Part shown: piece after piece, positions 1 to 56,276 of the stretch | Layout of the letters: every line of letters begins with the position of its first letter | Position numbering within the stretch: the first letter of the stretch is position 1 | Source of the DNA: Acidobacteriota bacterium | GTDB lineage: Bacteria > Acidobacteriota > Vicinamibacteria > Vicinamibacterales > CAVVIG01 | Length of the DNA: 56,276 nt | NCBI GenBank assembly: GCA_003222535.1 | Contig: QHWJ01000229.1 | Location: forward strand, 1-56,276 | Reading direction: 5' to 3' | Translations under genes and position numbers: made by a program | The notes under the pieces: model-generated | Database searches by the model: none | What the model was told of the DNA's origin: nothing | The model's input: only the letters and a program-made list of their open reading frames with translations

Positions 1-1
1 G

Positions 2-88
2 ACCATCGTCTTCCCGCTGCCGATCGAGATGCTGCACTTGCTGCGGCAGATCACGGGCGTTGAGCCGAAGGGTCCGGCCGCGGCTTGA
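2..88 (+). CDS. C-terminal end of a slipin/SPFH-like protein (partial)
   Basis: The window opens inside a plus-strand reading frame whose last 28 residues include FPLPIEMLHLLRQITG and which stops with TGA at 86-88. A short 'FPLPI' stretch near the end is what I recall from slipin (SPFH/band 7) membrane proteins, which would fit the flotillin found later, but 28 residues are too few to be sure. The rest of the gene lies outside the window. It converges on the minus-strand gene that ends at 98. Confidence 0.35.
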   Translation, partial: TIVFPLPIEMLHLLRQITGVEPKGPAAA

Positions 89-97
89 ACGCTGTTC

Positions 98-763
98 CTA
101 TTTGAGCGGCTTCAGCTCGGGCTCAGTACCTTCCGGGACGGGATAGCGGTCGGTGTTCAGGAGCATCGACACCATGTTGTACCATCCCATCACGCCGATC
201 AGATCCACCACCCCTCGTTCACCGACAGCATCCTTGGCAGCGTTGAACACGGCGTCGCTCACCTGTTTGGTATTCAGCAGCTCGGAACAGAAGTTGTAGA
301 CGGCCTCTTCGTCTTTCCGCATCCCCGAGGGACGTCTGCCTTGCGCGATCGCGTCCGCGATCGCCGGGCTCAGCCCCGCCTGGAGCGCCGCGCGATGGTG
401 CGCCTGCCATTCATATTGAGACGTCCAGTGGCGGGCCGTGATGATGATGGCCAGCTCGTTCAGCTTGGAGGGTACGGAGGATTTGAAGCGCGTCGACGCG
501 CCGAACTGCTGCGCCAGGTCGCCCATCTCCGGGCTGCGCAGCAGGACATTGAAAGGGCCGTTGGCGCCGGCGCGTGGGCCCGACAACAAGTGCTCGATCA
601 TGGTCTTTTGTGCCGGCGTCATCTCATCGTAACTGAGCGGCTTGAACCGGTCGCCGCGCAGGCGGAGGGTGCGGGGGTCGGGGCGTTGCGTGTTGGGGGC
701 CTGAGCGGCGGCGATTCCGACGAGGGCGAGCGTGGCGGCGCAGGCAATCAGGCGTCGAATCAT
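98..763 (-). CDS. Secreted carboxymuconolactone decarboxylase-family protein
   Basis: This 221-residue protein starts with a clear Sec signal peptide (MIRRLIACAATLALVGIAAAQ) and is probably periplasmic. Residues about 50-160 match the all-helical carboxymuconolactone decarboxylase/AhpD-like fold, with the stretch YEWQAHHRAAL resembling the conserved Glu...His motif. The CxxC redox pair of AhpD is absent, so a peroxidase-reductase role is unlikely and a lyase or unknown role is more probable. An AAGGAA ribosome site lies 7 bases before the ATG. It sits 12 bases downstream of the beta-propeller gene on the same strand, so the two are probably one operon. The family is confident; the substrate is unknown. 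Confidence 0.85.
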   Translation of the reverse strand: MIRRLIACAATLALVGIAAAQAPNTQRPDPRTLRLRGDRFKPLSYDEMTPAQKTMIEHLLSGPRAGANGPFNVLLRSPEMGDLAQQFGASTRFKSSVPSKLNELAIIITARHWTSQYEWQAHHRAALQAGLSPAIADAIAQGRRPSGMRKDEEAVYNFCSELLNTKQVSDAVFNAAKDAVGERGVVDLIGVMGWYNMVSMLLNTDRYPVPEGTEPELKPLK

Positions 764-775
764 GATGTGTTCCTT

Positions 776-2305
776 TCAGCGAGCACGAATGTTGTAGCTC
801 GCGAGCGTGCCCTGATCGCGGATGTAGAGCCTCCCGCCGCTCACCACGGGATGCGCCCAGCTGGGCAGGCCCTGGTCGGCGATCCGGAACCGCCCCTTTT
901 CCTTGTAGCCCGACGGATTCGCCTCGGCGAGGCCAATGACGTTGTCTTCGCTCTGAATGTAGAGGTGGCCGTCCGCGTAGACGAGCGTGCCCTTGCCGAC
1001 GCTGCGGTCGCGCCACTGCGTCTTGCCGGTCGCAAACTCCAGACAGGTCAGGATCGAGTTGTGGAAGCCATACAGGAAGCCGTTCACGAGCACGAGCCCC
1101 CCGTGATGGTTCTGCATCTCCCGCGTGAAGTAGATCTGCTGCGCGTTCACCTCGCCGGCCTGCGCCGTCAGGCCGAGCAGCGCGGCGCCCGTGCCGTAGT
1201 TCGACGAGTAGAACACCTTGTTGTCGTGGAAGATCGGCGTCGCGATGTTCGCCGTGCCGTTCGCGACCGACGGATGCCGCCACATCAGCTTGCCGTCCGA
1301 CGCGCGGACGCCGACGCCGGCTCGCGACGTCAACGTCATGATGACGCGCACGCCCTGGACGTCGGCCGCCACCGGCGACGCGTAGCCCGCCTCGTCGCTC
1401 AGTTGCTGGCTGGTCCACACGGTCCTGCCCGACATCTTGTCGAGCGCGACGATGCCGGCGCGCGGACCGCCCGGCGTGACGATGACGTTGGTCCCGTCCA
1501 CCAGCGGCGACTCGCTGATCAGCCACGGAATCTGCCGGCCGCCGAAGTCGGCGAGAATGTTGCGTTGCCATACCGCCGCGCCGTCCGACGCTTTGAGGCA
1601 CGCGAGGTCGCCGTTCTCGGTCAGCACGTAGACGCGGTCACCATCGAGCGTCGGCGTGCCGCGCGGCCCCGGTCCGCGATCGTTGCTGCCCGCGGCGCCG
1701 AGCGCCTTCGACCAGACGCCCTTTCCGTCGGCGCGGTTGAGCACATAGATCACGCTCTGGCTGGATCGCCTGGCGCCATCGACCGACGTTTTCGAGCCCT
1801 GGACGAAGATGCGATCGCCCCGGATGGCCATCGACCCGTATCCGGCGCCGAGGCCCGCGGTCGACCACTCGATCGGCGGCCCCGCCGGCGGCCACTGTTG
1901 CAGCAGACCGGTTTCCCTCGACAGGCCGGTGCGGTCGGGTCCCTGCCACTGCGGCCAGTCGAACTCCGACGCTGGCGGGGTGGCCGGTGCCGCGGGGCGC
2001 AACGCCTGTGGCGCGTCGGCGTATCCCGAGAGTTTCCGGCCCGCGATCAGGCGACCCTGACCGTCTTCCCCAGGGCCACGGTGGTCCGCCGAAGCGTTCC
2101 GCGAAGGCGGAAAGGGCCGCCGGGCGTCAACGGGCTGAATGGGTCGCCCGGCACCGACGATCGCCGTCATCCCAAAAGCGCACACGAGCGACACGATTGT
2201 GTGTTTCCCACGAAACGCACGAAAAAGAGCTGTTATTCTTTTTCGCGGTTTTCGTGGTTTCGCGTTTTCGTGTCTTTCGTGGTTCGTGTGCTCGTCGTTC
2301 GTCAT
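776..2305 (-). CDS. Secreted PQQ-like beta-propeller repeat protein
   Basis: From about residue 110 the protein has repeated beta-propeller blades ending in patterns such as [13 protein letters not shown] and [12 protein letters not shown], typical of the BamB/PQQ-enzyme repeat fold. It opens with [14 protein letters not shown], the usual start of this secreted Acidobacteria/Planctomycetes-type family. I see no separate catalytic or haem domain, so it may be a binding or scaffold protein rather than a dehydrogenase. The start is uncertain: ATG at 2305 gives a basic N-region plus a hydrophobic stretch that could serve as signal peptide, but that N-region is encoded by a CACGAA-type repeat. The ATG at 2170 would remove most of the hydrophobic segment. 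A poorly conserved linker of about 60 residues follows. It probably forms an operon with the downstream gene at 98-763. Confidence 0.8.
2201..2300. repeat. CACGAA-type interspersed repeat
   Basis: This stretch has CCACGAAACGCACGAAAAAG-like units on the left and the inverse TTTTCGTG/TTTCGTGG units on the right, forming a long imperfect hairpin. The same unit recurs near 8.34, 11.03, 21.72, 23.08, 34.15 and 56.09 kb. Here it overlaps the 5' end of the beta-propeller gene. Confidence 0.85.
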
Positions 2306-2365
2306 CAGCCGATTCCTTATGCGGCGGAGACACCAGAATACAAGAACATATGGCAGAATCCGTGA

Positions 2366-4495
2366 ATGTTGCCCTTTAGACGGCTGCCGGCGCGAGCCGG
2401 CTGCATCCTGCTCGCGATCCTCGCCGCGTCGGCCGGCGCCGGCGCGCAGCCTCCGCTCCGCGTGACGCTGCCCACGGTGACGGTCACGGCGCAGAAGGAG
2501 CCCGAGGATCCGCAGAACCTGCCGGTGAGCGTGACGGCGGTCACGCTCGAGACGCTCGCCGGCGCGGACGTTCGCAGCGTCAGCGACGCCGCGGTGCTCG
2601 CGCCGAACACGTTCTTCAACGAATTCACCGCGCGGAAACTCAGCAACGCGCGATTCCGCGGCGTCGGCGCGAGTCCGGCCAATCCGGGGGTCACCACCTA
2701 CATCGACGGCGTGCCTCAGCTGAACGCCAACTCGTCGAGCATCGAGCTGCTCGGCGTCGATCAGATCGAATTCGTGCGCGGGCCGCAGAGCGCGTTGTTC
2801 GGGCGCAACGTTCTCGGTGGTGTGATCAACATCGCCAGCGCGCGCCCATCCCTCACGGCCTGGACCGGCAGCATCGTCGCGCCCGTCGGCAATTTCAACA
2901 CGGGCGATCTTCGCGCGACGGCGTCGGGACCCGTCATCACCGACAAGCTGGCGGCCGGAATCGGCGTCGGCTTCTCGAGGCGCGATGGGTTCACCACGAA
3001 CGACGTGACCGGCCACGACCTCGACTCGCGATCGGCCGTGTTTGCGAAGGGCCAGCTGCTGTGGCGGCCGGATGCCCGGTGGGAGGCACGGGCGATGTTC
3101 ACCGCCGAGCGCGCCCGCGACGGCGACTACGCGCTCAACGATCTCGCGTCGCTTCGCGCCAGGCCGTTCCACGCGTCGCGCAACGTCGAGGGGTTTACCC
3201 ATCGCGACATCGTCGCACCGACGGTGCAGGTCACCCGCTCGGGCACGCGCGTGGATTTCTCCGCGGTGACCGGCTTCCTGAAGTGGAAGACGGAGGATCT
3301 CACCGACCTCGACTACACCGCCCTGCCGCTGGCGACGCGCAACAATGCCGAGGAGGACTTTCAGTTCACCGAGGAGGTCCGATTCGCCTCCGCGAAAGCG
3401 GCGCCCATCACGCTCTCCGAGCACGTCACCATGAAGTGGCAGGCCGGCGTCGTGCTGTTCACGCAGAACTACACGCAGGACGCGGTGAACAACTACTCGC
3501 CCTTCGTGCTGTCGCAGTTCCTCGCCTTTCCGGTCAGCCAGCATTCGCCGGAATCGGCCCTCGACGATCGCGGAGCCGGCGTCTACGGCCAGGCGACGTG
3601 GACCTTCTCGCGCTCGCTCGACGTGATCGTCGGCGCCCGCGGGGATCGCGAGCACAAGAAGGCCGACCTGCGCACCTTCTACTCGCCGGTGATCGCGCCG
3701 CCGACCGGCGTGAACGCCGAAAGGAGCTTCGGCGATGTCTCGCCGCAATTCGCCCTGGCCTACCGCGTGGCCCCAGCCGCGACGGCCTACGCGTCCGCCT
3801 CTCGCGGGTTCAGGGCGGGCGGTTTCAATTCCGCCTCACCGCTGGGCGCCGAAGCGTTCGGCGAGGAGCACAACTGGAACTACGAAGGCGGCGTGAAGAC
3901 CTCGTTCCGGGATCGCCTCTCGCTGACCGCCGCGGCGTTCCGGATCGACTGGCGCGACCTGCAGGTGAACGTGCCGAATCCGCTGGTGCCCGCGCAGTTT
4001 TTCATCGCCAACGCCGCGGGCGCGACGAGCCAGGGACTGGAGCTCGAGGCGACCGCGCGGCCGGCCCGCGGGCTCGACGTCTTCGGCGGCCTCGGCTACA
4101 CGCACGCGCGGTTCCAGGCCGGCAGCACGTCGAACGGCGTGAACGTCGGCGGCAACACGCTGGCGAACGCGCCGAACCACACCGCGGATTTCGGCGTGCA
4201 GTACGCGCGGACCGTCTCGGCGGCGGCGACGCTCACCGCCCGCGCCGACGTCGTGCGCTACGGCGAGTACCAATACGACGATGCGAATACCGCGGCGCAG
4301 AGCGCGTACTCGCTCGCGAACCTGCGCGGCGGCATCCGCGGCAGGCGGGTGTTCGGCGAAGCCTGGATGAGGAACGCGTTCGACACGCGCTACGTGCCGA
4401 TCGCCTTCGCCTACCCGGGCCTCGCGCCGTCCGGGTTCGTCGGCGAGAGCGGCGCGCCGCGCACGTTCGGCGTGCGTGCGGGGGTGACATTTTGA
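2366..4495 (+). CDS. TonB-dependent outer-membrane receptor
   Basis: This 709-residue protein has a signal peptide ending near GAGAQ and a TonB-box-like segment (PTVTVTAQKE). Its plug domain (residues about 45-155) carries the hallmark VRGPQSALFGRNVLGGVINI. A 22-strand-type barrel follows, ending in an aromatic residue (RAGVTF), as outer-membrane beta-barrels do. It lacks the carboxypeptidase-regulatory N-domain of the Oar receptors elsewhere in the window and looks like a classic siderophore or small-ligand receptor. It is divergent from the beta-propeller gene, with only 60 bases between the starts. The stop codon lies in the first unit of a heptamer array. The substrate cannot be told from sequence. 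Confidence 0.93.
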   Translation: MLPFRRLPARAGCILLAILAASAGAGAQPPLRVTLPTVTVTAQKEPEDPQNLPVSVTAVTLETLAGADVRSVSDAAVLAPNTFFNEFTARKLSNARFRGVGASPANPGVTTYIDGVPQLNANSSSIELLGVDQIEFVRGPQSALFGRNVLGGVINIASARPSLTAWTGSIVAPVGNFNTGDLRATASGPVITDKLAAGIGVGFSRRDGFTTNDVTGHDLDSRSAVFAKGQLLWRPDARWEARAMFTAERARDGDYALNDLASLRARPFHASRNVEGFTHRDIVAPTVQVTRSGTRVDFSAVTGFLKWKTEDLTDLDYTALPLATRNNAEEDFQFTEEVRFASAKAAPITLSEHVTMKWQAGVVLFTQNYTQDAVNNYSPFVLSQFLAFPVSQHSPESALDDRGAGVYGQATWTFSRSLDVIVGARGDREHKKADLRTFYSPVIAPPTGVNAERSFGDVSPQFALAYRVAPAATAYASASRGFRAGGFNSASPLGAEAFGEEHNWNYEGGVKTSFRDRLSLTAAAFRIDWRDLQVNVPNPLVPAQFFIANAAGATSQGLELEATARPARGLDVFGGLGYTHARFQAGSTSNGVNVGGNTLANAPNHTADFGVQYARTVSAAATLTARADVVRYGEYQYDDANTAAQSAYSLANLRGGIRGRRVFGEAWMRNAFDTRYVPIAFAYPGLAPSGFVGESGAPRTFGVRAGVTF

Positions 4496-4545
4496 AGTTT
4501 GAAGTTTGAAGTCAGAAGTCAGAAGTCAGAAGTCAGAAGTCAGAG
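4491..4545. repeat. Heptamer array (TTTGAAG / AGAAGTC)
   Basis: Two or three TTTGAAG units are followed by about five copies of the 7-base unit AGAAGTC. The receptor stop codon (4493-4495) is the TGA inside the first unit. Confidence 0.9.
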
Positions 4546-4610
4546 GTAGGGCGACCCTTTTAGGCTCGCCCCACATTCAGTCGCCGAGATTAGCCTGAAA
4601 GGGCGCCCTA
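4546..4610. repeat. REP-like stem-loop with GTAG head
   Basis: GTAG at 4546-4549 opens an imperfect inverted repeat. The arm at 4547-4566 (TAGGGCGACCCTTTTAGGCT) pairs with the arm at 4592-4610, enclosing a loop of about 25 bases. The GTAG head followed by a palindrome is the hallmark of bacterial REP elements. Confidence 0.7.
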
Positions 4611-4653
4611 TATCAGTGATGTGAAACAGAAGCCACGGGAGGGGCGTAACACC

Positions 4654-6888
4654 ATGATCATGCGAAGCAAGCTGAGCCTCCTCTTCACTCTGGCCGTCGT
4701 GGCCGGGCTGGTGGCGGCGGCCCAGAGCCCTCGGGGCGTAGCGCTGGGCGACTGGCCCGAGGCTCGAGGCCCGAGCCGCGACGGTGTCTCGAAGGAAACC
4801 GGCCTGGTCGAGAAGTGGGCCCTCAACGGCCAGAACTTCCTCTGGCGGGCGCCGTACGGCGGGCGATCCGCGCCAATCGTCATGGGCAACCGCGTGTACC
4901 TGCAGAACCCGTCCGGCCGCGGCCCCTCCCTCCAGGAGCGGGTCATGGCCCTCGATGCCGACACCGGAAAGGCCGTGTGGGAATACAAGTTCAACATCTT
5001 TCAGAGCGACGTACCGGCGCACCGCGTGGGATGGGCTTCGCCCGCCGCGGATCCGGAGACGGGCAACATTTATGCGTTCAGCGTGGGCGCGCAGGCCATC
5101 GCGTTGAACAAGGATGGAAAACTCCTCTGGGAGCGATCCTTCGGCGAGGAATTCGCCGCCTTCACGACGCACGGCGGCCGGACGATGTCCCCGGTCGTCG
5201 ACGGCGACCTGGTGATCGTCGGCGCGCCGGTCTCGAATTGGGGCGCGCAGGCGAACCGTTCCCATCGCCTGATCGCCATGGACAAGCGGACGGGCGACAT
5301 CGTGTGGGTGTCCACGCCGGGCGGTCGTCCGTATGACACCGCGTACGCGATCCCGCTGATCACGTCGGTGAACGGGATGCGGCTGCTCGTCGCGGGCCTC
5401 GGCGACGGCGCGTTCCACGCGGTCAAGCCCCAGACGGGCGAACGCGTCTGGAGCTTCATCGCCTCCAAGCGTTCCATCAATACCGGCGTCGCGGTCAAGG
5501 GCTCGACCGTCATCGTATCGCACGGCGACGAGAACCTCGATTCGAGTGAGCTGGGCATGATCGCGGCGATCGACGGATCGCAGACCGGCGACATCAAGAC
5601 GACGAAGTGGGCGGTGAAAGGCGATCAGTTCGGCTTCTCCTCGCCGGTCATCGACGGCGCGCGCGTCTATCAGGTTGAAAACGGATCGCGGTTGAAGGCC
5701 TTCGATCTGGAAACCGGCCGCGAGCTCTGGAGACAGAATCTTGGCACGGTGCAGAAGGCGCCGCTCGTGCTCGCCGACGGAAAGCTGTACGTCGGAACCG
5801 AGAGCGGCAAGTTCTTCATCGTCCGGCCGCTTGCCGATCGCGCCGAAGTGCTGAGCGACGTGGAGCTTCCGAAAAGCCTGGACGACAACGCCGGCCAGTC
5901 GGTCGGGATTCCCGAGCCGGTGTTCGGCGGCGCCGCCGTGTCACGCGGGCGGGTCTTCTTCGTGTCGACCGGCGCGGTGTACGCCATCGGATCAAAGACG
6001 CGGAAGACCTTGACGGGGTTGGCGGTGGAGACGGCCGTCGAAAAGGGCGAGGGCCCGGCGGCATCCGTCCAGGTGAGCCCGACCGAGCTGGTGTTGAAGC
6101 CGGGACAGAGCGTCAAGCTGCACGCGCGGCTGTTCGACGCGAAGGGACGATTCCTGCGGGAAGAGCCGGCGGCCGCGTGGTCGCTCCAGGGGCTCAAGGG
6201 CACGGTCGCCGACGGCACGTTCGTGGTGGCCGGCGATCCCGTCCAACAGGCCGGAACCATCAAAGCGGCAGTCGGCGCGCTCGCCGGCGAGGCGCGCGCT
6301 CGCGTGACGCATCCCCTCCCGTGGACCGAGACCTTCGACTCGTACGCCGATGGCGCCGTTCCCCCCGGCTGGGTCAACGCGTCAGCCGGCAAGTTCTCGG
6401 TCACAACGCTCGACGGCCAGAAGGTGCTGACGAAAGCCGCCGACAACACGATCTTCAAGCGCATTCGCACGTTCATCGGGCCGGTGGACTGGTCCAACTA
6501 CACATTCGAGGCCGACGTGCGTGGCACGACGAAGCGCCGCCAGATGACCGACATCGGCATCACGGCGCAGCGCTACTCGCTGGTGCTGTACGGCAACTCT
6601 CAGCAGTTGAAGCTCGAGCCATGGGAGCCCGAAGTCCAGCGAACCGTCACGGTGCCGTACACCTGGAAGGCCGACACGTGGTACCACCTGAAGCTGCGCG
6701 TGGAGAACGGCCCTGACGGAAAAGTGCGGGCGCGGGGCAAGGCGTGGGAGGCCGGCCAGCCCGAGCCCGCGGCGTGGATGATCGACAAGACGGACCCGAT
6801 CGGGAACCGCAACGGCGCGCCGGGACTCTTCGTCGACGCGGAATTCGGCGCGTATCTGGACAACCTCAAGCTGACGGCCAACCAATGA
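4654..6888 (+). CDS. Secreted PQQ-like beta-propeller protein with C-terminal jelly-roll domain
   Basis: The start at 4654 is chosen because GGGAGGGG lies 9 bases upstream and the product begins with a good signal peptide (RSKLSLLFTLAVVAGLVAAAQ); an in-frame start at 4621 has neither. Residues about 35-455 are beta-propeller blades opening with DWPEARGPSRDGVSKETG. Residues about 465-555 look like a bacterial Ig-like domain (VSPTELVLKPGQSVKL). Residues about 560-744 form a concanavalin/LamG-like jelly roll (ETFDSYADGAVPPGW, then YLDNLKL at the end). The carbohydrate- or surface-binding jelly roll suggests a structural or recognition role. The next gene starts in the stop codon (ATGA), so the two are translationally coupled. 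Confidence 0.88.
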   Translation: MIMRSKLSLLFTLAVVAGLVAAAQSPRGVALGDWPEARGPSRDGVSKETGLVEKWALNGQNFLWRAPYGGRSAPIVMGNRVYLQNPSGRGPSLQERVMALDADTGKAVWEYKFNIFQSDVPAHRVGWASPAADPETGNIYAFSVGAQAIALNKDGKLLWERSFGEEFAAFTTHGGRTMSPVVDGDLVIVGAPVSNWGAQANRSHRLIAMDKRTGDIVWVSTPGGRPYDTAYAIPLITSVNGMRLLVAGLGDGAFHAVKPQTGERVWSFIASKRSINTGVAVKGSTVIVSHGDENLDSSELGMIAAIDGSQTGDIKTTKWAVKGDQFGFSSPVIDGARVYQVENGSRLKAFDLETGRELWRQNLGTVQKAPLVLADGKLYVGTESGKFFIVRPLADRAEVLSDVELPKSLDDNAGQSVGIPEPVFGGAAVSRGRVFFVSTGAVYAIGSKTRKTLTGLAVETAVEKGEGPAASVQVSPTELVLKPGQSVKLHARLFDAKGRFLREEPAAAWSLQGLKGTVADGTFVVAGDPVQQAGTIKAAVGALAGEARARVTHPLPWTETFDSYADGAVPPGWVNASAGKFSVTTLDGQKVLTKAADNTIFKRIRTFIGPVDWSNYTFEADVRGTTKRRQMTDIGITAQRYSLVLYGNSQQLKLEPWEPEVQRTVTVPYTWKADTWYHLKLRVENGPDGKVRARGKAWEAGQPEPAAWMIDKTDPIGNRNGAPGLFVDAEFGAYLDNLKLTANQ

Positions 6889-8327
6889 AACGCATGCTCT
6901 TTTCGCTCGCGCTCGTGCTCCTCGCCGCGGCGCGCCCCACGTATCTGGGCGCCTCCGATCCGGCGACCGGCGACTGGCCCATGTGGGGCGGCACGCCCGA
7001 TCGCAACATGGTGTCGAACATGAAGGGGCTGCCGGCCGACTGGGACATCAAGACGAAGAAGAACGTGAAGTGGGTCGCCGGGCTCGGATCGCAGAGCTAC
7101 GGCAATCCGGTCGTGGCGGGCGGCATGGTCTTCGTCGGCACGAACAACGAGGCGATGCGGGATCCCAAGCAGCCGGGCGACCGCGGCGTGCTGATGGCGT
7201 TCAAGGAATCGACCGGCGAGTTCCTGTGGCAGCAGACGCACGAGAAGCTGTCGTCGGGCCGCGCCAACGACTGGCCGTACCAGGGCGTGGCGGCGTCGCC
7301 GCTCGTCGAAGGCACGCACCTCTACTACACGAGCAATCGCGGTGTCGTGTGGTGCCTCGACATCAACGGCTTCCGCGACGGCAAGAACGACGGTCCCGTC
7401 ACCGACGAGAAGCTGACCGGCCCGGCGGACGCCGACGTCATCTGGTCGTTCGACATGATGGAGGAGGTCGGATCGTACCCGCACAACATGTCGAACTCGT
7501 CGCCGGTCATCTGGGGCGACCTCGTGTTCGTCAGCACGTCGAACGGGCAGGACGAGAGCCACGTGCACATCCCGTCGCCAAAGGCGCCGGCGATCATCGC
7601 GCTCAACAAGAGCACCGGCAAGCTGGTCTGGGAGGACAACTCGGTCGAGGACCGGATTCTCCACGGCCAGTGGTCCACGCCGTCTGTCGGGAAGATCGGC
7701 GGTGTCGATCAGGTGGTGAGCGCGCAGGGCGACGGGTGGGTGCGCGGATACGAGGCGGCCACCGGGAAAAAGTTGTGGGAGTTCGACACGAACCCGAAGG
7801 ACTCGGTCTGGCCGAAGAACCGCAACGAGGTGATCGGCACGCCGGTCGTCTTCGAGGACAAGGTGTACATCGCCAACGGCCAGGATCCGGAGCACGGTGA
7901 GGGCGTGGGCCACCTCTATTGCATCGACGCCACCAGGCGTGGCGACATCACGCAGTCGGGCCGGGTGTGGCACTTCGACAAGATCCGGAGATCGATCTCC
8001 ACGGCGTCCATCGCCGACGGCCTGCTCTACATCCCCGACTTCAGCGGCTTCGTGCACTGTCTCGACGCGAAGACGGGCCAGGAGTACTGGACGCACGACA
8101 TGTTCGCCGCGGTCTGGGGATCGACGCTCGTGGCCGACGGCAAGGTGTATCTCGGCGACGAGGACGGCGACATCACGATCCTGCAGGCGGGCAAGGTGAA
8201 GAAGGTGCTCGGCGAGATGAACATGGGCAGCGCCGTCTACGCCACGCCGGTGCCGGCGCACGGCGCGCTGTTCGTCAACAACCGCAACCAGCTCTTCGCG
8301 CTCGCGAGCAATGCCGGCACGAAATAA
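6885..8327 (+). CDS. Secreted PQQ-like beta-propeller repeat protein
   Basis: The ATG at 6885 overlaps the stop of the upstream gene as ATGA; the ATG of an in-frame extension at 6744 lies well inside the upstream gene and is rejected. The 480-residue product has a signal peptide ([18 protein letters not shown]) and then propeller blades throughout. [15 protein letters not shown] opens the domain, and blades end in [26 protein letters not shown] and [13 protein letters not shown]. Coupling to the upstream propeller/jelly-roll protein suggests that the two act together in the periplasm. No haem or Cys-Cys motif is visible. Confidence 0.9.
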
Positions 8328-8331
8328 CGAA

Positions 8332-9504
8332 ATGCAACCACGAAAACACGAAGACACAAAGACCACAAATTTTTGTCGTGCTTTCGTGCTTTCGTGGTCG
8401 CCTTTGTTTTTGTGTCTCGTGTCGCTGTCGGCGCAGACACCAGCCACGAACTGGAGCCAATTCCGCGGTGACCCGCGCCTGACCGGCGTCACGACGAGCG
8501 TGCCGCCGGCCGCGCTCACCGTGCGCTGGACCTACGACGCCGGCGACGCGATCGAGTCGTCGGCGGCCATCGTGGACGGCGGCGTCTACGTGGGCTCGTC
8601 GAAAGGCGAGCTTCTTGCGCTCGACCTCGAGACCGGCGCGCTGCGATGGAAGTACGCGACCGGCGACAGTGGCTTCATCGGCGAGTCCTCGCCCGCCGTG
8701 AGCAACGGCACGGTGTTCGTCGGCGATCTCGCGGGCACCATCCACGCCGTCGGCGCCCGGGACGGCAAGCGCCTCTGGACGTTCAAGACCGACGGCGAGG
8801 TGAAGTCGTCGGCCGCCGTCGTGGACGGCGTGGTGCTCATCGGCTCGTACGACACGCATCTCTACGCGCTCGACAGCCGCACGGGCAAGCTGCGGTGGAA
8901 GCTGCAGACCGACGGCCCCGTCCACGCGACGCCGGCGGTGTCCAACGGCGTCGTCTACATCGGGGGATGCGACGAGCGTTTCCGCGCCATCCGCGTCGCC
9001 GACGGCAAAGTGCTGTTCGAGATTCCGCTCGGCTCCTACACCGGCGCCTCGGCCCTCGTCTACGGCGATCGGGCGTTCGTCGGCACGTTCGACGCGGAGG
9101 TGTTCGCGATCGATCTGCGCGCCAGGAAGATTGCGTGGCGCTACCGCGATCCCGATCGCGAGTTTCCGTACTACTCGTCGGCCGCGCTCGACACGACGTC
9201 CGGCGGCAGCCGGGCCGTGGTGATCATCGGCGGGCGCGACAAGGCCATTCACGCGATCGACGCCGCAAGCGGCAAGGCCGTCTGGAAGTTCGTCACGCGG
9301 GCGCGCGTCGATTCGTCACCGGCCGTCGCGGGCGGCCGGGTCTACGTGGGATCGAGCGACGGCAGGCTGTACGTGCTCGACGGCGCAACGGGCAGGAAAA
9401 CGTGGGAGTTCGACGCCGGCGACGCAATCACGGCGTCGCCCGCGATCGCCGCGGGTCGCGTCGTCGTCGGCGCTCAGGACGGGCGGCTATACTGTTTTGG
9501 ATAA
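8332..9504 (+). CDS. Secreted BamB-like beta-propeller protein
   Basis: This protein of about 390 residues consists of seven to eight very regular blades, for example [26 protein letters not shown] and [13 protein letters not shown], each preceded by VYVGS-type strands. This resembles BamB and other non-enzymatic PQQ-like propellers. Start choice: ATG at 8332 gives a basic N-region and the hydrophobic stretch [11 protein letters not shown] with a plausible cleavage site; ATG at 8311 overlaps the upstream gene; GTG at 8386 would remove the basic residues. With the 8332 start, the N-region is encoded by a CACGAA repeat. A five-base gap to the upstream gene suggests an operon of three propeller genes. 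It ends exactly where a heptamer array begins. Confidence 0.85.
8336..8397. repeat. CACGAA-type interspersed repeat
   Basis: The left half reads ACCACGAAAACACGAAGACA and the right half reads the inverse (TCGTGCTTTCGTGCTTTCGTGG), giving a long imperfect stem. It lies just after a stop codon and encodes the N-terminus of the next gene. Confidence 0.85.
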
Positions 9505-9660
9505 GTCTGAAGTCTGAAGTCTGAAGTCTGAAGTCTGAAGTCTGAAGTCTGAATGAACCCTGAACCGAGAACCGAGAACCGAGAACCGAGAGCCGAGAAC
9601 CCTTAAACCCTGAACCTGAACCCGAACGAACCCAGAACCGTGAACCGTGAACCCTGAACC
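9505..9660. repeat. Heptamer arrays (GTCTGAA; ACCGAGA; GTGAACC)
   Basis: Six tandem GTCTGAA units start at the base after the stop codon. Units of ACCGAGA and then looser CCTGAAC/GTGAACC repeats follow. The last GTGAACC-type unit supplies the GTG start codon of the radical SAM gene. Confidence 0.9.
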
Positions 9661-10978
9661 TGTTGCGTTAGCGGATCAAACCGACGTCGGCAGCTATTTC
9701 GTCGCCACCTATCCGCCGTTTTCGGTGTGGTCCGAAGACGCGGTCGATCGCGATGCGCGGGCGGCGCTGGCGGCGCCGGGCGATCCCGCCGTGCCCCTCG
9801 GGCTGTACCTGCACATCCCTTTCTGCCGGAAGCGATGCCACTTCTGCTACTTCCGCGTCTACACCGACAAGAACGCGCAGGAGGTCGGCCAGTACCTGGA
9901 CGTGCTGGCGCGCGAATGGGAGCTGTACGGGCAAGAGCCTGCCCTCGCCGGCCGTCAGCTCAACTTCGTGTACTTCGGCGGCGGCACGCCGTCGTTTCTG
10001 TCCACCAGGCAGCTCCAGAGCCTCGTGAAGAGGCTGACAGCCGTGATGCCGTGGACCGGCGCCGAAGAGATTACGTTCGAGTGCGAGCCCGGCACGCTCA
10101 CCGACGCGAAGCTGGAGGCGATTCGGCGGATGGGCATCACGCGGCTGAGCCTCGGCGTGGAGAACTTCGACGATCGCATCCTCGAGCTCAACGGCCGCGC
10201 GCATCGATCGCCGGAAATCGGGCAGGCCTATCGCGCCGCGCGTGCGCTCGCCTTCCCGCAGATCAACATCGACATCATTGCCGGCATGCTTGGAGAGACG
10301 GAAGAAAACTGGCGCGCGTGCGTCCGGAAAACGCTGGAACTCGAGCCCGACAGCGTCACCGTCTACCAGATGGAGCTGCCCTATAACACGACGATCAGCA
10401 AGGACCTGCTGAAGGGGACCCGGCTGTTCGCCGACCCCGTCGTCAACTGGCCGACAAAAAGACGATGGGTGCAGGAAGCGTTCGAGGCGCTGGAGCGCGC
10501 GGGCTACCACGTGGGGAGCGCCTACACCGCCGTCAAGGATCCGTCGCGCACGACGTTCGTCTACCGCGACCGCCTCTGGCAGGGCGCCGACATGGCGGGG
10601 CTGGGCGTCGCGTCGTTCGGCCACATCAACGGCGTGCACATGCAGAACCTGGACACCTGGGAAACCTACAGCGCCGCGATCGGGCGCGGCGAGATCCCGC
10701 TCGGCCGCGCGTACCGGCCGACCGGCGAGGAGCGGATGATCCGCGAGCTCGTGCTGCAGCTCAAGCTGGGGAGCGTGCGCCCTGCGTATTTCAAGGAGAA
10801 GTACGGCGTCGACCTTCTCGCGCGGTTCCGCGACGAGCTCGCGTCGCTCGCCAATGAGGGATACGTCACGGAGGCGAGCAAGCGGATCGTGGCGTTGTCC
10901 CGTCAGGGATTGCTCCGCGTCGACACGCTGCTCCCCCGCTTCTTCATGCCCGAGCACGTGGGCATTCGGTACACATGA
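9647..10978 (+). CDS. Radical SAM enzyme, HemN/HemW (coproporphyrinogen oxidase-like) family
   Basis: The 443-residue protein has the radical SAM iron-sulfur motif CxxxCxxC at Cys60, Cys64 and Cys67 (CRKRCHFCYF). Other family features are the GGGTP motif (FGGGTPSFLS, near residue 110), ECEPGTL, and the HemN-type C-terminal domain. It is a 4Fe-4S, S-adenosylmethionine-dependent enzyme. The start is a GTG taken from the preceding repeat; no better start with a ribosome site is seen before the conserved region. True HemN makes protoporphyrinogen and HemW inserts haem. With a thioesterase and a halogenase-like enzyme next door, a role in modifying a small molecule or acyl chain is equally possible. 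The family is confident; the function is open. Confidence 0.88.
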   Translation: MNPEPVALADQTDVGSYFVATYPPFSVWSEDAVDRDARAALAAPGDPAVPLGLYLHIPFCRKRCHFCYFRVYTDKNAQEVGQYLDVLAREWELYGQEPALAGRQLNFVYFGGGTPSFLSTRQLQSLVKRLTAVMPWTGAEEITFECEPGTLTDAKLEAIRRMGITRLSLGVENFDDRILELNGRAHRSPEIGQAYRAARALAFPQINIDIIAGMLGETEENWRACVRKTLELEPDSVTVYQMELPYNTTISKDLLKGTRLFADPVVNWPTKRRWVQEAFEALERAGYHVGSAYTAVKDPSRTTFVYRDRLWQGADMAGLGVASFGHINGVHMQNLDTWETYSAAIGRGEIPLGRAYRPTGEERMIRELVLQLKLGSVRPAYFKEKYGVDLLARFRDELASLANEGYVTEASKRIVALSRQGLLRVDTLLPRFFMPEHVGIRYT

Positions 10979-11016
10979 TGCGTCGCGACAGGCGGCACGC
11001 TGCGATCGCGCTCACA

Positions 11017-11063
11017 GCGTTCGCTTTTCTTCTTCGTGTCTTCGTGCCTTCGTGTGCGTCGTG
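11017..11063. repeat. CACGAA-type repeat, one half
   Basis: TTTTCTTCTTCGTGTCTTCG-type units (TTCGTGCCTTCGTGTG) lie between the radical SAM gene and the thioesterase gene. Only one arm of the usual hairpin is present. Confidence 0.7.
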
Positions 11064-11073
11064 ATATAGCGTC

Positions 11074-11481
11074 GTGGCTGTCAGCGAGTACCGCCTTCGA
11101 CGCCGCGTGCAGTTCTACGAGACCGACGCCGCCGGCATCGTCCATTTTTCCTGGTTCTTCCGCTACATGGAGGAGGCCGAGCATGCGCTCTGGCGGGAGG
11201 CGGGGCTCAGCATCCATCCACCCGGAGCCGTGATCGGCTGGCCGCGTGTCGCCGCGTCGTTCGACTTCAACCGCGCCCTCCGCTTCGAGGACGAGTTCGA
11301 GGTCCGCCTGCGCATCGCGGACATGACGAGACGGATCATCCGCTATTCGTGCCTGCTGACGAAAGACGAGGAGCAGATCGCAACCGGCACGATGACGATC
11401 GCGTGCGTTCGCAAGGGACCGACGATGCGCGCCATCGACATCCCTGACGAGATCGCGAAACGACTCAGGGCCGATGACTAA
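11074..11481 (+). CDS. Acyl-CoA thioesterase, YbgC/4-hydroxybenzoyl-CoA type (hot-dog fold)
   Basis: This 135-residue protein has the usual length of single hot-dog thioesterases. Near the N-terminus, YETDAAGIVHFSWFFRYMEE matches the YbgC/4HBT signature; Asp18 would be the catalytic acid. It hydrolyses an acyl- or aroyl-CoA (or acyl-carrier) thioester in the cytoplasm. The start is GTG at 11074 with no strong ribosome site; a CACGAA repeat half lies just upstream. Its stop overlaps the start of the halogenase-like gene (TAATG at 11479-11483), so the two are translationally coupled and probably work on the same substrate. Confidence 0.9.
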   Translation: MAVSEYRLRRRVQFYETDAAGIVHFSWFFRYMEEAEHALWREAGLSIHPPGAVIGWPRVAASFDFNRALRFEDEFEVRLRIADMTRRIIRYSCLLTKDEEQIATGTMTIACVRKGPTMRAIDIPDEIAKRLRADD

Positions 11482-12803
11482 TGGCTGATGGCGATGGACG
11501 GATCGTCGATGTCGTCGTAATCGGCGGCGGACCCGCGGGATCCACCGTGTCCACGCTGATCGCGCGGCAGGGTTACCGCGTCGAGCTGTTCGAGCGCGAG
11601 CGCTTTCCGCGCTTCCACATCGGCGAGTCGCTCATCCCCGAGACCTATTGGGTCCTCAAGCGTCTCGACATGCTGCCGAAGATGCAGGCGAGCCACTTCG
11701 TCAGGAAATACAGCGTCCAGTTCGTCAACGCCAGCGGGAAGCTGTCGGCGCCGTTCTACTTCTGGGACAACAAGCCGCACGAATGCTCGCAGACCTGGCA
11801 GGTCGGCCGCAGCGAGTTCGACCAGATGCTGCTCGAGAACGCGCGCGAGCACGGCGCCATCGCGCACGAGGGCGTCCGCGTGTTCGACGTGCTGTTCGAA
11901 GGCGACCGCGCGGTCGGCGTCACGATCAAGGAGGCGGATGGGAAGCTGCGTGACGTACGGGCGAAGGTTGTCGTGGACGCCAGCGGACAGGCCGGCCTCA
12001 TCCAGAATCGCCTCCGTCTGCGCGTGTGGGATCCGGTCCTCAACAAGGGCGCGATCTGGACGTACTGGGAAGGCGCGTACCGCGACACCGGCCGCGACGA
12101 AGGCGCCACGATGGTGCTGCAGACGGCGAGCAGGAACGGCTGGTTCTGGTACATCCCCCTGCACGACAACATCGTCAGCGTCGGCGTGGTCGCGCCATTC
12201 GATTACCTGTTCAAGAACCGGGGCAGCTACGAGCAGACCTATCGAGAGGAAGTTGAGCGCTGCGCCGCCGTCAGGGAGCGTGTGTCGATCGGACGGCGCG
12301 CCACCGGCTATTTCGCGACGAAGGACTACTCATACCGCGCGACGAGAGTGGCCGGAGACGGCTGGGTGATGGTCGGCGACGCCTGGGGATTCCTCGACCC
12401 ACTCTATTCGTCGGGCGTGTTCCTCGCGCTCAAGTCGGGCGAGCTGGCGGCCGACGCGATCGTCGAAGGCCTCGAATCCGGCGACACCTCGGCCGCGCAG
12501 CTTGGCAGATGGGGACCGGGCTTCAACGAAGGCGTGGATCGCATGCGGCGTCTTGTCTGCGAGTATTACGACGGGTTCAGCTTCGGTCAGTTCGTCCGCC
12601 GGCGTCCCGATCTGCAGGGCACGGTCACCGACCTGCTGATTGGGGACCTGTTCACCGATCGCGTGGACAAGGTGTGGCAGCCGATGGAAGCGATGTATCC
12701 GTCCGGCAAGGCGCCGATTCCGCCGTGGAACGCCGGCGCGCCGATCGACGCCGCCCCGGAGAAGGCAAACGAGCTCGTGCTGCCGGAAGGCCGAAAACCC
12801 TGA
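11481..12803 (+). CDS. FAD-dependent halogenase-like oxidoreductase
   Basis: The 440-residue protein has an N-terminal FAD-binding motif (VVVIGGGPAGST, residues about 11-20) and the GESLIP motif near residue 48. It also carries WFWYIP at residues 221-226, which fits the WxWxIP signature of flavin-dependent halogenases. The lysine in HFVRKYSVQF falls where the halogenase active-site lysine is expected, and GDAWGFLDPLYSSGV matches the second flavin motif. Some relatives with these motifs are plain oxidoreductases or geranylgeranyl-reductase-like, so halogenation is likely but not proven. It needs reduced FAD from a partner reductase, not visible here. It overlaps the thioesterase gene by one base and is probably cytoplasmic. 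Confidence 0.82.
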   Translation: MADGDGRIVDVVVIGGGPAGSTVSTLIARQGYRVELFERERFPRFHIGESLIPETYWVLKRLDMLPKMQASHFVRKYSVQFVNASGKLSAPFYFWDNKPHECSQTWQVGRSEFDQMLLENAREHGAIAHEGVRVFDVLFEGDRAVGVTIKEADGKLRDVRAKVVVDASGQAGLIQNRLRLRVWDPVLNKGAIWTYWEGAYRDTGRDEGATMVLQTASRNGWFWYIPLHDNIVSVGVVAPFDYLFKNRGSYEQTYREEVERCAAVRERVSIGRRATGYFATKDYSYRATRVAGDGWVMVGDAWGFLDPLYSSGVFLALKSGELAADAIVEGLESGDTSAAQLGRWGPGFNEGVDRMRRLVCEYYDGFSFGQFVRRRPDLQGTVTDLLIGDLFTDRVDKVWQPMEAMYPSGKAPIPPWNAGAPIDAAPEKANELVLPEGRKP

Positions 12804-12862
12804 CGCGACGACAAATCGATAAACCGATTCCCGGAATCACGGATGAAAGCCTCTTGCGAAAC

Positions 12863-14107
12863 ATGATGTTCAAGCGCACCGCATCGATCCCGATCGGCGT
12901 CGTCCTCTTCGGGGCCGTGACGGCGACGATCGCCGCGCAGAGCCGGCCGGCGGACTGGCCGAACTGGCGCGGTCCGACCCACGACGGCGCGATCGCGTCG
13001 TTCACCGAGCCGGCGGCGTGGCCTGAGCGCCTGACACGGAAATGGAAAGTGGACGTCGGGCTCGGGTACGCGACGCCGATCCTCGTCGGCAACCGCATCT
13101 ACATGTTCGCGCGTCAGGGGGATAACGAAGTCCTCGACGCGATCGATGCCGACACGGGCAAGACGATCTGGCAGTCGAGCTACGCCGCGCCGTTCACGAT
13201 GAACCCGGCCGCCGCGCGCCACGAGAAGGGACCGAAATCGACGCCGGCGTTCGCCGGGGGCAAGCTCTTCACCCTCGGCATGAGCGGCATCGTCACCGCT
13301 TTCGACGCGGCGACCGGCAAACAGCTCTGGCAGAAGCCGGCGTCGCCGGTCGGGCCGCTGTACGGAACAGGCATGTCGCCGCTCGTCGATCGAGGCCTGG
13401 TGATCCTGCACGTCGGCGGCCACAACAAGGGCGCGCTCACGGCGTTCGACGCGAACACCGGCGCCGTGAAGTGGCACTGGGACGGCGACGGCCCGGGGTA
13501 CTCGTCGCCGATTGTGGCCGAGCTCGACGGCACCCGGCAGGTGATCACCATCACGCAGGACAACCTCGTCGGCGTCGCCGCGGCGACGGGCGAGCTCCTG
13601 TGGAAGCGCCCGTTCGCGACGAGCTTCACCCAGAACTGCATCACGCCGATTCTGTACGGGCAGACCATCATCGTGTCGGGGCTGGACAAAGGCGTCACCG
13701 CGTTCAAGGCCCTGAAGCAGAACGGGCGGTGGGAAACCGAGAACGTGTGGGAGAACGCCCAGGTGTCGATGTACATGACCAACGGCGTCGTCGTCCACGA
13801 CACGCTGGTAGCGCTTTCGCATCGAAACAGCGGGCAGTTCTTCGCGCTCGACGCGAAGACCGGCAAGACGCTGTGGACCAGCGCACCGCGGCAGGCGACC
13901 AACGCCGCGATCGTTCGCGCGGGCGATCTCCTGTTCGTCCTCAAGGACGATGCGGACCTGATGGTGACGCGAAGCGGACCGAAGGGCTTCGAGACCATCC
14001 GGACCTACACGGTGGCCGATAGCGCGACGTGGGCGCAGCCGGTCGTCTCGGGCGATCGGCTGTTCGTGAAAGACGTCGCCTCGCTCGCGTTGTGGACGCT
14101 GAACTAG
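12863..14107 (+). CDS. Secreted PQQ-like beta-propeller repeat protein
   Basis: ATG at 12863 (or the next codon, 12866) begins a signal peptide (FKRTASIPIGVVLFGAVTATIAAQ); longer in-frame starts lie inside the upstream halogenase gene. The 414-residue product opens with DWPNWRGPTHDG and consists of beta-propeller blades such as AIDADTGKTIWQS, AFDANTGAVKWHW and ALDAKTGKTLWTS. No haem or metal motif is seen. It is the fifth such propeller in the first 14 kb. The stop codon lies inside a heptamer array. The enzyme-trio genes between this and the earlier propellers share its orientation, so a long transcript is possible. Confidence 0.9.
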   Translation: MMFKRTASIPIGVVLFGAVTATIAAQSRPADWPNWRGPTHDGAIASFTEPAAWPERLTRKWKVDVGLGYATPILVGNRIYMFARQGDNEVLDAIDADTGKTIWQSSYAAPFTMNPAAARHEKGPKSTPAFAGGKLFTLGMSGIVTAFDAATGKQLWQKPASPVGPLYGTGMSPLVDRGLVILHVGGHNKGALTAFDANTGAVKWHWDGDGPGYSSPIVAELDGTRQVITITQDNLVGVAAATGELLWKRPFATSFTQNCITPILYGQTIIVSGLDKGVTAFKALKQNGRWETENVWENAQVSMYMTNGVVVHDTLVALSHRNSGQFFALDAKTGKTLWTSAPRQATNAAIVRAGDLLFVLKDDADLMVTRSGPKGFETIRTYTVADSATWAQPVVSGDRLFVKDVASLALWTLN

Positions 14108-14170
14108 TACTAGCACCTAGCAACTAGCAACTAGCAACTAGTAACCAGTTACTAGTTACTAGTTACTAGG
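14105..14170. repeat. Heptamer array with inverted half (TAGCAAC / AGTTACT)
   Basis: CTAGCAA-type units run into their own inverse (AGTTACT), joined by CTAGTAACCAGTTACTAG, which folds back on itself. The array contains the stop codon of the upstream gene and could act as a terminator hairpin. Confidence 0.9.
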
Positions 14171-14199
14171 TGCGTCTGACGGTCGAGTACACTCGCTCG

Positions 14200-14330
14200 T
14201 CCTGAGCCCTTCGACTCGCCGCTCATCCTGAGCCTGTCGAAGGATGAGCCGCTTGCCCAGGACAGGCCTGTCGAAGGACGAGCGGTTTGGCTCGTGGTCC
14301 ACCCTTCGACATGCTCAGGGCTCACCACGA
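14200..14330. repeat. CTTCGACAGGCTCA-type repeat cluster
   Basis: Several direct and inverted copies of the motif CTTCGAC(A)GGCTCAGGATGAGCGG lie together just before the antiporter gene. Similar clusters occur near 24.5, 31.5, 40.3 and 43.75 kb. Confidence 0.9.
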
Positions 14331-14334
14331 GCTG

Positions 14335-15762
14335 ATGTCCAAGTATCTGGCGCACACCAGACCAGCCCTCGGTGGCAGCCGCCGGTTTCTCGCGGCGTAC
14401 ATCGCGATGGTCGCCGGCGCCGTCGCGCTGTTTCTCTTCATCCGCCGCTACGGCGAGACGCTCGCCGCTCCCGCCCCGGCCGTCATCGCCGCCACCGACA
14501 TCGCGCGCGACGCTCCGGCCCTCGCTGCGCCGAACGCGCTTCTGCACGTGCTGCTCGCGCTGGCCGCGGTCGTCGTCGCCGGCCGCATTCTCGGCCGGCT
14601 CTTCCGCTGGATCGGCCAGCCGCCGGTCGTCGGCGAGGTCATCGCCGGCATCCTGCTCGGTCCCTCGCTGCTCGGCCGCATCGCGCCAGGCGCGGCCGCG
14701 TACGTGCTGCCCTCGTCGGTCGCGCCGTCTCTCGGCGTCGTCGCGCAGCTCGGCGTGATGCTCTACATGTTCCTGGTCGGTCTTCAACTGAACGCCGGCC
14801 TCCTGCGGGGCCGCGCGCACGCGACGGTGGCAACCTCGCATGCCAGCATCGTGGCGCCGTTCGTCCTCGGATCCCTGCTGGCACTCTTTCTGTATCCCCG
14901 GCTGTCGACGAGCGCCGTGCCGTTCACCAGCTTCGCGCTGTTCATGGGCGTCGCGATGTCGATCACCGCGTTTCCCGTCCTCGCCCGCATCCTGACGGAT
15001 TGCGGCATCGCGCAGACCGATCTCGGCGTCGTCGCCCTCACCTGCGCCGCGGCCGACGATGTGACGGCGTGGTGTCTGCTGGCGTTCGTGATCGGGATCG
15101 CGCAGGCGAAGGTGGAGGGCGCGCTGGCCGTCGTGGCGCTGGCGATCGGCTTCATCGCCACGATGTTTCTCGCCGTCCGGCCGCTCGCGGCCCGGCTCCT
15201 CGCACGCCCGGGCGATCGGGCACCGGGCCGTGAAGCGATCGCATTGGCGCTCGTCTGCATGCTGTTCGCGGCCCTGGCCACCGAATGGATCGGCGTCCAC
15301 GCCATCTTCGGCGCGTTTCTCTTCGGCGTCGTCATCCCGCACGACAGCGGGCTGGCGCGCATTCTCACAGAAAGGCTCGAGGACCTCGTGGTGGTGCTGC
15401 TGCTTCCGGCGTTCTTCGCGTTCACCGGCATGCGGACGCGCATCGATCTGGTGTCGGGCGCGTCGGCGTGGCTGTCCTGCGGGCTCGTGATCCTGGTGGC
15501 GACGACCGGGAAGTTCGCCGGGACGTTCGCGGCCGCGCGGCTGACGGGCATGGACTGGCGCGGCGCCGCCAGCCTGGGCATCCTGATGAACACGCGCGGG
15601 CTGATGGAGCTCGTCGTGCTCAACATCGGGCTGGATCTGGGCATCATCTCGCCGGCGCTCTTCACCATGATGGTCCTCATGGCGGTGGCCACGACCGTCG
15701 CGACGACGCCGATGCTGGGCCTCGTGAGTCCGGCGCGGGTGCGCTACAATCGCCCTTTCTAG
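14335..15762 (+). CDS. Cation:proton antiporter, CPA2 (KefB/NapA-like) family
   Basis: This protein of about 475 residues has some 12-13 hydrophobic segments. It has the CPA2 motif region GRLFRWIGQPPVVGEVIAGI, the FLVGLQLN segment, and the ion-binding region TCAAADDVTAWCLLA, whose Asp pair is typical of electrogenic 2-proton antiporters. The start at 14335 follows directly on a repeat cluster; earlier in-frame starts lie inside the repeat. It resides in the inner membrane and exchanges Na+ or K+ for protons. There is no C-terminal TrkA-N domain, so it is not a complete KefB/KefC. The stop codon lies in the arm of a perfect 12-bp terminator-like hairpin. Confidence 0.92.
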   Translation: MSKYLAHTRPALGGSRRFLAAYIAMVAGAVALFLFIRRYGETLAAPAPAVIAATDIARDAPALAAPNALLHVLLALAAVVVAGRILGRLFRWIGQPPVVGEVIAGILLGPSLLGRIAPGAAAYVLPSSVAPSLGVVAQLGVMLYMFLVGLQLNAGLLRGRAHATVATSHASIVAPFVLGSLLALFLYPRLSTSAVPFTSFALFMGVAMSITAFPVLARILTDCGIAQTDLGVVALTCAAADDVTAWCLLAFVIGIAQAKVEGALAVVALAIGFIATMFLAVRPLAARLLARPGDRAPGREAIALALVCMLFAALATEWIGVHAIFGAFLFGVVIPHDSGLARILTERLEDLVVVLLLPAFFAFTGMRTRIDLVSGASAWLSCGLVILVATTGKFAGTFAAARLTGMDWRGAASLGILMNTRGLMELVVLNIGLDLGIISPALFTMMVLMAVATTVATTPMLGLVSPARVRYNRPF

Positions 15763-15795
15763 GAGCGTGTCCGAGAAATGTGAACACGCTCCTAG
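15759..15795. terminator. Perfect 12-bp inverted repeat after antiporter gene
   Basis: CTAGGAGCGTGT (15759-15770) and ACACGCTCCTAG (15784-15795) pair perfectly across a 13-base loop. The stop codon TAG (15760-15762) is inside the stem. No T-run follows, so if it terminates it is not a classical intrinsic terminator. Confidence 0.7.
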
Positions 15796-15860
15796 TAGGC
15801 CGGCTCCGCCGGCGAAAAACGGCCAGAATTCGCAAGTCGTTCCGCGCGAAGCGCGGCTAC
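15795..15860. repeat. Pair of convergent REP-like elements (GTAG ... CTAC)
   Basis: GTAG (15795-15798) is followed by GCCGGCTCCGCCGGC, a 6-bp stem. After a spacer, CCGCGCGAAGCGCGG and CTAC (15857-15860) form an inverted second unit. The arrangement is like a two-unit BIME. Confidence 0.75.
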
Positions 15861-15898
15861 TAGGACCCCGTGAGGCATTTATTCAGACGGGGTCCTAG
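15860..15898. terminator. Second perfect 12-bp inverted repeat
   Basis: CTAGGACCCCGT (15860-15871) pairs perfectly with ACGGGGTCCTAG (15887-15898) over a 15-base loop. It has the same architecture as the hairpin at 15759-15795, and the two flank the REP pair symmetrically. Confidence 0.65.
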
Positions 15899-15953
15899 AC
15901 GCGAACCAATGACAACCACACATACACACAACACGACACACGTGAGGAAATCT

Positions 15954-16403
15954 ATGGGATGGGTGATCTTCGTCGCCGGGGCCGTCCTGTCGTGGGGCGC
16001 GTACGGCGTGTTCCTGCAGCAGGGCCAGGTGCAACTCGGCAACCCGCTCAAGGCGCTGCTGTGCGTGGGCGTCGCGTACTTCCTGATCGCGGTGCTGATT
16101 CCGATCGGCGGCCTGTCGGCGCAAGGCGGGCTGTCGGGGTTCAACACGGGCGGACTGATGCGAGCCACGCTGGGTGGCGCGCTCGGCGCGGCGGGCGCCG
16201 TGTGCATCATCTGGGCATTCAAGTCGGGAGGGCTGCCGATCTACGTCATGCCCCTCGTCTTCGGCGGCGCACCAATCGTCAACGTGCTGCTCGCGATGGT
16301 CATGCACCCGCCCAGGTCGTCGATCAACCCGATGCTCTATCTCGGATTCCTCCTCGCGTCGCTTGGCGCGGGAATGGTGCTCTACTATCGGCCCACGTCA
16401 TGA
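15954..16403 (+). CDS. Small DMT/EamA-like membrane protein
   Basis: ATG at 15954 is preferred because GAGGAAA lies six bases upstream; longer starts at 15870 and 15909 run into the hairpin or lack a site. The 149-residue product has about five hydrophobic helices (GWVIFVAGAVLSWGAYGVF, ALLCVGVAYFLIAVLIPIGG and others) and resembles half of a drug/metabolite-transporter fold. Such half-size proteins normally dimerise in the inner membrane. I cannot assign a substrate. It stands alone between two repeat clusters and is probably a single-gene unit. Confidence 0.75.
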   Translation: MGWVIFVAGAVLSWGAYGVFLQQGQVQLGNPLKALLCVGVAYFLIAVLIPIGGLSAQGGLSGFNTGGLMRATLGGALGAAGAVCIIWAFKSGGLPIYVMPLVFGGAPIVNVLLAMVMHPPRSSINPMLYLGFLLASLGAGMVLYYRPTS

Positions 16404-16411
16404 CAAGAGAA

Positions 16412-16447
16412 TCTGGTCATCGGGTAATCTGGTAATCGGGTAATTTG
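16412..16447. repeat. Short heptamer-like repeat (GGTAATC)
   Basis: Four units around GGTCATC/GGTAATC alternate with G/T spacers, eight bases after the stop codon of the membrane-protein gene. Confidence 0.7.
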
Positions 16448-16492
16448 ATTGCACGATTGATCGACGACGAATCCTGTTTGGCGAGCGTCGCG

Positions 16493-16729
16493 ATGATTGA
16501 TCTCTACAACGCATCCACGAATCAACTCATCGGCAGCATCACCGAGGCCGATCTCCAGGTTCTCATCGACGGTCTGGAAGAAGAGTCGTCGCAAGACCAG
16601 GACTACTACATCGACCTCGCGACAATCGATTTGCTGGCGGACGGCCGGGCCACTTCCCACCTGGTGGGGCTCCTTCGCAGCGCACTGGGGTCGAGCGACG
16701 GCGTAGAGATCCGGTGGCAGCGACGGTAG
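16493..16729 (+). CDS. Small conserved acidic protein, function unknown
   Basis: The most likely start is ATG at 16493, giving a 78-residue acidic protein beginning MIDLYNASTNQLIGSIT; a TTG start at 16445 inside the preceding repeat is less likely. It has no signal peptide or membrane segment. The pattern (DLYNA..., LIDGLEEESSQDQDYYID, then a helical LVGLLRSALG) looks like a compact cytoplasmic domain, and I believe similar short proteins are common in Acidobacteria and myxobacteria, but I cannot name the family with certainty. Isolated between heptamer arrays on both sides. Confidence 0.65.
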   Translation: MIDLYNASTNQLIGSITEADLQVLIDGLEEESSQDQDYYIDLATIDLLADGRATSHLVGLLRSALGSSDGVEIRWQRR

Positions 16730-16730
16730 T

Positions 16731-16785
16731 CAGACTCCCCAGTCCCCAGTCCCCAGTCCCCAGTCCCCAAGTCCCCAGGCTGGTT
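16731..16785. repeat. Heptamer array CCCCAGT
   Basis: About five tandem units of CCCCAGT (last ones CCCCAAG) begin right after the stop codon at 16729. The unit matches a heptamer class I recall from heterocystous cyanobacteria (STRR). Confidence 0.9.
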
Positions 16786-16834
16786 GCTAGGAGCCGGCTG
16801 CCGGTTTCAGGTAGCATTCGCCCAGGAGATCACG

Positions 16835-18345
16835 ATGAAAGCTCGACTTCTGCTCGCCGTGTCGTTGTGCGCGCTCCTGCCGGCGGCGGCGATGTCGCAG
16901 GCGCTGACCAGCCTGGCGTCGGTCCGGGTCGGCTACACCACCCGCAGGAACACCGTGAAGCCCCAGGGCGAGCTCAAGGCCGAGATCGACGCGCTCGATG
17001 CGCAAATCGCAGAAGCGAGCCGGCTCGGGAAGAACGGCGAGCTCCGCCGCCTCTTCGCGAAAGGCCTCTCGCTGCTGAACGGCCGGCCATGGACTGGTGA
17101 GGCGGAGTACGCGCAGTCGATCGTGCTGCGAACCGATCGCCTCGTCTTCGATTCGTCGAAGCCCTACACCGTGAGGCTCGAGCAGATCTTCACGCCGGCG
17201 ATCGAACTGCAGCGGCCCGTCACGGCGCACGTCTCGCTTCGCAAGCGTCCGGCGCCCCCTTCGCCGAACCAGCCGCCGCAGGTCCCGGAACTGGTGAAGG
17301 ATCTCGGGACCTTCGACGGCGTGGCGCGCGACCTGCGTGAATCGCCGTTCCCGTTCGAGCTGGATCTTCACGACGTGGCGGACGGCGGGTACGTCCTGAT
17401 GGCCGAGGTGACGGATCAAAGCACGCCGCTCGGCGCCGCAGCGCTGCCCATCGCGCTGCGCAAGGGGCTCGACGAGATCGTCAGCCGTCTCGAGGCTGAC
17501 GCGGCACGTGCACCCGAGAGTCTTCGCGCGGAAATCCTGTTCCCCGTCGACCGCATGCGAAACGTGAACCGCGGGCGCCTCGAGCTGCGCACCTTCGACC
17601 CCGAGAAGGATCTCGCCGCGGCCGAAGCGACGGCCGCCGCGGCCAAATCGGGAAAGGATCCGTTCGCCGGACGCACGGGCGACATCAAGCGCCACTACCG
17701 GCTGGACGCCGCCAACGAGATCATCCCGTACCGGATCTATGTGCCGACGGCGTACACCGGAGCGAAGGCGTTCCCGCTGATCGTCGCGCTGCACGGCCTC
17801 GGGGGCACCGAGGACTCGTTCTTCGACGGCTACAACAAGGCACTGCCGCCGCTCGCCGAGCAGCACGGCTACATCGTCGCGGCACCGCTCGGGTACCGCG
17901 TGGACGGATCGTATGGGTGGGGCCTCGGCACGCCGCCAGCCGATCCGAACACGCGCCGGACGCAGGAGCTCAGCGAGCAGGACGTCATGCACGTGCTGCA
18001 GCGCGTCCGGCAGACGTACAAGATCGACGAGAGCCGGATTTATCTGATGGGCCACTCGATGGGCGCCATCGGCACGTGGAAGATCGCGCCCAAATATCCC
18101 GACATCTGGGCGGCGATCGCGCCGATTTCGGGCAACGGCGCGCCAGCGACGCTGGAGAGGATTCGCGCCGTCCCGGAGATCATCGTTCACGGCGACGCGG
18201 ATCCGACAGTCGCGGTCTCCGGATCGCGCACGATGGTCGCGAAGCTGAAGGAGCTGGGCGCGGAGCTCAAATACATCGAGGTGCCGGGCGGGCTGCACAG
18301 CGACGTCGTGGCGCCGAACATGCCCGCGATCGTCGAGGTTGTCCC
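16835..18345 (+). CDS. Secreted alpha/beta hydrolase (esterase/PHB-depolymerase-like), C-terminus lost; frame open to 18907
   Basis: AGGAGAT precedes the ATG at 16835 by four bases, and a signal peptide follows (MKARLLLAVSLCALLPAAAM). The first 280 residues or so are an extra N-domain. The hydrolase domain carries ALHGLGG (oxyanion region) and GHSMG with Ser408. Asp456 lies in HGDADPTV and His488 in GGLHSDVV, completing the triad. It should hydrolyse an ester or short polymer outside the cytoplasm. Recognisable homology ends with APNMPAI near 18340. The frame then has no stop for another 560 bases and runs antisense through all of the PspA gene. The normal last few residues and stop are missing, so the real C-terminus is either a long nonsense tail or an assembly artefact. 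Confidence 0.8.
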
Positions 18346-18913
18346 CGGCAAGCTCGGATTTGGCCTGGCTCACCGCCTCGTGGCGGTTGACCTTCTCTTT
18401 CATGCGCTCGAACGTTCTGATCGTCGAATGCCCGCCGATGGCGATCCGCGCGTCGCTGGCTTTCCCCAGCGCACGCGCCCGCCGGTGCTGCGCCAGCAGC
18501 ATGTCGCTCTTGGACTGCGCCTCGGCGAGCTTCTGTTCGAGCTTGGCGAACGCGGCCTTCAAGGTCACGACCTGCGCCCGCTGATCGGCGACCTGCTCGC
18601 GAAAACTCGTTTGCGTCCGCTCGCTGGCTTTGTGCCGCCCGAGCGCCGCGCGCGCCAGATCGTCCTGGCCGCGGTCGATGGCCAGCTCCGCTTTTCGCAG
18701 CCAGTCGGCCGCCTTGTCCCCGGTCTCCTTCTCCTTCTTCTCGAGCATGTGCTGGTCGGCGATCGAAATCGCGACCTGCGTTTTCACCTGCAGCAATTGA
18801 TTCTCCATATCGAGAATCACCTGCTTGATCATCTTCGACGGGTTCTCCGCCTTGTCGATCAAATCGTTGAGGTTGGCCCGTACCAGCGTCCCCACGCGTT
18901 CCAGTAATCCCAT
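18333..18913 (-). CDS. pspA: PspA/IM30-family membrane-stress protein, C-terminus lost; frame open through the hydrolase gene
   Basis: The start at 18913 has GAGGAG seven bases upstream and gives MGLLERVGTLVRANLNDLID. The predicted helices contain the family stretches AENPSKMIKQVILDMENQL and RTFERMKEKVNRHEA. Products of this family form oligomeric coats that stabilise the inner membrane. The match ends at ELAGDNLDDR, about 190 residues in, whereas family members run to about 220-230; the last helix is absent. The frame then continues with no stop through the whole antisense of the hydrolase gene to 16787. It is the last gene of the XRE-NfeD-flotillin operon. The loss could impair assembly control or be an assembly error. 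Confidence 0.85.
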
Positions 18914-18931
18914 CGTCGTGCTCCTCAAATC

Positions 18932-18954
18932 GTCCGCCTGAAGGCGGACACTAC
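18932..18954. repeat. REP-like stem-loop between flotillin and PspA genes
   Basis: GTCCGCC (18932-18938) pairs with GGCGGAC (18943-18949) around a TGAA loop, followed by ACTAC. On the minus strand it therefore has a GTAG head. It lies in the 53-base gap of the operon. Confidence 0.75.
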
Positions 18955-18966
18955 CAGTGGTGAAAG

Positions 18967-20400
18967 CTACGAACCAAGGGCCCCGGGGTGATCCGCCTTG
19001 TCGCCGATCTTGCGCACCCTGGACATCAGCTCCGACAACGGCATCCCCGACAACGCCTCGAACAGCGCCGGCACCTGCGCCGCCATTTTGGTGATGTCGC
19101 CGGTGATCTTGTTCACACCGGCCGCATCGCCGTTTCCCGTGGAAATCACGGTGATCTTGTCGACCTTGCTGAGCGGCGTCGCGAGCGCGGCGACGACGTC
19201 GGGCAGGCTCACGAGCAGCCGATCGAGGACCGCCGCCTGGTTGTATTCCTGGAAGGCTTCCGCCTTGTTATTCATCGCACGGGCTTCCGCGTCGCCCTTT
19301 TTGAAGATGATGTCCGCCTCCGCATCCCCTCGCAGGCGGGTCGAGGCGGCCGCGCCTTCGGCCTCGGCGGTCAGGCGCATTTTCTCGGCGCTGGCCATCG
19401 TCTCGATCCGCTGCCGCTCGACCTCGGCCGGCTTCAGGACGGTCGCCACCAGCTCCCGTTCGCGCCGGACGATCTCGGCCTCCTGCACCTTGATCTGCTG
19501 CTCCCGCTCGATCTGCTGCACCTTCACCGCCTCCGCCGTCACCTGCTGCAGCATCACGTTGGTCTGAATCTCGTACGCCTTGTCGGCCTGCGCCTGCTGA
19601 CGCTTCACGATCTCGACGTACTGCGCCTTCTTGATCTCGAGATCACGCGTCGCCTCCGCCTGCTTGGCCTGCGACAGCGTCTCCGCCAGCACCCGCTCCT
19701 GATCGGCCTGCGCCTTGGCAATGGCCGAGGCGCGGGTGGCTTCCGCGCGCTTGATCGCCGTGTCGCGATCGGCTTCAGCCGCGGCGACGTCGGCGTCGCG
19801 CTTGATGCGCGCCACATCGGGCCGGCCCATGTTGACGATGTACTCGTTCTTGTCGCGGACCTCCTTGATCGTGAACGAGATCACTTCCAGGCCCATCTTG
19901 CTCAGGTCGTCGGCGCACGTTCCGCGCATGCGATCGGCGACCATCTCCGGCTCCTTCACGATCTGCTCGACCGTGAGCTGGCCGATGATGCCGCGCAGAT
20001 GGCCTTCCATCACCAGCCGGATGAGCCCTTCACGCTGATCGGGCGACTTGGTCAGGAACTGCTCCGACGCCGTCTGAATCGAGATCGGATCCGACTTCAC
20101 CTTGATCTGCGCCACCGCCTCCACGGTGACCGCCACGCCCTGCTTCGTGTACAGGTCCTGCACCGGCGCCACGTCGAACGACATGAGCTCCAGCGACAAC
20201 TGGCGGCAGGCTTCGATCATCGGGAAGATCACCGTGCCGTGGCCCTTCACCACGCGACAGCCCCGGAAGCCGTACACGACCAGCGCCTCGTGGGGACCCG
20301 CCTTGCGATACAACGTGGCCAGGATGCTCGTGAGGAAAATCACGGAGAGCGCCATCAGCCCCACCGTGACACCGACCCCGGTCGTGATGCCCAGACCCAT
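18967..20400 (-). CDS. Flotillin-like SPFH-domain membrane protein
   Basis: The start at 20400 is set by AGGAGG just upstream; a longer frame from 20445 lacks one. The 477-residue protein has one membrane segment (residues about 3-30), an SPFH domain (about 35-190; YGFRGCRVVKGHGTVIFP, VKSDPISIQTASEQFL) and a long Ala/Glu-rich coiled coil (about 190-340; AKAQADQERVLAETLSQAKQ). It ends in a flotillin C-domain (ISTGNGDAAGVNKITGDITK). Flotillins organise membrane microdomains and oligomerise. It follows the NfeD-like gene by eight bases, the classical partner arrangement, and precedes PspA. Confidence 0.93.
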   Translation of the reverse strand: MGLGITTGVGVTVGLMALSVIFLTSILATLYRKAGPHEALVVYGFRGCRVVKGHGTVIFPMIEACRQLSLELMSFDVAPVQDLYTKQGVAVTVEAVAQIKVKSDPISIQTASEQFLTKSPDQREGLIRLVMEGHLRGIIGQLTVEQIVKEPEMVADRMRGTCADDLSKMGLEVISFTIKEVRDKNEYIVNMGRPDVARIKRDADVAAAEADRDTAIKRAEATRASAIAKAQADQERVLAETLSQAKQAEATRDLEIKKAQYVEIVKRQQAQADKAYEIQTNVMLQQVTAEAVKVQQIEREQQIKVQEAEIVRRERELVATVLKPAEVERQRIETMASAEKMRLTAEAEGAAASTRLRGDAEADIIFKKGDAEARAMNNKAEAFQEYNQAAVLDRLLVSLPDVVAALATPLSKVDKITVISTGNGDAAGVNKITGDITKMAAQVPALFEALSGMPLSELMSRVRKIGDKADHPGALGS

Positions 20401-20408
20401 GACGCCTC

Positions 20409-21038
20409 CTATGTCGGCCGTTCGTCCGCCGCAAGCTCCGTCCACGTGCGGACGTAAACCAGCCCGTTCTGCTGCCTCGTGATGACCACCTCGACGCCCT
20501 TATCGATCGCCTGGCCGTCCTCGCTGCGCGCGCCGGCGCCGCGTCGCGCCCCCGCCTGCGAGAAGAGCACCTCCCCGGTCCCGCCGGCACGAATCGGGCT
20601 GCTGACCACGCCGAGCAGGCCGACCACCTCGTAGTCGTCCGGATCCAGATTCTCGTCCGGCGCCCACAGCACCTTCACCATGAACCAGAAGACGAGCGAC
20701 GCGCCGGCGCAGCCGACGATGATCGCCAGCAGCAGTGCGGCAAGCGGCCAGATGTCGGCATAGCGCGTGAGGAGATACCCGGCGCCGCCGAACCACGCGA
20801 GAAACGCCGTCAGCGTCGCGACGTTGAACGGCGAGGGCGCGCTGTGAAGGCTAATGCCGTGCGCGGCGCGAGCGCCGTGGCCGCCGTGCCCGCTGTGGCC
20901 GTGCGCCGGCGCGCCGCCGTGGCCGTGGCCCACGTGCGGCAAGTGCAGGTGGAGGTGGAGGACTCCAAGCAGCCAGGAAACGGCACTCAGCGAGAACCCC
21001 AGCAAAAAGCAGACGAGATACACCGTCGTCCACGTCAT
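20409..21038 (-). CDS. NfeD/YqiJ-like membrane protein with His-rich loop
   Basis: The 209-residue protein has one N-terminal membrane helix (TVYLVCFLLGFSLSAVSWLL) and a His-rich loop at residues about 27-66 with a run of HGH/HGGH repeats. Two more helices follow (about 73-125), then a C-terminal beta-rich OB-like domain (about 135-205; YEVVGLLGVVSSPIRAGGTGEV). This is the arrangement of NfeD/YqiJ proteins, which partner with flotillins. The His-rich loop is unusual and could bind metal ions such as Zn or Ni. It starts 20 bases after the regulator gene and is coupled to the flotillin gene downstream. Confidence 0.85.
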   Translation of the reverse strand: MTWTTVYLVCFLLGFSLSAVSWLLGVLHLHLHLPHVGHGHGGAPAHGHSGHGGHGARAAHGISLHSAPSPFNVATLTAFLAWFGGAGYLLTRYADIWPLAALLLAIIVGCAGASLVFWFMVKVLWAPDENLDPDDYEVVGLLGVVSSPIRAGGTGEVLFSQAGARRGAGARSEDGQAIDKGVEVVITRQQNGLVYVRTWTELAADERPT

Positions 21039-21058
21039 GGCGTGTCCTCATGACCGAC

Positions 21059-21571
21059 CTATTGCAGCCACGCCGGATCGCCGGGCGGCGGCGTTGATGA
21101 TGGCGATGCGGGGGTCAGGGCATCGAGCAGCCGATCGACCAGCTCCGGCGTGTCGACAATCGTGCCGAGCAGCACCAGGCACTTGCGCGAGTCCGGGTGG
21201 CGAACGAGCCGCAGCAGCGCGTCCTGCAGCTCGGCGTCCCCGCCAAACTGTCCGGCGCCCTTGCGGAGCCAGTCGTCGAGCTGGTCCTCGACGCCACGCA
21301 GCTCGGACGTGAGTTGTGTATGAAAGCCGGGCGGGTCGCTGACCAGGTAGCCCGGATGCACTTTGAAGAATCGCGCCAGGAGCCCCCGTGTGCGGTGGGT
21401 GAGATGGGGGCGCGCCCCGCTTTCGATCTGGGAGAGGTACGACTGGCTGAAGGCCGCGCCGAGCTCGCGCTGCATCGCGCGGGCAACTTCCAGCTGGCTC
21501 AGCTCACGGCCGAGGCCCCGGATCTCGCCTTCGACGGTGCGCAGCGACCGGACTTTCTCACCGAGGGTCAT
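21059..21571 (-). CDS. XRE-family transcriptional regulator
   Basis: The start at 21571 gives a 170-residue protein with an N-terminal helix-turn-helix: LGEKVRSLR, then a short insertion, and FSQSYLSQIESGARPHLTHR as the recognition region. The tail of about 90 residues (DQLDDWLRKGAGQFGGDAEL and onward) is helical and may sense a signal or dimerise. A longer in-frame start at 21709 runs through the promoter and is rejected. It is the first gene of the operon XRE-NfeD-flotillin-PspA. Its promoter contains repeated ATTGCAAT sites overlapping its own start codon, so it probably represses itself and the operon. The inducing signal is likely envelope stress, by analogy with PspA systems; that part is inference. 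Confidence 0.88.
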   Translation of the reverse strand: MTLGEKVRSLRTVEGEIRGLGRELSQLEVARAMQRELGAAFSQSYLSQIESGARPHLTHRTRGLLARFFKVHPGYLVSDPPGFHTQLTSELRGVEDQLDDWLRKGAGQFGGDAELQDALLRLVRHPDSRKCLVLLGTIVDTPELVDRLLDALTPASPSSTPPPGDPAWLQ

Positions 21572-21610
21572 TGCAATCAGCAATATATAGATTGCAGATT
21601 GCAATGTCAA
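21570..21610 (-). promoter_or_regulatory. Near-consensus promoter with ATTGCAAT operator copies, nearly leaderless
   Basis: On the minus strand TTGACA (21610-21605) is separated by 17 bases from TATATT (21587-21582), close to the sigma-70 consensus. ATTGCAAT occurs at 21598-21605 and 21570-21577, with ATTGCA at 21591-21596. The 9-bp arms 21570-21578 and 21597-21605 form a perfect inverted repeat. The predicted transcript start is about four bases before the ATG, so the message would be nearly leaderless. Confidence 0.75.
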
Positions 21611-21711
21611 GGAACGCGTCGTGATCGGAGAACGAAGATCGGGACGAGCTTGATTGGACAAGCCACGGAGATCGCCCGCCGCTACGCGGCGCCGTGTCGG
21701 GCGCGCCACTT

Positions 21712-21752
21712 GAAGCGTTCCTCTCTGTGTCTTTGTGTCTCCGTGGCCAAAT
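21712..21752. repeat. CACGAA-type repeat, one half
   Basis: GTTCCTCTCTGTGTCTTTGTGTCTCCGTGG-like units form a single arm of the CACGAA repeat. It lies between the divergent XRE and secreted-protein genes. Confidence 0.55.
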
Positions 21753-21842
21753 ATGGCGTCGTCTACGTTCTAGAGCCTCATCTGGAAAAACTTGCTACAT
21801 TCCTTCAGAACACCGCTGTAGAAGATGTCTGGAGGAGGTCGC

Positions 21843-22796
21843 ATGCCGCGCTGCCACGCATCGATAATCGCCGTCTTCGTCGCGATCGCTTCTCTCGCCG
21901 CGCGTGCCGCAGCTGACGTCGAGGGTTATCAGAATCCGCCGGCGCAGGTTCCAACCACTCCTCCTGCCCGTCCCGCCGTTCCTGCCCCTCCAGCCCTTCC
22001 CGCCGATCCCGTCGTCGGCAACTGGCGCGGCACGCTCACATCGTCGTCGGGAACCGAGAGCGCGATCGTCATCACAATCGTCAAGGGAGACGACGGCTAC
22101 ACGGGCTCCACGAACGGGTTGGGTGCAACGAGTGATGCGCCGCTGAAGCGCGTCACCGTGAACGGTGCGCGCGTGGCCGTTGAGGCCGCGGACGAATCGA
22201 AGCTCGGGCAGGTGGCGCTCACGACCGATCTCACGGCCGAGGGCAACACGCTGAAGGGCACCGGGACGTTGTCGGTCGGACCGCAGCGGTTCGAGGTGAC
22301 GCTTGCCCTGCAACGGCGGCCGCGCCAGGACGCGATCCAACCCCACGTCGAGCAGCGCCTCGACTACTTCGCCGGACGCTGGACGTTCGAGTACCTCGGC
22401 GCGGAATATCCTCCGCTCAGCGCCGGTGGCAGAACCGGAACCGTTGCGTTCACGCGCGTCGGTCGATCGAACTTCATGGTGGGCCGTGTGGATGGCGAGC
22501 TGCTCGGTAAACCTTATCAGGAAAACCTGTCGATTGGATTCGATCCCGAAACCAGGATGCTCGCGTTTCTGGAGCGCCGGTCCGACGGGGTCGAGCTGGT
22601 CAGCCTCGCGAGCTGGCGGAGTCCGATCGCCATCAGCTTTCAGACGTCGCCCGTGCAGTCCGGTGGCAAGACGTATCAGTTGCGGCGGTTGCTGTCTGTG
22701 CGCTCAGCGACCGCATTCGACGTCACCGAGGAGTTTTCCGTGGACGGCGGACCATTCCGACGACTCGGCAGCGGACACTTCACCAAAACGCCGTGA
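21843..22796 (+). CDS. Secreted protein of unknown function
   Basis: GGAGGAGG ends four bases before ATG 21843, so this start is preferred over 21825. The 317-residue protein has a signal peptide (HASIIAVFVAIASLAARAAA) and then a Pro-rich linker. A beta-rich domain (about 55-155; VVGNWRGTLTSSSGTESAIV) follows. A second beta-rich domain (about 160-317; LDYFAGRWTFEYLGAE, DGELLGKPYQENLSIGFDPE) resembles DUF1579-type lipocalin-like proteins. It probably binds a hydrophobic ligand or lies at the envelope, but no catalytic residues stand out. A 26-bp tandem array begins almost immediately after the stop. Confidence 0.72.
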   Translation: MPRCHASIIAVFVAIASLAARAAADVEGYQNPPAQVPTTPPARPAVPAPPALPADPVVGNWRGTLTSSSGTESAIVITIVKGDDGYTGSTNGLGATSDAPLKRVTVNGARVAVEAADESKLGQVALTTDLTAEGNTLKGTGTLSVGPQRFEVTLALQRRPRQDAIQPHVEQRLDYFAGRWTFEYLGAEYPPLSAGGRTGTVAFTRVGRSNFMVGRVDGELLGKPYQENLSIGFDPETRMLAFLERRSDGVELVSLASWRSPIAISFQTSPVQSGGKTYQLRRLLSVRSATAFDVTEEFSVDGGPFRRLGSGHFTKTP

Positions 22797-22804
22797 GAAC
22801 GCTG

Positions 22805-22935
22805 CTCCGGTGTGAAACGCGCTCCATCGTGCTCGGGGTGAAAAGCGCGCTACCGTGCTGGGCGTGAAAAGCACTCCATTGTGCTCGGTGTGAAAAGCAC
22901 TCTACCGTGCTGGGCGTGAAAGGCGCGCACGATTG
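22805..22935 (+). repeat. 26-bp tandem hairpin array (five register points)
   Basis: GTGAAA recurs at 22812, 22838, 22864, 22890 and 22916, exactly 26 bases apart. Between them are AGCAC/GTGCT arms, for example AGCACTCCATTGTGCT and AGCACTCTACCGTGCT, each able to form a 5-bp stem. The array starts about nine bases after the stop codon. Confidence 0.92.
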
Positions 22936-22938
22936 AAA

Positions 22939-22977
22939 GTAGCGCAGCCGTTCAGGTTCTAAAGCCTTTCGCGCTAC
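22939..22977. repeat. REP-like hairpin GTAGCGC ... GCGCTAC
   Basis: GTAGCGC (22939-22945) and GCGCTAC (22971-22977) form a 7-bp perfect stem with GTAG/CTAC ends, just beyond the 26-bp array. Confidence 0.6.
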
Positions 22978-23059
22978 GACGAATGTCTGGGACCACGAAG
23001 AAACTATGAGCGGGCCGCGCGATTAAGCTCCCTGAGGATATTCAAAGCCAGAAGATGAC

Positions 23060-23152
23060 GAAGGAGCCGGGAAGAACACGAAGAAGCCAAAAACTCTTCC
23101 GTTTCTTTCGTGTGTTTCGTGGATCTTCGTGTTTTCGTGGTTGCCTTTGGTT
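23060..23152. repeat. CACGAA-type interspersed repeat
   Basis: GAACACGAAGAAGCC on the left faces TTTCGTGTGTTTCGTGG and TTCGTGTTTTCGTGG on the right. It lies just 3' of the minus-strand gene ending at 23155. Confidence 0.8.
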
Positions 23153-23154
23153 CG

Positions 23155-24396
23155 CTACCGTTGTCTCGTGCGCGTCGCGGTGGACCCGGGCAACTCGATG
23201 GTGCCGTAGTAGCCGAGCATCATCTCTTCCCAGGTCTGGTCGCCCCAGCGCACCGCGGCGGTCGGGTCGGGGTTGAATCGATTGGCCGTCGAGTTGTCGT
23301 AGTGGAAGCTCACCTTGAGCGTGGACCCCTTGGGAATGAACTTCGGTTCGGCCAGCTTGTAGCTCAGCTGCCAGTTGAAGTCGTATTTCGGCACGCGCAA
23401 CACGACTTCCTCCCGGCCGTCGGGATACAGGATCGTATAAGTCGCGTCCTTTCCTCGAACGTGCATGTGCGGATACATCGAGCTGAGATACGTATCGCGG
23501 TCGAATGTCTGTTTACCGACGACCTCGTAGTTCGGATCGCCCGGCGGAATCACGAACTGCATGTTCGGAATTGCGCCACCGCCCTCCGCGCGCAGCTTCG
23601 CGGGCGGCTCCCTGGCGAGGACGACGCCGATCTGGGTCTGGTCGACGACGCGCTGGCCGATCGTGGTGTAGTGCATCTGCAGCACGATGTCGGCGCCGGC
23701 GGGAATTTTCCGCGCGACGCCTTCCTCGAACTCGCCGTACAACCGTCCCGGGACCAGACCGCCGAGGCCGCCGCCGACTTCCTTGCGTGACGGATCTCTC
23801 GTCAGCTTCGGCTCGGGATCCGGCGCTTTGCCGTTGCCTTCGACGATGTTGCTGATGATGTGATGCACCACGCGGCGGTCGGTTGGCTTCAGCTCGACCG
23901 CCTTGATCCAGATGTCCTCTTTCAGATTCGTCGGGATCGAGACGTACATGTACGGCACGGTACCGTCGGCCGGCACGGTGAACGGCTGCTGCATCGTGAA
24001 CACGAAGTCGGGTTTGCCGATCGACCAGCCTTCGGCGAAAGTCGGAGCAGCCGGCAGTTCGGCGCGGTTGCCTTCCGGCGCGCCGCCATCCACCCACGCG
24101 GCGATCGTATCGATCTCGGCCTGCTTCAGGCTCACGTCGTTGGAGTATTTGCCGACAGTCGGGTCGGCGCCCCACGGCGGCATCTGCCGCGTCGCGACCT
24201 TCTGCCTGATTGCCCGCGCCCATGGCCGCGCGTCCTCATACGTCATGAGCGACATGGGCGCCATCGCGCTCGGCCGATGACACTCGACGCAACTCTTGAA
24301 GAGGATCGGCGCGACGTCCTTGCTGAACGTCGGGGCTCCAGCAGACGCCGAGCTCGCGCACACGAGAACGGCCGCGGTCATCATGGCTACGCGCAT
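23155..24396 (-). CDS. Cytochrome c / copper-monooxygenase-like fusion protein
   Basis: ATG at 24396 follows AAGGAGA and gives a signal peptide (MRVAMMTAAVLVCASSASAG). Residues 21-120 are a cytochrome-c-like domain with one haem site, CVECH at Cys36-His40. The rest resembles the peptidylglycine-monooxygenase/ascorbate-dependent copper fold: VHHIISNI, LQMHYTTIG and MYPHMHVRGKDATY supply likely copper-binding His residues, and HYDNSTANRFNPDP is a familiar family motif. Such proteins are common in Acidobacteria and Planctomycetes. A periplasmic oxidation with electrons passed through the haem is plausible. The substrate is unknown, and the family may not be catalytic. Confidence 0.85.
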   Translation of the reverse strand: MRVAMMTAAVLVCASSASAGAPTFSKDVAPILFKSCVECHRPSAMAPMSLMTYEDARPWARAIRQKVATRQMPPWGADPTVGKYSNDVSLKQAEIDTIAAWVDGGAPEGNRAELPAAPTFAEGWSIGKPDFVFTMQQPFTVPADGTVPYMYVSIPTNLKEDIWIKAVELKPTDRRVVHHIISNIVEGNGKAPDPEPKLTRDPSRKEVGGGLGGLVPGRLYGEFEEGVARKIPAGADIVLQMHYTTIGQRVVDQTQIGVVLAREPPAKLRAEGGGAIPNMQFVIPPGDPNYEVVGKQTFDRDTYLSSMYPHMHVRGKDATYTILYPDGREEVVLRVPKYDFNWQLSYKLAEPKFIPKGSTLKVSFHYDNSTANRFNPDPTAAVRWGDQTWEEMMLGYYGTIELPGSTATRTRQR

Positions 24397-24504
24397 ATCG
24401 TCTCCTTCGCTCGCCTGAAAGGCTCGCGCTCCATCCGCCGGAACGCGACACTCGCCTGAAGAACCTGAGAAGAAATCACGTACAACGCACAAACCGCGGA
24501 ACCC

Positions 24505-24585
24505 GCATGGTTCGACAGGCTCACCATGAGCGGTTCGACAGGCTCACCATGAGCGCTCATCCTGAGCTTGTCGAAGGGTGCGAGT
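24505..24585. repeat. CTTCGACAGGCTCA-type repeat cluster
   Basis: Two direct copies of GGTTCGACAGGCTCACCATG and one inverted copy (CTCATCCTGAGCTTGTCGAA) lie between the cytochrome fusion gene and the Oar receptor gene. Confidence 0.9.
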
Positions 24586-24623
24586 TCTGCGTTCAACGTC
24601 GGATTTCTTCACAAGCTCTAAAG

Positions 24624-24730
24624 GCGTCGCGCTCGATCCGGAGCGCGACGCTCGCTGAAACGCTCGCGCTCCGTCCGCTCGCCTGAAGGCGTCGCGCTCC
24701 ATCCGCCGGAGCGCGCGGGCGGCGCCCTAC
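24624..24730. repeat. GC-rich hairpins 3' of the Oar receptor gene
   Basis: GCGTCGCGCTC (24624-24634) pairs perfectly with GAGCGCGACGC (24641-24651) over GATCCG. A second related unit with CCGCCGGAGCGCGC follows and ends in CCCTAC, so it has a GTAG head on the minus strand. The 340-base gap 24397-24736 holds only these and the CTTCGAC repeats; I see no gene in it. Confidence 0.7.
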
Positions 24731-24736
24731 GGCCAC

Positions 24737-27637
24737 CTACCAGTCGATGCGTCCACCCAATTGTAACCGGCGACCCTGGACGATGCTGCCCGGGGTGAAG
24801 TAGTTCGGACCGACGGTCTCGTTCACGGTGAGGATCGTCGAGAAGTTCGGCAGGTTGAAGATCTCGACGAACGGCTCGACTCGAGTGTGCCCGTACCGAA
24901 ACGTCCGCGCGAGCCGCGCATCGAGCGTCTTGACGTAGTCGTAGTACTGCGTCGTCGGATCGACGGCCACCACGGTCAGGTTGCCGCCGCCGGTCAGCGC
25001 GAGCCCCGCGATCGCGCTGTTGAAGGTGTAGAACGACCCGACGCTGATGCCGGGCCGCGCCTGGAACGTGGCACTCACGCTGACGCCGTACGGCAAGGTG
25101 TATGCGCCCGACGCTTTGTACAGCGTCTGGAAGGGCGGGACCAGGCTGCAGAAACGAAAATTGTTCGGATTCGACGGCGTCGCATTCGCGGCCGTCGTCG
25201 CCGGGCCGTCGCAGTTGTTCGTGGCCGTTCGTTCCGTCGTCACGCCTCCGAAGACGAATCCGCGCCCCAGGCGCGCGTTCACGCTCACCTCGATGCCGTT
25301 GTACACACGCGAGTTCTTGTCGGACCAGGTGACCACGTTGTTCACCAGACCGAGCCTGGCCGGATTCAGGTTGTACATCGTGATCGACTGGCCGCCGCCG
25401 CCGGGCAGACTTGAATTGTTCGGTATGACAATCGTAAACGGCGTGTAGTCGGTGTCCGGATTGACCAGCGTGTTCCGCGTCACCTGCAGGTGCTGGAACG
25501 TCCGATGATAGTAGCCGCCGGTGACCGACACTCTCGGGAAGAGCTCGTGCTGCACCGTGACCGCCTCTTCCCAATTCGTCGGACGGGGCAGGTCGGGATC
25601 GAACTGCGTGCCGCCCGCCGGCAGACCGAAATTGTTGTTGCGTGTCGGACCGACGATCTCGTTGAGCTGCACGTTGCCGCTCGCGTCGAAGATCGTGCCG
25701 TTGCGGTCGAGATCGCTCCAGGTCCGCGCGTCGGTCTGAGCGGCGAGCGGATTGACCGACGAGGCCAGGCCGAGCGCCTGCTGGCCAACGAACTTGCCGA
25801 TCGAGGTCTTGAGCGCCGTCTTGCCGGTTCCAAAGAGATCGTAGGACGCGCCGAAGCGGACCGTCCAGTCCTTCCAGCACGGCACGCAGGAGATCGGATC
25901 GATGTGCGCGCGCGCCGCCTGAGCCGCGGCCGACATGAAGCGTCCACCGGCCGCCGACTCCTCGGGTATCGACGCGTTGAAATAGTCGAAGCGCGCGCCG
26001 TAGGTCAGCGTCAACTGCTTCAGCGTCCACTTGTCCTGCGCAAACCACCCGAGGTTGGCGTTCAGGTTCTCACGGCGCTTGAACGGTGAATTCGTCAGGC
26101 TGACCGTGCTCGGCGTCGCGACACCGTTCTGATTCACGTAGGTCAACACGGAAATGTCGCCGCGGCGCTCCACTTTCGTGGTTTCGTACCCCCACTGCTG
26201 GTTCACGCCGATCTTCACGTTGTGGGAGCCGGTCACGTAGGACACATTCGCCACGGTGTTCCAGATCTGGTTGAAGTAATCCTGCGGAGCGGTCGCGGAC
26301 GCGACGGTGCGCACGCTGGTCGACGAGTTGAAATGCTGGATGTCGAGAGGACCGTTTTCCGGCTGGTAATTGAATTTGTACGTGGGCACGGCCAGCGACT
26401 GACCAATCTCGAGGAGCAGGCGGCTGGTGATCGGCGAGGTCCATTTGATCTGCGACCCGTATTGCAGCGGCGTCGGCAGCCAGTACGCCGCTTCGGGCGA
26501 AATGCACGACACGCTGTTGAAGCTGGTCGCCGTGCACCCCACGTCGAATCTCCTGGTGCCGCCCTGCGATTTGTAGAACGCCCAGACGATCTTGTTTCGC
26601 TCGCTCGCCTGCCATGTCAGGCGAACCGTCGAGTGCGGCGCCACCTGCCCGCCCGACTCCGAGGTGCCGCCCTGCGGGAAGTACGCCGTGGGCAGTGAAA
26701 TCCGGTTGTTCGTCTGAGACACGCGCTGCGCGAAAAGGAACCACAGTCGGCTCCGCCGGATCGGTCCGCCCACGACGGCATTGACGTCGTAGGTGTAATC
26801 GATGCTGCTGCCGGCCGAGATATACGGCTTCAGCTCGCCGGTGATGTTGTCGTTCTGCAGCGATCCGGTGCCGCCGAACACGCGCAGGATGCCGGCGAAG
26901 GTGTTACCGCCCTCTTTCGGGATCGAATCCATCCGCACACCGCCGAGCGCATTTTCGGCGGACTGCGATCCGGCGTCGTAGACGAGCTCCTGCTGTGCGA
27001 GCTCGTTGACGCCGACGCCGTTGCCCTGCTGGCCGTTCTGCGTCAGGTTCTGGCCGATGTTCATGCCGTCGAAGTAGATGTGCTGGTCCTCTCGCAGCGA
27101 GCCGTGGATGCTCATGTTGCTGGTGAACCCTTGACTGTAGAAGCTGACGCCGGGCACGAGGCTCGCGCCTCCCTGCATGGTCCGCGCGGCGGGCAGCACG
27201 TCCAGCGCCTGTCGGTTGAGGACGGCCTGATTCTGCGTGCTCTGCGTGTCGACGACCGGCGACGCGCCGGTGACGGTCACCGTCTCCTCGAGGGTGCCGA
27301 CCGCCAGCGCGGCGTTCACCTGCGCCGCAAATGCGCCCTCCAGCACGATGCCTTCGCGCTTGACGGTTCTGAAGCCGGGCAGCGTGAACGTGACGGTGTA
27401 GGTGCCGGGACGAAGATCGATGATCGAATAGCGACCCGCGCCATCGGTCACGGCGCTCCGCACCTGCTCGATCAAGGCGGGACTCGCCGCCTCGACGGTG
27501 ACGCCGGGCATCACGGCGCCCGACGAGTCCTGGACGACTCCAACGATGCTCGCGCGCTGCTGCGCGCGCGCCGTCGCCGGGACGAGAAGGAGAGCGGCGC
27601 ACGTACAGGCGATCGCGGCGTCCGTCACTCGACGCAT
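24737..27637 (-). CDS. Oar-like TonB-dependent receptor with carboxypeptidase-regulatory domain
   Basis: This 966-residue protein has a signal peptide ending ATARAQ. A carboxypeptidase-regulatory-like beta-sandwich (residues about 30-110; GVVQDSSGAVMPGVTVEAAS) is followed by the plug (about 115-230) and a large barrel ending in Trp (LQLGGRIDW). This is the Oar/SusC-like architecture common in Acidobacteria. AGGAGGG precedes the ATG. It probably imports a peptide, glycan or other large ligand in a TonB-dependent way. A strong promoter lies at 27667-27695, divergent from the next gene. Confidence 0.93.
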   Translation of the reverse strand: MRRVTDAAIACTCAALLLVPATARAQQRASIVGVVQDSSGAVMPGVTVEAASPALIEQVRSAVTDGAGRYSIIDLRPGTYTVTFTLPGFRTVKREGIVLEGAFAAQVNAALAVGTLEETVTVTGASPVVDTQSTQNQAVLNRQALDVLPAARTMQGGASLVPGVSFYSQGFTSNMSIHGSLREDQHIYFDGMNIGQNLTQNGQQGNGVGVNELAQQELVYDAGSQSAENALGGVRMDSIPKEGGNTFAGILRVFGGTGSLQNDNITGELKPYISAGSSIDYTYDVNAVVGGPIRRSRLWFLFAQRVSQTNNRISLPTAYFPQGGTSESGGQVAPHSTVRLTWQASERNKIVWAFYKSQGGTRRFDVGCTATSFNSVSCISPEAAYWLPTPLQYGSQIKWTSPITSRLLLEIGQSLAVPTYKFNYQPENGPLDIQHFNSSTSVRTVASATAPQDYFNQIWNTVANVSYVTGSHNVKIGVNQQWGYETTKVERRGDISVLTYVNQNGVATPSTVSLTNSPFKRRENLNANLGWFAQDKWTLKQLTLTYGARFDYFNASIPEESAAGGRFMSAAAQAARAHIDPISCVPCWKDWTVRFGASYDLFGTGKTALKTSIGKFVGQQALGLASSVNPLAAQTDARTWSDLDRNGTIFDASGNVQLNEIVGPTRNNNFGLPAGGTQFDPDLPRPTNWEEAVTVQHELFPRVSVTGGYYHRTFQHLQVTRNTLVNPDTDYTPFTIVIPNNSSLPGGGGQSITMYNLNPARLGLVNNVVTWSDKNSRVYNGIEVSVNARLGRGFVFGGVTTERTATNNCDGPATTAANATPSNPNNFRFCSLVPPFQTLYKASGAYTLPYGVSVSATFQARPGISVGSFYTFNSAIAGLALTGGGNLTVVAVDPTTQYYDYVKTLDARLARTFRYGHTRVEPFVEIFNLPNFSTILTVNETVGPNYFTPGSIVQGRRLQLGGRIDW

Positions 27638-27666
27638 TGGGGCCCTCCTGCCGGCTTGTGGCCCTG

Positions 27667-27695
27667 ATACTCGGACCTGCCCTGTTCAGTGTCAA
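27667..27695 (-). promoter_or_regulatory. Sigma-70-like promoter for the Oar receptor gene
   Basis: On the minus strand TTGACA (27695-27690) and GAGTAT (27672-27667) are spaced by 17 bases, about 30 bases before the start codon. Confidence 0.65.
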
Positions 27696-27733
27696 CAGTT
27701 CTTTTCAGCGTCTTCGGTAAGTCTTTGTAGAAC

Positions 27734-27763
27734 CTTGACATTCTGAGGTGAGTGCAGCCAGTA
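27734..27763 (+). promoter_or_regulatory. Sigma-70-like promoter for the secreted-protein gene
   Basis: TTGACA (27734-27739) is followed after about 18 bases by CAGTAT, with the GTG start at 27791. It is divergent from the receptor promoter, 38 bases away. Confidence 0.55.
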
Positions 27764-27790
27764 TGTTCGCCTGCGGGAGGTGTGTTCCAC

Positions 27791-28660
27791 GTGCGAAAAA
27801 CGTTGACTGGCGTGTTGATCGCGGTCGTCGCAGCCGCGGCCGGAGCTCTCTTCGCCGTAACGGCGATCCCGCTGTCCGGACAGGCACCGCCTTACCGGGC
27901 GCCGCGGACCGCCGACGGCAAACCGGATCTCAACGGCATCTGGCAGGCAAATAGCGAAGCCAATTACGATCTCGAGGCCCACATGGCGCGGCCGGCGCTC
28001 GCGCTCAGGGCCGGACCGTACGGCCCCGTGCCCGCGGCGGCGGTGCTGGCGCTCGGCGCGGTCGGAGCGGTGCCCCCGGGGTTGGGCGTCGTCGAAGGCG
28101 GCCCGATTCCGTACAAGCCGGAGGCGGCCGCCAAGAAGAAAGACAACCAGGATCACTGGCTCGAGCGCGATCCCGAAATCAAGTGCTATCTGCCGGGCGT
28201 GCCGCGCGCGACCTACATGCCGCAGCCGTTTCAGATTCTCCAGAGCCAGAGCGCCCTGTTCATTGCCTACCAATATGCCGGAGCCGTGCGGAACATCTAT
28301 CTGAAAAACCCCGGGCCGCCGCCGGTCGACTCCTGGATGGGCCAGTCGTCCGCCCGGTGGGAAGGCGAAACGCTCGTCGTCGACGCCACGGGTTTCAACG
28401 ACAGCACATGGTTCGACCGGGCCGGCAACTTCCACAGCGATCAGCTCCACGTCGTAGAGCGTTACACCCGTACGTCACCGGACGTGATCAGCTACGAAGC
28501 GACGATCGAGGATCCGCAAACCTTCACGCGGCCGTGGAAGATCAGCCTGCCGCTCTACCGCCGGGTCGAGAAGAACGCGCAGCTCATGGACTTCAAGTGC
28601 GTGGAGTTCGTCGAAGAGCTGCTGTACGGCCAGTGGCGCAAGACGCCGCTGCCCAGGTAA
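27791..28660 (+). CDS. Secreted protein, 'TADGKPDLNGIWQ' family
   Basis: GTG at 27791 is preferred because GGGAGG lies ten bases upstream and a signal peptide follows (RKTLTGVLIAVVAAAAGALF); an in-frame ATG at 27752 lacks this. The mature protein opens with PRTADGKPDLNGIWQ and includes WEGETLVVDATGFNDSTWF and VVERYTRTSPDVISYEATIE. These match motifs in the three longer proteins at 28.7, 30.4 and 34.3 kb, so it is a shorter relative. The function is unknown; the family is frequent in Acidobacteria as secreted proteins near TonB receptors. It forms a run with the next three genes. Confidence 0.8.
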   Translation: MRKTLTGVLIAVVAAAAGALFAVTAIPLSGQAPPYRAPRTADGKPDLNGIWQANSEANYDLEAHMARPALALRAGPYGPVPAAAVLALGAVGAVPPGLGVVEGGPIPYKPEAAAKKKDNQDHWLERDPEIKCYLPGVPRATYMPQPFQILQSQSALFIAYQYAGAVRNIYLKNPGPPPVDSWMGQSSARWEGETLVVDATGFNDSTWFDRAGNFHSDQLHVVERYTRTSPDVISYEATIEDPQTFTRPWKISLPLYRRVEKNAQLMDFKCVEFVEELLYGQWRKTPLPR

Positions 28661-28678
28661 GGTCAGGGAACTGTCTCG

Positions 28679-29776
28679 ATGCGTCAACAGCTGTTCACGG
28701 CGTCATGCGTCTTCGCTGGTGTGATCGCCGGGGTGTGCTCGACGCCGGTACACGTGGCCGGCCAGGCGCCCAAAGCGGCCGCGACAACAAAGGGCTCGAT
28801 TCCCCGGCTGGCTGACGGCCATCCGGATCTGCAGGGGACGTTCGACCTCGCGACGCTGACGCCGGTCGAGCGTCAGGCCGGCACACCGATCACCCTGACC
28901 GACGAGCAGGCGGCGAAGCTCGAAAAGCAGGTGGCCGCGACGAAGAACTACCAGGCGAGACCGGTCGACGGCGATCGTCCGGCGCCTCCGGTCGGCGGAG
29001 ACGGATCGGCGGGCCCGGCCGGCAATGTCGGCGGGTACAACAGTTTCTGGATTGATTCCGGGTCGCACTACTCGGTCATCGATGGACAGAAGCGCGCCTC
29101 GATCCTCGTCGACCCACCTGATGGGCGCATACCACCGCTGACGCCGGCGGGACGGCAACGTGTTGCCCTCAACGTCCGGCCGACCTCGGATCAATCCGCT
29201 CGCGAGGACGACCCGGGGTTCGAACCTAACGGCGCCTACGACGATCCCGAGAGGCGGCCGCTCGGCGAGCGCTGCCTGATGGGATTCGGCTCGACGTCGG
29301 GTCCGCCCGTGCTGCCGAACTACTTCTACAACAACCTGCATCAGATCGTGCAGACGCCCGGCTCGGTGCTGATCCTCACCGAGATGGTCCACGACGCGCG
29401 CATCGTCCGGATGAACAGCGAGCACCTGCCGAAGACGATCAGGAAGTGGATGGGCGATTCCGTCGGCCACTGGGAAGGCGACACGCTCGTGGTCGACACG
29501 ACGAACTTCTCCGACAAGACCCGGTACCGCGGATCCACCGAGAACCTGCACATCGTCGAGCGCTTCACGCGCGTGGACCCGAAGACGGTGCTCTACCGGT
29601 TCACGGTGGAGGATCCAGACACGTGGACCGGAGCGTGGACGGGCGAGTACCCCTGGCAGGCGACCGACGAGCTCATGTACGAATACGCGTGCCACGAGGC
29701 CAACTACGCGCTGGGTAACATCCTCCGGGGCGCGCGGCTGAAGGAAGCCAACGACGCGAAGAAAACGAAACAATAG
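28679..29776 (+). CDS. Secreted protein of the 'DGHPDLQGTFD' family, copy 1
   Basis: The 365-residue product has a signal peptide (QQLFTASCVFAGVIAGVCST) and a domain opening RLADGHPDLQGTFDLATLTP. It then has GGYNSFWIDSG, LVDPPDGRIPPLTP, GERCLMGFGSTSGPP, the block HWEGDTLVVDTTNFSDKTRY and the final EYACHEANYALGNI. No known catalytic motif is visible. It is a close paralogue of the gene at 30412-31464 (the same blocks in the same order) and is related to the one at 34250-35242. It starts 18 bases after the previous gene and is 12 bases from the DUF6152 gene, so co-transcription is likely. Confidence 0.85.
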   Translation: MRQQLFTASCVFAGVIAGVCSTPVHVAGQAPKAAATTKGSIPRLADGHPDLQGTFDLATLTPVERQAGTPITLTDEQAAKLEKQVAATKNYQARPVDGDRPAPPVGGDGSAGPAGNVGGYNSFWIDSGSHYSVIDGQKRASILVDPPDGRIPPLTPAGRQRVALNVRPTSDQSAREDDPGFEPNGAYDDPERRPLGERCLMGFGSTSGPPVLPNYFYNNLHQIVQTPGSVLILTEMVHDARIVRMNSEHLPKTIRKWMGDSVGHWEGDTLVVDTTNFSDKTRYRGSTENLHIVERFTRVDPKTVLYRFTVEDPDTWTGAWTGEYPWQATDELMYEYACHEANYALGNILRGARLKEANDAKKTKQ

Positions 29777-29788
29777 GGCGAGGTGGTC

Positions 29789-30277
29789 ATGATTCGCACA
29801 AATCTCTTGTTGTCCGCGGCGGGTCTGTTCCTGGTGACGGCACCGGTGTGGGGGCATCACGCGTTCGGCGGTGAATTCGATCCGAACAAGCCGGTGTTGT
29901 TGAAAGGCCCGGTGACCAAGGTCGAGTGGGTGAATCCGCACGCGTGGATTCACGTGGAGGTTCCGAAGGAGGACGGCGCCCAATCCTGTCAATTCACGCC
30001 GAACGCGAAGTGCGAGGAGTGGATGGTCGAGGGCGGCACGCCGAACACCCTGCTCCGGCGGGGCATCACCAGAGAGTCGCTCAAGGTCGGCACCGTCCTG
30101 GTCATCGACGGCTACCAGGCGCGCGACCATTCATTGTTGAGAGCGAACGGCCGCAACGTCACGTACCCGGACGGCAAGAAGCTGTTCCTGGGCTCGTCCG
30201 GCACCGGTGCGCCGACCGACGGCGCGGATCCGACTGACGCCGCCAAGCCCACGGGACGTGGCAGAGGCGGCCTCTGA
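29789..30277 (+). CDS. Secreted DUF6152-family protein
   Basis: ATG at 29789 has GAGG five bases upstream. The 162-residue protein has a signal peptide (IRTNLLLSAAGLFLVTAPVW) and begins as a mature protein with GHHAFGGEFDPNKPV. It continues with GPVTKVEWVNPHAWIHVEV, the typical DUF6152 pattern of an OB-like beta-barrel. The C-terminus is Gly/Arg-rich (GRGRGGL). It lies between two near-identical paralogues of the 'DGHPDLQG' family, a pairing I associate with this family in Acidobacteria. The role is unknown. Its stop is followed at once by an ATTGCGG heptamer array. Confidence 0.85.
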   Translation: MIRTNLLLSAAGLFLVTAPVWGHHAFGGEFDPNKPVLLKGPVTKVEWVNPHAWIHVEVPKEDGAQSCQFTPNAKCEEWMVEGGTPNTLLRRGITRESLKVGTVLVIDGYQARDHSLLRANGRNVTYPDGKKLFLGSSGTGAPTDGADPTDAAKPTGRGRGGL

Positions 30278-30400
30278 TATTGCGGATTGCGGATTGCGGA
30301 TTATTGCGGATTGAGAATCCGCGGTCCGCAGTCGCAAATCCAATCCACAATCCAATCCGCAGTCCGTAATCCGCAATCCGAGATCCGCAATTCGAAGGCG
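30278..30400. repeat. Heptamer array (ATTGCGG / ATCCGCA) with inverted halves
   Basis: Units of ATTGCGG on the left face ATCCGCA/ATCCACA units on the right, forming a long hairpin that starts two bases after the stop codon. Confidence 0.88.
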
Positions 30401-30411
30401 CGGAGGCTGTT

Positions 30412-31464
30412 ATGCGTACGACTCTCGCCGTCACCCTCGCCCTTGTCGCCCTTACGGCGGCGCTCGCTTCCGGGCAGACTGCCAAGCCGATCCCCCGTAC
30501 CGCCGATGGCCATCCCGATCTTCAAGGCACCTATGACATCGCGACCATGACGCCGCTCGAGCGGGCCGCGGCGACGCCGCTCGTGATGACAAAGGAGGAA
30601 GCCGCCAAACTCGAGCAGCAGCGATCCGATCGCGTGCAGCGCGCGGCCCTGCCGAGCAAGGGGGACAGAAGCGCCCCACCGGTCGGCGGAGATGGATCGG
30701 CCGGCGCCGCGGGGAACGTCGGCGGCTACAACAACTTCTGGATCGACAACGGCACGGAATACTTCAGCATCGACGGCCAGAAGCGGATGTCGGTGATTGT
30801 GGATCCGCCGGATGGACGTATTCCAGCCCTCGTACCCGCAGCTGAGGAGCGGGCCGCCGGTCGCGTGGCGCGGCCGACGGCCGACGCGCAGGAGAGCGAC
30901 CCTGGCTTCGAAGGCACGACCGCGTACGACGACATGGAGCGCCGCCCGCTGGGCGAGCGCTGTCTGCTGGGATTCGGATCGACGTCAGGACCGCCCTCGC
31001 TTCCGGTGCTCTACAACAATCTTCATCAGATCGTGCAGACCGCCGACTCCGTCATGATTCTCAACGAGATGGTCCACGACGCGCGGATCGTCCGGATGAA
31101 CAGCGAGCATCTGCCGACGACGATCAGGAAGTGGCTGGGCGATTCGGTCGGCCGCTGGGATGGCGACACGCTCGTCGTCGACACGACCAATTTCACCGAC
31201 AAGACACGGTTCAGACAGTCGAGCGAGAACCTGCACGTCGTCGAGCGCTTCACGCGGATCGACGCGAAGACGCTGCGCTATCGGTTCACGGTCGAGGATC
31301 CGTCGACGTGGGTGCGCGCCTGGTCGGGCGAGGAGGCGTGGCCCGCCACCAACGATTTGATGTACGAATACGCGTGCCACGAGGCCAACTACGCGCTTGG
31401 CGACATCATGCGCGGCGCGCGGCTTCGAGAAGCCGACGCGGCGAGGAAGACCAAACAACAGTAG
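30412..31464 (+). CDS. Secreted protein of the 'DGHPDLQGTYD' family, copy 2
   Basis: The 350-residue protein has a signal peptide (RTTLAVTLALVALTAALASG) and then PRTADGHPDLQGTYDIATMTP. It shares the sequence blocks GGYNNFWIDNG, VDPPDGRIPALVP, GERCLLGFGSTSGPP and RWDGDTLVVDTTNFTDKTRF with copy 1 and ends with EYACHEANYALGDIM. It is clearly a tandem duplicate of 28679-29776 separated by the DUF6152 gene and a repeat array. The function is unknown. The two may form a secreted complex with DUF6152, but that is inference. Confidence 0.85.
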   Translation: MRTTLAVTLALVALTAALASGQTAKPIPRTADGHPDLQGTYDIATMTPLERAAATPLVMTKEEAAKLEQQRSDRVQRAALPSKGDRSAPPVGGDGSAGAAGNVGGYNNFWIDNGTEYFSIDGQKRMSVIVDPPDGRIPALVPAAEERAAGRVARPTADAQESDPGFEGTTAYDDMERRPLGERCLLGFGSTSGPPSLPVLYNNLHQIVQTADSVMILNEMVHDARIVRMNSEHLPTTIRKWLGDSVGRWDGDTLVVDTTNFTDKTRFRQSSENLHVVERFTRIDAKTLRYRFTVEDPSTWVRAWSGEEAWPATNDLMYEYACHEANYALGDIMRGARLREADAARKTKQQ

Positions 31465-31477
31465 ACCGCGAAGCGCT

Positions 31478-31590
31478 CATGGTTCGACAAGCTCACCATG
31501 AGCGCTCCCGAGCCCTTCAACTCGCCGCTCACCCTGAGCCCGTCGAAGGGTGAGCCTCTCGCTCAGGACAGGCCTGTCGAAGGATGCGTT
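31478..31590. repeat. CTTCGACAGGCTCA-type repeat cluster
   Basis: Direct and inverted copies (GGTTCGACAAGCTCACCATG, CCCGTCGAAGGGTGAGCC, GCCTGTCGAAGGATGCG) lie after copy 2. The remaining bases to 31715 hold no recognisable gene. Confidence 0.88.
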
Positions 31591-31715
31591 CTCTGCGGTT
31601 TCCGACTTCTATCCGGAAAATCCTATCCACGTCCGCCGGCGGCGACGCCGAACCACAGCTTCAGCGACACGAGTGCGACCGGCTTGAAGTACAGCGATCG
31701 CGCCCGCGACTCATC

Positions 31716-32963
31716 CTAGCGCGGTACGGCCGGAGCCGGTTTGGCGAACTTCGCCGCGTCAATCGCGACATTCGGCTGCACCTCGCTCAGCTCAACGACA
31801 TCTCGACCCGACACCCATGCAAAGGACCACCGAAACGGCACCTTGACCCCGGCAACCGCCCGATAGTCATCGAAGTCGATCTGCGTGGGCACGCGGCCCA
31901 TCGCCGAGTTGGCGTAGCGCACGACGCGCTTCAGTAGGCCCGACTCCACGTCGAAGTAGAGCGTGGCGACGGCCCCCCCGGCGCCGGTTCCCTGAAGAAC
32001 ATTGACCGGGCGGCCGGCGATGTCACTCGGTAAGCTCGCGCGCCATTGGCCGAGGACCTGCTTGACGCGACCTGGAATGGACAATTCCGCGTCCAGCCTG
32101 GCGCCGTCCAGCTCTCCTCCGGTCAAATCCATCACCGGCACCGGCGTGACCGGCGATGCGAGCCAACCGGCGCGACCGTCGAAAGTCATCGTCTTGGTTC
32201 CGACCTCCGTGTGGATGATCGTGGTGCGCTGATTGGGAGCTTTGACATAGATTTCGGCCGGGCTCGGAAAGGATCCCGCGTACCCGGTGGCCTTCCCCTT
32301 GCCGACAAAGCTCGTAAGCTTGGCCAGGCGCTCGGCCCCGCCAACGGCCTGAATGTACTTGTCGAGAACCTGGCCGGGGGATGGCGCGCCGGCAGCCTGC
32401 TGGAAGAGGTCGTCGGGCGCCCAGTAGATCGGTTCGCCGTACACCACATCGAGGCTCGGCGTGACTTGGGGACGATCGCTCTGCCGATGGCAGGTCCAGC
32501 AGCTGACGACCTTTCGTCCCGTGAAGTTCGTACGATTGATGGTCTCCACCATTTGCACCATCTTGCGCGCGGTCCGCTTTCTCGGAGTGTCGGCGGCCCA
32601 GTCCGGCGCATGACACTCCAGGCAGCACATGCTCAGGGCGGCCGAGAAAAGCCCCATCGCGCCCATGAATTCATCCACGGGAATGCCTTTGAGCACCTGG
32701 ACGTTCTTGAAGGCCTCTTCTGACATCTGCGGCCGCTGTGGCTGTGGCGGCCCCGCCTGCGCTCCCGCCTGCACGAATCCCGGACGGCCGCAGGCGTCGG
32801 ACAGGACCGTACCCCGCTCCGCTTTCTTATTCGAAGGAATGGCGGAAGCCGCCGCCGCGCTCGTGGACATCCCGGTCCCACCTCTGACCAACGCGACGCC
32901 GATCAGCCACACGATCGTCGCTCCAGTAACAACAAACCTCATTCGCCTGGATCCGATCTGCAT
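31716..32963 (-). CDS. Di-haem cytochrome c, photosynthetic reaction-centre-cytochrome-like domain
   Basis: ATG at 32963 follows GGGAG and gives an N-terminal membrane or signal helix (MRFVVTGATIVWLIGVALV). KNVQVLKGIPVDEFMGAMG followed by CLECH (Cys114-His118) and CWTCH (Cys155-His159) matches the reaction-centre cytochrome c subunit family. Such domains are widespread in non-phototrophic Acidobacteria. The C-terminal half, from about residue 190, is a beta-rich domain resembling lipoprotein-carrier-type folds (YIQAVGGAERLAKLTSFVGK, LDGARLDAELSIPGRVKQ). It is probably an envelope electron carrier. It is divergent from the cytochrome gene at 33127. Confidence 0.85.
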   Translation of the reverse strand: MQIGSRRMRFVVTGATIVWLIGVALVRGGTGMSTSAAAASAIPSNKKAERGTVLSDACGRPGFVQAGAQAGPPQPQRPQMSEEAFKNVQVLKGIPVDEFMGAMGLFSAALSMCCLECHAPDWAADTPRKRTARKMVQMVETINRTNFTGRKVVSCWTCHRQSDRPQVTPSLDVVYGEPIYWAPDDLFQQAAGAPSPGQVLDKYIQAVGGAERLAKLTSFVGKGKATGYAGSFPSPAEIYVKAPNQRTTIIHTEVGTKTMTFDGRAGWLASPVTPVPVMDLTGGELDGARLDAELSIPGRVKQVLGQWRASLPSDIAGRPVNVLQGTGAGGAVATLYFDVESGLLKRVVRYANSAMGRVPTQIDFDDYRAVAGVKVPFRWSFAWVSGRDVVELSEVQPNVAIDAAKFAKPAPAVPR

Positions 32964-33126
32964 GTTGTCTCCCTTCCTCGGCCTCATGTCGCTCACCAGC
33001 ACCAGCCACACCCTCGTCCGGTAGTGTCCGGCTTCCGCCCTCGAATGATGCTTCGGCGGACAGGTCAGCCGGACTTCGTAGTGTATCAACGTCCCTCCCG
33101 AAGAAGAGACATGCGTCCGGTATTAT

Positions 33127-34125
33127 ATGCGGATGCGAAATCTGGCCTGGCTCCTGCTCGTCGCTTCGACGCTGCCCGCGCAGCCTCCATCGCCGTCGCC
33201 GCTTCAGAATCCTGCCGCTTCGGCGGGACAAGCGGACGTCGTACGCGCGCAGCCGGTCGGCACCATGAGCGACCTCATGGTGAAGATCATCTACCCGGCA
33301 TCGGATGCCGTCTTCTACATCGCCACGAGGGAGCCGAAGACCGAGGTGGAATGGAGCGAGCTTCAAGGCAAGACGCTGGCACTGGCAGAGTCCGCGAACC
33401 TGCTGCTGATGCCGGGGCGCGCGCGCGACCAGGACCGCTGGATGCAGGATGCGAAGCTGCTGCTCGACGCCGGCACGGCCGCGTACAGAGCGGCAAGGAG
33501 AAAAGATGTGGCAGCGCTGGAGGCGGTGAACGATCAGCTCTTGACGTCGTGCACGAGCTGCCACCAGCACTATCGACCGAACTACGGCCGCCGTCCCGCG
33601 CCGGACGCGACTGCCCCGCAGTCCGCACGTGTCGCACCCTCCGCACCCTCCGCACCAGTCCCGCTGTCCGCACCCGTCGCAACAACCCCACCCGCCCCTT
33701 CCATCGTGGGCCGGTGGAAGCTCCGGGCCGCCGAGGATCTGCGCGCGGATGGATCGGTCGCGCGATATCCGTGGGGCCAGCATCCGGTCGGGTCGATCGT
33801 CGTGGAGGGCGGCGCGTGCTACCTGCAGATCGCATCGAGCGACACGCCGTCGTTCTCAGGAGGCAGCACGCCTGTCATGGAACAGATGAAAGCTGCGCTC
33901 CTCAGCACGTACATCGCCTATTCCGGCCCATGCGCGATCAACGCATCCGAAGGGAGCGTGACGTTGAAGGTCGAGGCGGCGTGGCGCCCTGATTACGTGG
34001 GTACCGAGCAGAAGCGCTTCTTCCGTTTCCAGAACGGCGCGTTGATTTTCGGTCCGGCGCCAAACTCGATGCGCGCAGGCAACGAGACGCTGACACGCCG
34101 TTTGACGCTCGACCGTGTTCAGTAG
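33127..34125 (+). CDS. Cytochrome c'-like domain fused to a lipocalin-like domain, secreted
   Basis: The 332-residue protein has a signal peptide (NLAWLLLVASTLPAQ). A helical cytochrome c'-like domain (residues about 45-150) carries CTSCHQHY at Cys142-His146, the typical C-terminal haem site of class II cytochromes. An Ala/Pro/Ser-rich linker of about 35 residues (155-195) follows. Residues about 196-332 are a lipocalin-like beta domain (IVGRWKLRAAEDLRADGSV). This fusion is unusual: it joins a haem carrier to a small-ligand-binding barrel. It is divergent from the di-haem cytochrome gene. The start could also be ATG 33133. Confidence 0.8.
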   Translation: MRMRNLAWLLLVASTLPAQPPSPSPLQNPAASAGQADVVRAQPVGTMSDLMVKIIYPASDAVFYIATREPKTEVEWSELQGKTLALAESANLLLMPGRARDQDRWMQDAKLLLDAGTAAYRAARRKDVAALEAVNDQLLTSCTSCHQHYRPNYGRRPAPDATAPQSARVAPSAPSAPVPLSAPVATTPPAPSIVGRWKLRAAEDLRADGSVARYPWGQHPVGSIVVEGGACYLQIASSDTPSFSGGSTPVMEQMKAALLSTYIAYSGPCAINASEGSVTLKVEAAWRPDYVGTEQKRFFRFQNGALIFGPAPNSMRAGNETLTRRLTLDRVQ

Positions 34126-34142
34126 GTCCAGCCAAATCGGAC

Positions 34143-34252
34143 GGTCCAAATGCAACCACGAAGCCACGAAAAACGACGAAGGTCACGAAGAAGAATTCTT
34201 TGTACAAAGCCTTCTTCGCGTTCTTCGTGGATCTTCGTGTTTTCGTGGTCTA
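34143..34252. repeat. CACGAA-type interspersed repeat
   Basis: AACCACGAAGCCACGAAAAACG on the left faces TTCTTCGTGGATCTTCGTGT on the right. It sits between two convergent stop codons (34125 and 34250) and could serve as a bidirectional terminator. Confidence 0.85.
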
Positions 34253-35242
34253 AGGCCGCTTCTCTCCCGACCGCGCGCCGCGGAGGATTCCCGTCATCGC
34301 GTAGTTCGCCTCGTGGCACGCGTACTCGAAGATCTGATCCGCGGTTTTCGCCATCGGGATCACAGCCGTCCACGGCTTCGTGAACGACGCGGGGTCGTCG
34401 ACGGTGAACTCGTAGAGCAGCGTCCCGGCGTCGGCGCGCGTGAAGCGTTCGACGAGACGGAGGCGCTCGCCGGATCCCCGCACAGTCGTCTTGTCGGTGA
34501 AGTTCGTCGTCTCGACCACGAGGGTGTCGCCCTCCCAGCGGCCGCGCGAGTCGCCCAGCAGCGCCCGAATCCCCGGCGCGAGGTGCGGGCGTCCATCGAG
34601 CGGGACGATGCGGGCGTCGTGGATCATCTCGTTGAAGATGACGACGTGATCGCGCGTCTGGAAGAGCTGCACGTAGTTGTTGTACGGACCTGACAGCATC
34701 GGCGGTCCGGCGCTGAACAGCAGACACCGCTCGCCCAGCGACCGGTCCTCGGGACCATCGGCCGGATGCTCCCGCCTCGCGTCCGCGCGTGCCGCGGCTC
34801 GCTTCTGCCCTTCAGGCGTCAGGGCGGGAATTTTTCCATCAGGGGGATCCACGATCAGCGACGTCGGCGTTTTTCCGTTGACGCGTGCCGCCCGGACACC
34901 TCGATTGAACCAGAACTCGTTGTACGCGCCGCCCACGTCGGCCTCTGGGGAAGACCGATCGCGGTTGTCCCGATTGTTGCGTTGCATCGTGCGTTCCTCG
35001 AATTGCTTCGCTTCCTGGTCGGTGAGAAACGCTTTGCCCGTAAACTCCGCGGGGCGCTCGAGCGGCGTCAGCGTCGAGAAATTCCAGACGCCTTGAAAGT
35101 CGGGATGGCCGTCGGCTGTGCGCGGCGGCGTCCAGCCCTTCGCAGTCCTCGGCTGTGCGGGAGACGAGGACGTCTGACCGGCGAGCGTCGCCACGGCCAC
35201 CACCACCAGCATTCCGATGAGAGCCGGGATTCGGTACTGCAT
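34250..35242 (-). CDS. Secreted protein of the 'DGHPDFQGVWN' family, copy 3
   Basis: ATG at 35242 begins a signal peptide (PALIGMLVVVAVATLAGQ) and a 330-residue product; an in-frame extension to 35554 has no ribosome site and no family similarity. The domain opens PPRTADGHPDFQGVWNFSTL and shows GAYNEFWFNRG, LIVDPPDGKIPALTP, RWEGDTLVVETTNFTDKTTV and EYACHEANYAMTG. It is a divergent paralogue of the two plus-strand copies. Nothing catalytic is evident. It is probably a periplasmic or outer-membrane-associated protein. Confidence 0.85.
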   Translation of the reverse strand: MQYRIPALIGMLVVVAVATLAGQTSSSPAQPRTAKGWTPPRTADGHPDFQGVWNFSTLTPLERPAEFTGKAFLTDQEAKQFEERTMQRNNRDNRDRSSPEADVGGAYNEFWFNRGVRAARVNGKTPTSLIVDPPDGKIPALTPEGQKRAAARADARREHPADGPEDRSLGERCLLFSAGPPMLSGPYNNYVQLFQTRDHVVIFNEMIHDARIVPLDGRPHLAPGIRALLGDSRGRWEGDTLVVETTNFTDKTTVRGSGERLRLVERFTRADAGTLLYEFTVDDPASFTKPWTAVIPMAKTADQIFEYACHEANYAMTGILRGARSGEKRP

Positions 35243-35519
35243 GTGCCTGCCTCTCACTTGTTCGCGTTGACGTGGCGTCAAGATACTTCTGATGACAGTT
35301 GGAGCACGAGTCGTAAATGTCCCCGCCGACGGCAAGAGTCGATCGGCGTTCTCCGCATCCACGCCTGTGCGCATCATCCGCTCGACGCGTCCTCGGCGCG
35401 CGGCATCATCACGAGAAGGTTGCCGGATTCGTTCTTCGGCGCCCTGCGCCGTGTCGATCGTCTTCACCGCGTCCCAGGCCAACCAGAACAGCCATCCGCA
35501 TGGCAGACATGCTAACGCT
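35243..35519. other. Non-coding upstream region, no gene recognised
   Basis: This stretch lies between the start of the minus-strand copy 3 gene and the first tandem array. I see neither a family-like ORF nor a clear promoter. Frames running through it continue from the tandem array and look like by-products of it. Confidence 0.5.
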
Positions 35520-35790
35520 GGGGGACTCACGCTGCAAGGTGCTTCGGGACTCACGCCTCAAGGTGCTTCGGGACCACGCTGCAAAGTGCTTCGAGACTAC
35601 GCCGCAAGGCGTGCTCGGGGGACTCAAGCTGCAAGGTGCTTGGTGACTACGCTGGAGGGTGCTGCGCGACTTTGCTGCAGGGTGCTTCGCGACTTCGCTG
35701 TAGAGGGCTTGCAGGCTTCGCTGAAGGGGCGCTTCGCGACTTCGCTTGTAGAGGGCTTGCCGGCTTCGCTGCAGGGTGCGCCCAGCACGC
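35520..35790 (-). repeat. 23-24-bp tandem array, about eleven copies
   Basis: Units around GACTACGCTGCAAGGTGCTTC recur at 35524, 35548, 35572, 35595, 35621, 35645, 35668, 35691, 35714, 35738 and 35762, a spacing of 23-26 bases. Units vary at many positions, so it is a decaying satellite array rather than a CRISPR. Confidence 0.85.
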
Positions 35791-36079
35791 TGAAGCGTCT
35801 TTTCACTCTCAGCACTGTGGAGTGCTGTTCACACCCAGCACCCTGAAGCGCTTTTCACGCCCAGCACTCTGAAGCGCTTTTCACACCCAGCACCCTGAAG
35901 TGCCTTTCACACCCAGCACCGTGGAGTGCTGTTCACACCCAGCACCCTGAAGCGCCTTTCACACTCAGCACCGTGACGTGCTGTTCACGCCCAGCACCCT
36001 GACCCGCTTCTGACGCTCAGCACGCTGAAGCGCTTTTCACTCTCAGCACCGTGGAGCGTTGTTCGCGTCGAGCACCCTA
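35791..36079 (-). repeat. 26-bp tandem hairpin array, eleven register points
   Basis: TTTCAC/GTTCAC (the complement of GTGAAA) recurs at 35801, 35827, 35853, 35879, 35905, 35931, 35957, 35983, 36009, 36035 and 36061, exactly 26 bases apart with no slip. Each unit carries AGCAC...GTGCT arms. The glycosyltransferase stop codon (36077-36079) is in the first unit. On the minus strand the unit reads in the same sense as at 22.8 kb. Confidence 0.93.
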
Positions 36080-37252
36080 GAGTCCTGTACCTGGAGAGCA
36101 CGACGCCAGCAGCCGTTCAATCTTCTGCATCACGATCGGCCACCGGTATTCGCGATCCACGTAGGCGAGCCCCTGTTGGCCGAGCCGCACGGCGATGTCG
36201 CGATGGTCGAGCAGGTAGTCGAGCGCCGCGATGAACTCGACGGTGTTCCCGTAATGCAGCCCGCCATTGGCCCGCTCCACCTGACCGCGCAGCACCTTGC
36301 AGCGTGCGTTCACCAATGCCGGCAGCCCGTGGTTCCACGCCTCGACGAGGACCATGCTGAGGCTCTCGAACGGCGACGGCATGACGAGCGCACACGCCTT
36401 CGCCAGCAGCGCGTCGCGCACGTCCTCGTCGACGAACCCCAGCGGCCGAATCGACGGATGCTCCGGGATCGGCATCGAGGCCGGGCCAGCCATCACGAGC
36501 TGGACGGATCGACGGGTCTCCGCATAGCGGAGAAAATGGCGTATCAGCGCCCCGCAGCCTTTGTTCGGATCGATCCGGCCCAGATACAGGACGAACGGGT
36601 CGGTCAGCTGAAGGCCGTCGAGCCGCGACAGATCGGCGCGGCCCGACCAGGGATCGAGCCCGCACCCGATCACAGCCGACGGCTTCCCGGCCGGCGCGCG
36701 CGTCGCCACGAGCTCTTCTTCTTCCGGCGTCAGAAACAGGAAGCCCTTTGGCAGCGCGAAGAACCGGCCCAGCACGTCGACGTGAATGAGCGGGTCTTCT
36801 TCGGCCGTCGGGACGAGCACCGACCGATCGGCGACGATCGGCAGACCGAAGTACGAGTCGTAGTACCGATACGACCAGAACAGGACGCGATCGTAGCCCG
36901 CGCCGTGGCGCCGCAGGTGTTCGAGCAGCTCGGGCGCCTCTGGCCCGTTCTCCCTGAACCACTGTTCCTGCTCTTCTGGAGTCGCGCGATCCGCGAACAC
37001 GCGATCGCCGAGGTTCATGAAGCGATGCATCTGGCGCTGGCGCGCCACAGGGAACCGCAGCACGCGCAGCGGTCCCACGTGCGAGTCGCCCGCCGGATAG
37101 TGGTTGCTCCAGGTGATGTGATCCCGCGCGCAGGTCGTGACGATGGTGACGTCGTGGCTCGCGGCCAGATGCTCGGCGATGAGACGGCAGTGCCCCTCGG
37201 ATCCGCCGGCGATGTCCGCCCCGAATCGATGAATGACGCACGCCAGCTTCAT
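36077..37252 (-). CDS. Glycosyltransferase family 4 (GT-B fold)
   Basis: The 391-residue protein begins MKLACVIHRFGADIAGGSE, the typical Gly-rich acceptor loop of GT4 enzymes. Its C-terminal donor-binding half carries LYLGRIDPNKG and the EX7E motif (FESLSMVLVEAWNHGLPALV). It transfers a sugar from a nucleotide-sugar to a glycan, lipid or protein acceptor at the cytoplasmic face. It lies downstream of the 150-residue helical protein at 37425-37877 on the same strand, with a heptamer array between. Its last residues run into a 26-bp tandem array, and the stop comes from the array. The acceptor is unknown. Confidence 0.9.
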   Translation of the reverse strand: MKLACVIHRFGADIAGGSEGHCRLIAEHLAASHDVTIVTTCARDHITWSNHYPAGDSHVGPLRVLRFPVARQRQMHRFMNLGDRVFADRATPEEQEQWFRENGPEAPELLEHLRRHGAGYDRVLFWSYRYYDSYFGLPIVADRSVLVPTAEEDPLIHVDVLGRFFALPKGFLFLTPEEEELVATRAPAGKPSAVIGCGLDPWSGRADLSRLDGLQLTDPFVLYLGRIDPNKGCGALIRHFLRYAETRRSVQLVMAGPASMPIPEHPSIRPLGFVDEDVRDALLAKACALVMPSPFESLSMVLVEAWNHGLPALVNARCKVLRGQVERANGGLHYGNTVEFIAALDYLLDHRDIAVRLGQQGLAYVDREYRWPIVMQKIERLLASCSPGTGL

Positions 37253-37261
37253 CGTCGTGGG

Positions 37262-37420
37262 CTGATCACTTCAGTCCTCGGTTCCTGGTCCTTCGTGCTT
37301 CGTCCGTCCAAGATCCTCGGTCCGTCCATGGTCCTCGGTCCGGTGCGCGGACCACGGACTCTGGACCAAGAACGGACCGAGCACCAAGAACCAAGGACCA
37401 AGGACCAAGGGGGGCGCGTT
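37262..37420. repeat. Heptamer arrays (CAAGGAC / CGGTCCT) with inverted halves
   Basis: GGTCCTTCG/CCTCGGTCC units on the left face ACCAAGGACCAAGGACC units on the right. The array starts a few bases 3' of the minus-strand stop at 37425. Confidence 0.85.
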
Positions 37421-37424
37421 CACC

Positions 37425-37877
37425 TTACGGTTTGAGCGACCGGTTCATCACGTCGCGGCGAAGGCGGGCGTTCTCGAGCGCGAGCTCCTCGATGCAGGCG
37501 AACAGCAGCTGGTTGAGATGATGCTGGCGGCGGAAGTTCTCCTGGCTGTACTCGAACAGCCAGCGCGACATGGGCAGAAGGATCCGGCGTTTGGCGAACA
37601 GGATGAATCGCCCGACGGTGGGACGATGCGTGGACAGGCTGAGATGCGTCTGCAGCCGCCACTCGATGTCGCTGTCGAGCAGCTCGGGCAGCAGGGTTGC
37701 GTCAAGGTTGCGCTGGTCGACCGCGCGCGCCAGCACCGAGTGCACCGCGTCGAAGAGCTCCTCGTCCTGATAATCGGCGGCACCCCCGCGCTTGATGAGA
37801 TGCCGCCGCAGCCGCGTCCGGACGTCGCGCTCGATCTCGCTCATCACCGCGTCCACGCGTATCGTCGAATCGGTCAT
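37425..37877 (-). CDS. Helical protein of unknown function next to the glycosyltransferase gene
   Basis: This 150-residue protein is rich in Leu, Arg and Glu and predicted mostly helical (IERDVRTRLRRHLIKRGG, HHLNQLLFACIEELALENAR). It has no signal peptide or membrane helix, although RFILFAKRRILLPMSRWLF is amphipathic and could touch the membrane. The final part (LENARLRRDVMNR) looks like a short coiled coil. Its position just before a glycosyltransferase on the same strand suggests an accessory role in glycan assembly. I do not recognise a named family. Confidence 0.7.
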   Translation of the reverse strand: MTDSTIRVDAVMSEIERDVRTRLRRHLIKRGGAADYQDEELFDAVHSVLARAVDQRNLDATLLPELLDSDIEWRLQTHLSLSTHRPTVGRFILFAKRRILLPMSRWLFEYSQENFRRQHHLNQLLFACIEELALENARLRRDVMNRSLKP

Positions 37878-37883
37878 CGCTGC

Positions 37884-39830
37884 TCATTTCACCGAAAACG
37901 CGAGGAGCACGTTCCCCGGCAGCCCGCGCCACAACGCGTACCCCGAGTTGGTGACGACGAGCCCGTCGGCGATCGCGGGGCCGGCGGCGTCAATCGATCC
38001 GCCTTTTCCCGGGACGTGATTCACGGTCTCGAACTCACGAGCCGTGTTGAAATCCCAGATGATGGAGCCGTCGGTGGTCGAATACGCCCGGAGGTGGCCA
38101 TCCACCGACCCGGAGAACACGACACCTGGAATCACCGATGCCGGCGCCGACTGCGCGCCGGTGCAGCCGCGGCCGGTGTTGCACTCCAGCTTCGGCGCGG
38201 GCGTATGCCAGATCTGCTCGCCGGTGCCGAGCTTGAGCGCGAAGAGGCCGCCGGCCTGGTTCGGCGCCGCGAGGACATCCGACACCGGAATATACGCTGC
38301 CTGGTTGTCGGCCGCGGAGCCCCATTCGATGCCGCCGAGCGCGCCACCCTTACCGGCCTTGAACTGCCAGACGACCCTGCCGTCGTTGTCGGGGTCGAGG
38401 CCCCACACCGTGCCGGACTTCTGCCCGACCACGAGGATTCGCTTGCCGCCCGGCAGGCTTCGCAGAATCGGCGCATTGCCGAAGTCGAAATCGGGACCGA
38501 GATCCTTCGGACAGTTCTCGTTGCCGGGACGGCAGCCGACCAGGAACGCGTCGGCCGACGTGGCCTGATTGAACCAGAGAATCTTCCCGGTCTTCAGGTC
38601 CATCGCGATCACGGCGTCGCTGGTCTTGACGGCTGGCCCCGTATACGAGTTGCCCGTGCCGATGTAGAGCACGCCACGCCGCGCGTCGATCGTCGGCGAG
38701 CTCCAGACGGCCGCGCCGGCGGGACCCCATTGCGGCGTGCCGGCGGCGTTCCTGCCGGCCTGCTGCGGCGTTTCGGTGATCGTGTAGCTCTTCCAGATCT
38801 GCGCGCCGTCGGACGCATCGAGCGCGACGACGCTGCCGCGGAACGTGCAGCATTCGTAGGTCGGCTGCGCCCCCGGCACTTCTTCAACCGATGAGACCGG
38901 CACGTAGAGACGGCCGTTGGCCAGCGTCGGCGCGCCGGTGATGCGCGCGAACCGATGTTCGTCGAGCTTCTTCTTCCAGATCAGCTCGCCGCCGGCGGCG
39001 TCGACGGCAAATACGTTGGCCTTCAAGTCGCCGAAGTACACGGCAGCGCGCCTGCCGATCAACCCGACGCTTGGCGCCGACCGCACGCCGCTCTCCGCCT
39101 GAAACGACCACTGGGTGCAGCCGCTCTCCGCGTCGAGAGCATAGACGAGGCCGCTATCGCTGCCGGCGAAGACGCGCCCGCCGACGATCGTGGGATTCCC
39201 GTACGCCTGCGTGCCGCCGGGAAATCCGAACGCCCATTTGAGTTTCAGCTTCGGGACGTCCGCGGCGGTCAGGCCCGGCTTGGGCTGAAACCTCGAATTG
39301 CCGGGGTCCACGCCCCAGCCATTCCACGGCGAATGCGCCGACAGGTTGCCGAGCGCGGTCGGCCTGGCGGTGCACAGACCCGCGTTGGGTGCGGCGCCGG
39401 CGCCGAGCGATTTACCGGAGAGGAATTCTGCGAGCCTGCGCTTGTCGGCCGCCGCGATGTTGATCGCCTGCACGGACATGCTGCCGCTCGTCATCGAGGT
39501 GAGGATCGCGTCGGCGGTGCGCTCCTTCAGCGCGTCTTTCGCCGGCGTGCGCCCGGTCGGCTGATCGTGGCAGCTCGCGCAGTTGTCCCTGTAGAGGGCG
39601 GCGGGATCTGGAGCCTGCGCATGAACGGCGACGGCACCGCTAAAGCGGTGCCCTACGAACAACAACAACGCGCAGACCGCAAGATCGACGAACGTCGAAC
39701 CTGGCGCGGCGAACGCCGGACCCCGAACGTCGAACCACGAACCCCGAACGCCGAACCACGAACCCCGAACGCCGAACCACGAACGAACCCTGAACCCTGA
39801 ACCCTGCGCCCCGAACCTTCTCCCAGTCAT
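37884..39830 (-). CDS. PVA-dehydrogenase-like cytochrome/PQQ beta-propeller protein
   Basis: The recognisable protein starts near residue 70 with an N-terminal cytochrome c domain (NCASCH, Cys84-His88, AILTSMTSGSM). A beta-propeller opening WNGWGVDPGNSRFQPKPGL follows, as in cytochrome-type polyvinyl-alcohol dehydrogenases. Adjacent cysteines in TYECCTFRGSV are notable, because vicinal Cys pairs occur in PQQ alcohol dehydrogenases. It should oxidise an alcohol in the periplasm and pass electrons to its haem, if PQQ is supplied. The ATG at 39830 overlaps the upstream stop (ATGA), but the first 65 residues, including part of the signal-peptide region, are encoded by repeats; the true start may be a later GTG or TTG. 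Confidence 0.85.
   Translation of the reverse strand: MTGRRFGAQGSGFRVRSWFGVRGSWFGVRGSWFDVRGPAFAAPGSTFVDLAVCALLLFVGHRFSGAVAVHAQAPDPAALYRDNCASCHDQPTGRTPAKDALKERTADAILTSMTSGSMSVQAINIAAADKRRLAEFLSGKSLGAGAAPNAGLCTARPTALGNLSAHSPWNGWGVDPGNSRFQPKPGLTAADVPKLKLKWAFGFPGGTQAYGNPTIVGGRVFAGSDSGLVYALDAESGCTQWSFQAESGVRSAPSVGLIGRRAAVYFGDLKANVFAVDAAGGELIWKKKLDEHRFARITGAPTLANGRLYVPVSSVEEVPGAQPTYECCTFRGSVVALDASDGAQIWKSYTITETPQQAGRNAAGTPQWGPAGAAVWSSPTIDARRGVLYIGTGNSYTGPAVKTSDAVIAMDLKTGKILWFNQATSADAFLVGCRPGNENCPKDLGPDFDFGNAPILRSLPGGKRILVVGQKSGTVWGLDPDNDGRVVWQFKAGKGGALGGIEWGSAADNQAAYIPVSDVLAAPNQAGGLFALKLGTGEQIWHTPAPKLECNTGRGCTGAQSAPASVIPGVVFSGSVDGHLRAYSTTDGSIIWDFNTAREFETVNHVPGKGGSIDAAGPAIADGLVVTNSGYALWRGLPGNVLLAFSVK
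39633..39656. repeat. REP-like stem-loop inside the signal-peptide region
   Basis: GGCACCGCT (39633-39641) pairs perfectly with AGCGGTGCC (39644-39652) around AA and is followed by CTAC (39653-39656). On the coding strand it has a GTAG head. It encodes part of the hydrophobic segment before residue 70. Confidence 0.85.
39690..39825. repeat. Heptamer-type array (CGAACCC / GAACCAC)
   Basis: Units such as CGAACCACGAACCCCGAACG and CCCTGAA repeat through this stretch. On the minus strand it follows the stop codon of the gene at 39827-40216 and encodes residues about 5-45 of the propeller frame. Confidence 0.85.
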
Positions 39831-40216
39831 TGCCGCTTTGCCGTGAAGGTGCCGTCGCCAAGGCCGACGATGCTGACCTTCCCTTTCATCGCGTCCTTGC
39901 TCTCGACGGTGCCCGTATAGACGAAGTCCAGCATGGTGCCCTGCGCGTCCACGGTGAACTTGAAGCTCACCTCCTGTCCTTTGACCGTGCCGGTGAGGTC
40001 AGCTTCACCGAGCTGGCCGGTGTAGTGTCCCGTCAGCTTCTCGCCCTCCTGTTTGAACGTCATCGTCGGCGTGCCCGATCCGGCCCCGGTCTCGACCGCG
40101 AACAGCCATTTGCCGGTGACGTCCACCTTCGCGGCCTGGCCGGCGATCGCCGGCGAGACCATGCACATCAGCGCCGCCAGCGCGATCGCTGCTCCATGAA
40201 CAAACACTCGCTTCAT
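39827..40216 (-). CDS. Small secreted beta-rich protein
   Basis: ATG at 40216 gives a signal peptide (VFVHGAAIALAALMCMVSPA) and a mature domain of about 105 residues of alternating beta strands (VDVTGKWLFAVETGAGSG, MTFKQEGEKLTGHYTGQLGE). This is a DUF-type lipocalin/streptavidin-like pattern in which strands end in T-G-T. It is probably periplasmic with a small-ligand or structural role. It is common in Acidobacteria as a short partner protein. The stop TGA overlaps the possible start of the propeller gene. A REP-like element lies just before it. Confidence 0.78.
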   Translation of the reverse strand: MKRVFVHGAAIALAALMCMVSPAIAGQAAKVDVTGKWLFAVETGAGSGTPTMTFKQEGEKLTGHYTGQLGEADLTGTVKGQEVSFKFTVDAQGTMLDFVYTGTVESKDAMKGKVSIVGLGDGTFTAKRQ

Positions 40217-40241
40217 GTGGTTAACCCCTTCGATTCCAAAG

Positions 40242-40353
40242 GTCCGCCTGAAGGCGGACACTACCTACGATGCCAAGGGTCTGTCCTGACCGAACGGCTC
40301 ATCCTTCGACAGGCTCAGGATGAGCGGCGAGGCCGGCTGAAGCCGGACACTAC
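40242..40353. repeat. Two REP-like units flanking a CTTCGACAGGCTCA copy
   Basis: The first unit, GTCCGCC (40242-40248) / GGCGGAC (40253-40259) followed by CTAC, and the second, CCGGC (40333-40337) / GCCGG (40342-40346) followed by CTAC, flank CTCATCCTTCGACAGGCTCA (near 40300), whose ends CTCATCCT and AGGATGAG also pair. Confidence 0.8.
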
Positions 40354-40392
40354 CAGAGACGCGATTCTTTCACACGCTCTTCAGCCGCGCTG

Positions 40393-41964
40393 TCAACGCC
40401 TTGCTGCCAGCTCCGGCAGATCGCGATCAGCGTTTTTCCAGTACTTCTCCACCAGCGCCCGCTCCGCCCGGGCGATCGCGCCGTCCCCATTGTGCTCCGC
40501 GACGAGCGCGAGAGCGTAGTGCGTCCCGGCGTAATTCGGATCGTGATCCAGCATCTGACGCGCGGCCCAGCCGCCGAGCTCCCAATCGCCGACCTCCCGC
40601 GCCGCGCGGGCGATCCCTTCGAGCGTGAAGAGCGCCTGCGTCCACGCGTCGGGACCGGGCGCCGCGCGCGCCTTTCGCGCGACCTCCTCGAGCATCGGCC
40701 GTCCTTTTTCCCGGCGGCCGGTACGCACGAAGAACTCACCCTGCAGCGCCTGAAGCGGCGTCGCGACGAGCCCCGCGCGTCCGGGCGAGTCGCGCATCAG
40801 ACGCAGCGCCGCGTTGGCTTCGTCGGCCGCCTCCTGATACTGTCCCAGCGCGAGCCGCGCCTGTCCGGCCATGACGTGCCCTGTCGCGCTCACCACCGGC
40901 GATCGGTGCGCGGCGAGGACGTTGGCGGCGTCGAGCGCTTCGCGCGCGCGTCCGCGCGCGAGCAGGAACACCGGCCACTCGCGCTTGTTGAATTCCTGCA
41001 CCAACAGCGTCGATGGGATCGCGAACGAGGCCTTCAGCAATGCTTCCGCCTTCGTCATCTGGCCGAGGTATTGATAGGACGTCGCCAGCAGATCGAGATT
41101 GTGATGGTAGTGCCAATCGTACTCGACCGGGATCTTTTCAGCCGTGAAGTAGGCCGACTCGAGCGCGTCCGCGGCGCGGAACTCGGCGATCGCCTCGTCG
41201 ATCCGGCCGACGCGCCGGAGATTGTGTCCGAGCATGTGACGCGCATGCGGCACGCCGGGCGCCATCCTGGCATAGGTCGCGCCGCTCGTCAGCGCCTCCT
41301 GGATCCGCCCGCTGTTTTCGTGCGCGTGCGTCAGGTAGTGGTGCGCGGCGAAGTGGGCGGGCGCGAGCGCGAGCGCCTTCTCGTAGAACCGGATCGAGGC
41401 GGCGGTGCTGCCCTGCCCGCGCTCCGCCGGATCCGGCGATTCCGCCTGGCCGCGCTGCAGCCACAGCTCCTCATCAGCCGGGTATTTCGCCAGCGCCTGA
41501 TCGAGCGCCGATCGATACGCCGCCAGCTTCGCCATGTCGCGCGGCGCGTCTTCGGCCGCCATCTGCAGCGCGCGGGCATCGACGTGCGTGCGGTCGTGAT
41601 CGGTCGCCGCCAGCGCTCTGGCGCGGTCGAGCGCGGCGTGCGCAGCCGCCGCGGCATTCAGCTCCGAGTACGCGATCGTCAAGCCCAGATGCGCCATGGC
41701 CAGCTTCGGGTCGAGCCGCAGCGCCTGGTTGAACGACCGCGCCGCCTCGAGCCACACATAGGAATGCAGGTACGAGAGCCCCTGATCGTAAAACGCCTGC
41801 GCCTGCTTCGACGTCGTGCCGACCGTATCGTGCGCGGAGCCGATGCCGGTCCGAATCGTGGTCGGCCGCGCGCCGAGCTCGATCGCGACCGCGGACGAAG
41901 CGGGCGGATGCGAATGCTCCGCCTGCTGCGCGAGCGCGAATACGACGAGCAGCCAGGCGGTCAC
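40393..41964 (-). CDS. Secreted tetratricopeptide-repeat protein
   Basis: GTG at 41964 begins a short signal-like stretch (TAWLLVVFALAQQ); longer frames run into the upstream gene. The 523-residue product has TPR-type helix pairs throughout (QAFYDQGLSYLHSYVWLEAA, IRFYEKALALAPAHFAAHHY, DLLATSYQYLGQMTKAEALL, and others). It is probably a periplasmic or outer-membrane scaffold for protein assembly. It starts ten bases after the stop of the membrane-TPR gene at 41975, so the two are one operon and probably share a function. No enzymatic motif is visible. Confidence 0.85.
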   Translation of the reverse strand: MTAWLLVVFALAQQAEHSHPPASSAVAIELGARPTTIRTGIGSAHDTVGTTSKQAQAFYDQGLSYLHSYVWLEAARSFNQALRLDPKLAMAHLGLTIAYSELNAAAAAHAALDRARALAATDHDRTHVDARALQMAAEDAPRDMAKLAAYRSALDQALAKYPADEELWLQRGQAESPDPAERGQGSTAASIRFYEKALALAPAHFAAHHYLTHAHENSGRIQEALTSGATYARMAPGVPHARHMLGHNLRRVGRIDEAIAEFRAADALESAYFTAEKIPVEYDWHYHHNLDLLATSYQYLGQMTKAEALLKASFAIPSTLLVQEFNKREWPVFLLARGRAREALDAANVLAAHRSPVVSATGHVMAGQARLALGQYQEAADEANAALRLMRDSPGRAGLVATPLQALQGEFFVRTGRREKGRPMLEEVARKARAAPGPDAWTQALFTLEGIARAAREVGDWELGGWAARQMLDHDPNYAGTHYALALVAEHNGDGAIARAERALVEKYWKNADRDLPELAARR

Positions 41965-41974
41965 GGCACGACCG

Positions 41975-43741
41975 CTACCGTTCGAGCGCCGGCTTGCCCG
42001 ATCGCATCCCACGCGACCCGGAAGTGGATGGAACCAGCCCCTCCCCGCCGGGAGTCGTCGAGCGGCGCCTGTCCTGCAAGTCTCGCGCAATGGCCAGATT
42101 GGCGAGCGCCTGAGGATCGTGCGGGCTGATCCGCAGGGCCTCGCGGAAATGGCCGATCGCTTCGTCGAGATTGCCCAGTTTGAGGAGCGCGGCCCCCCAG
42201 TCGATGTGCGTGTCGACGCGATTCGGGCTGACGCGGAGCGCCGCTTCGAAGTGCCGGATGGCCTCTGGGAATTCACCCATTTTGGAGAGGGCGTTGCCCA
42301 GGTTGGTCTGCGTCAGCGCGTCCAGGGGGTCGATCCGGAGGGCCTCGCGATAATGCGTCACGGCATCGGCGAGCCGACCGATCTGCCCGAGGGCGACTCC
42401 CAGGTTGGACTGCGCCTCCGCATTGTGGGGATCGAGGCGCACCGCTTCGCGCAGCCGGTCCGCAGCCTCGTCACTCCTGCCGGCGCTGGCCAGCAGGACG
42501 CCGAAGCGTTCCTGCGCCTGCGCGCTGGCGGGCGCGGCCTGCGCGATCGCGCGCGCACGGTCCAGTTCGGGTGCGCGTCCCTGCGCCTCCGCGAAGCCCA
42601 GCATCGCGACTGGCAGTACGAACAGGCTCCACTTCGCCCCATGGATCAGCCACCCCGGTCGGACGGCCGGTGCCTTGTCGGGCGTGCCGCCGCTGAGGCC
42701 CAGGGACTGTCGTGTCGTCCGCTCGCGCACTTTCCAGATGAACCCGTCGTAATAAAAGTGCAGCAGCGCGGACGCCGCAAGCAGCCCCGTCAACATCCGG
42801 TTGAGCAGGCCGGTCGCCATCACCGTTGATACCAGGTTGAGGGATCCGTACGCGGCGACGAGCCCCACGTACACGCCGACCAGGGCACCGCTGCGCCGGA
42901 ACAGGAATCGGGTGAACGCCCCTACGCCGCGATCTCTCTGAACCCGATTTACGTTGTATATCCAGACGATCGACAGGTACTGCACGTCGTGAAACACCTC
43001 GAACAGGGCAATGCCGGCCAGCATGTTTCCGACAACCACGTTCGCGTACCAGAAGAAGCCGATGCTCGAGGCCATCAGCACCAGTTTGACGGAGCTGACG
43101 GGTCGGCCACGATGCCACATCCATGCGCTGTGCATGAGGGAGGCGAGGGTCACCACGCCGGTCAGATAGACAGCTGTCGTCCGGAGCGCCTCGATCGTCG
43201 ACACCGCGAGCAGCGGGCCGCCGGACGTATAGAACAGGCTCAGAATGTTCGTCATGCGGCTCGGCGACACCAGGACCGCGGTCGCGAACCAGGTCACACA
43301 CATCGCGTGATCAAGACGCGCCGTCAACGGAGACGACGGCCCCAGCTTGGAATCGTAAATTCGAAGGAATCCATAGGTCTGCATCAGGCCGTGCCAGACG
43401 CCCCAGAAGTACACGACCAGGACGATGCCGTTCAGATCGCGCAAGGCGAACAGCAGGCACGTCGCCGCGAGGAACACCGGCGCCAGACAGAATCGCCATC
43501 GAAAGCGCTGGAACAGCGCGCGATCGCCGTACGCGCGCAGCATCCCGGGCAGATGATGTCCGATGGCGCCAAAGGAGGCGACAAACAGCGACAGCTCTTC
43601 GACCCTCCAACGCGTCTGTGCGGCGAGAAAGGCCGGGATGATGAGAAGGGGGGTCCCGACAAACAGCACCAGATCCTGCCAAGGGGCGACAATCCAGCGG
43701 GAGGACGGCTGCAGACTCTGCGCCACTATTCTTTTATCCAT
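41975..43741 (-). CDS. Polytopic membrane protein with C-terminal TPR domain
   Basis: The 588-residue protein has about ten hydrophobic helices in residues 20-395 (PWQDLVLFVGTPLLIIPAFL, GIVLVVYFWGVWHGLMQTYG, VVVGNMLAGIALFEVFHDVQ). A TPR domain (about 405-560; EAVRLDPHNAEAQSNLGVAL) follows, then a low-complexity tail. The fusion places a protein-interaction domain on an inner-membrane protein of unknown activity; conserved His and Asp residues (GHHLPG, FEVFHDVQYLSI) might bind metal. The ATG lies in a CTTCGAC repeat copy (GTCGAAGGATG). It is the first gene of the TPR pair. Confidence 0.82.
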   Translation of the reverse strand: MDKRIVAQSLQPSSRWIVAPWQDLVLFVGTPLLIIPAFLAAQTRWRVEELSLFVASFGAIGHHLPGMLRAYGDRALFQRFRWRFCLAPVFLAATCLLFALRDLNGIVLVVYFWGVWHGLMQTYGFLRIYDSKLGPSSPLTARLDHAMCVTWFATAVLVSPSRMTNILSLFYTSGGPLLAVSTIEALRTTAVYLTGVVTLASLMHSAWMWHRGRPVSSVKLVLMASSIGFFWYANVVVGNMLAGIALFEVFHDVQYLSIVWIYNVNRVQRDRGVGAFTRFLFRRSGALVGVYVGLVAAYGSLNLVSTVMATGLLNRMLTGLLAASALLHFYYDGFIWKVRERTTRQSLGLSGGTPDKAPAVRPGWLIHGAKWSLFVLPVAMLGFAEAQGRAPELDRARAIAQAAPASAQAQERFGVLLASAGRSDEAADRLREAVRLDPHNAEAQSNLGVALGQIGRLADAVTHYREALRIDPLDALTQTNLGNALSKMGEFPEAIRHFEAALRVSPNRVDTHIDWGAALLKLGNLDEAIGHFREALRISPHDPQALANLAIARDLQDRRRSTTPGGEGLVPSTSGSRGMRSGKPALER

Positions 43742-43795
43742 CCTTCGACGGCTCGGGATGAGCGCTCATCCCGAGCGTGTCGAAGGATGCGAGCT
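43735..43795. repeat. CTTCGACAGGCTCA-type repeat pair
   Basis: Inverted copies CCTTCGACGGCTCGGGATGAG and CTCATCCCGAGCGTGTCGAA are joined head to head at GCG. The first one contains the complement of the start codon of the 41975-43741 gene. Confidence 0.88.
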
Positions 43796-43819
43796 CCGCA
43801 TCATATCGTAACGAACACC

Positions 43820-46800
43820 TCAGAAGCTGAACTGGCCGCCGATCTTGAAGAGCCTCCCCTGCAGCACGTCGATCGGCTTGAGCCACGCGCTCGTGGACGC
43901 GAGCGAGAACGTGGTGTTCTGCCGGTAGATCCAGTTGCTGTTGAACACGTTGTACACGTCGGCGTCCACCTTGAAGGTCACCCGGTTCATCTTGAACCGC
44001 TTCGACGCGCGCAGGTCGAGCTGGTTGAGGTTGTCGCCGTAAACCGCCCCCGGCTCGATGAGGTTGAACGTCTTGGATGTCGAGACGAGTGGGCGCCCGA
44101 GCGTCGAGCCCGCCGCCGTGAGCGCCGCGTTGGTCGCCGTCCAAGGCGCCAGGATGTTCACCCCCTGGGTGAACTGATACGTGCCGCTCACCTGCACGTC
44201 GAGCGGAAGCGTGGTGTAGCCAACGACCTTCACGTCCGGCCGGTACGGAAAGGTCTGAGCGCAGAACAGCTTCTCGGGATTGCCCACTTGACTGACAGCT
44301 CCCGGTGCGAAGCCGATGAGTGTTCCGACAGCCGGAGCGTTGCACGTGTCGGTGTTGATCTTCTGGGCGTTGAGGCCGGCCTGAAAGTACGTGCTCCCGC
44401 TGAACCGCGCGGTCGTCGAGATGTCGAAGCCTTGGGTGACGTTCGTGACCCCGCCAAAGTTGCTCGCGAAGGTGCGGAAGTTGTCCACCTTGCCGACGAA
44501 AGCCGGCTTGAGGTCGTATAACCCGCACAGTTGCTGGCCGCTCGTCGGAAGGAGCGCGTCGGTTGGCGTGGTGATTGGAGCGTGGTCTGGTTGCCGTACC
44601 ACCGGCGATAGTACCCGCCGCCGACCGAGACGCGCGGCATGAGCTCGTGCTGCACGCTCGCGGCGTACTCCCAGTTGAAGCCGCGCACGCCCCACCCGTT
44701 GAGGATCGCCGGATCGGCCACCGTGGTCACCACGCCTTTGCCGAAGTTCGCATTCGTCAACGCGCCTGGCGTCAGCTCGTTGGACTGCACCGAGCCGTCC
44801 GCGTTGAAAATCGAATTGTTCTTGTCGGCGTCGTTCCAGTTGTAGGTGCTCTGCGTGGGAACCGTGCCCACCGGGTTGTTCTGCCCGGTGGTTGTGTTCA
44901 CGTCGCCGTTCACGTAGCGGGCAATCGACGTCTTCACTGCCGTCTTGCCGTTGCCGAACACGTCGTAGGAGATGCCCAGGCGCGGGCTGATATCCTTCCA
45001 GTTCTGCACGCGTCCCACGCATCCCGCCGCCGGGTTGTTCACGCCATCCGCGCAGCGTCCGAAATGCTTGCCTGCGTAAAACCGGCCCGCCAGCAAGTCC
45101 CCTTCGCCCGTCTCGCCGATGAACCAGTCGAGGCGCACGCCGGCGTTGATCGTGGCCCGGTTGATGGTCCACCGGTCCTGGCCGAAGATGCCGGTATCGG
45201 CTTTGATGCTTTCCCGCGCCTCCGATGCAATGCGTTCCGTGACCGAGCTGGAAACGCCATTGTTGAAGGTGAGCGCCGAGAGGTCGCCCGTCCACTGCTG
45301 GAGGGTCCGGCGGCGGCCCTGGCTGACCGCGGCGCCGAATTTCAGCGAGTGCGAACCCGTCACGTACGAGACGGACGCCGACTCGGTGAACAGCTTCGAG
45401 AAATGGTCGGCCGGGTTGTACCACGCGTTCGTGGCCAGGCCGGTTGCCGAATCGACGAACGTGTAGACCGTCGACTTCGCGATGAGCGCCGGATCCCACA
45501 CGAAGACGTCGCTCCCGGTCACCGACGGCTGGTAAATCTCGGTGTACTCCTGGTCGTACACCGCCAGGCCCGCCTCGTACAGCAGCCGATTGTTCTGCGT
45601 GCGCGTCCACTTTGTGACGGATACGAAGCTGGTGGGCGTGACCTCGTACCCCGAGGCCTCGGGGTCGGGCAGGAAGGAGCCGCCCGTGGCGATGGCGCCC
45701 GGGCTGATGCCGCCCATGCCCCAGTGGGGGCGGTATTTCCGCTGATCGTCGAAGTAGGTCGAGAACTTGTCTTTCGCGCTCGCCTGAACCGTGACGCGCG
45801 GCGCGATGCTCCAGACGTAGCCGTCGTTGACGCCGGGCCTGGTCTTATCCGGAGCGTATCTGGTGAAGACGCCGGGCACAGACGGTGGGTTCGCGTTGGC
45901 GAAGGCATCGGCCACGGTCTGGTTGGTGCCGAAGTTGCGGTAGGTCACCGTGAACCACGCCCTGTCCGTCTTGATCGGACCGCCGATCGACGTGCTGAAA
46001 TCCCAGATTTTCTCGATGACGCCCACGTTCGTCAGGAAGTTCGCCGGGTTGTACTGCACATCGCCCGTCAGGTTGCTCCGCAGGTTGCTCGCCTGCCAGG
46101 GGCCTCGGGTGTAGTTGCCGAAGGACTGGCCCCGGAAGGTGTTGCCGCCATCTTTCGGGATCATGTTGATGCGCACGCCGCCCTGGCCCATTTCAGCGGA
46201 GTCGGCACCCGTGACGTAACTGAACTCCTGGAAGCTCGCCTCGTTCCAGTAGACGCCGCTGTACTGCCCGGTGCCTTCGAGGTTGTTCAGCCTCATCCCG
46301 TCGACCGTCTGAACGGAGTCGTTGGAGCCCTTGTAGGCTAAGGGCGACTGCTGCAGCTGGCCCGAGCCGCCGACATCGCGCGATATCGTGTTGCCACCGC
46401 CAACCTGGAGGCCCGTGCCGGGAATCATGATGCCGACCGCCTGGATGTTGCGGCCCGTCGGAATCGCATCGAGCACGTCACGCGTCATGACCGTGCGGGT
46501 CGTGATGCTCTGCGTGTCGACGACCGGAGACTCGGCCGTCACCGTGATCGTCTCTGCGACGGCACCTACCTTGAGGTCGGCGTTGATCGTCGCGGTGAAG
46601 TCCGACGTCAGCTCGACGTTCTCACGCTTCACGCCGCTGAAGCCGGGCAGCGTGAAGGTGACCGTGTAGGTGCCGGGCCGGAGCGTGGTGATCTTGTACT
46701 GGCCCGCGCCGTCGGTGGTCGCCGATCGAACTTTTTCGATCAAGGCGGGGCTCGACGCCTCCACTGTCACGCCAGGCAGCACCGCGCCGGACGTGTCTTT

Positions 46801-46896
46801 GACACTGCCCGCGATGGCGCTGGTCTGTGCCGATGCCGCCGCCGGCAGCAGGGCCAGCAGCGCGGCTCCCAAAATGATGCGTGCAAACATTCGCAT
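43820..46896 (-). pseudogene. Oar-like TonB-dependent receptor, disrupted by frameshift/deletion near 44575
   Basis: The N-terminal part (46896 to about 44575) has a signal peptide, a carboxypeptidase-regulatory domain (GSVKDTSGAVLPGVTVEASS), a plug and most of the barrel. After GGYYRRWYGNQTT the frame is lost. The rest of the barrel (ITTPTDALLPTSGQQLCGLYDLKPAF to FKIGGQFSF) continues in another frame to 43820. Compared with the intact paralogue at 49475, about 14-15 residues are missing between WYG and CGLYD, so a deletion of roughly 45 bases that is not a multiple of three fits. GAGGAGGAGA precedes the start. Either a decayed gene or a sequencing/assembly error. Confidence 0.85.
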
Positions 46897-47106
46897 GCCC
46901 AGTCTCCTCCTCGAAAAAAACAGGACGTCCAGACGAGCGGGTGCGGTGCCTAGTGCAGTTGCCGTGCCGACACTCTACCGCTAATCCCTGATGATTTCGG
47001 CCTGATTTCGACCCGCCGCAGCCCGCCGGTGGCCGGGCATTCCAAATTTCCGTATCCTCGATTCGCGCTGGGTAAGCGCCGAGCGACACGGGAGGGCCGG
47101 AGACCT

Positions 47107-47120
47107 ACCGACCGGTCGGT
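47107..47120. promoter_or_regulatory. 14-bp perfect palindrome, candidate TetR operator
   Basis: ACCGACCGGTCGGT is its own reverse complement and lies 22 bases upstream of the -35 box of the TetR gene, between that gene and the divergent receptor gene. TetR repressors typically bind such palindromes. Confidence 0.7.
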
Positions 47121-47142
47121 TGGCCAGGGCGCGTACCGCGGC

Positions 47143-47171
47143 TTGACTGAGGAATCCATCGCAAGGTATAA
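47143..47171 (+). promoter_or_regulatory. Sigma-70-like promoter of the TetR gene
   Basis: TTGACT (47143-47148) and GTATAA (47166-47171) are spaced by 17 bases. The predicted transcript start is about five bases before ATG 47183, so the leader is very short. Confidence 0.7.
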
Positions 47172-47182
47172 GCGCGGCGTTA

Positions 47183-47827
47183 ATGGCCACCGTCCGCGCG
47201 TTTGTCCCGCCCCTCCAATCGAGGCGCGCCGAGATTTGCCGGACCGCGGCCCAGATCTTCCACGACCGCGGTTACGACGCCACCTCGGTCAGCGACATCG
47301 CCCGAACACTCGGCATCACGAAAGCCGGGCTCTACCATTACTTCGAGAGCAAGGAGGCGCTGCTCTTCGAGATCACGGCCTACGGCCTGGACCGCGTGCG
47401 AGACGAGGTCATCGTGCCGGCGCGCGCCTTGCGCGATCCCGAAGCGCGTCTGCGCCAACTGGTGATCCGGCACGCGAGCATCGCGACGCAGGGGCGCGGG
47501 GCGATCACCCAGCTCGTGGACGAGGTGCGCGCGCTGCCGCCGCCCGCCCGGAAACGGGTCGAGGAGCGGATGAGAGCGTATTTCGATCTCGTTCGGGGCA
47601 CGCTGGTCGAGTTGCGATCGGCCGGCCGCCTCCGCGACGTCGATCCGACCGTCGCGACCTTCAGCCTCATCGGCACGATTCTCTGGCTGCCGCGATGGTT
47701 CCGGCAGAACGGCCGGCTCTCGCGGGAACAGGTCGCGAACGAGATCGCGAACATCGCCCTCGGCGGCCTGCTTCGCCCCCGCCGACGGACTGTTCGCCGG
47801 CAGCGTCTCAAGGCGAGCCGGCGGTAG
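47183..47827 (+). CDS. TetR-family transcriptional regulator
   Basis: The 214-residue protein has an N-terminal helix-turn-helix (residues about 12-60; RAEICRTAAQIFHDRGYDAT, then ITKAGLYHYFESKEALLFEI), the canonical TetR DNA-binding head. A helical ligand-binding domain of about 140 residues follows. A 14-bp palindrome and a near-consensus promoter lie upstream, which suggests autoregulation; the divergent Oar receptor gene shares the region and could be a target. It ends against a heptamer array and converges on the aldehyde dehydrogenase gene. The ligand is unknown; fatty-acid or drug-type ligands are usual for the family. Confidence 0.92.
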   Translation: MATVRAFVPPLQSRRAEICRTAAQIFHDRGYDATSVSDIARTLGITKAGLYHYFESKEALLFEITAYGLDRVRDEVIVPARALRDPEARLRQLVIRHASIATQGRGAITQLVDEVRALPPPARKRVEERMRAYFDLVRGTLVELRSAGRLRDVDPTVATFSLIGTILWLPRWFRQNGRLSREQVANEIANIALGGLLRPRRRTVRRQRLKASRR

Positions 47828-47844
47828 GTGGCTTCGCCATGAAA

Positions 47845-47905
47845 GTCTGAAGGTGGAAGTTTGAAGTCTGAAGTCAGACTTCCGACTTTCAACTTCAGAC
47901 TTGCA
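47845..47905. repeat. Heptamer array with inverted halves (AGTCTGA / TCAGACT)
   Basis: GAAGTCTGAAG-type units face their inverse CAGACTTCCGACTTTC and TTCAGACTTG. It lies between convergent stop codons (47827 and 47913). Confidence 0.88.
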
Positions 47906-47912
47906 CCGTGCA

Positions 47913-49388
47913 TCAGATGCCACCCAGACAGAGGTATTTGACTTCGAGGAACTCCTCCAACCCGTACTTCGAGCCTTCGCGGCCGAGCCCCGATTCCTTG
48001 ACTCCGCCGAAGGGCGCGACTTCCGTCGAAATGATGCCGGTGTTGATCCCGACGATGCCGTACTCGAGCGCCTCGGCGACACGCCAGATGCGCCCGATGT
48101 CGCGGCCGTAGAAGTACGCGGCGAGCCCGAACTCGGTATCGTTGGCGAGCGCGATCGCGTCGGCTTCAGTCGTGAACCGGAACAGCGGTGCGACCGGCCC
48201 GAACGTCTCCTCTCGCGCCACCGCCATCGCCGGTGTGACGCCGGTGAGGATCGTCGGCTCGAAAAACCGGCCGCCAAGCGCGTGGCGCCTGCCTCCGAGC
48301 AGCACCTTCGCCCCCTTCGCCGTGGCGTCCGCGATGTGGCTCTCCACTTTCTCGACCGCGCGATCGTCGATGAGCGGCCCCTGCGTCGCGCCGGCGTCAG
48401 TGCCCGGCGCCGGCTTCAGCTTCCTGACGGCCTCCGCGAGCTTTCCGGCGAACGCGTCGTACACCGCGTCGTGCACGAGCAGCCGGTTCGCGCACACGCA
48501 GGTCTGACCGGTGTTGCGGTACTTCGAGGCGATTGCGCCTTCGACCGCGGCGTCGAGATCCGCATCCTCGAACACGATGAACGGCGCGTTGCCGCCGAGC
48601 TCGAGCGACAGCTTCTTCACAGTGGTCGCGCACTGCGCCATCAGCAGCTTGCCGGTCTCGGTCGAGCCGGTGAACGACAGCTTCCGCACGATCGGATTGC
48701 TCGTGAGCTCGGCGCCGATCTCCGACGCCGGGCCCGTGATGACGTTGAACACGCCCCTGGGGACGCCGGCCCGCTCGGCGAGCTCGGCGAGCGCCAGCGC
48801 GGAGAACGGCGTCTGCGACGCCGGCTTCAGCACCACCGCACAGCCGGCCGCGATGGCCGGTCCCGCTTTTCGCGTGATCATCGCCAGCGGAAAGTTCCAC
48901 GGCGTGATGCAGGCGACCACGCCGATCGGCTCCTTGATCACGACGATGCGTTTGTCGGGCTGGGGCGCCGGAATGGTGTCGCCGTAGACGCGCTTGGCCT
49001 CCTCGCCGAACCATTCGAGAAACGACGCGGCGTACGCCACCTCGCCGCGCGACTCGCCGAGCGGCTTGCCCTGTTCGGTCGTCATCAGCCGCGCGAGATC
49101 CTCCTGGTTCGCCATCATCAGATCGAACCAGCGGCGCATGACGGTGGCCCGTTCCTTCGCGGTCTTCTTGCGCCACGCTGTGAAGGCGCGCGCCGCCGCG
49201 TCGACGGCCTGCCGCGTCTGGGCGCGGCCCAGCCGCGGCACGGTGCCGACGATCTCGCCGGTCGCCGGGTTGTCGACGTCGATCGAGCCGTGCACGGCGG
49301 TCTCGACCCACGCGCCGTCGATGTAGCACGCCTGTCGGAAAAGCTTCGAGTCCTGAAGAGAAACGCCGGCGGCGCTTTTGGTCGTCAT
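47913..49388 (-). CDS. gabD: Succinate-semialdehyde dehydrogenase (NAD(P)+)
   Basis: The 491-residue protein is a full-length aldehyde dehydrogenase of the GabD type. Visible features are the substrate/cofactor region ITPWNFPLAMITRKAGPAIA, the catalytic Glu in LELGGNAPFIV and the catalytic Cys in NTGQTCVCANR. EETFGPVAPLFRF and GGVKESGLGREGSKYG are GabD-type signatures. It oxidises succinate semialdehyde to succinate in the GABA shunt; the family is broad, so related semialdehydes are possible. No GABA aminotransferase is nearby. It is divergent from the next Oar receptor gene. Confidence 0.93.
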   Translation of the reverse strand: MTTKSAAGVSLQDSKLFRQACYIDGAWVETAVHGSIDVDNPATGEIVGTVPRLGRAQTRQAVDAAARAFTAWRKKTAKERATVMRRWFDLMMANQEDLARLMTTEQGKPLGESRGEVAYAASFLEWFGEEAKRVYGDTIPAPQPDKRIVVIKEPIGVVACITPWNFPLAMITRKAGPAIAAGCAVVLKPASQTPFSALALAELAERAGVPRGVFNVITGPASEIGAELTSNPIVRKLSFTGSTETGKLLMAQCATTVKKLSLELGGNAPFIVFEDADLDAAVEGAIASKYRNTGQTCVCANRLLVHDAVYDAFAGKLAEAVRKLKPAPGTDAGATQGPLIDDRAVEKVESHIADATAKGAKVLLGGRRHALGGRFFEPTILTGVTPAMAVAREETFGPVAPLFRFTTEADAIALANDTEFGLAAYFYGRDIGRIWRVAEALEYGIVGINTGIISTEVAPFGGVKESGLGREGSKYGLEEFLEVKYLCLGGI

Positions 49389-49418
49389 GAGGGCATTCTA
49401 CAGAATCTAGGAATGTTC

Positions 49419-49447
49419 TTGACGGCTGTCGAACGCGGTGGTAGAAG
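49419..49447 (+). promoter_or_regulatory. Sigma-70-like promoter of the Oar receptor gene
   Basis: TTGACG (49419-49424) and TAGAAG (49442-49447) are spaced by 17 bases, ahead of the ATG at 49475. Confidence 0.55.
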
Positions 49448-49474
49448 CTCCGGGATCTGGTCGGAGGCGAGTCC

Positions 49475-52400
49475 ATGAACATCCAGCGACTCGTGCGTCC
49501 CATCCTCGTCGTCTGGCTGCTTTTCATTCCCGCGGCATCGTGGGCACAGGTTTCCGACACCGCCGTTATGGCTGGTGTCGTACGAGATACGTCGGGTGCG
49601 GTGTTGCCCGGCGTCACGGTGGAAGCCTCCAGTCCCGCACTCATCGACCGAGCCCGCACCGTCGTCACTGACAGCCAGGGTCTGTATCGGATCGTCGATC
49701 TGCGGCCCGGCGTCTACACCGTCACCTTCTCGCTGCCGAGCTTCGGCATGGTCAAGCGAGAAGGCCTCGAGCTGACGACGGGGTTCACGGCGACAGTGAA
49801 TGCGGAGTTGAGGGTGGGAACGCTCGAGGAAACCGTCACCGTCACGGGCGCCTCCCCGGTGGTGGACACCCGCAACATTCGACAGCAGACGACGCTGGCG
49901 CGTACCACGCTGGATGCGCTCCCGACGACCGGACGTATCAGTCAATATGCGACGGTGATCCCGGGTGCCGTGCTGAACCAACCGAGCACCCACAGTGTCG
50001 GCGGCCTCGACGAGCGCCCTCAGTTCGGGATTCATGGGAGTCGCGCGGTTGACAACGTGCCGCTGCAGGACGGCATGAGTCAGCGGCTGCAAGGGGGCGC
50101 CATTTTCGTCTTCAACAATCTCACGTTTCAGGAAGTCGTGGTCGAGACGAGCGGCATGTCGGCCGAACGAAATACCGGCGGCGTCCAGATGAACATCGTG
50201 CCCAAAGACGGAGGCAACACGTTCTCGGGAAGCGTCTTCGGCGGGCTGACCGGCCCGAGCCTGCAGAGCGACAATATGAATCGCACTCTGAGCAACCGGG
50301 GCCTTGGCTTTACGCCCTCGGTCAAAAAGTCTTATGACACGGCGGGCGTGCTTGGCGGTCCGATCATGCGCGATACGCTGTGGTTCTTCGCGGGGCACCG
50401 GCGGGCGGTCAACCAGCAGTATCAGCAGGGCAACTACTACAACAAGCTCACCACACCGGTCGACACCGACTCCCAATGGCGCGTCCTGTTGTACGAGCCC
50501 GATTTGAGTCGGCCGGCCTATACCGACGATTACTACCGGGACTACAGTTTCCGACTGACGTGGCAGGCCGGCGCGAAGCACAAGATCGTGGGCTCCTATC
50601 AGACGCAGCCCAATTGCAGTTGTTTCTGGCCGCTGCTCGAACCGCAATCGAACGGCGGCATTCTCGCGGCTCCCGAGGCCGTGGGGCGACACAATTACCT
50701 GCTCAACTACCTGCCGCTCGTCACGTGGACGTATAGCGCCACGAGCAGGCTGCTGATTGAGGCGGGCGCGTCGGCGAACATGTTCAACAATTCCACCCGA
50801 CGGGAAGAGGGCGTCGGAACGAACACTATTCAGATCACGGATCTTGCGACAAACTTCCGATACGGCTCTCGCGCTCTGGCGTTGACGCATGCCGGAGGTT
50901 ACCGGGAACAACATAACAGGCAATACCATCAGCGGTTCGCCGTCTCCTACATCACCGGCTCGCATGCCTTCAAGACAGGACTCGACTTCAACGAGTACGG
51001 CGAAGGCGAACCGAACAAAGCCAACGACCCGAACCAAATCAACGGCGCCAGGTCGTACACGTTCCGAGGCGCGGCGCCCCAGTCGGTCACGATCTGGGCC
51101 GTACCATTCGAGGCTCTGAGTCGCACGAGGGACTTCGGCTTCTTCGCGCAGGATCAATGGACGGTCCGGAAGCTGACGCTGAACCTCGGCGTGCGGTACA
51201 ACAACTTTAACGGGTCCATTCCGGAACAGCACATGCCGGCCGGCCCGTTCGTGCCCTCTCGCGATTTTCCGGCGGTAGGGAACTCGCCAGATTTCAATAA
51301 TCTGAACCCGCGGCTGGGTGCCGCCTACGACGTGTCTGGCAACGGCCGGACCGCGATCAAGGCGTCGCTGGGTCGGTTTACGCCCTACTTCACGGGTGCG
51401 TTGAATAACCCGGCATTGAACCAGGCGGCCAGCACGACGCGGACGTGGACTGACGCGAACGGGAATTACATTCCGGACTGCGATTTGCGCAACCCGGCGC
51501 CCAACGGCGAGTGCGGATTGTGGTCGGACCTCACATTCGGTCAAGTGAAAGCCGGCAACACGCGATTTGCAGACGATGCGATACGCGGCTTCAACCGTCA
51601 GTTCTACAACTGGCAGGGATCAGTATCGATCCAGCAGGAGCTGCGGTCGAATGTGGCGCTGGATGCCGGCTATTTCCGAACGTGGTACGGCGGCTTTCTC
51701 GTCTTCGACAATCAGTTCGTGACGCCGGCCGATCACGACCCGTACTGCATCACGGCTCCGGTGGACAGTCGGCTGCCGGGTGGAGGTGGCAACCGGTTCT
51801 GCGGGATCTATGACGTCAAGCCGGACGCGTTCGGCCAGGTCGACAACCTGGTCACCCAATCATCGCACTACGGGAACCAGACCGAAGTCTTCAACGGCGT
51901 CGACGTGACGCTCAAGGCGCGATTCGGGCCGGGCGGACAGTTCTCAGGTGGCCTGAGCACCGGACGCACAGTGACCGACAACTGCTTCGTGGTGGATTCG
52001 CCGTCGAATGTCGTGGGCGGGATGACCGCGAACGCGAACTTCACGATGACGACGGTGGATGCACGGCCCGACTTCTGCCACATCAGCCGGCCATGGTCCG
52101 CCGCGACGCAGGTCAAATTCCTGGTTATCTACCCGCTGCCCTGGAAGCTGCAGACGAGCGCCATCTACCAGGACATTCCAGGCATCCCGATCACCGCAAG
52201 CCGATCGTACAGCAACGCGGAGATTCTGCCGTCGCTCGGCCGCAACCTGGCGCAATGCCGTGGCGGCGTCAGTACGTGTACTGCCAACGTCACGATCGAC
52301 TTGATCCCGCCCAACACCGTCTTCGAGGACAGGCTGCGACAGTTCGACCTCCGTTTCAGCCGCCTGTTCCAGATGGGGAAGATCAAGGTCCACGGGAATG

Positions 52401-52531
52401 TCGACGTCTACAACCTGCTCAACGCGAGCGCGATCCTCAACGTGACCACTCGGTACGGTAACCAGTGGCTGCAGCCGATACAGATCATGGGCGGGCGCTT
52501 GTTCAAACTGAGCAGCCAACTCGATTTCTGA
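49475..52531 (+). CDS. Oar-like TonB-dependent receptor with carboxypeptidase-regulatory domain
   Basis: The 1018-residue protein has a signal peptide (LVRPILVVWLLFIPAASWAQ). A carboxypeptidase-regulatory domain (about 30-110; GVVRDTSGAVLPGVTVEASS) is followed by the plug (about 115-235) and a barrel ending SSQLDF. It contains the blocks WYGGFLVFDNQFVTPADHDP and CGIYDVKPDAFGQVDN, useful for comparison with the broken paralogue at 43820-46896. The receptor would import a large ligand in a TonB-dependent way, but the ligand is unknown. It converges with the receptor gene at 52580 across 48 bases. Confidence 0.94.
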   Translation: MNIQRLVRPILVVWLLFIPAASWAQVSDTAVMAGVVRDTSGAVLPGVTVEASSPALIDRARTVVTDSQGLYRIVDLRPGVYTVTFSLPSFGMVKREGLELTTGFTATVNAELRVGTLEETVTVTGASPVVDTRNIRQQTTLARTTLDALPTTGRISQYATVIPGAVLNQPSTHSVGGLDERPQFGIHGSRAVDNVPLQDGMSQRLQGGAIFVFNNLTFQEVVVETSGMSAERNTGGVQMNIVPKDGGNTFSGSVFGGLTGPSLQSDNMNRTLSNRGLGFTPSVKKSYDTAGVLGGPIMRDTLWFFAGHRRAVNQQYQQGNYYNKLTTPVDTDSQWRVLLYEPDLSRPAYTDDYYRDYSFRLTWQAGAKHKIVGSYQTQPNCSCFWPLLEPQSNGGILAAPEAVGRHNYLLNYLPLVTWTYSATSRLLIEAGASANMFNNSTRREEGVGTNTIQITDLATNFRYGSRALALTHAGGYREQHNRQYHQRFAVSYITGSHAFKTGLDFNEYGEGEPNKANDPNQINGARSYTFRGAAPQSVTIWAVPFEALSRTRDFGFFAQDQWTVRKLTLNLGVRYNNFNGSIPEQHMPAGPFVPSRDFPAVGNSPDFNNLNPRLGAAYDVSGNGRTAIKASLGRFTPYFTGALNNPALNQAASTTRTWTDANGNYIPDCDLRNPAPNGECGLWSDLTFGQVKAGNTRFADDAIRGFNRQFYNWQGSVSIQQELRSNVALDAGYFRTWYGGFLVFDNQFVTPADHDPYCITAPVDSRLPGGGGNRFCGIYDVKPDAFGQVDNLVTQSSHYGNQTEVFNGVDVTLKARFGPGGQFSGGLSTGRTVTDNCFVVDSPSNVVGGMTANANFTMTTVDARPDFCHISRPWSAATQVKFLVIYPLPWKLQTSAIYQDIPGIPITASRSYSNAEILPSLGRNLAQCRGGVSTCTANVTIDLIPPNTVFEDRLRQFDLRFSRLFQMGKIKVHGNVDVYNLLNASAILNVTTRYGNQWLQPIQIMGGRLFKLSSQLDF

Positions 52532-52579
52532 GATCGCCGAGGAGCGGATTCGTCTAAAGCTTGACACCGCCGCTCCATG

Positions 52580-55500
52580 TCAGAACTTCAACTGCAACGA
52601 AAGCCGCAGCATGCGCGGGTTCGCGATCGCCGAGGGCTGGCCGCCGATGCCTCCGGGCAGGTACGGCGCGACGGATGTTCCGAGCGTCTCGCTCTCGGTC
52701 AGGACCGTGTTCGCGTTGATGACGTTGAAAACCTCGGCCTGGGCGGACAGGGTCGTGTTTTGGCGAGGATGGAAGACCCTCCTGACGCCGAGGTCGATCT
52801 GATTCAGTCGGGGCGTCAGCCGAGAGCCGGGCGCCACCAACGGAATCAGTTCCGAGCCCTGTCTCAGGCCCGGGTCGACCAGCCCGCCCGGGTTAGGACA
52901 GTGGCAGTCGGCCGGATACCTCGTCGTCGGCGTAATACTCCAGTTCACCACATAAAACCCCTGGGTCTGACCGGCGAAGTAGGCGGCTGGCGAGTACACC
53001 TGCGTGGTATTGTTGAATGCCAGGTTCGTGGCGAAGTTCGTGCTGTAAACCGGGTTGCTGTAAACGGACCCGTTCACCTCGAAGCCCCAGCCCACAGGCA
53101 CGCTCCCGACAAGCTTGAACTCGTTCCGGTGCGGTATCCCTGGTATCGCCCCCAGCTCCTGATACAAGCTGCCCGTCCAGTCGCAGAACCGGAGGGAGTT
53201 CGGATCGTTCAAGAGATTCGTGCCGGCGGTCATGTCACAGTCCCGATCGACCTGCCGCTCAATGGTCCATCCCCCGAAGAGGAAAGCTCCTCGCGGCAGC
53301 CGGGCCGTCACGGATGTCTCGAAGCCGTTGTACGTGTTGGCGCGACTGCTTTGGCGGGTGTTGGTTTGATATACCTGGGCAGGAAGCCCGAAATAGGCAG
53401 GCTGCAGGTTGAAGACCGTAATCGGCGTGCCATCGAGCGGGTTGACGATCTCGTAAGGCGTCCAGGCCGAGGCCGGCACGGCATTGTTCAAGGTCAGGAC
53501 CTGCTGATAATCCACGCGGCGATTCCAGTTGAAATTCAGGGTCACGCCGCGCGCGACCTGCTGCTGAATGCCTGCGCTGTACTGCAGGTTGTACTCGCGC
53601 TGGAAATTGGGATCGAGCGTCCGGTTCTGGAGGATACCGAACAAAGGATTCGGATTCGGACCGAGCTCGCCCTGGGCGAACCCGGCTCCTTCGGCGATGC
53701 CGTTGCGGTTCGCATCGTTCCAGGGGATGTTCACGGTGGTCAGGAACATCGGGTTGAAGTTGTTCAAAATGGAGGTGACGATGGGTGTGTTGTACTTTCC
53801 GAAGCCGGCCTTCAACGCTGTCCGGTGGTTGCTGAACAAATCGTAGACGATGCCAAGCCGCGGCGACCAGTTCTTGAAACACCCCATCCCCTTGACCGTG
53901 TTGCAGTCCACCCTGGCAAAGTTGCGAGCCGGCACGAAGCGGCCCGCCGGCGCACTCGACGGTTCGATCTCCGCCGATAGATATTCCCAGCGCAGGCCGG
54001 CGGTCATCGACAACCGATTGAAGTGCCAGGTATCCATGCCATAGATCCCGGTGTCCGCATTCAGGTATGGCTTGGAGACTGTCGGCGTGTTGTACGCCGT
54101 GACATTGAGCGGTACCCCATTTGTGAAATTGTAGTAGGCGTCTCCGTTCGCGATGTTGCTGACATAGGCGGGACCATAGCTGTCCTGGATGCCAAACTTG
54201 ATCGTGTGTGCGCCAATGACGTACACCCCCGAACCGCTCCAGACATACCGGTCATATTTGTTGAAGCTGTTCACAGCTCCAGCGACGCTGCGAGTGAGCA
54301 GCGCGACATCTAAGTGCGATGCTCCGGCGTACCAGGCAGGGGTAAAGGGATCCTGTCGAATGCCCGGCTGGTAAACGACGTCGAAGTCCTCTTTGTTGAG
54401 CGAGAAGCCGGCTTGGAGAAGCAGCCTGGGTGTGAGCGTGCCGGTCCACTTGCCCTGCGCGATGTAGTACAGGACCGGATCTCGGTGGAGCGAGGAGAGG
54501 TTCGGGTCGGTGGCGTTGTACGGCGACATCCCCTGCCCCAAGCCAAAGAGGCTGGAGACGATATCGGCTGAGATGGACTTCCAAATCCGCGAATACATGC
54601 CGCTGAACTTGTTTTTCGGGCTGATCTGCCAGGTGAGGCGGCCGGTCACCGTATCGAGGGAATCGCGCTCGATTCCGGGGCTGCCATCCGCGAAGAACGA
54701 GCCCGCCGATTGAAGCTTGGTAATTTGTTTGCGACCTGTCAGAAGGAACCACAGCTTGTCCTTTTTGATCGGCCCTCCCAGCGAGCCGTTGAAGTCATCG
54801 ATCGTGTTGACCGCCGATTGGCCCGTCACACCCCGGGTTATCAGCTTCTGATCGATGTTGGCTCCGACGAAGCCGGAGTCCACCCAACCGAAGAACGAAT
54901 CGGCATGAAACTGGTTGCCGCCGTCCTTGGGAACCATGTTGGTGTAGACGCCCCCGCCGGAAACTTCCGCGGTGACGCTGCTGGTTTGATAGGTCGTCTC
55001 CTGAATGATCGCGTTATCGATATAGTTCTGGGCCCGGCCGTCGGCGATGGTGGAGTTGATGAGCATGCCGTCCAGCAAGTACGTGCTGTCGTGGGGCAGG
55101 TTGCCGTGCGTGGTGATGTAGGTTTGCTGGACCTGCATGGAGCCGGCCACATCCGGCGTGTTCAGGTGGACGCCGGGAACATACGAACCGAGGGACTGCA
55201 TGTTTCGCGCGCTCGGGATCGCGTCCATCTCCGTGCGGGACAAGACCGCGGGGTGCGCCACGTTCTCTACGTCAACGGTAGGCACCGCGGATGCGACGGT
55301 CACCGTTTCCTCGAGCGCGCTCACGTTCATTTCGGCATCAACTGGGACCGACACGTTCGCCGGCACGGTCGCCTGCTGCTTGACCGTGCTGAACCCCGGC
55401 AACGTGAAGGTCATCGTGTAGAGGCCCGGCCGGACGTCGACGATGGTATAGCGTCCGTCGCCGTTGGTGACCACGGTGCGCGATTTTTCGATCAGCACTT

Positions 55501-55654
55501 CGCTGGCAGCTTCTACTGTGACGCCCGGCATGACGGCACCGCTCGTGTCTCTCACCACACCGGAAATCGTGCTCTGGGCGGAAGCGGGCGACGGCACCAC
55601 CACCAGGACCACCAGAGCGGCAAAGATATGCGCGGCGAACTTGGCTTTCGTCAT
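52580..55654 (-). CDS. Oar-like TonB-dependent receptor with carboxypeptidase-regulatory domain
   Basis: The 1024-residue protein begins with a signal peptide (KFAAHIFAALVVLVVVPSPA). GVVRDTSGAVMPGVTVEAAS marks the carboxypeptidase-regulatory domain, then come plug and barrel, ending RLSLQLKF. GGAGAAGGAG lies just upstream of the ATG. It is the fourth Oar-type receptor of the window and the closest in length to the one at 49475, with which it converges. It is likely a TonB-dependent importer; the substrate is unknown. Confidence 0.94.
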   Translation of the reverse strand: MTKAKFAAHIFAALVVLVVVPSPASAQSTISGVVRDTSGAVMPGVTVEAASEVLIEKSRTVVTNGDGRYTIVDVRPGLYTMTFTLPGFSTVKQQATVPANVSVPVDAEMNVSALEETVTVASAVPTVDVENVAHPAVLSRTEMDAIPSARNMQSLGSYVPGVHLNTPDVAGSMQVQQTYITTHGNLPHDSTYLLDGMLINSTIADGRAQNYIDNAIIQETTYQTSSVTAEVSGGGVYTNMVPKDGGNQFHADSFFGWVDSGFVGANIDQKLITRGVTGQSAVNTIDDFNGSLGGPIKKDKLWFLLTGRKQITKLQSAGSFFADGSPGIERDSLDTVTGRLTWQISPKNKFSGMYSRIWKSISADIVSSLFGLGQGMSPYNATDPNLSSLHRDPVLYYIAQGKWTGTLTPRLLLQAGFSLNKEDFDVVYQPGIRQDPFTPAWYAGASHLDVALLTRSVAGAVNSFNKYDRYVWSGSGVYVIGAHTIKFGIQDSYGPAYVSNIANGDAYYNFTNGVPLNVTAYNTPTVSKPYLNADTGIYGMDTWHFNRLSMTAGLRWEYLSAEIEPSSAPAGRFVPARNFARVDCNTVKGMGCFKNWSPRLGIVYDLFSNHRTALKAGFGKYNTPIVTSILNNFNPMFLTTVNIPWNDANRNGIAEGAGFAQGELGPNPNPLFGILQNRTLDPNFQREYNLQYSAGIQQQVARGVTLNFNWNRRVDYQQVLTLNNAVPASAWTPYEIVNPLDGTPITVFNLQPAYFGLPAQVYQTNTRQSSRANTYNGFETSVTARLPRGAFLFGGWTIERQVDRDCDMTAGTNLLNDPNSLRFCDWTGSLYQELGAIPGIPHRNEFKLVGSVPVGWGFEVNGSVYSNPVYSTNFATNLAFNNTTQVYSPAAYFAGQTQGFYVVNWSITPTTRYPADCHCPNPGGLVDPGLRQGSELIPLVAPGSRLTPRLNQIDLGVRRVFHPRQNTTLSAQAEVFNVINANTVLTESETLGTSVAPYLPGGIGGQPSAIANPRMLRLSLQLKF

Positions 55655-55678
55655 CTCCTTCTCCTCCCTGATGCATTC

Positions 55679-55939
55679 TCAACCTGAGCGCTGACAGACT
55701 GCGATCGCCAGGACAGGATCGAGGTCACCGCCCACGAAAACTTGCACACGCGTCGCGCCCTGGACCGGACGAGCGCCTTCCGAGGCGTGATCCAGAACGA
55801 GACCAGACACGACAGAACCGACTGGCGTTGGGTTTGGCGGCGCGGGGCTCGGCGCCGTGGGTGGTGGGGCTACGGACCCGGAGTCGCCGCACGCGGGCAT
55901 GAGGAGCGCCAGAAAAAGCACGGCTGCTACTCGCTTCAT
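55679..55939 (-). CDS. Short lipoprotein, apparently the stunted start of a larger one
   Basis: The 86-residue product has a lipoprotein signal (VAAVLFLALLMPACGDSG) with a lipobox-like MPAC and a Pro-rich linker (APPPTAPSPAPPNPTPVG). It then opens what looks like a carboxypeptidase-regulatory-type beta domain (VVSGLVLDHASEGARPVQGA). The domain stops after only about 40 residues with an unrelated-looking tail (LAIAVCQRSG), whereas such domains need about 80. It appears to be a truncated gene, cut just 24 bases before the receptor start. Confidence 0.55.
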   Translation of the reverse strand: MKRVAAVLFLALLMPACGDSGSVAPPPTAPSPAPPNPTPVGSVVSGLVLDHASEGARPVQGATRVQVFVGGDLDPVLAIAVCQRSG

Positions 55940-56085
55940 AGTGCCCTTGCACGGATGAAAACCAGGATTTCCTCTTCAGGTTCCTGAGCGGCGGCAGTAT
56001 ACACCCAGCAGCAGATGTGCGGGCGGCAGGCAATCGCAACCAGGTGTCTGACAGGACACCGTTAAAGACCACGATCTTTCAAGGA

Positions 56086-56122
56086 GATTTCGTGTATTTC
56101 GTGTTTTTCGTGTCCTTCGGGG
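56086..56122. repeat. CACGAA-type repeat, one half
   Basis: GATTTCGTGTATTTCGTGTTTTTCGTGTCC forms one arm of the repeat, just 3' of the minus-strand gene ending at 56160. The rest of 55940-56159 shows no gene. Confidence 0.8.
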
Positions 56123-56159
56123 TGAGCTCTTCGGTGACGCAAATAAGTCGAACGGTTCC

Positions 56160-56276
56160 TCAAATACTGAAGTCCCTGGATTTCACCTCCGCTATTCGAT
56201 CAATTGTGATGTCCGCGGGCGGATAGCCTGCCGTGAACGACGGGTCGTTCGCGTAATGTCCCTGCCGGACGAACAC
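56160..56276 (-). CDS. C-terminal end of an unidentified protein (partial)
   Basis: A minus-strand frame enters at the window edge and stops with TGA at 56160. Its last 38 residues include HYANDPSFTAGYPPADITID and RIAEVKSRDFSI, which look like a natural soluble C-terminus with balanced composition. The body lies outside the window, so the family cannot be named. Confidence 0.45.
   Translation of the reverse strand: MFVRQGHYANDPSFTAGYPPADITIDRIAEVKSRDFSI

Follow-up and report, generated by a model that had tools for sequence, protein, structure and literature searches.

Two convergent genes share one junction

The window, i.e. the whole stretch of 56,276 nucleotides that we analysed, carries two convergent genes that run into each other. 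A gene for a PHB-depolymerase-like alpha/beta hydrolase lies at 16835..18337 on the forward strand and is truncated after residue 501 (E), as indicated by its Pfam and NCBIfam matches, by comparison with G014, a related soil bacterium of the same family, and by comparison of C-termini. pspA lies at 18326..18913 on the reverse strand, is truncated after residue 196 (the R of GDNLDDR) and was assigned through PF04012, its identity to the G014 gene and 80 homologues. The forward frame is open from a TTG at 16784, has its native ATG at 16835 and closes with the TAA at 18905-18907; the reverse frame, whose native ATG is at 18913-18911, is open between 18928 and 16787. These coordinates bear out the statement of the initial annotation that each frame crosses its partner gene in antisense over the whole length. 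The hydrolase frame has a run-on tail at 18338..18907 on the forward strand (~190 codons, antisense of pspA), the pspA frame has one at 16787..18325 on the reverse strand (~510 codons, antisense of the hydrolase), and neither tail matches a family in the Pfam and NCBIfam profile libraries.

The conserved part of each protein is well recognizable. The hydrolase matches Esterase_PHB and Peptidase_S9 above cut-off, with the profile matches stopping at about residue 495 of the 690 in the forward frame. Its motifs GHSMG, HGDADPT and GGLHSD are all present, which we take from knowledge of the fold to be the nucleophile elbow and the downstream Asp and His motifs. Absent from the window are the FFDAHRK-like C-terminal helix and the stop that the compared family members share. 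Upstream of the hydrolase we observed short tandem repeats, namely six copies of TCCCCAG and about four of AATCGGGT (window 16736-16778 and 16410-16444).

The reverse frame matches the Pfam family PspA_IM30 (PF04012, ESCRT-III superfamily) with E=1.5e-38 over residues 2-192, covering profile positions 1-190 of 220. The N-terminal helix and the coiled-coil hairpin (alpha0 to alpha4) are present, and the C-terminal helix alpha5, which contacts the hairpin of the neighbouring subunit, is absent. Judged by its sequence, this gene is a truncated pspA and not an intact member of the family. A search of the genome found it to be the only strong match, i.e. the only recognizable PspA copy.

Both homologies are lost together at GCGATCGTCGAG(G), positions 18326-18338, from which each frame continues antisense to its partner gene. 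GCGATCGTCGAGG spans the whole of 18326-18338, with the 12-bp GCGATCGTCGAG at 18326-18337 and an extra shared G at 18338. It reads A-I-V-E in the forward frame and L-D-D-R in the reverse frame, the two being in the same codon register. Hydrolase residue 501 ends at 18337, the codon of PspA residue 196 is 18328-18326, and PspA reads GDNLDDR right up to the junction as several relatives do. The hydrolase (APNMPAI) and PspA (GDNLDDR) homologies had been proposed to end together at 18331-18345; they do end together, but about six bases further left. Both homologies stop at GCGATCGTCGAG (18326..18337), which we presume to be a short direct repeat. A terminator scan found no T-tailed terminator at the junction or in the G014 spacer.

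Comparison with related genomes

Only two of the 27 genomes of the family, that of the window and G014, have a recognizable pspA of this kind. G014 is also the sole relative keeping the gene pair, at 77-79% DNA identity to the window, and the spacer between the genes is known from G014 alone. It carries the same two genes as convergent neighbours on a single contig, which indicates that the site is more than a chance juxtaposition. A random chimeric contig join was considered and rejected on the same ground, namely that the two genes adjoin in the same orientation in G014.

The hydrolase is 77% identical to its G014 counterpart in DNA up to 18330, and PspA is 79% identical in protein over residues 1-196. 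The two window-G014 alignments overlap by five bases in the window (18326-18330) and lie 257 bases apart in G014, which has 262 bp more between the matching sites. The initial annotation had anticipated at least about 100 missing bases relative to close relatives. Of the extra 262 bp in G014, 130 bp are spacer, 42 bp close the hydrolase gene and 78 bp close pspA, the stop included in each case, and the remainder is a 12-bp word. The G014 hydrolase runs 13 residues further (FFDAHRKTSRVSQ) and then stops, and relative to G014 the window PspA is without 25 residues (most of alpha5) and its stop.

The wider comparison gives the same picture. We compared 12 hydrolase homologues long enough to include the site (G014, L003-L007, L009-L013 and L018), 11 from the same family and one from the same order, and every one of them ends in a short FFDAHRK-like stretch followed by a stop. 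On the PspA side we used 80 homologues of at least 60% identity from a species collection, nearly all of them Acidobacteriota and G014 included. All 80 end normally at 218-224 residues, leaving the window sequence as the only exception, which agrees with the proposal that PspA lacks its last helix. A relative sharing the stopless arrangement, named at the outset as evidence against a deletion, was looked for and not found among these 12 hydrolase and 80 PspA homologues.

Two genomes alone give no direction to the change, and one could suppose that the window keeps the older state and that G014 gained the spacer and both C-termini by insertion. The C-termini in question are conserved in the 80 PspA homologues and in the same-family hydrolases, and this scenario has next to no probability. 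We rejected an insertion in the relative instead of a deletion here, the lost ends being conserved in all relatives.

The two genomes also differ elsewhere. The sequences flanking 21610-39829 of the window are adjacent in G014 (contig C30, 172689 and 172613) and sit about 18 kb apart here; this ~18-kb block is either inserted in the window or lost in G014. The gene order upstream of 16868 is likewise unlike that of G014. Although pspA is found in only two of the 27 family genomes (window 18326-18913, 18967-20445), other Acidobacteriota commonly carry close homologues, and this patchy distribution suggests gain by transfer or repeated loss.

Codon usage keeps both frames open

The long double open frame is an expected side effect of GC-rich codon usage. 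The facing frames are codon-aligned, so an antisense stop requires a TTA, CTA or TCA codon, and these make up only 0.33% of the 16,772 codons of likely genes in the window. At this rate the chance of meeting no antisense stop is about 0.2 in 497 codons and about 0.5 in 195 codons. No antisense stop occurs in eleven other likely genes of the window, including those at 6744, 14287, 18967, 36077 and 47913 (391 to 527 codons). The long tails hence need no special explanation: the stopless frames highlighted by the initial annotation are both open as described, but their openness is not remarkable. Our literature search on antisense open frames in GC-rich genomes returned nothing specific, and it is the codon counts from the window that support the point.

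The composition of the tails tells what they are. At codon positions 1/2/3 of the forward frame the GC content is 0.69/0.47/0.87 before the junction and 0.87/0.38/0.66 after it; in the reverse-frame tail it is 0.87/0.47/0.69, the mirror of the hydrolase. The flip at the junction identifies the tails as plain antisense.

One could read the two full-length open frames as a pair of near-fully overlapping convergent genes kept by selection, each making a functional chimeric protein. Against this reading stand the openness expected from the codon counts and the eleven other open genes, the mirror-image composition of tails that match no family, the absence of the arrangement from every compared relative, and the loss from PspA of a helix needed for assembly in the homologue Vipp1 (PMC8281802). 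We regard selection for the arrangement as extremely unlikely.

Deletion or artefact

Our analysis suggests that a deletion of ~262 bp through a short shared word of 5-12 bp, having taken place in the sequenced organism, is the probable and best explanation of the arrangement. It agrees with the initial proposal that both C-termini and the intergenic region were lost through short shared sequence, to which the comparison with G014 lends support and a size of 262 bp. In this model the deletion would have occurred between two copies of a GCGATCGTCGAG-like word, one in the hydrolase codons A-I-V-E and the other in the antisense of the pspA codons L-D-D-R, and would have taken the 3' ends of both convergent genes together with the intervening spacer. 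Slipped-strand mispairing or micro-homology joining would be the likely route. With both stops gone, the shared codon register would let each frame continue codon-for-codon antisense to the other gene.

The repeat itself is partly retained in G014, whose matching sites hold an exact 5-bp repeat, GCGAT, in copies 262 bp apart. A match of 5 bp or more is seen at only 1.1% of the breakpoint pairs in that part of G014. GCGATCGTCGAG matches the pspA side of G014 in 11 of 12 bases, the hydrolase side of G014 in 8 of 12 and the hydrolase side of the relatives in at most 10 of 12. A deletion between short repeats is likely on these sequences, with the ancestral repeat length reconstructed from them.

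Structure between repeats favours slippage. The G014 spacer folds far better than its shuffled versions (z -3.9) and contains an imperfect 29-nt inverted repeat (76% complementary) that includes a dispersed repeat element. The inverted repeat (L032 1681-1805, in the G014 spacer) has the core GGGGCGGACCAGCGTGTCCGCC, and the core pattern of this dispersed repeat has 12 exact matches in the G014 genome and one in that of the window. By analogy with G014, a hairpin-rich spacer could perhaps have helped the deletion. A palindrome-like GTCCGCCTGAAGGCGGAC lies at 18930-18955 of the window, directly upstream of pspA and before a gene that looks flotillin-like by eye, and may be another dispersed palindrome.

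The same spacer could also have misled the sequencing. If the spacer is intact in the organism, ~262 bp may have been lost by a gap closer or scaffolder overlapping contig ends, or by a polymerase skipping the hairpin-rich stretch; archaeal polymerases are reported to slip in vitro on a hairpin template (PMC4134008). An assembly or library artefact of this kind is a doubtful but serious possibility, given a draft assembly of 450 contigs, a counterpart spacer in G014 that is strongly structured and holds a repeat element in 12 exact copies, and two gene bodies that look undecayed up to the junction. Usual assembler word sizes exceed 12 bp. The longest word common to both sides of the junction is 12 bp and falls short of them, the window has zero N runs, and the genome has no second contig with matching flanks or with a full-length pspA, which together make a k-mer collapse unlikely. 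The assembly collapse raised by the initial annotation is hence possible in general but unlikely in its k-mer form.

The state of the genes bears on the timing. Relative to G014, dN and dS are 0.13 and 0.80 for PspA and 0.17 and 0.75 for the hydrolase, and both gene parts look constrained. This signal mostly reflects the time before the event, and the sole PspA of the genome lacks alpha5 without other decay, which counts against a deletion; by both facts the event would be either recent or tolerated, or else not real.

Consequences for the two proteins

If the deletion is real, both proteins should carry meaningless tails. The hydrolase would retain its catalytic motifs and lose its last helix, and PspA should lose alpha5 and so probably its polymer assembly. 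These effects are inferred, as are the place of the deletion in the organism and its mechanism; directly visible are the missing stretch relative to G014, the end point of each homology and the antisense nature of the tails.

PspA aligns gap-free to cyanobacterial Vipp1 (entry 6zvr) over residues 1-216, with PspA residue 196 corresponding to Vipp1 residue 196. A Vipp1 ending at residue 191 has no alpha5 or alpha6 and does not form filaments or rings, while the protein tolerates losing just alpha6 (PMC8281802). F196 and M212 take part in the fixed hairpin-alpha5 contacts of PspA rods (PMC11746142). With its homology ending at residue 196, the window PspA most likely cannot assemble according to these data, and the antisense tail is unlikely to replace alpha5. 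It is very improbable that a real and fixed deletion has left almost completely overlapping genes whose chimeric proteins are both made and stable, with the PspA assembly helix replaced by a translation of the hydrolase antisense.

If the deletion is real, it marks a lineage in which PspA assembly has probably been lost. The site would then be a clear case, found in nature, of a single deletion making an almost completely overlapping pair out of two orderly convergent genes, and would show why GC-rich genomes yield long stopless frames after such a deletion. An artefact would be a warning on draft-genome joins that fall in structured intergenic regions.

Comparison with known systems

The event is of an ordinary type and its kind is already known. 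The nearest protein counterpart is Vipp1 1-191 (PMC8281802), which lacks alpha5 and alpha6, as the homology of the window PspA ends at residue 196, the start of alpha5. The window PspA differs in being a natural protein, known from its sequence, with a long chimeric tail in place of a clean end.

Deletions between short direct repeats leave a single repeat copy at the junction, as the proposed deletion would have done here, and a structured spacer separates the putative copies in G014. The difference is that the ancestral repeat is reconstructed in our case, with 5 bp exact in G014 and as many as 12 bp should both parents have matched the junction.

In the stop codon mutation model, convergent overlapping genes arise by loss of a stop codon (Biol Direct 2007, PMC2174442). 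Here a single deletion would have taken the stop and the C-terminus of each gene, and almost all of either gene lies within the overlap, which shows no sign of being kept. The two cases otherwise agree: the genes are convergent neighbours, a mutated or deleted stop lets the frame read through into the antisense of the adjoining gene, and the distance over which it stays open depends on codon bias.
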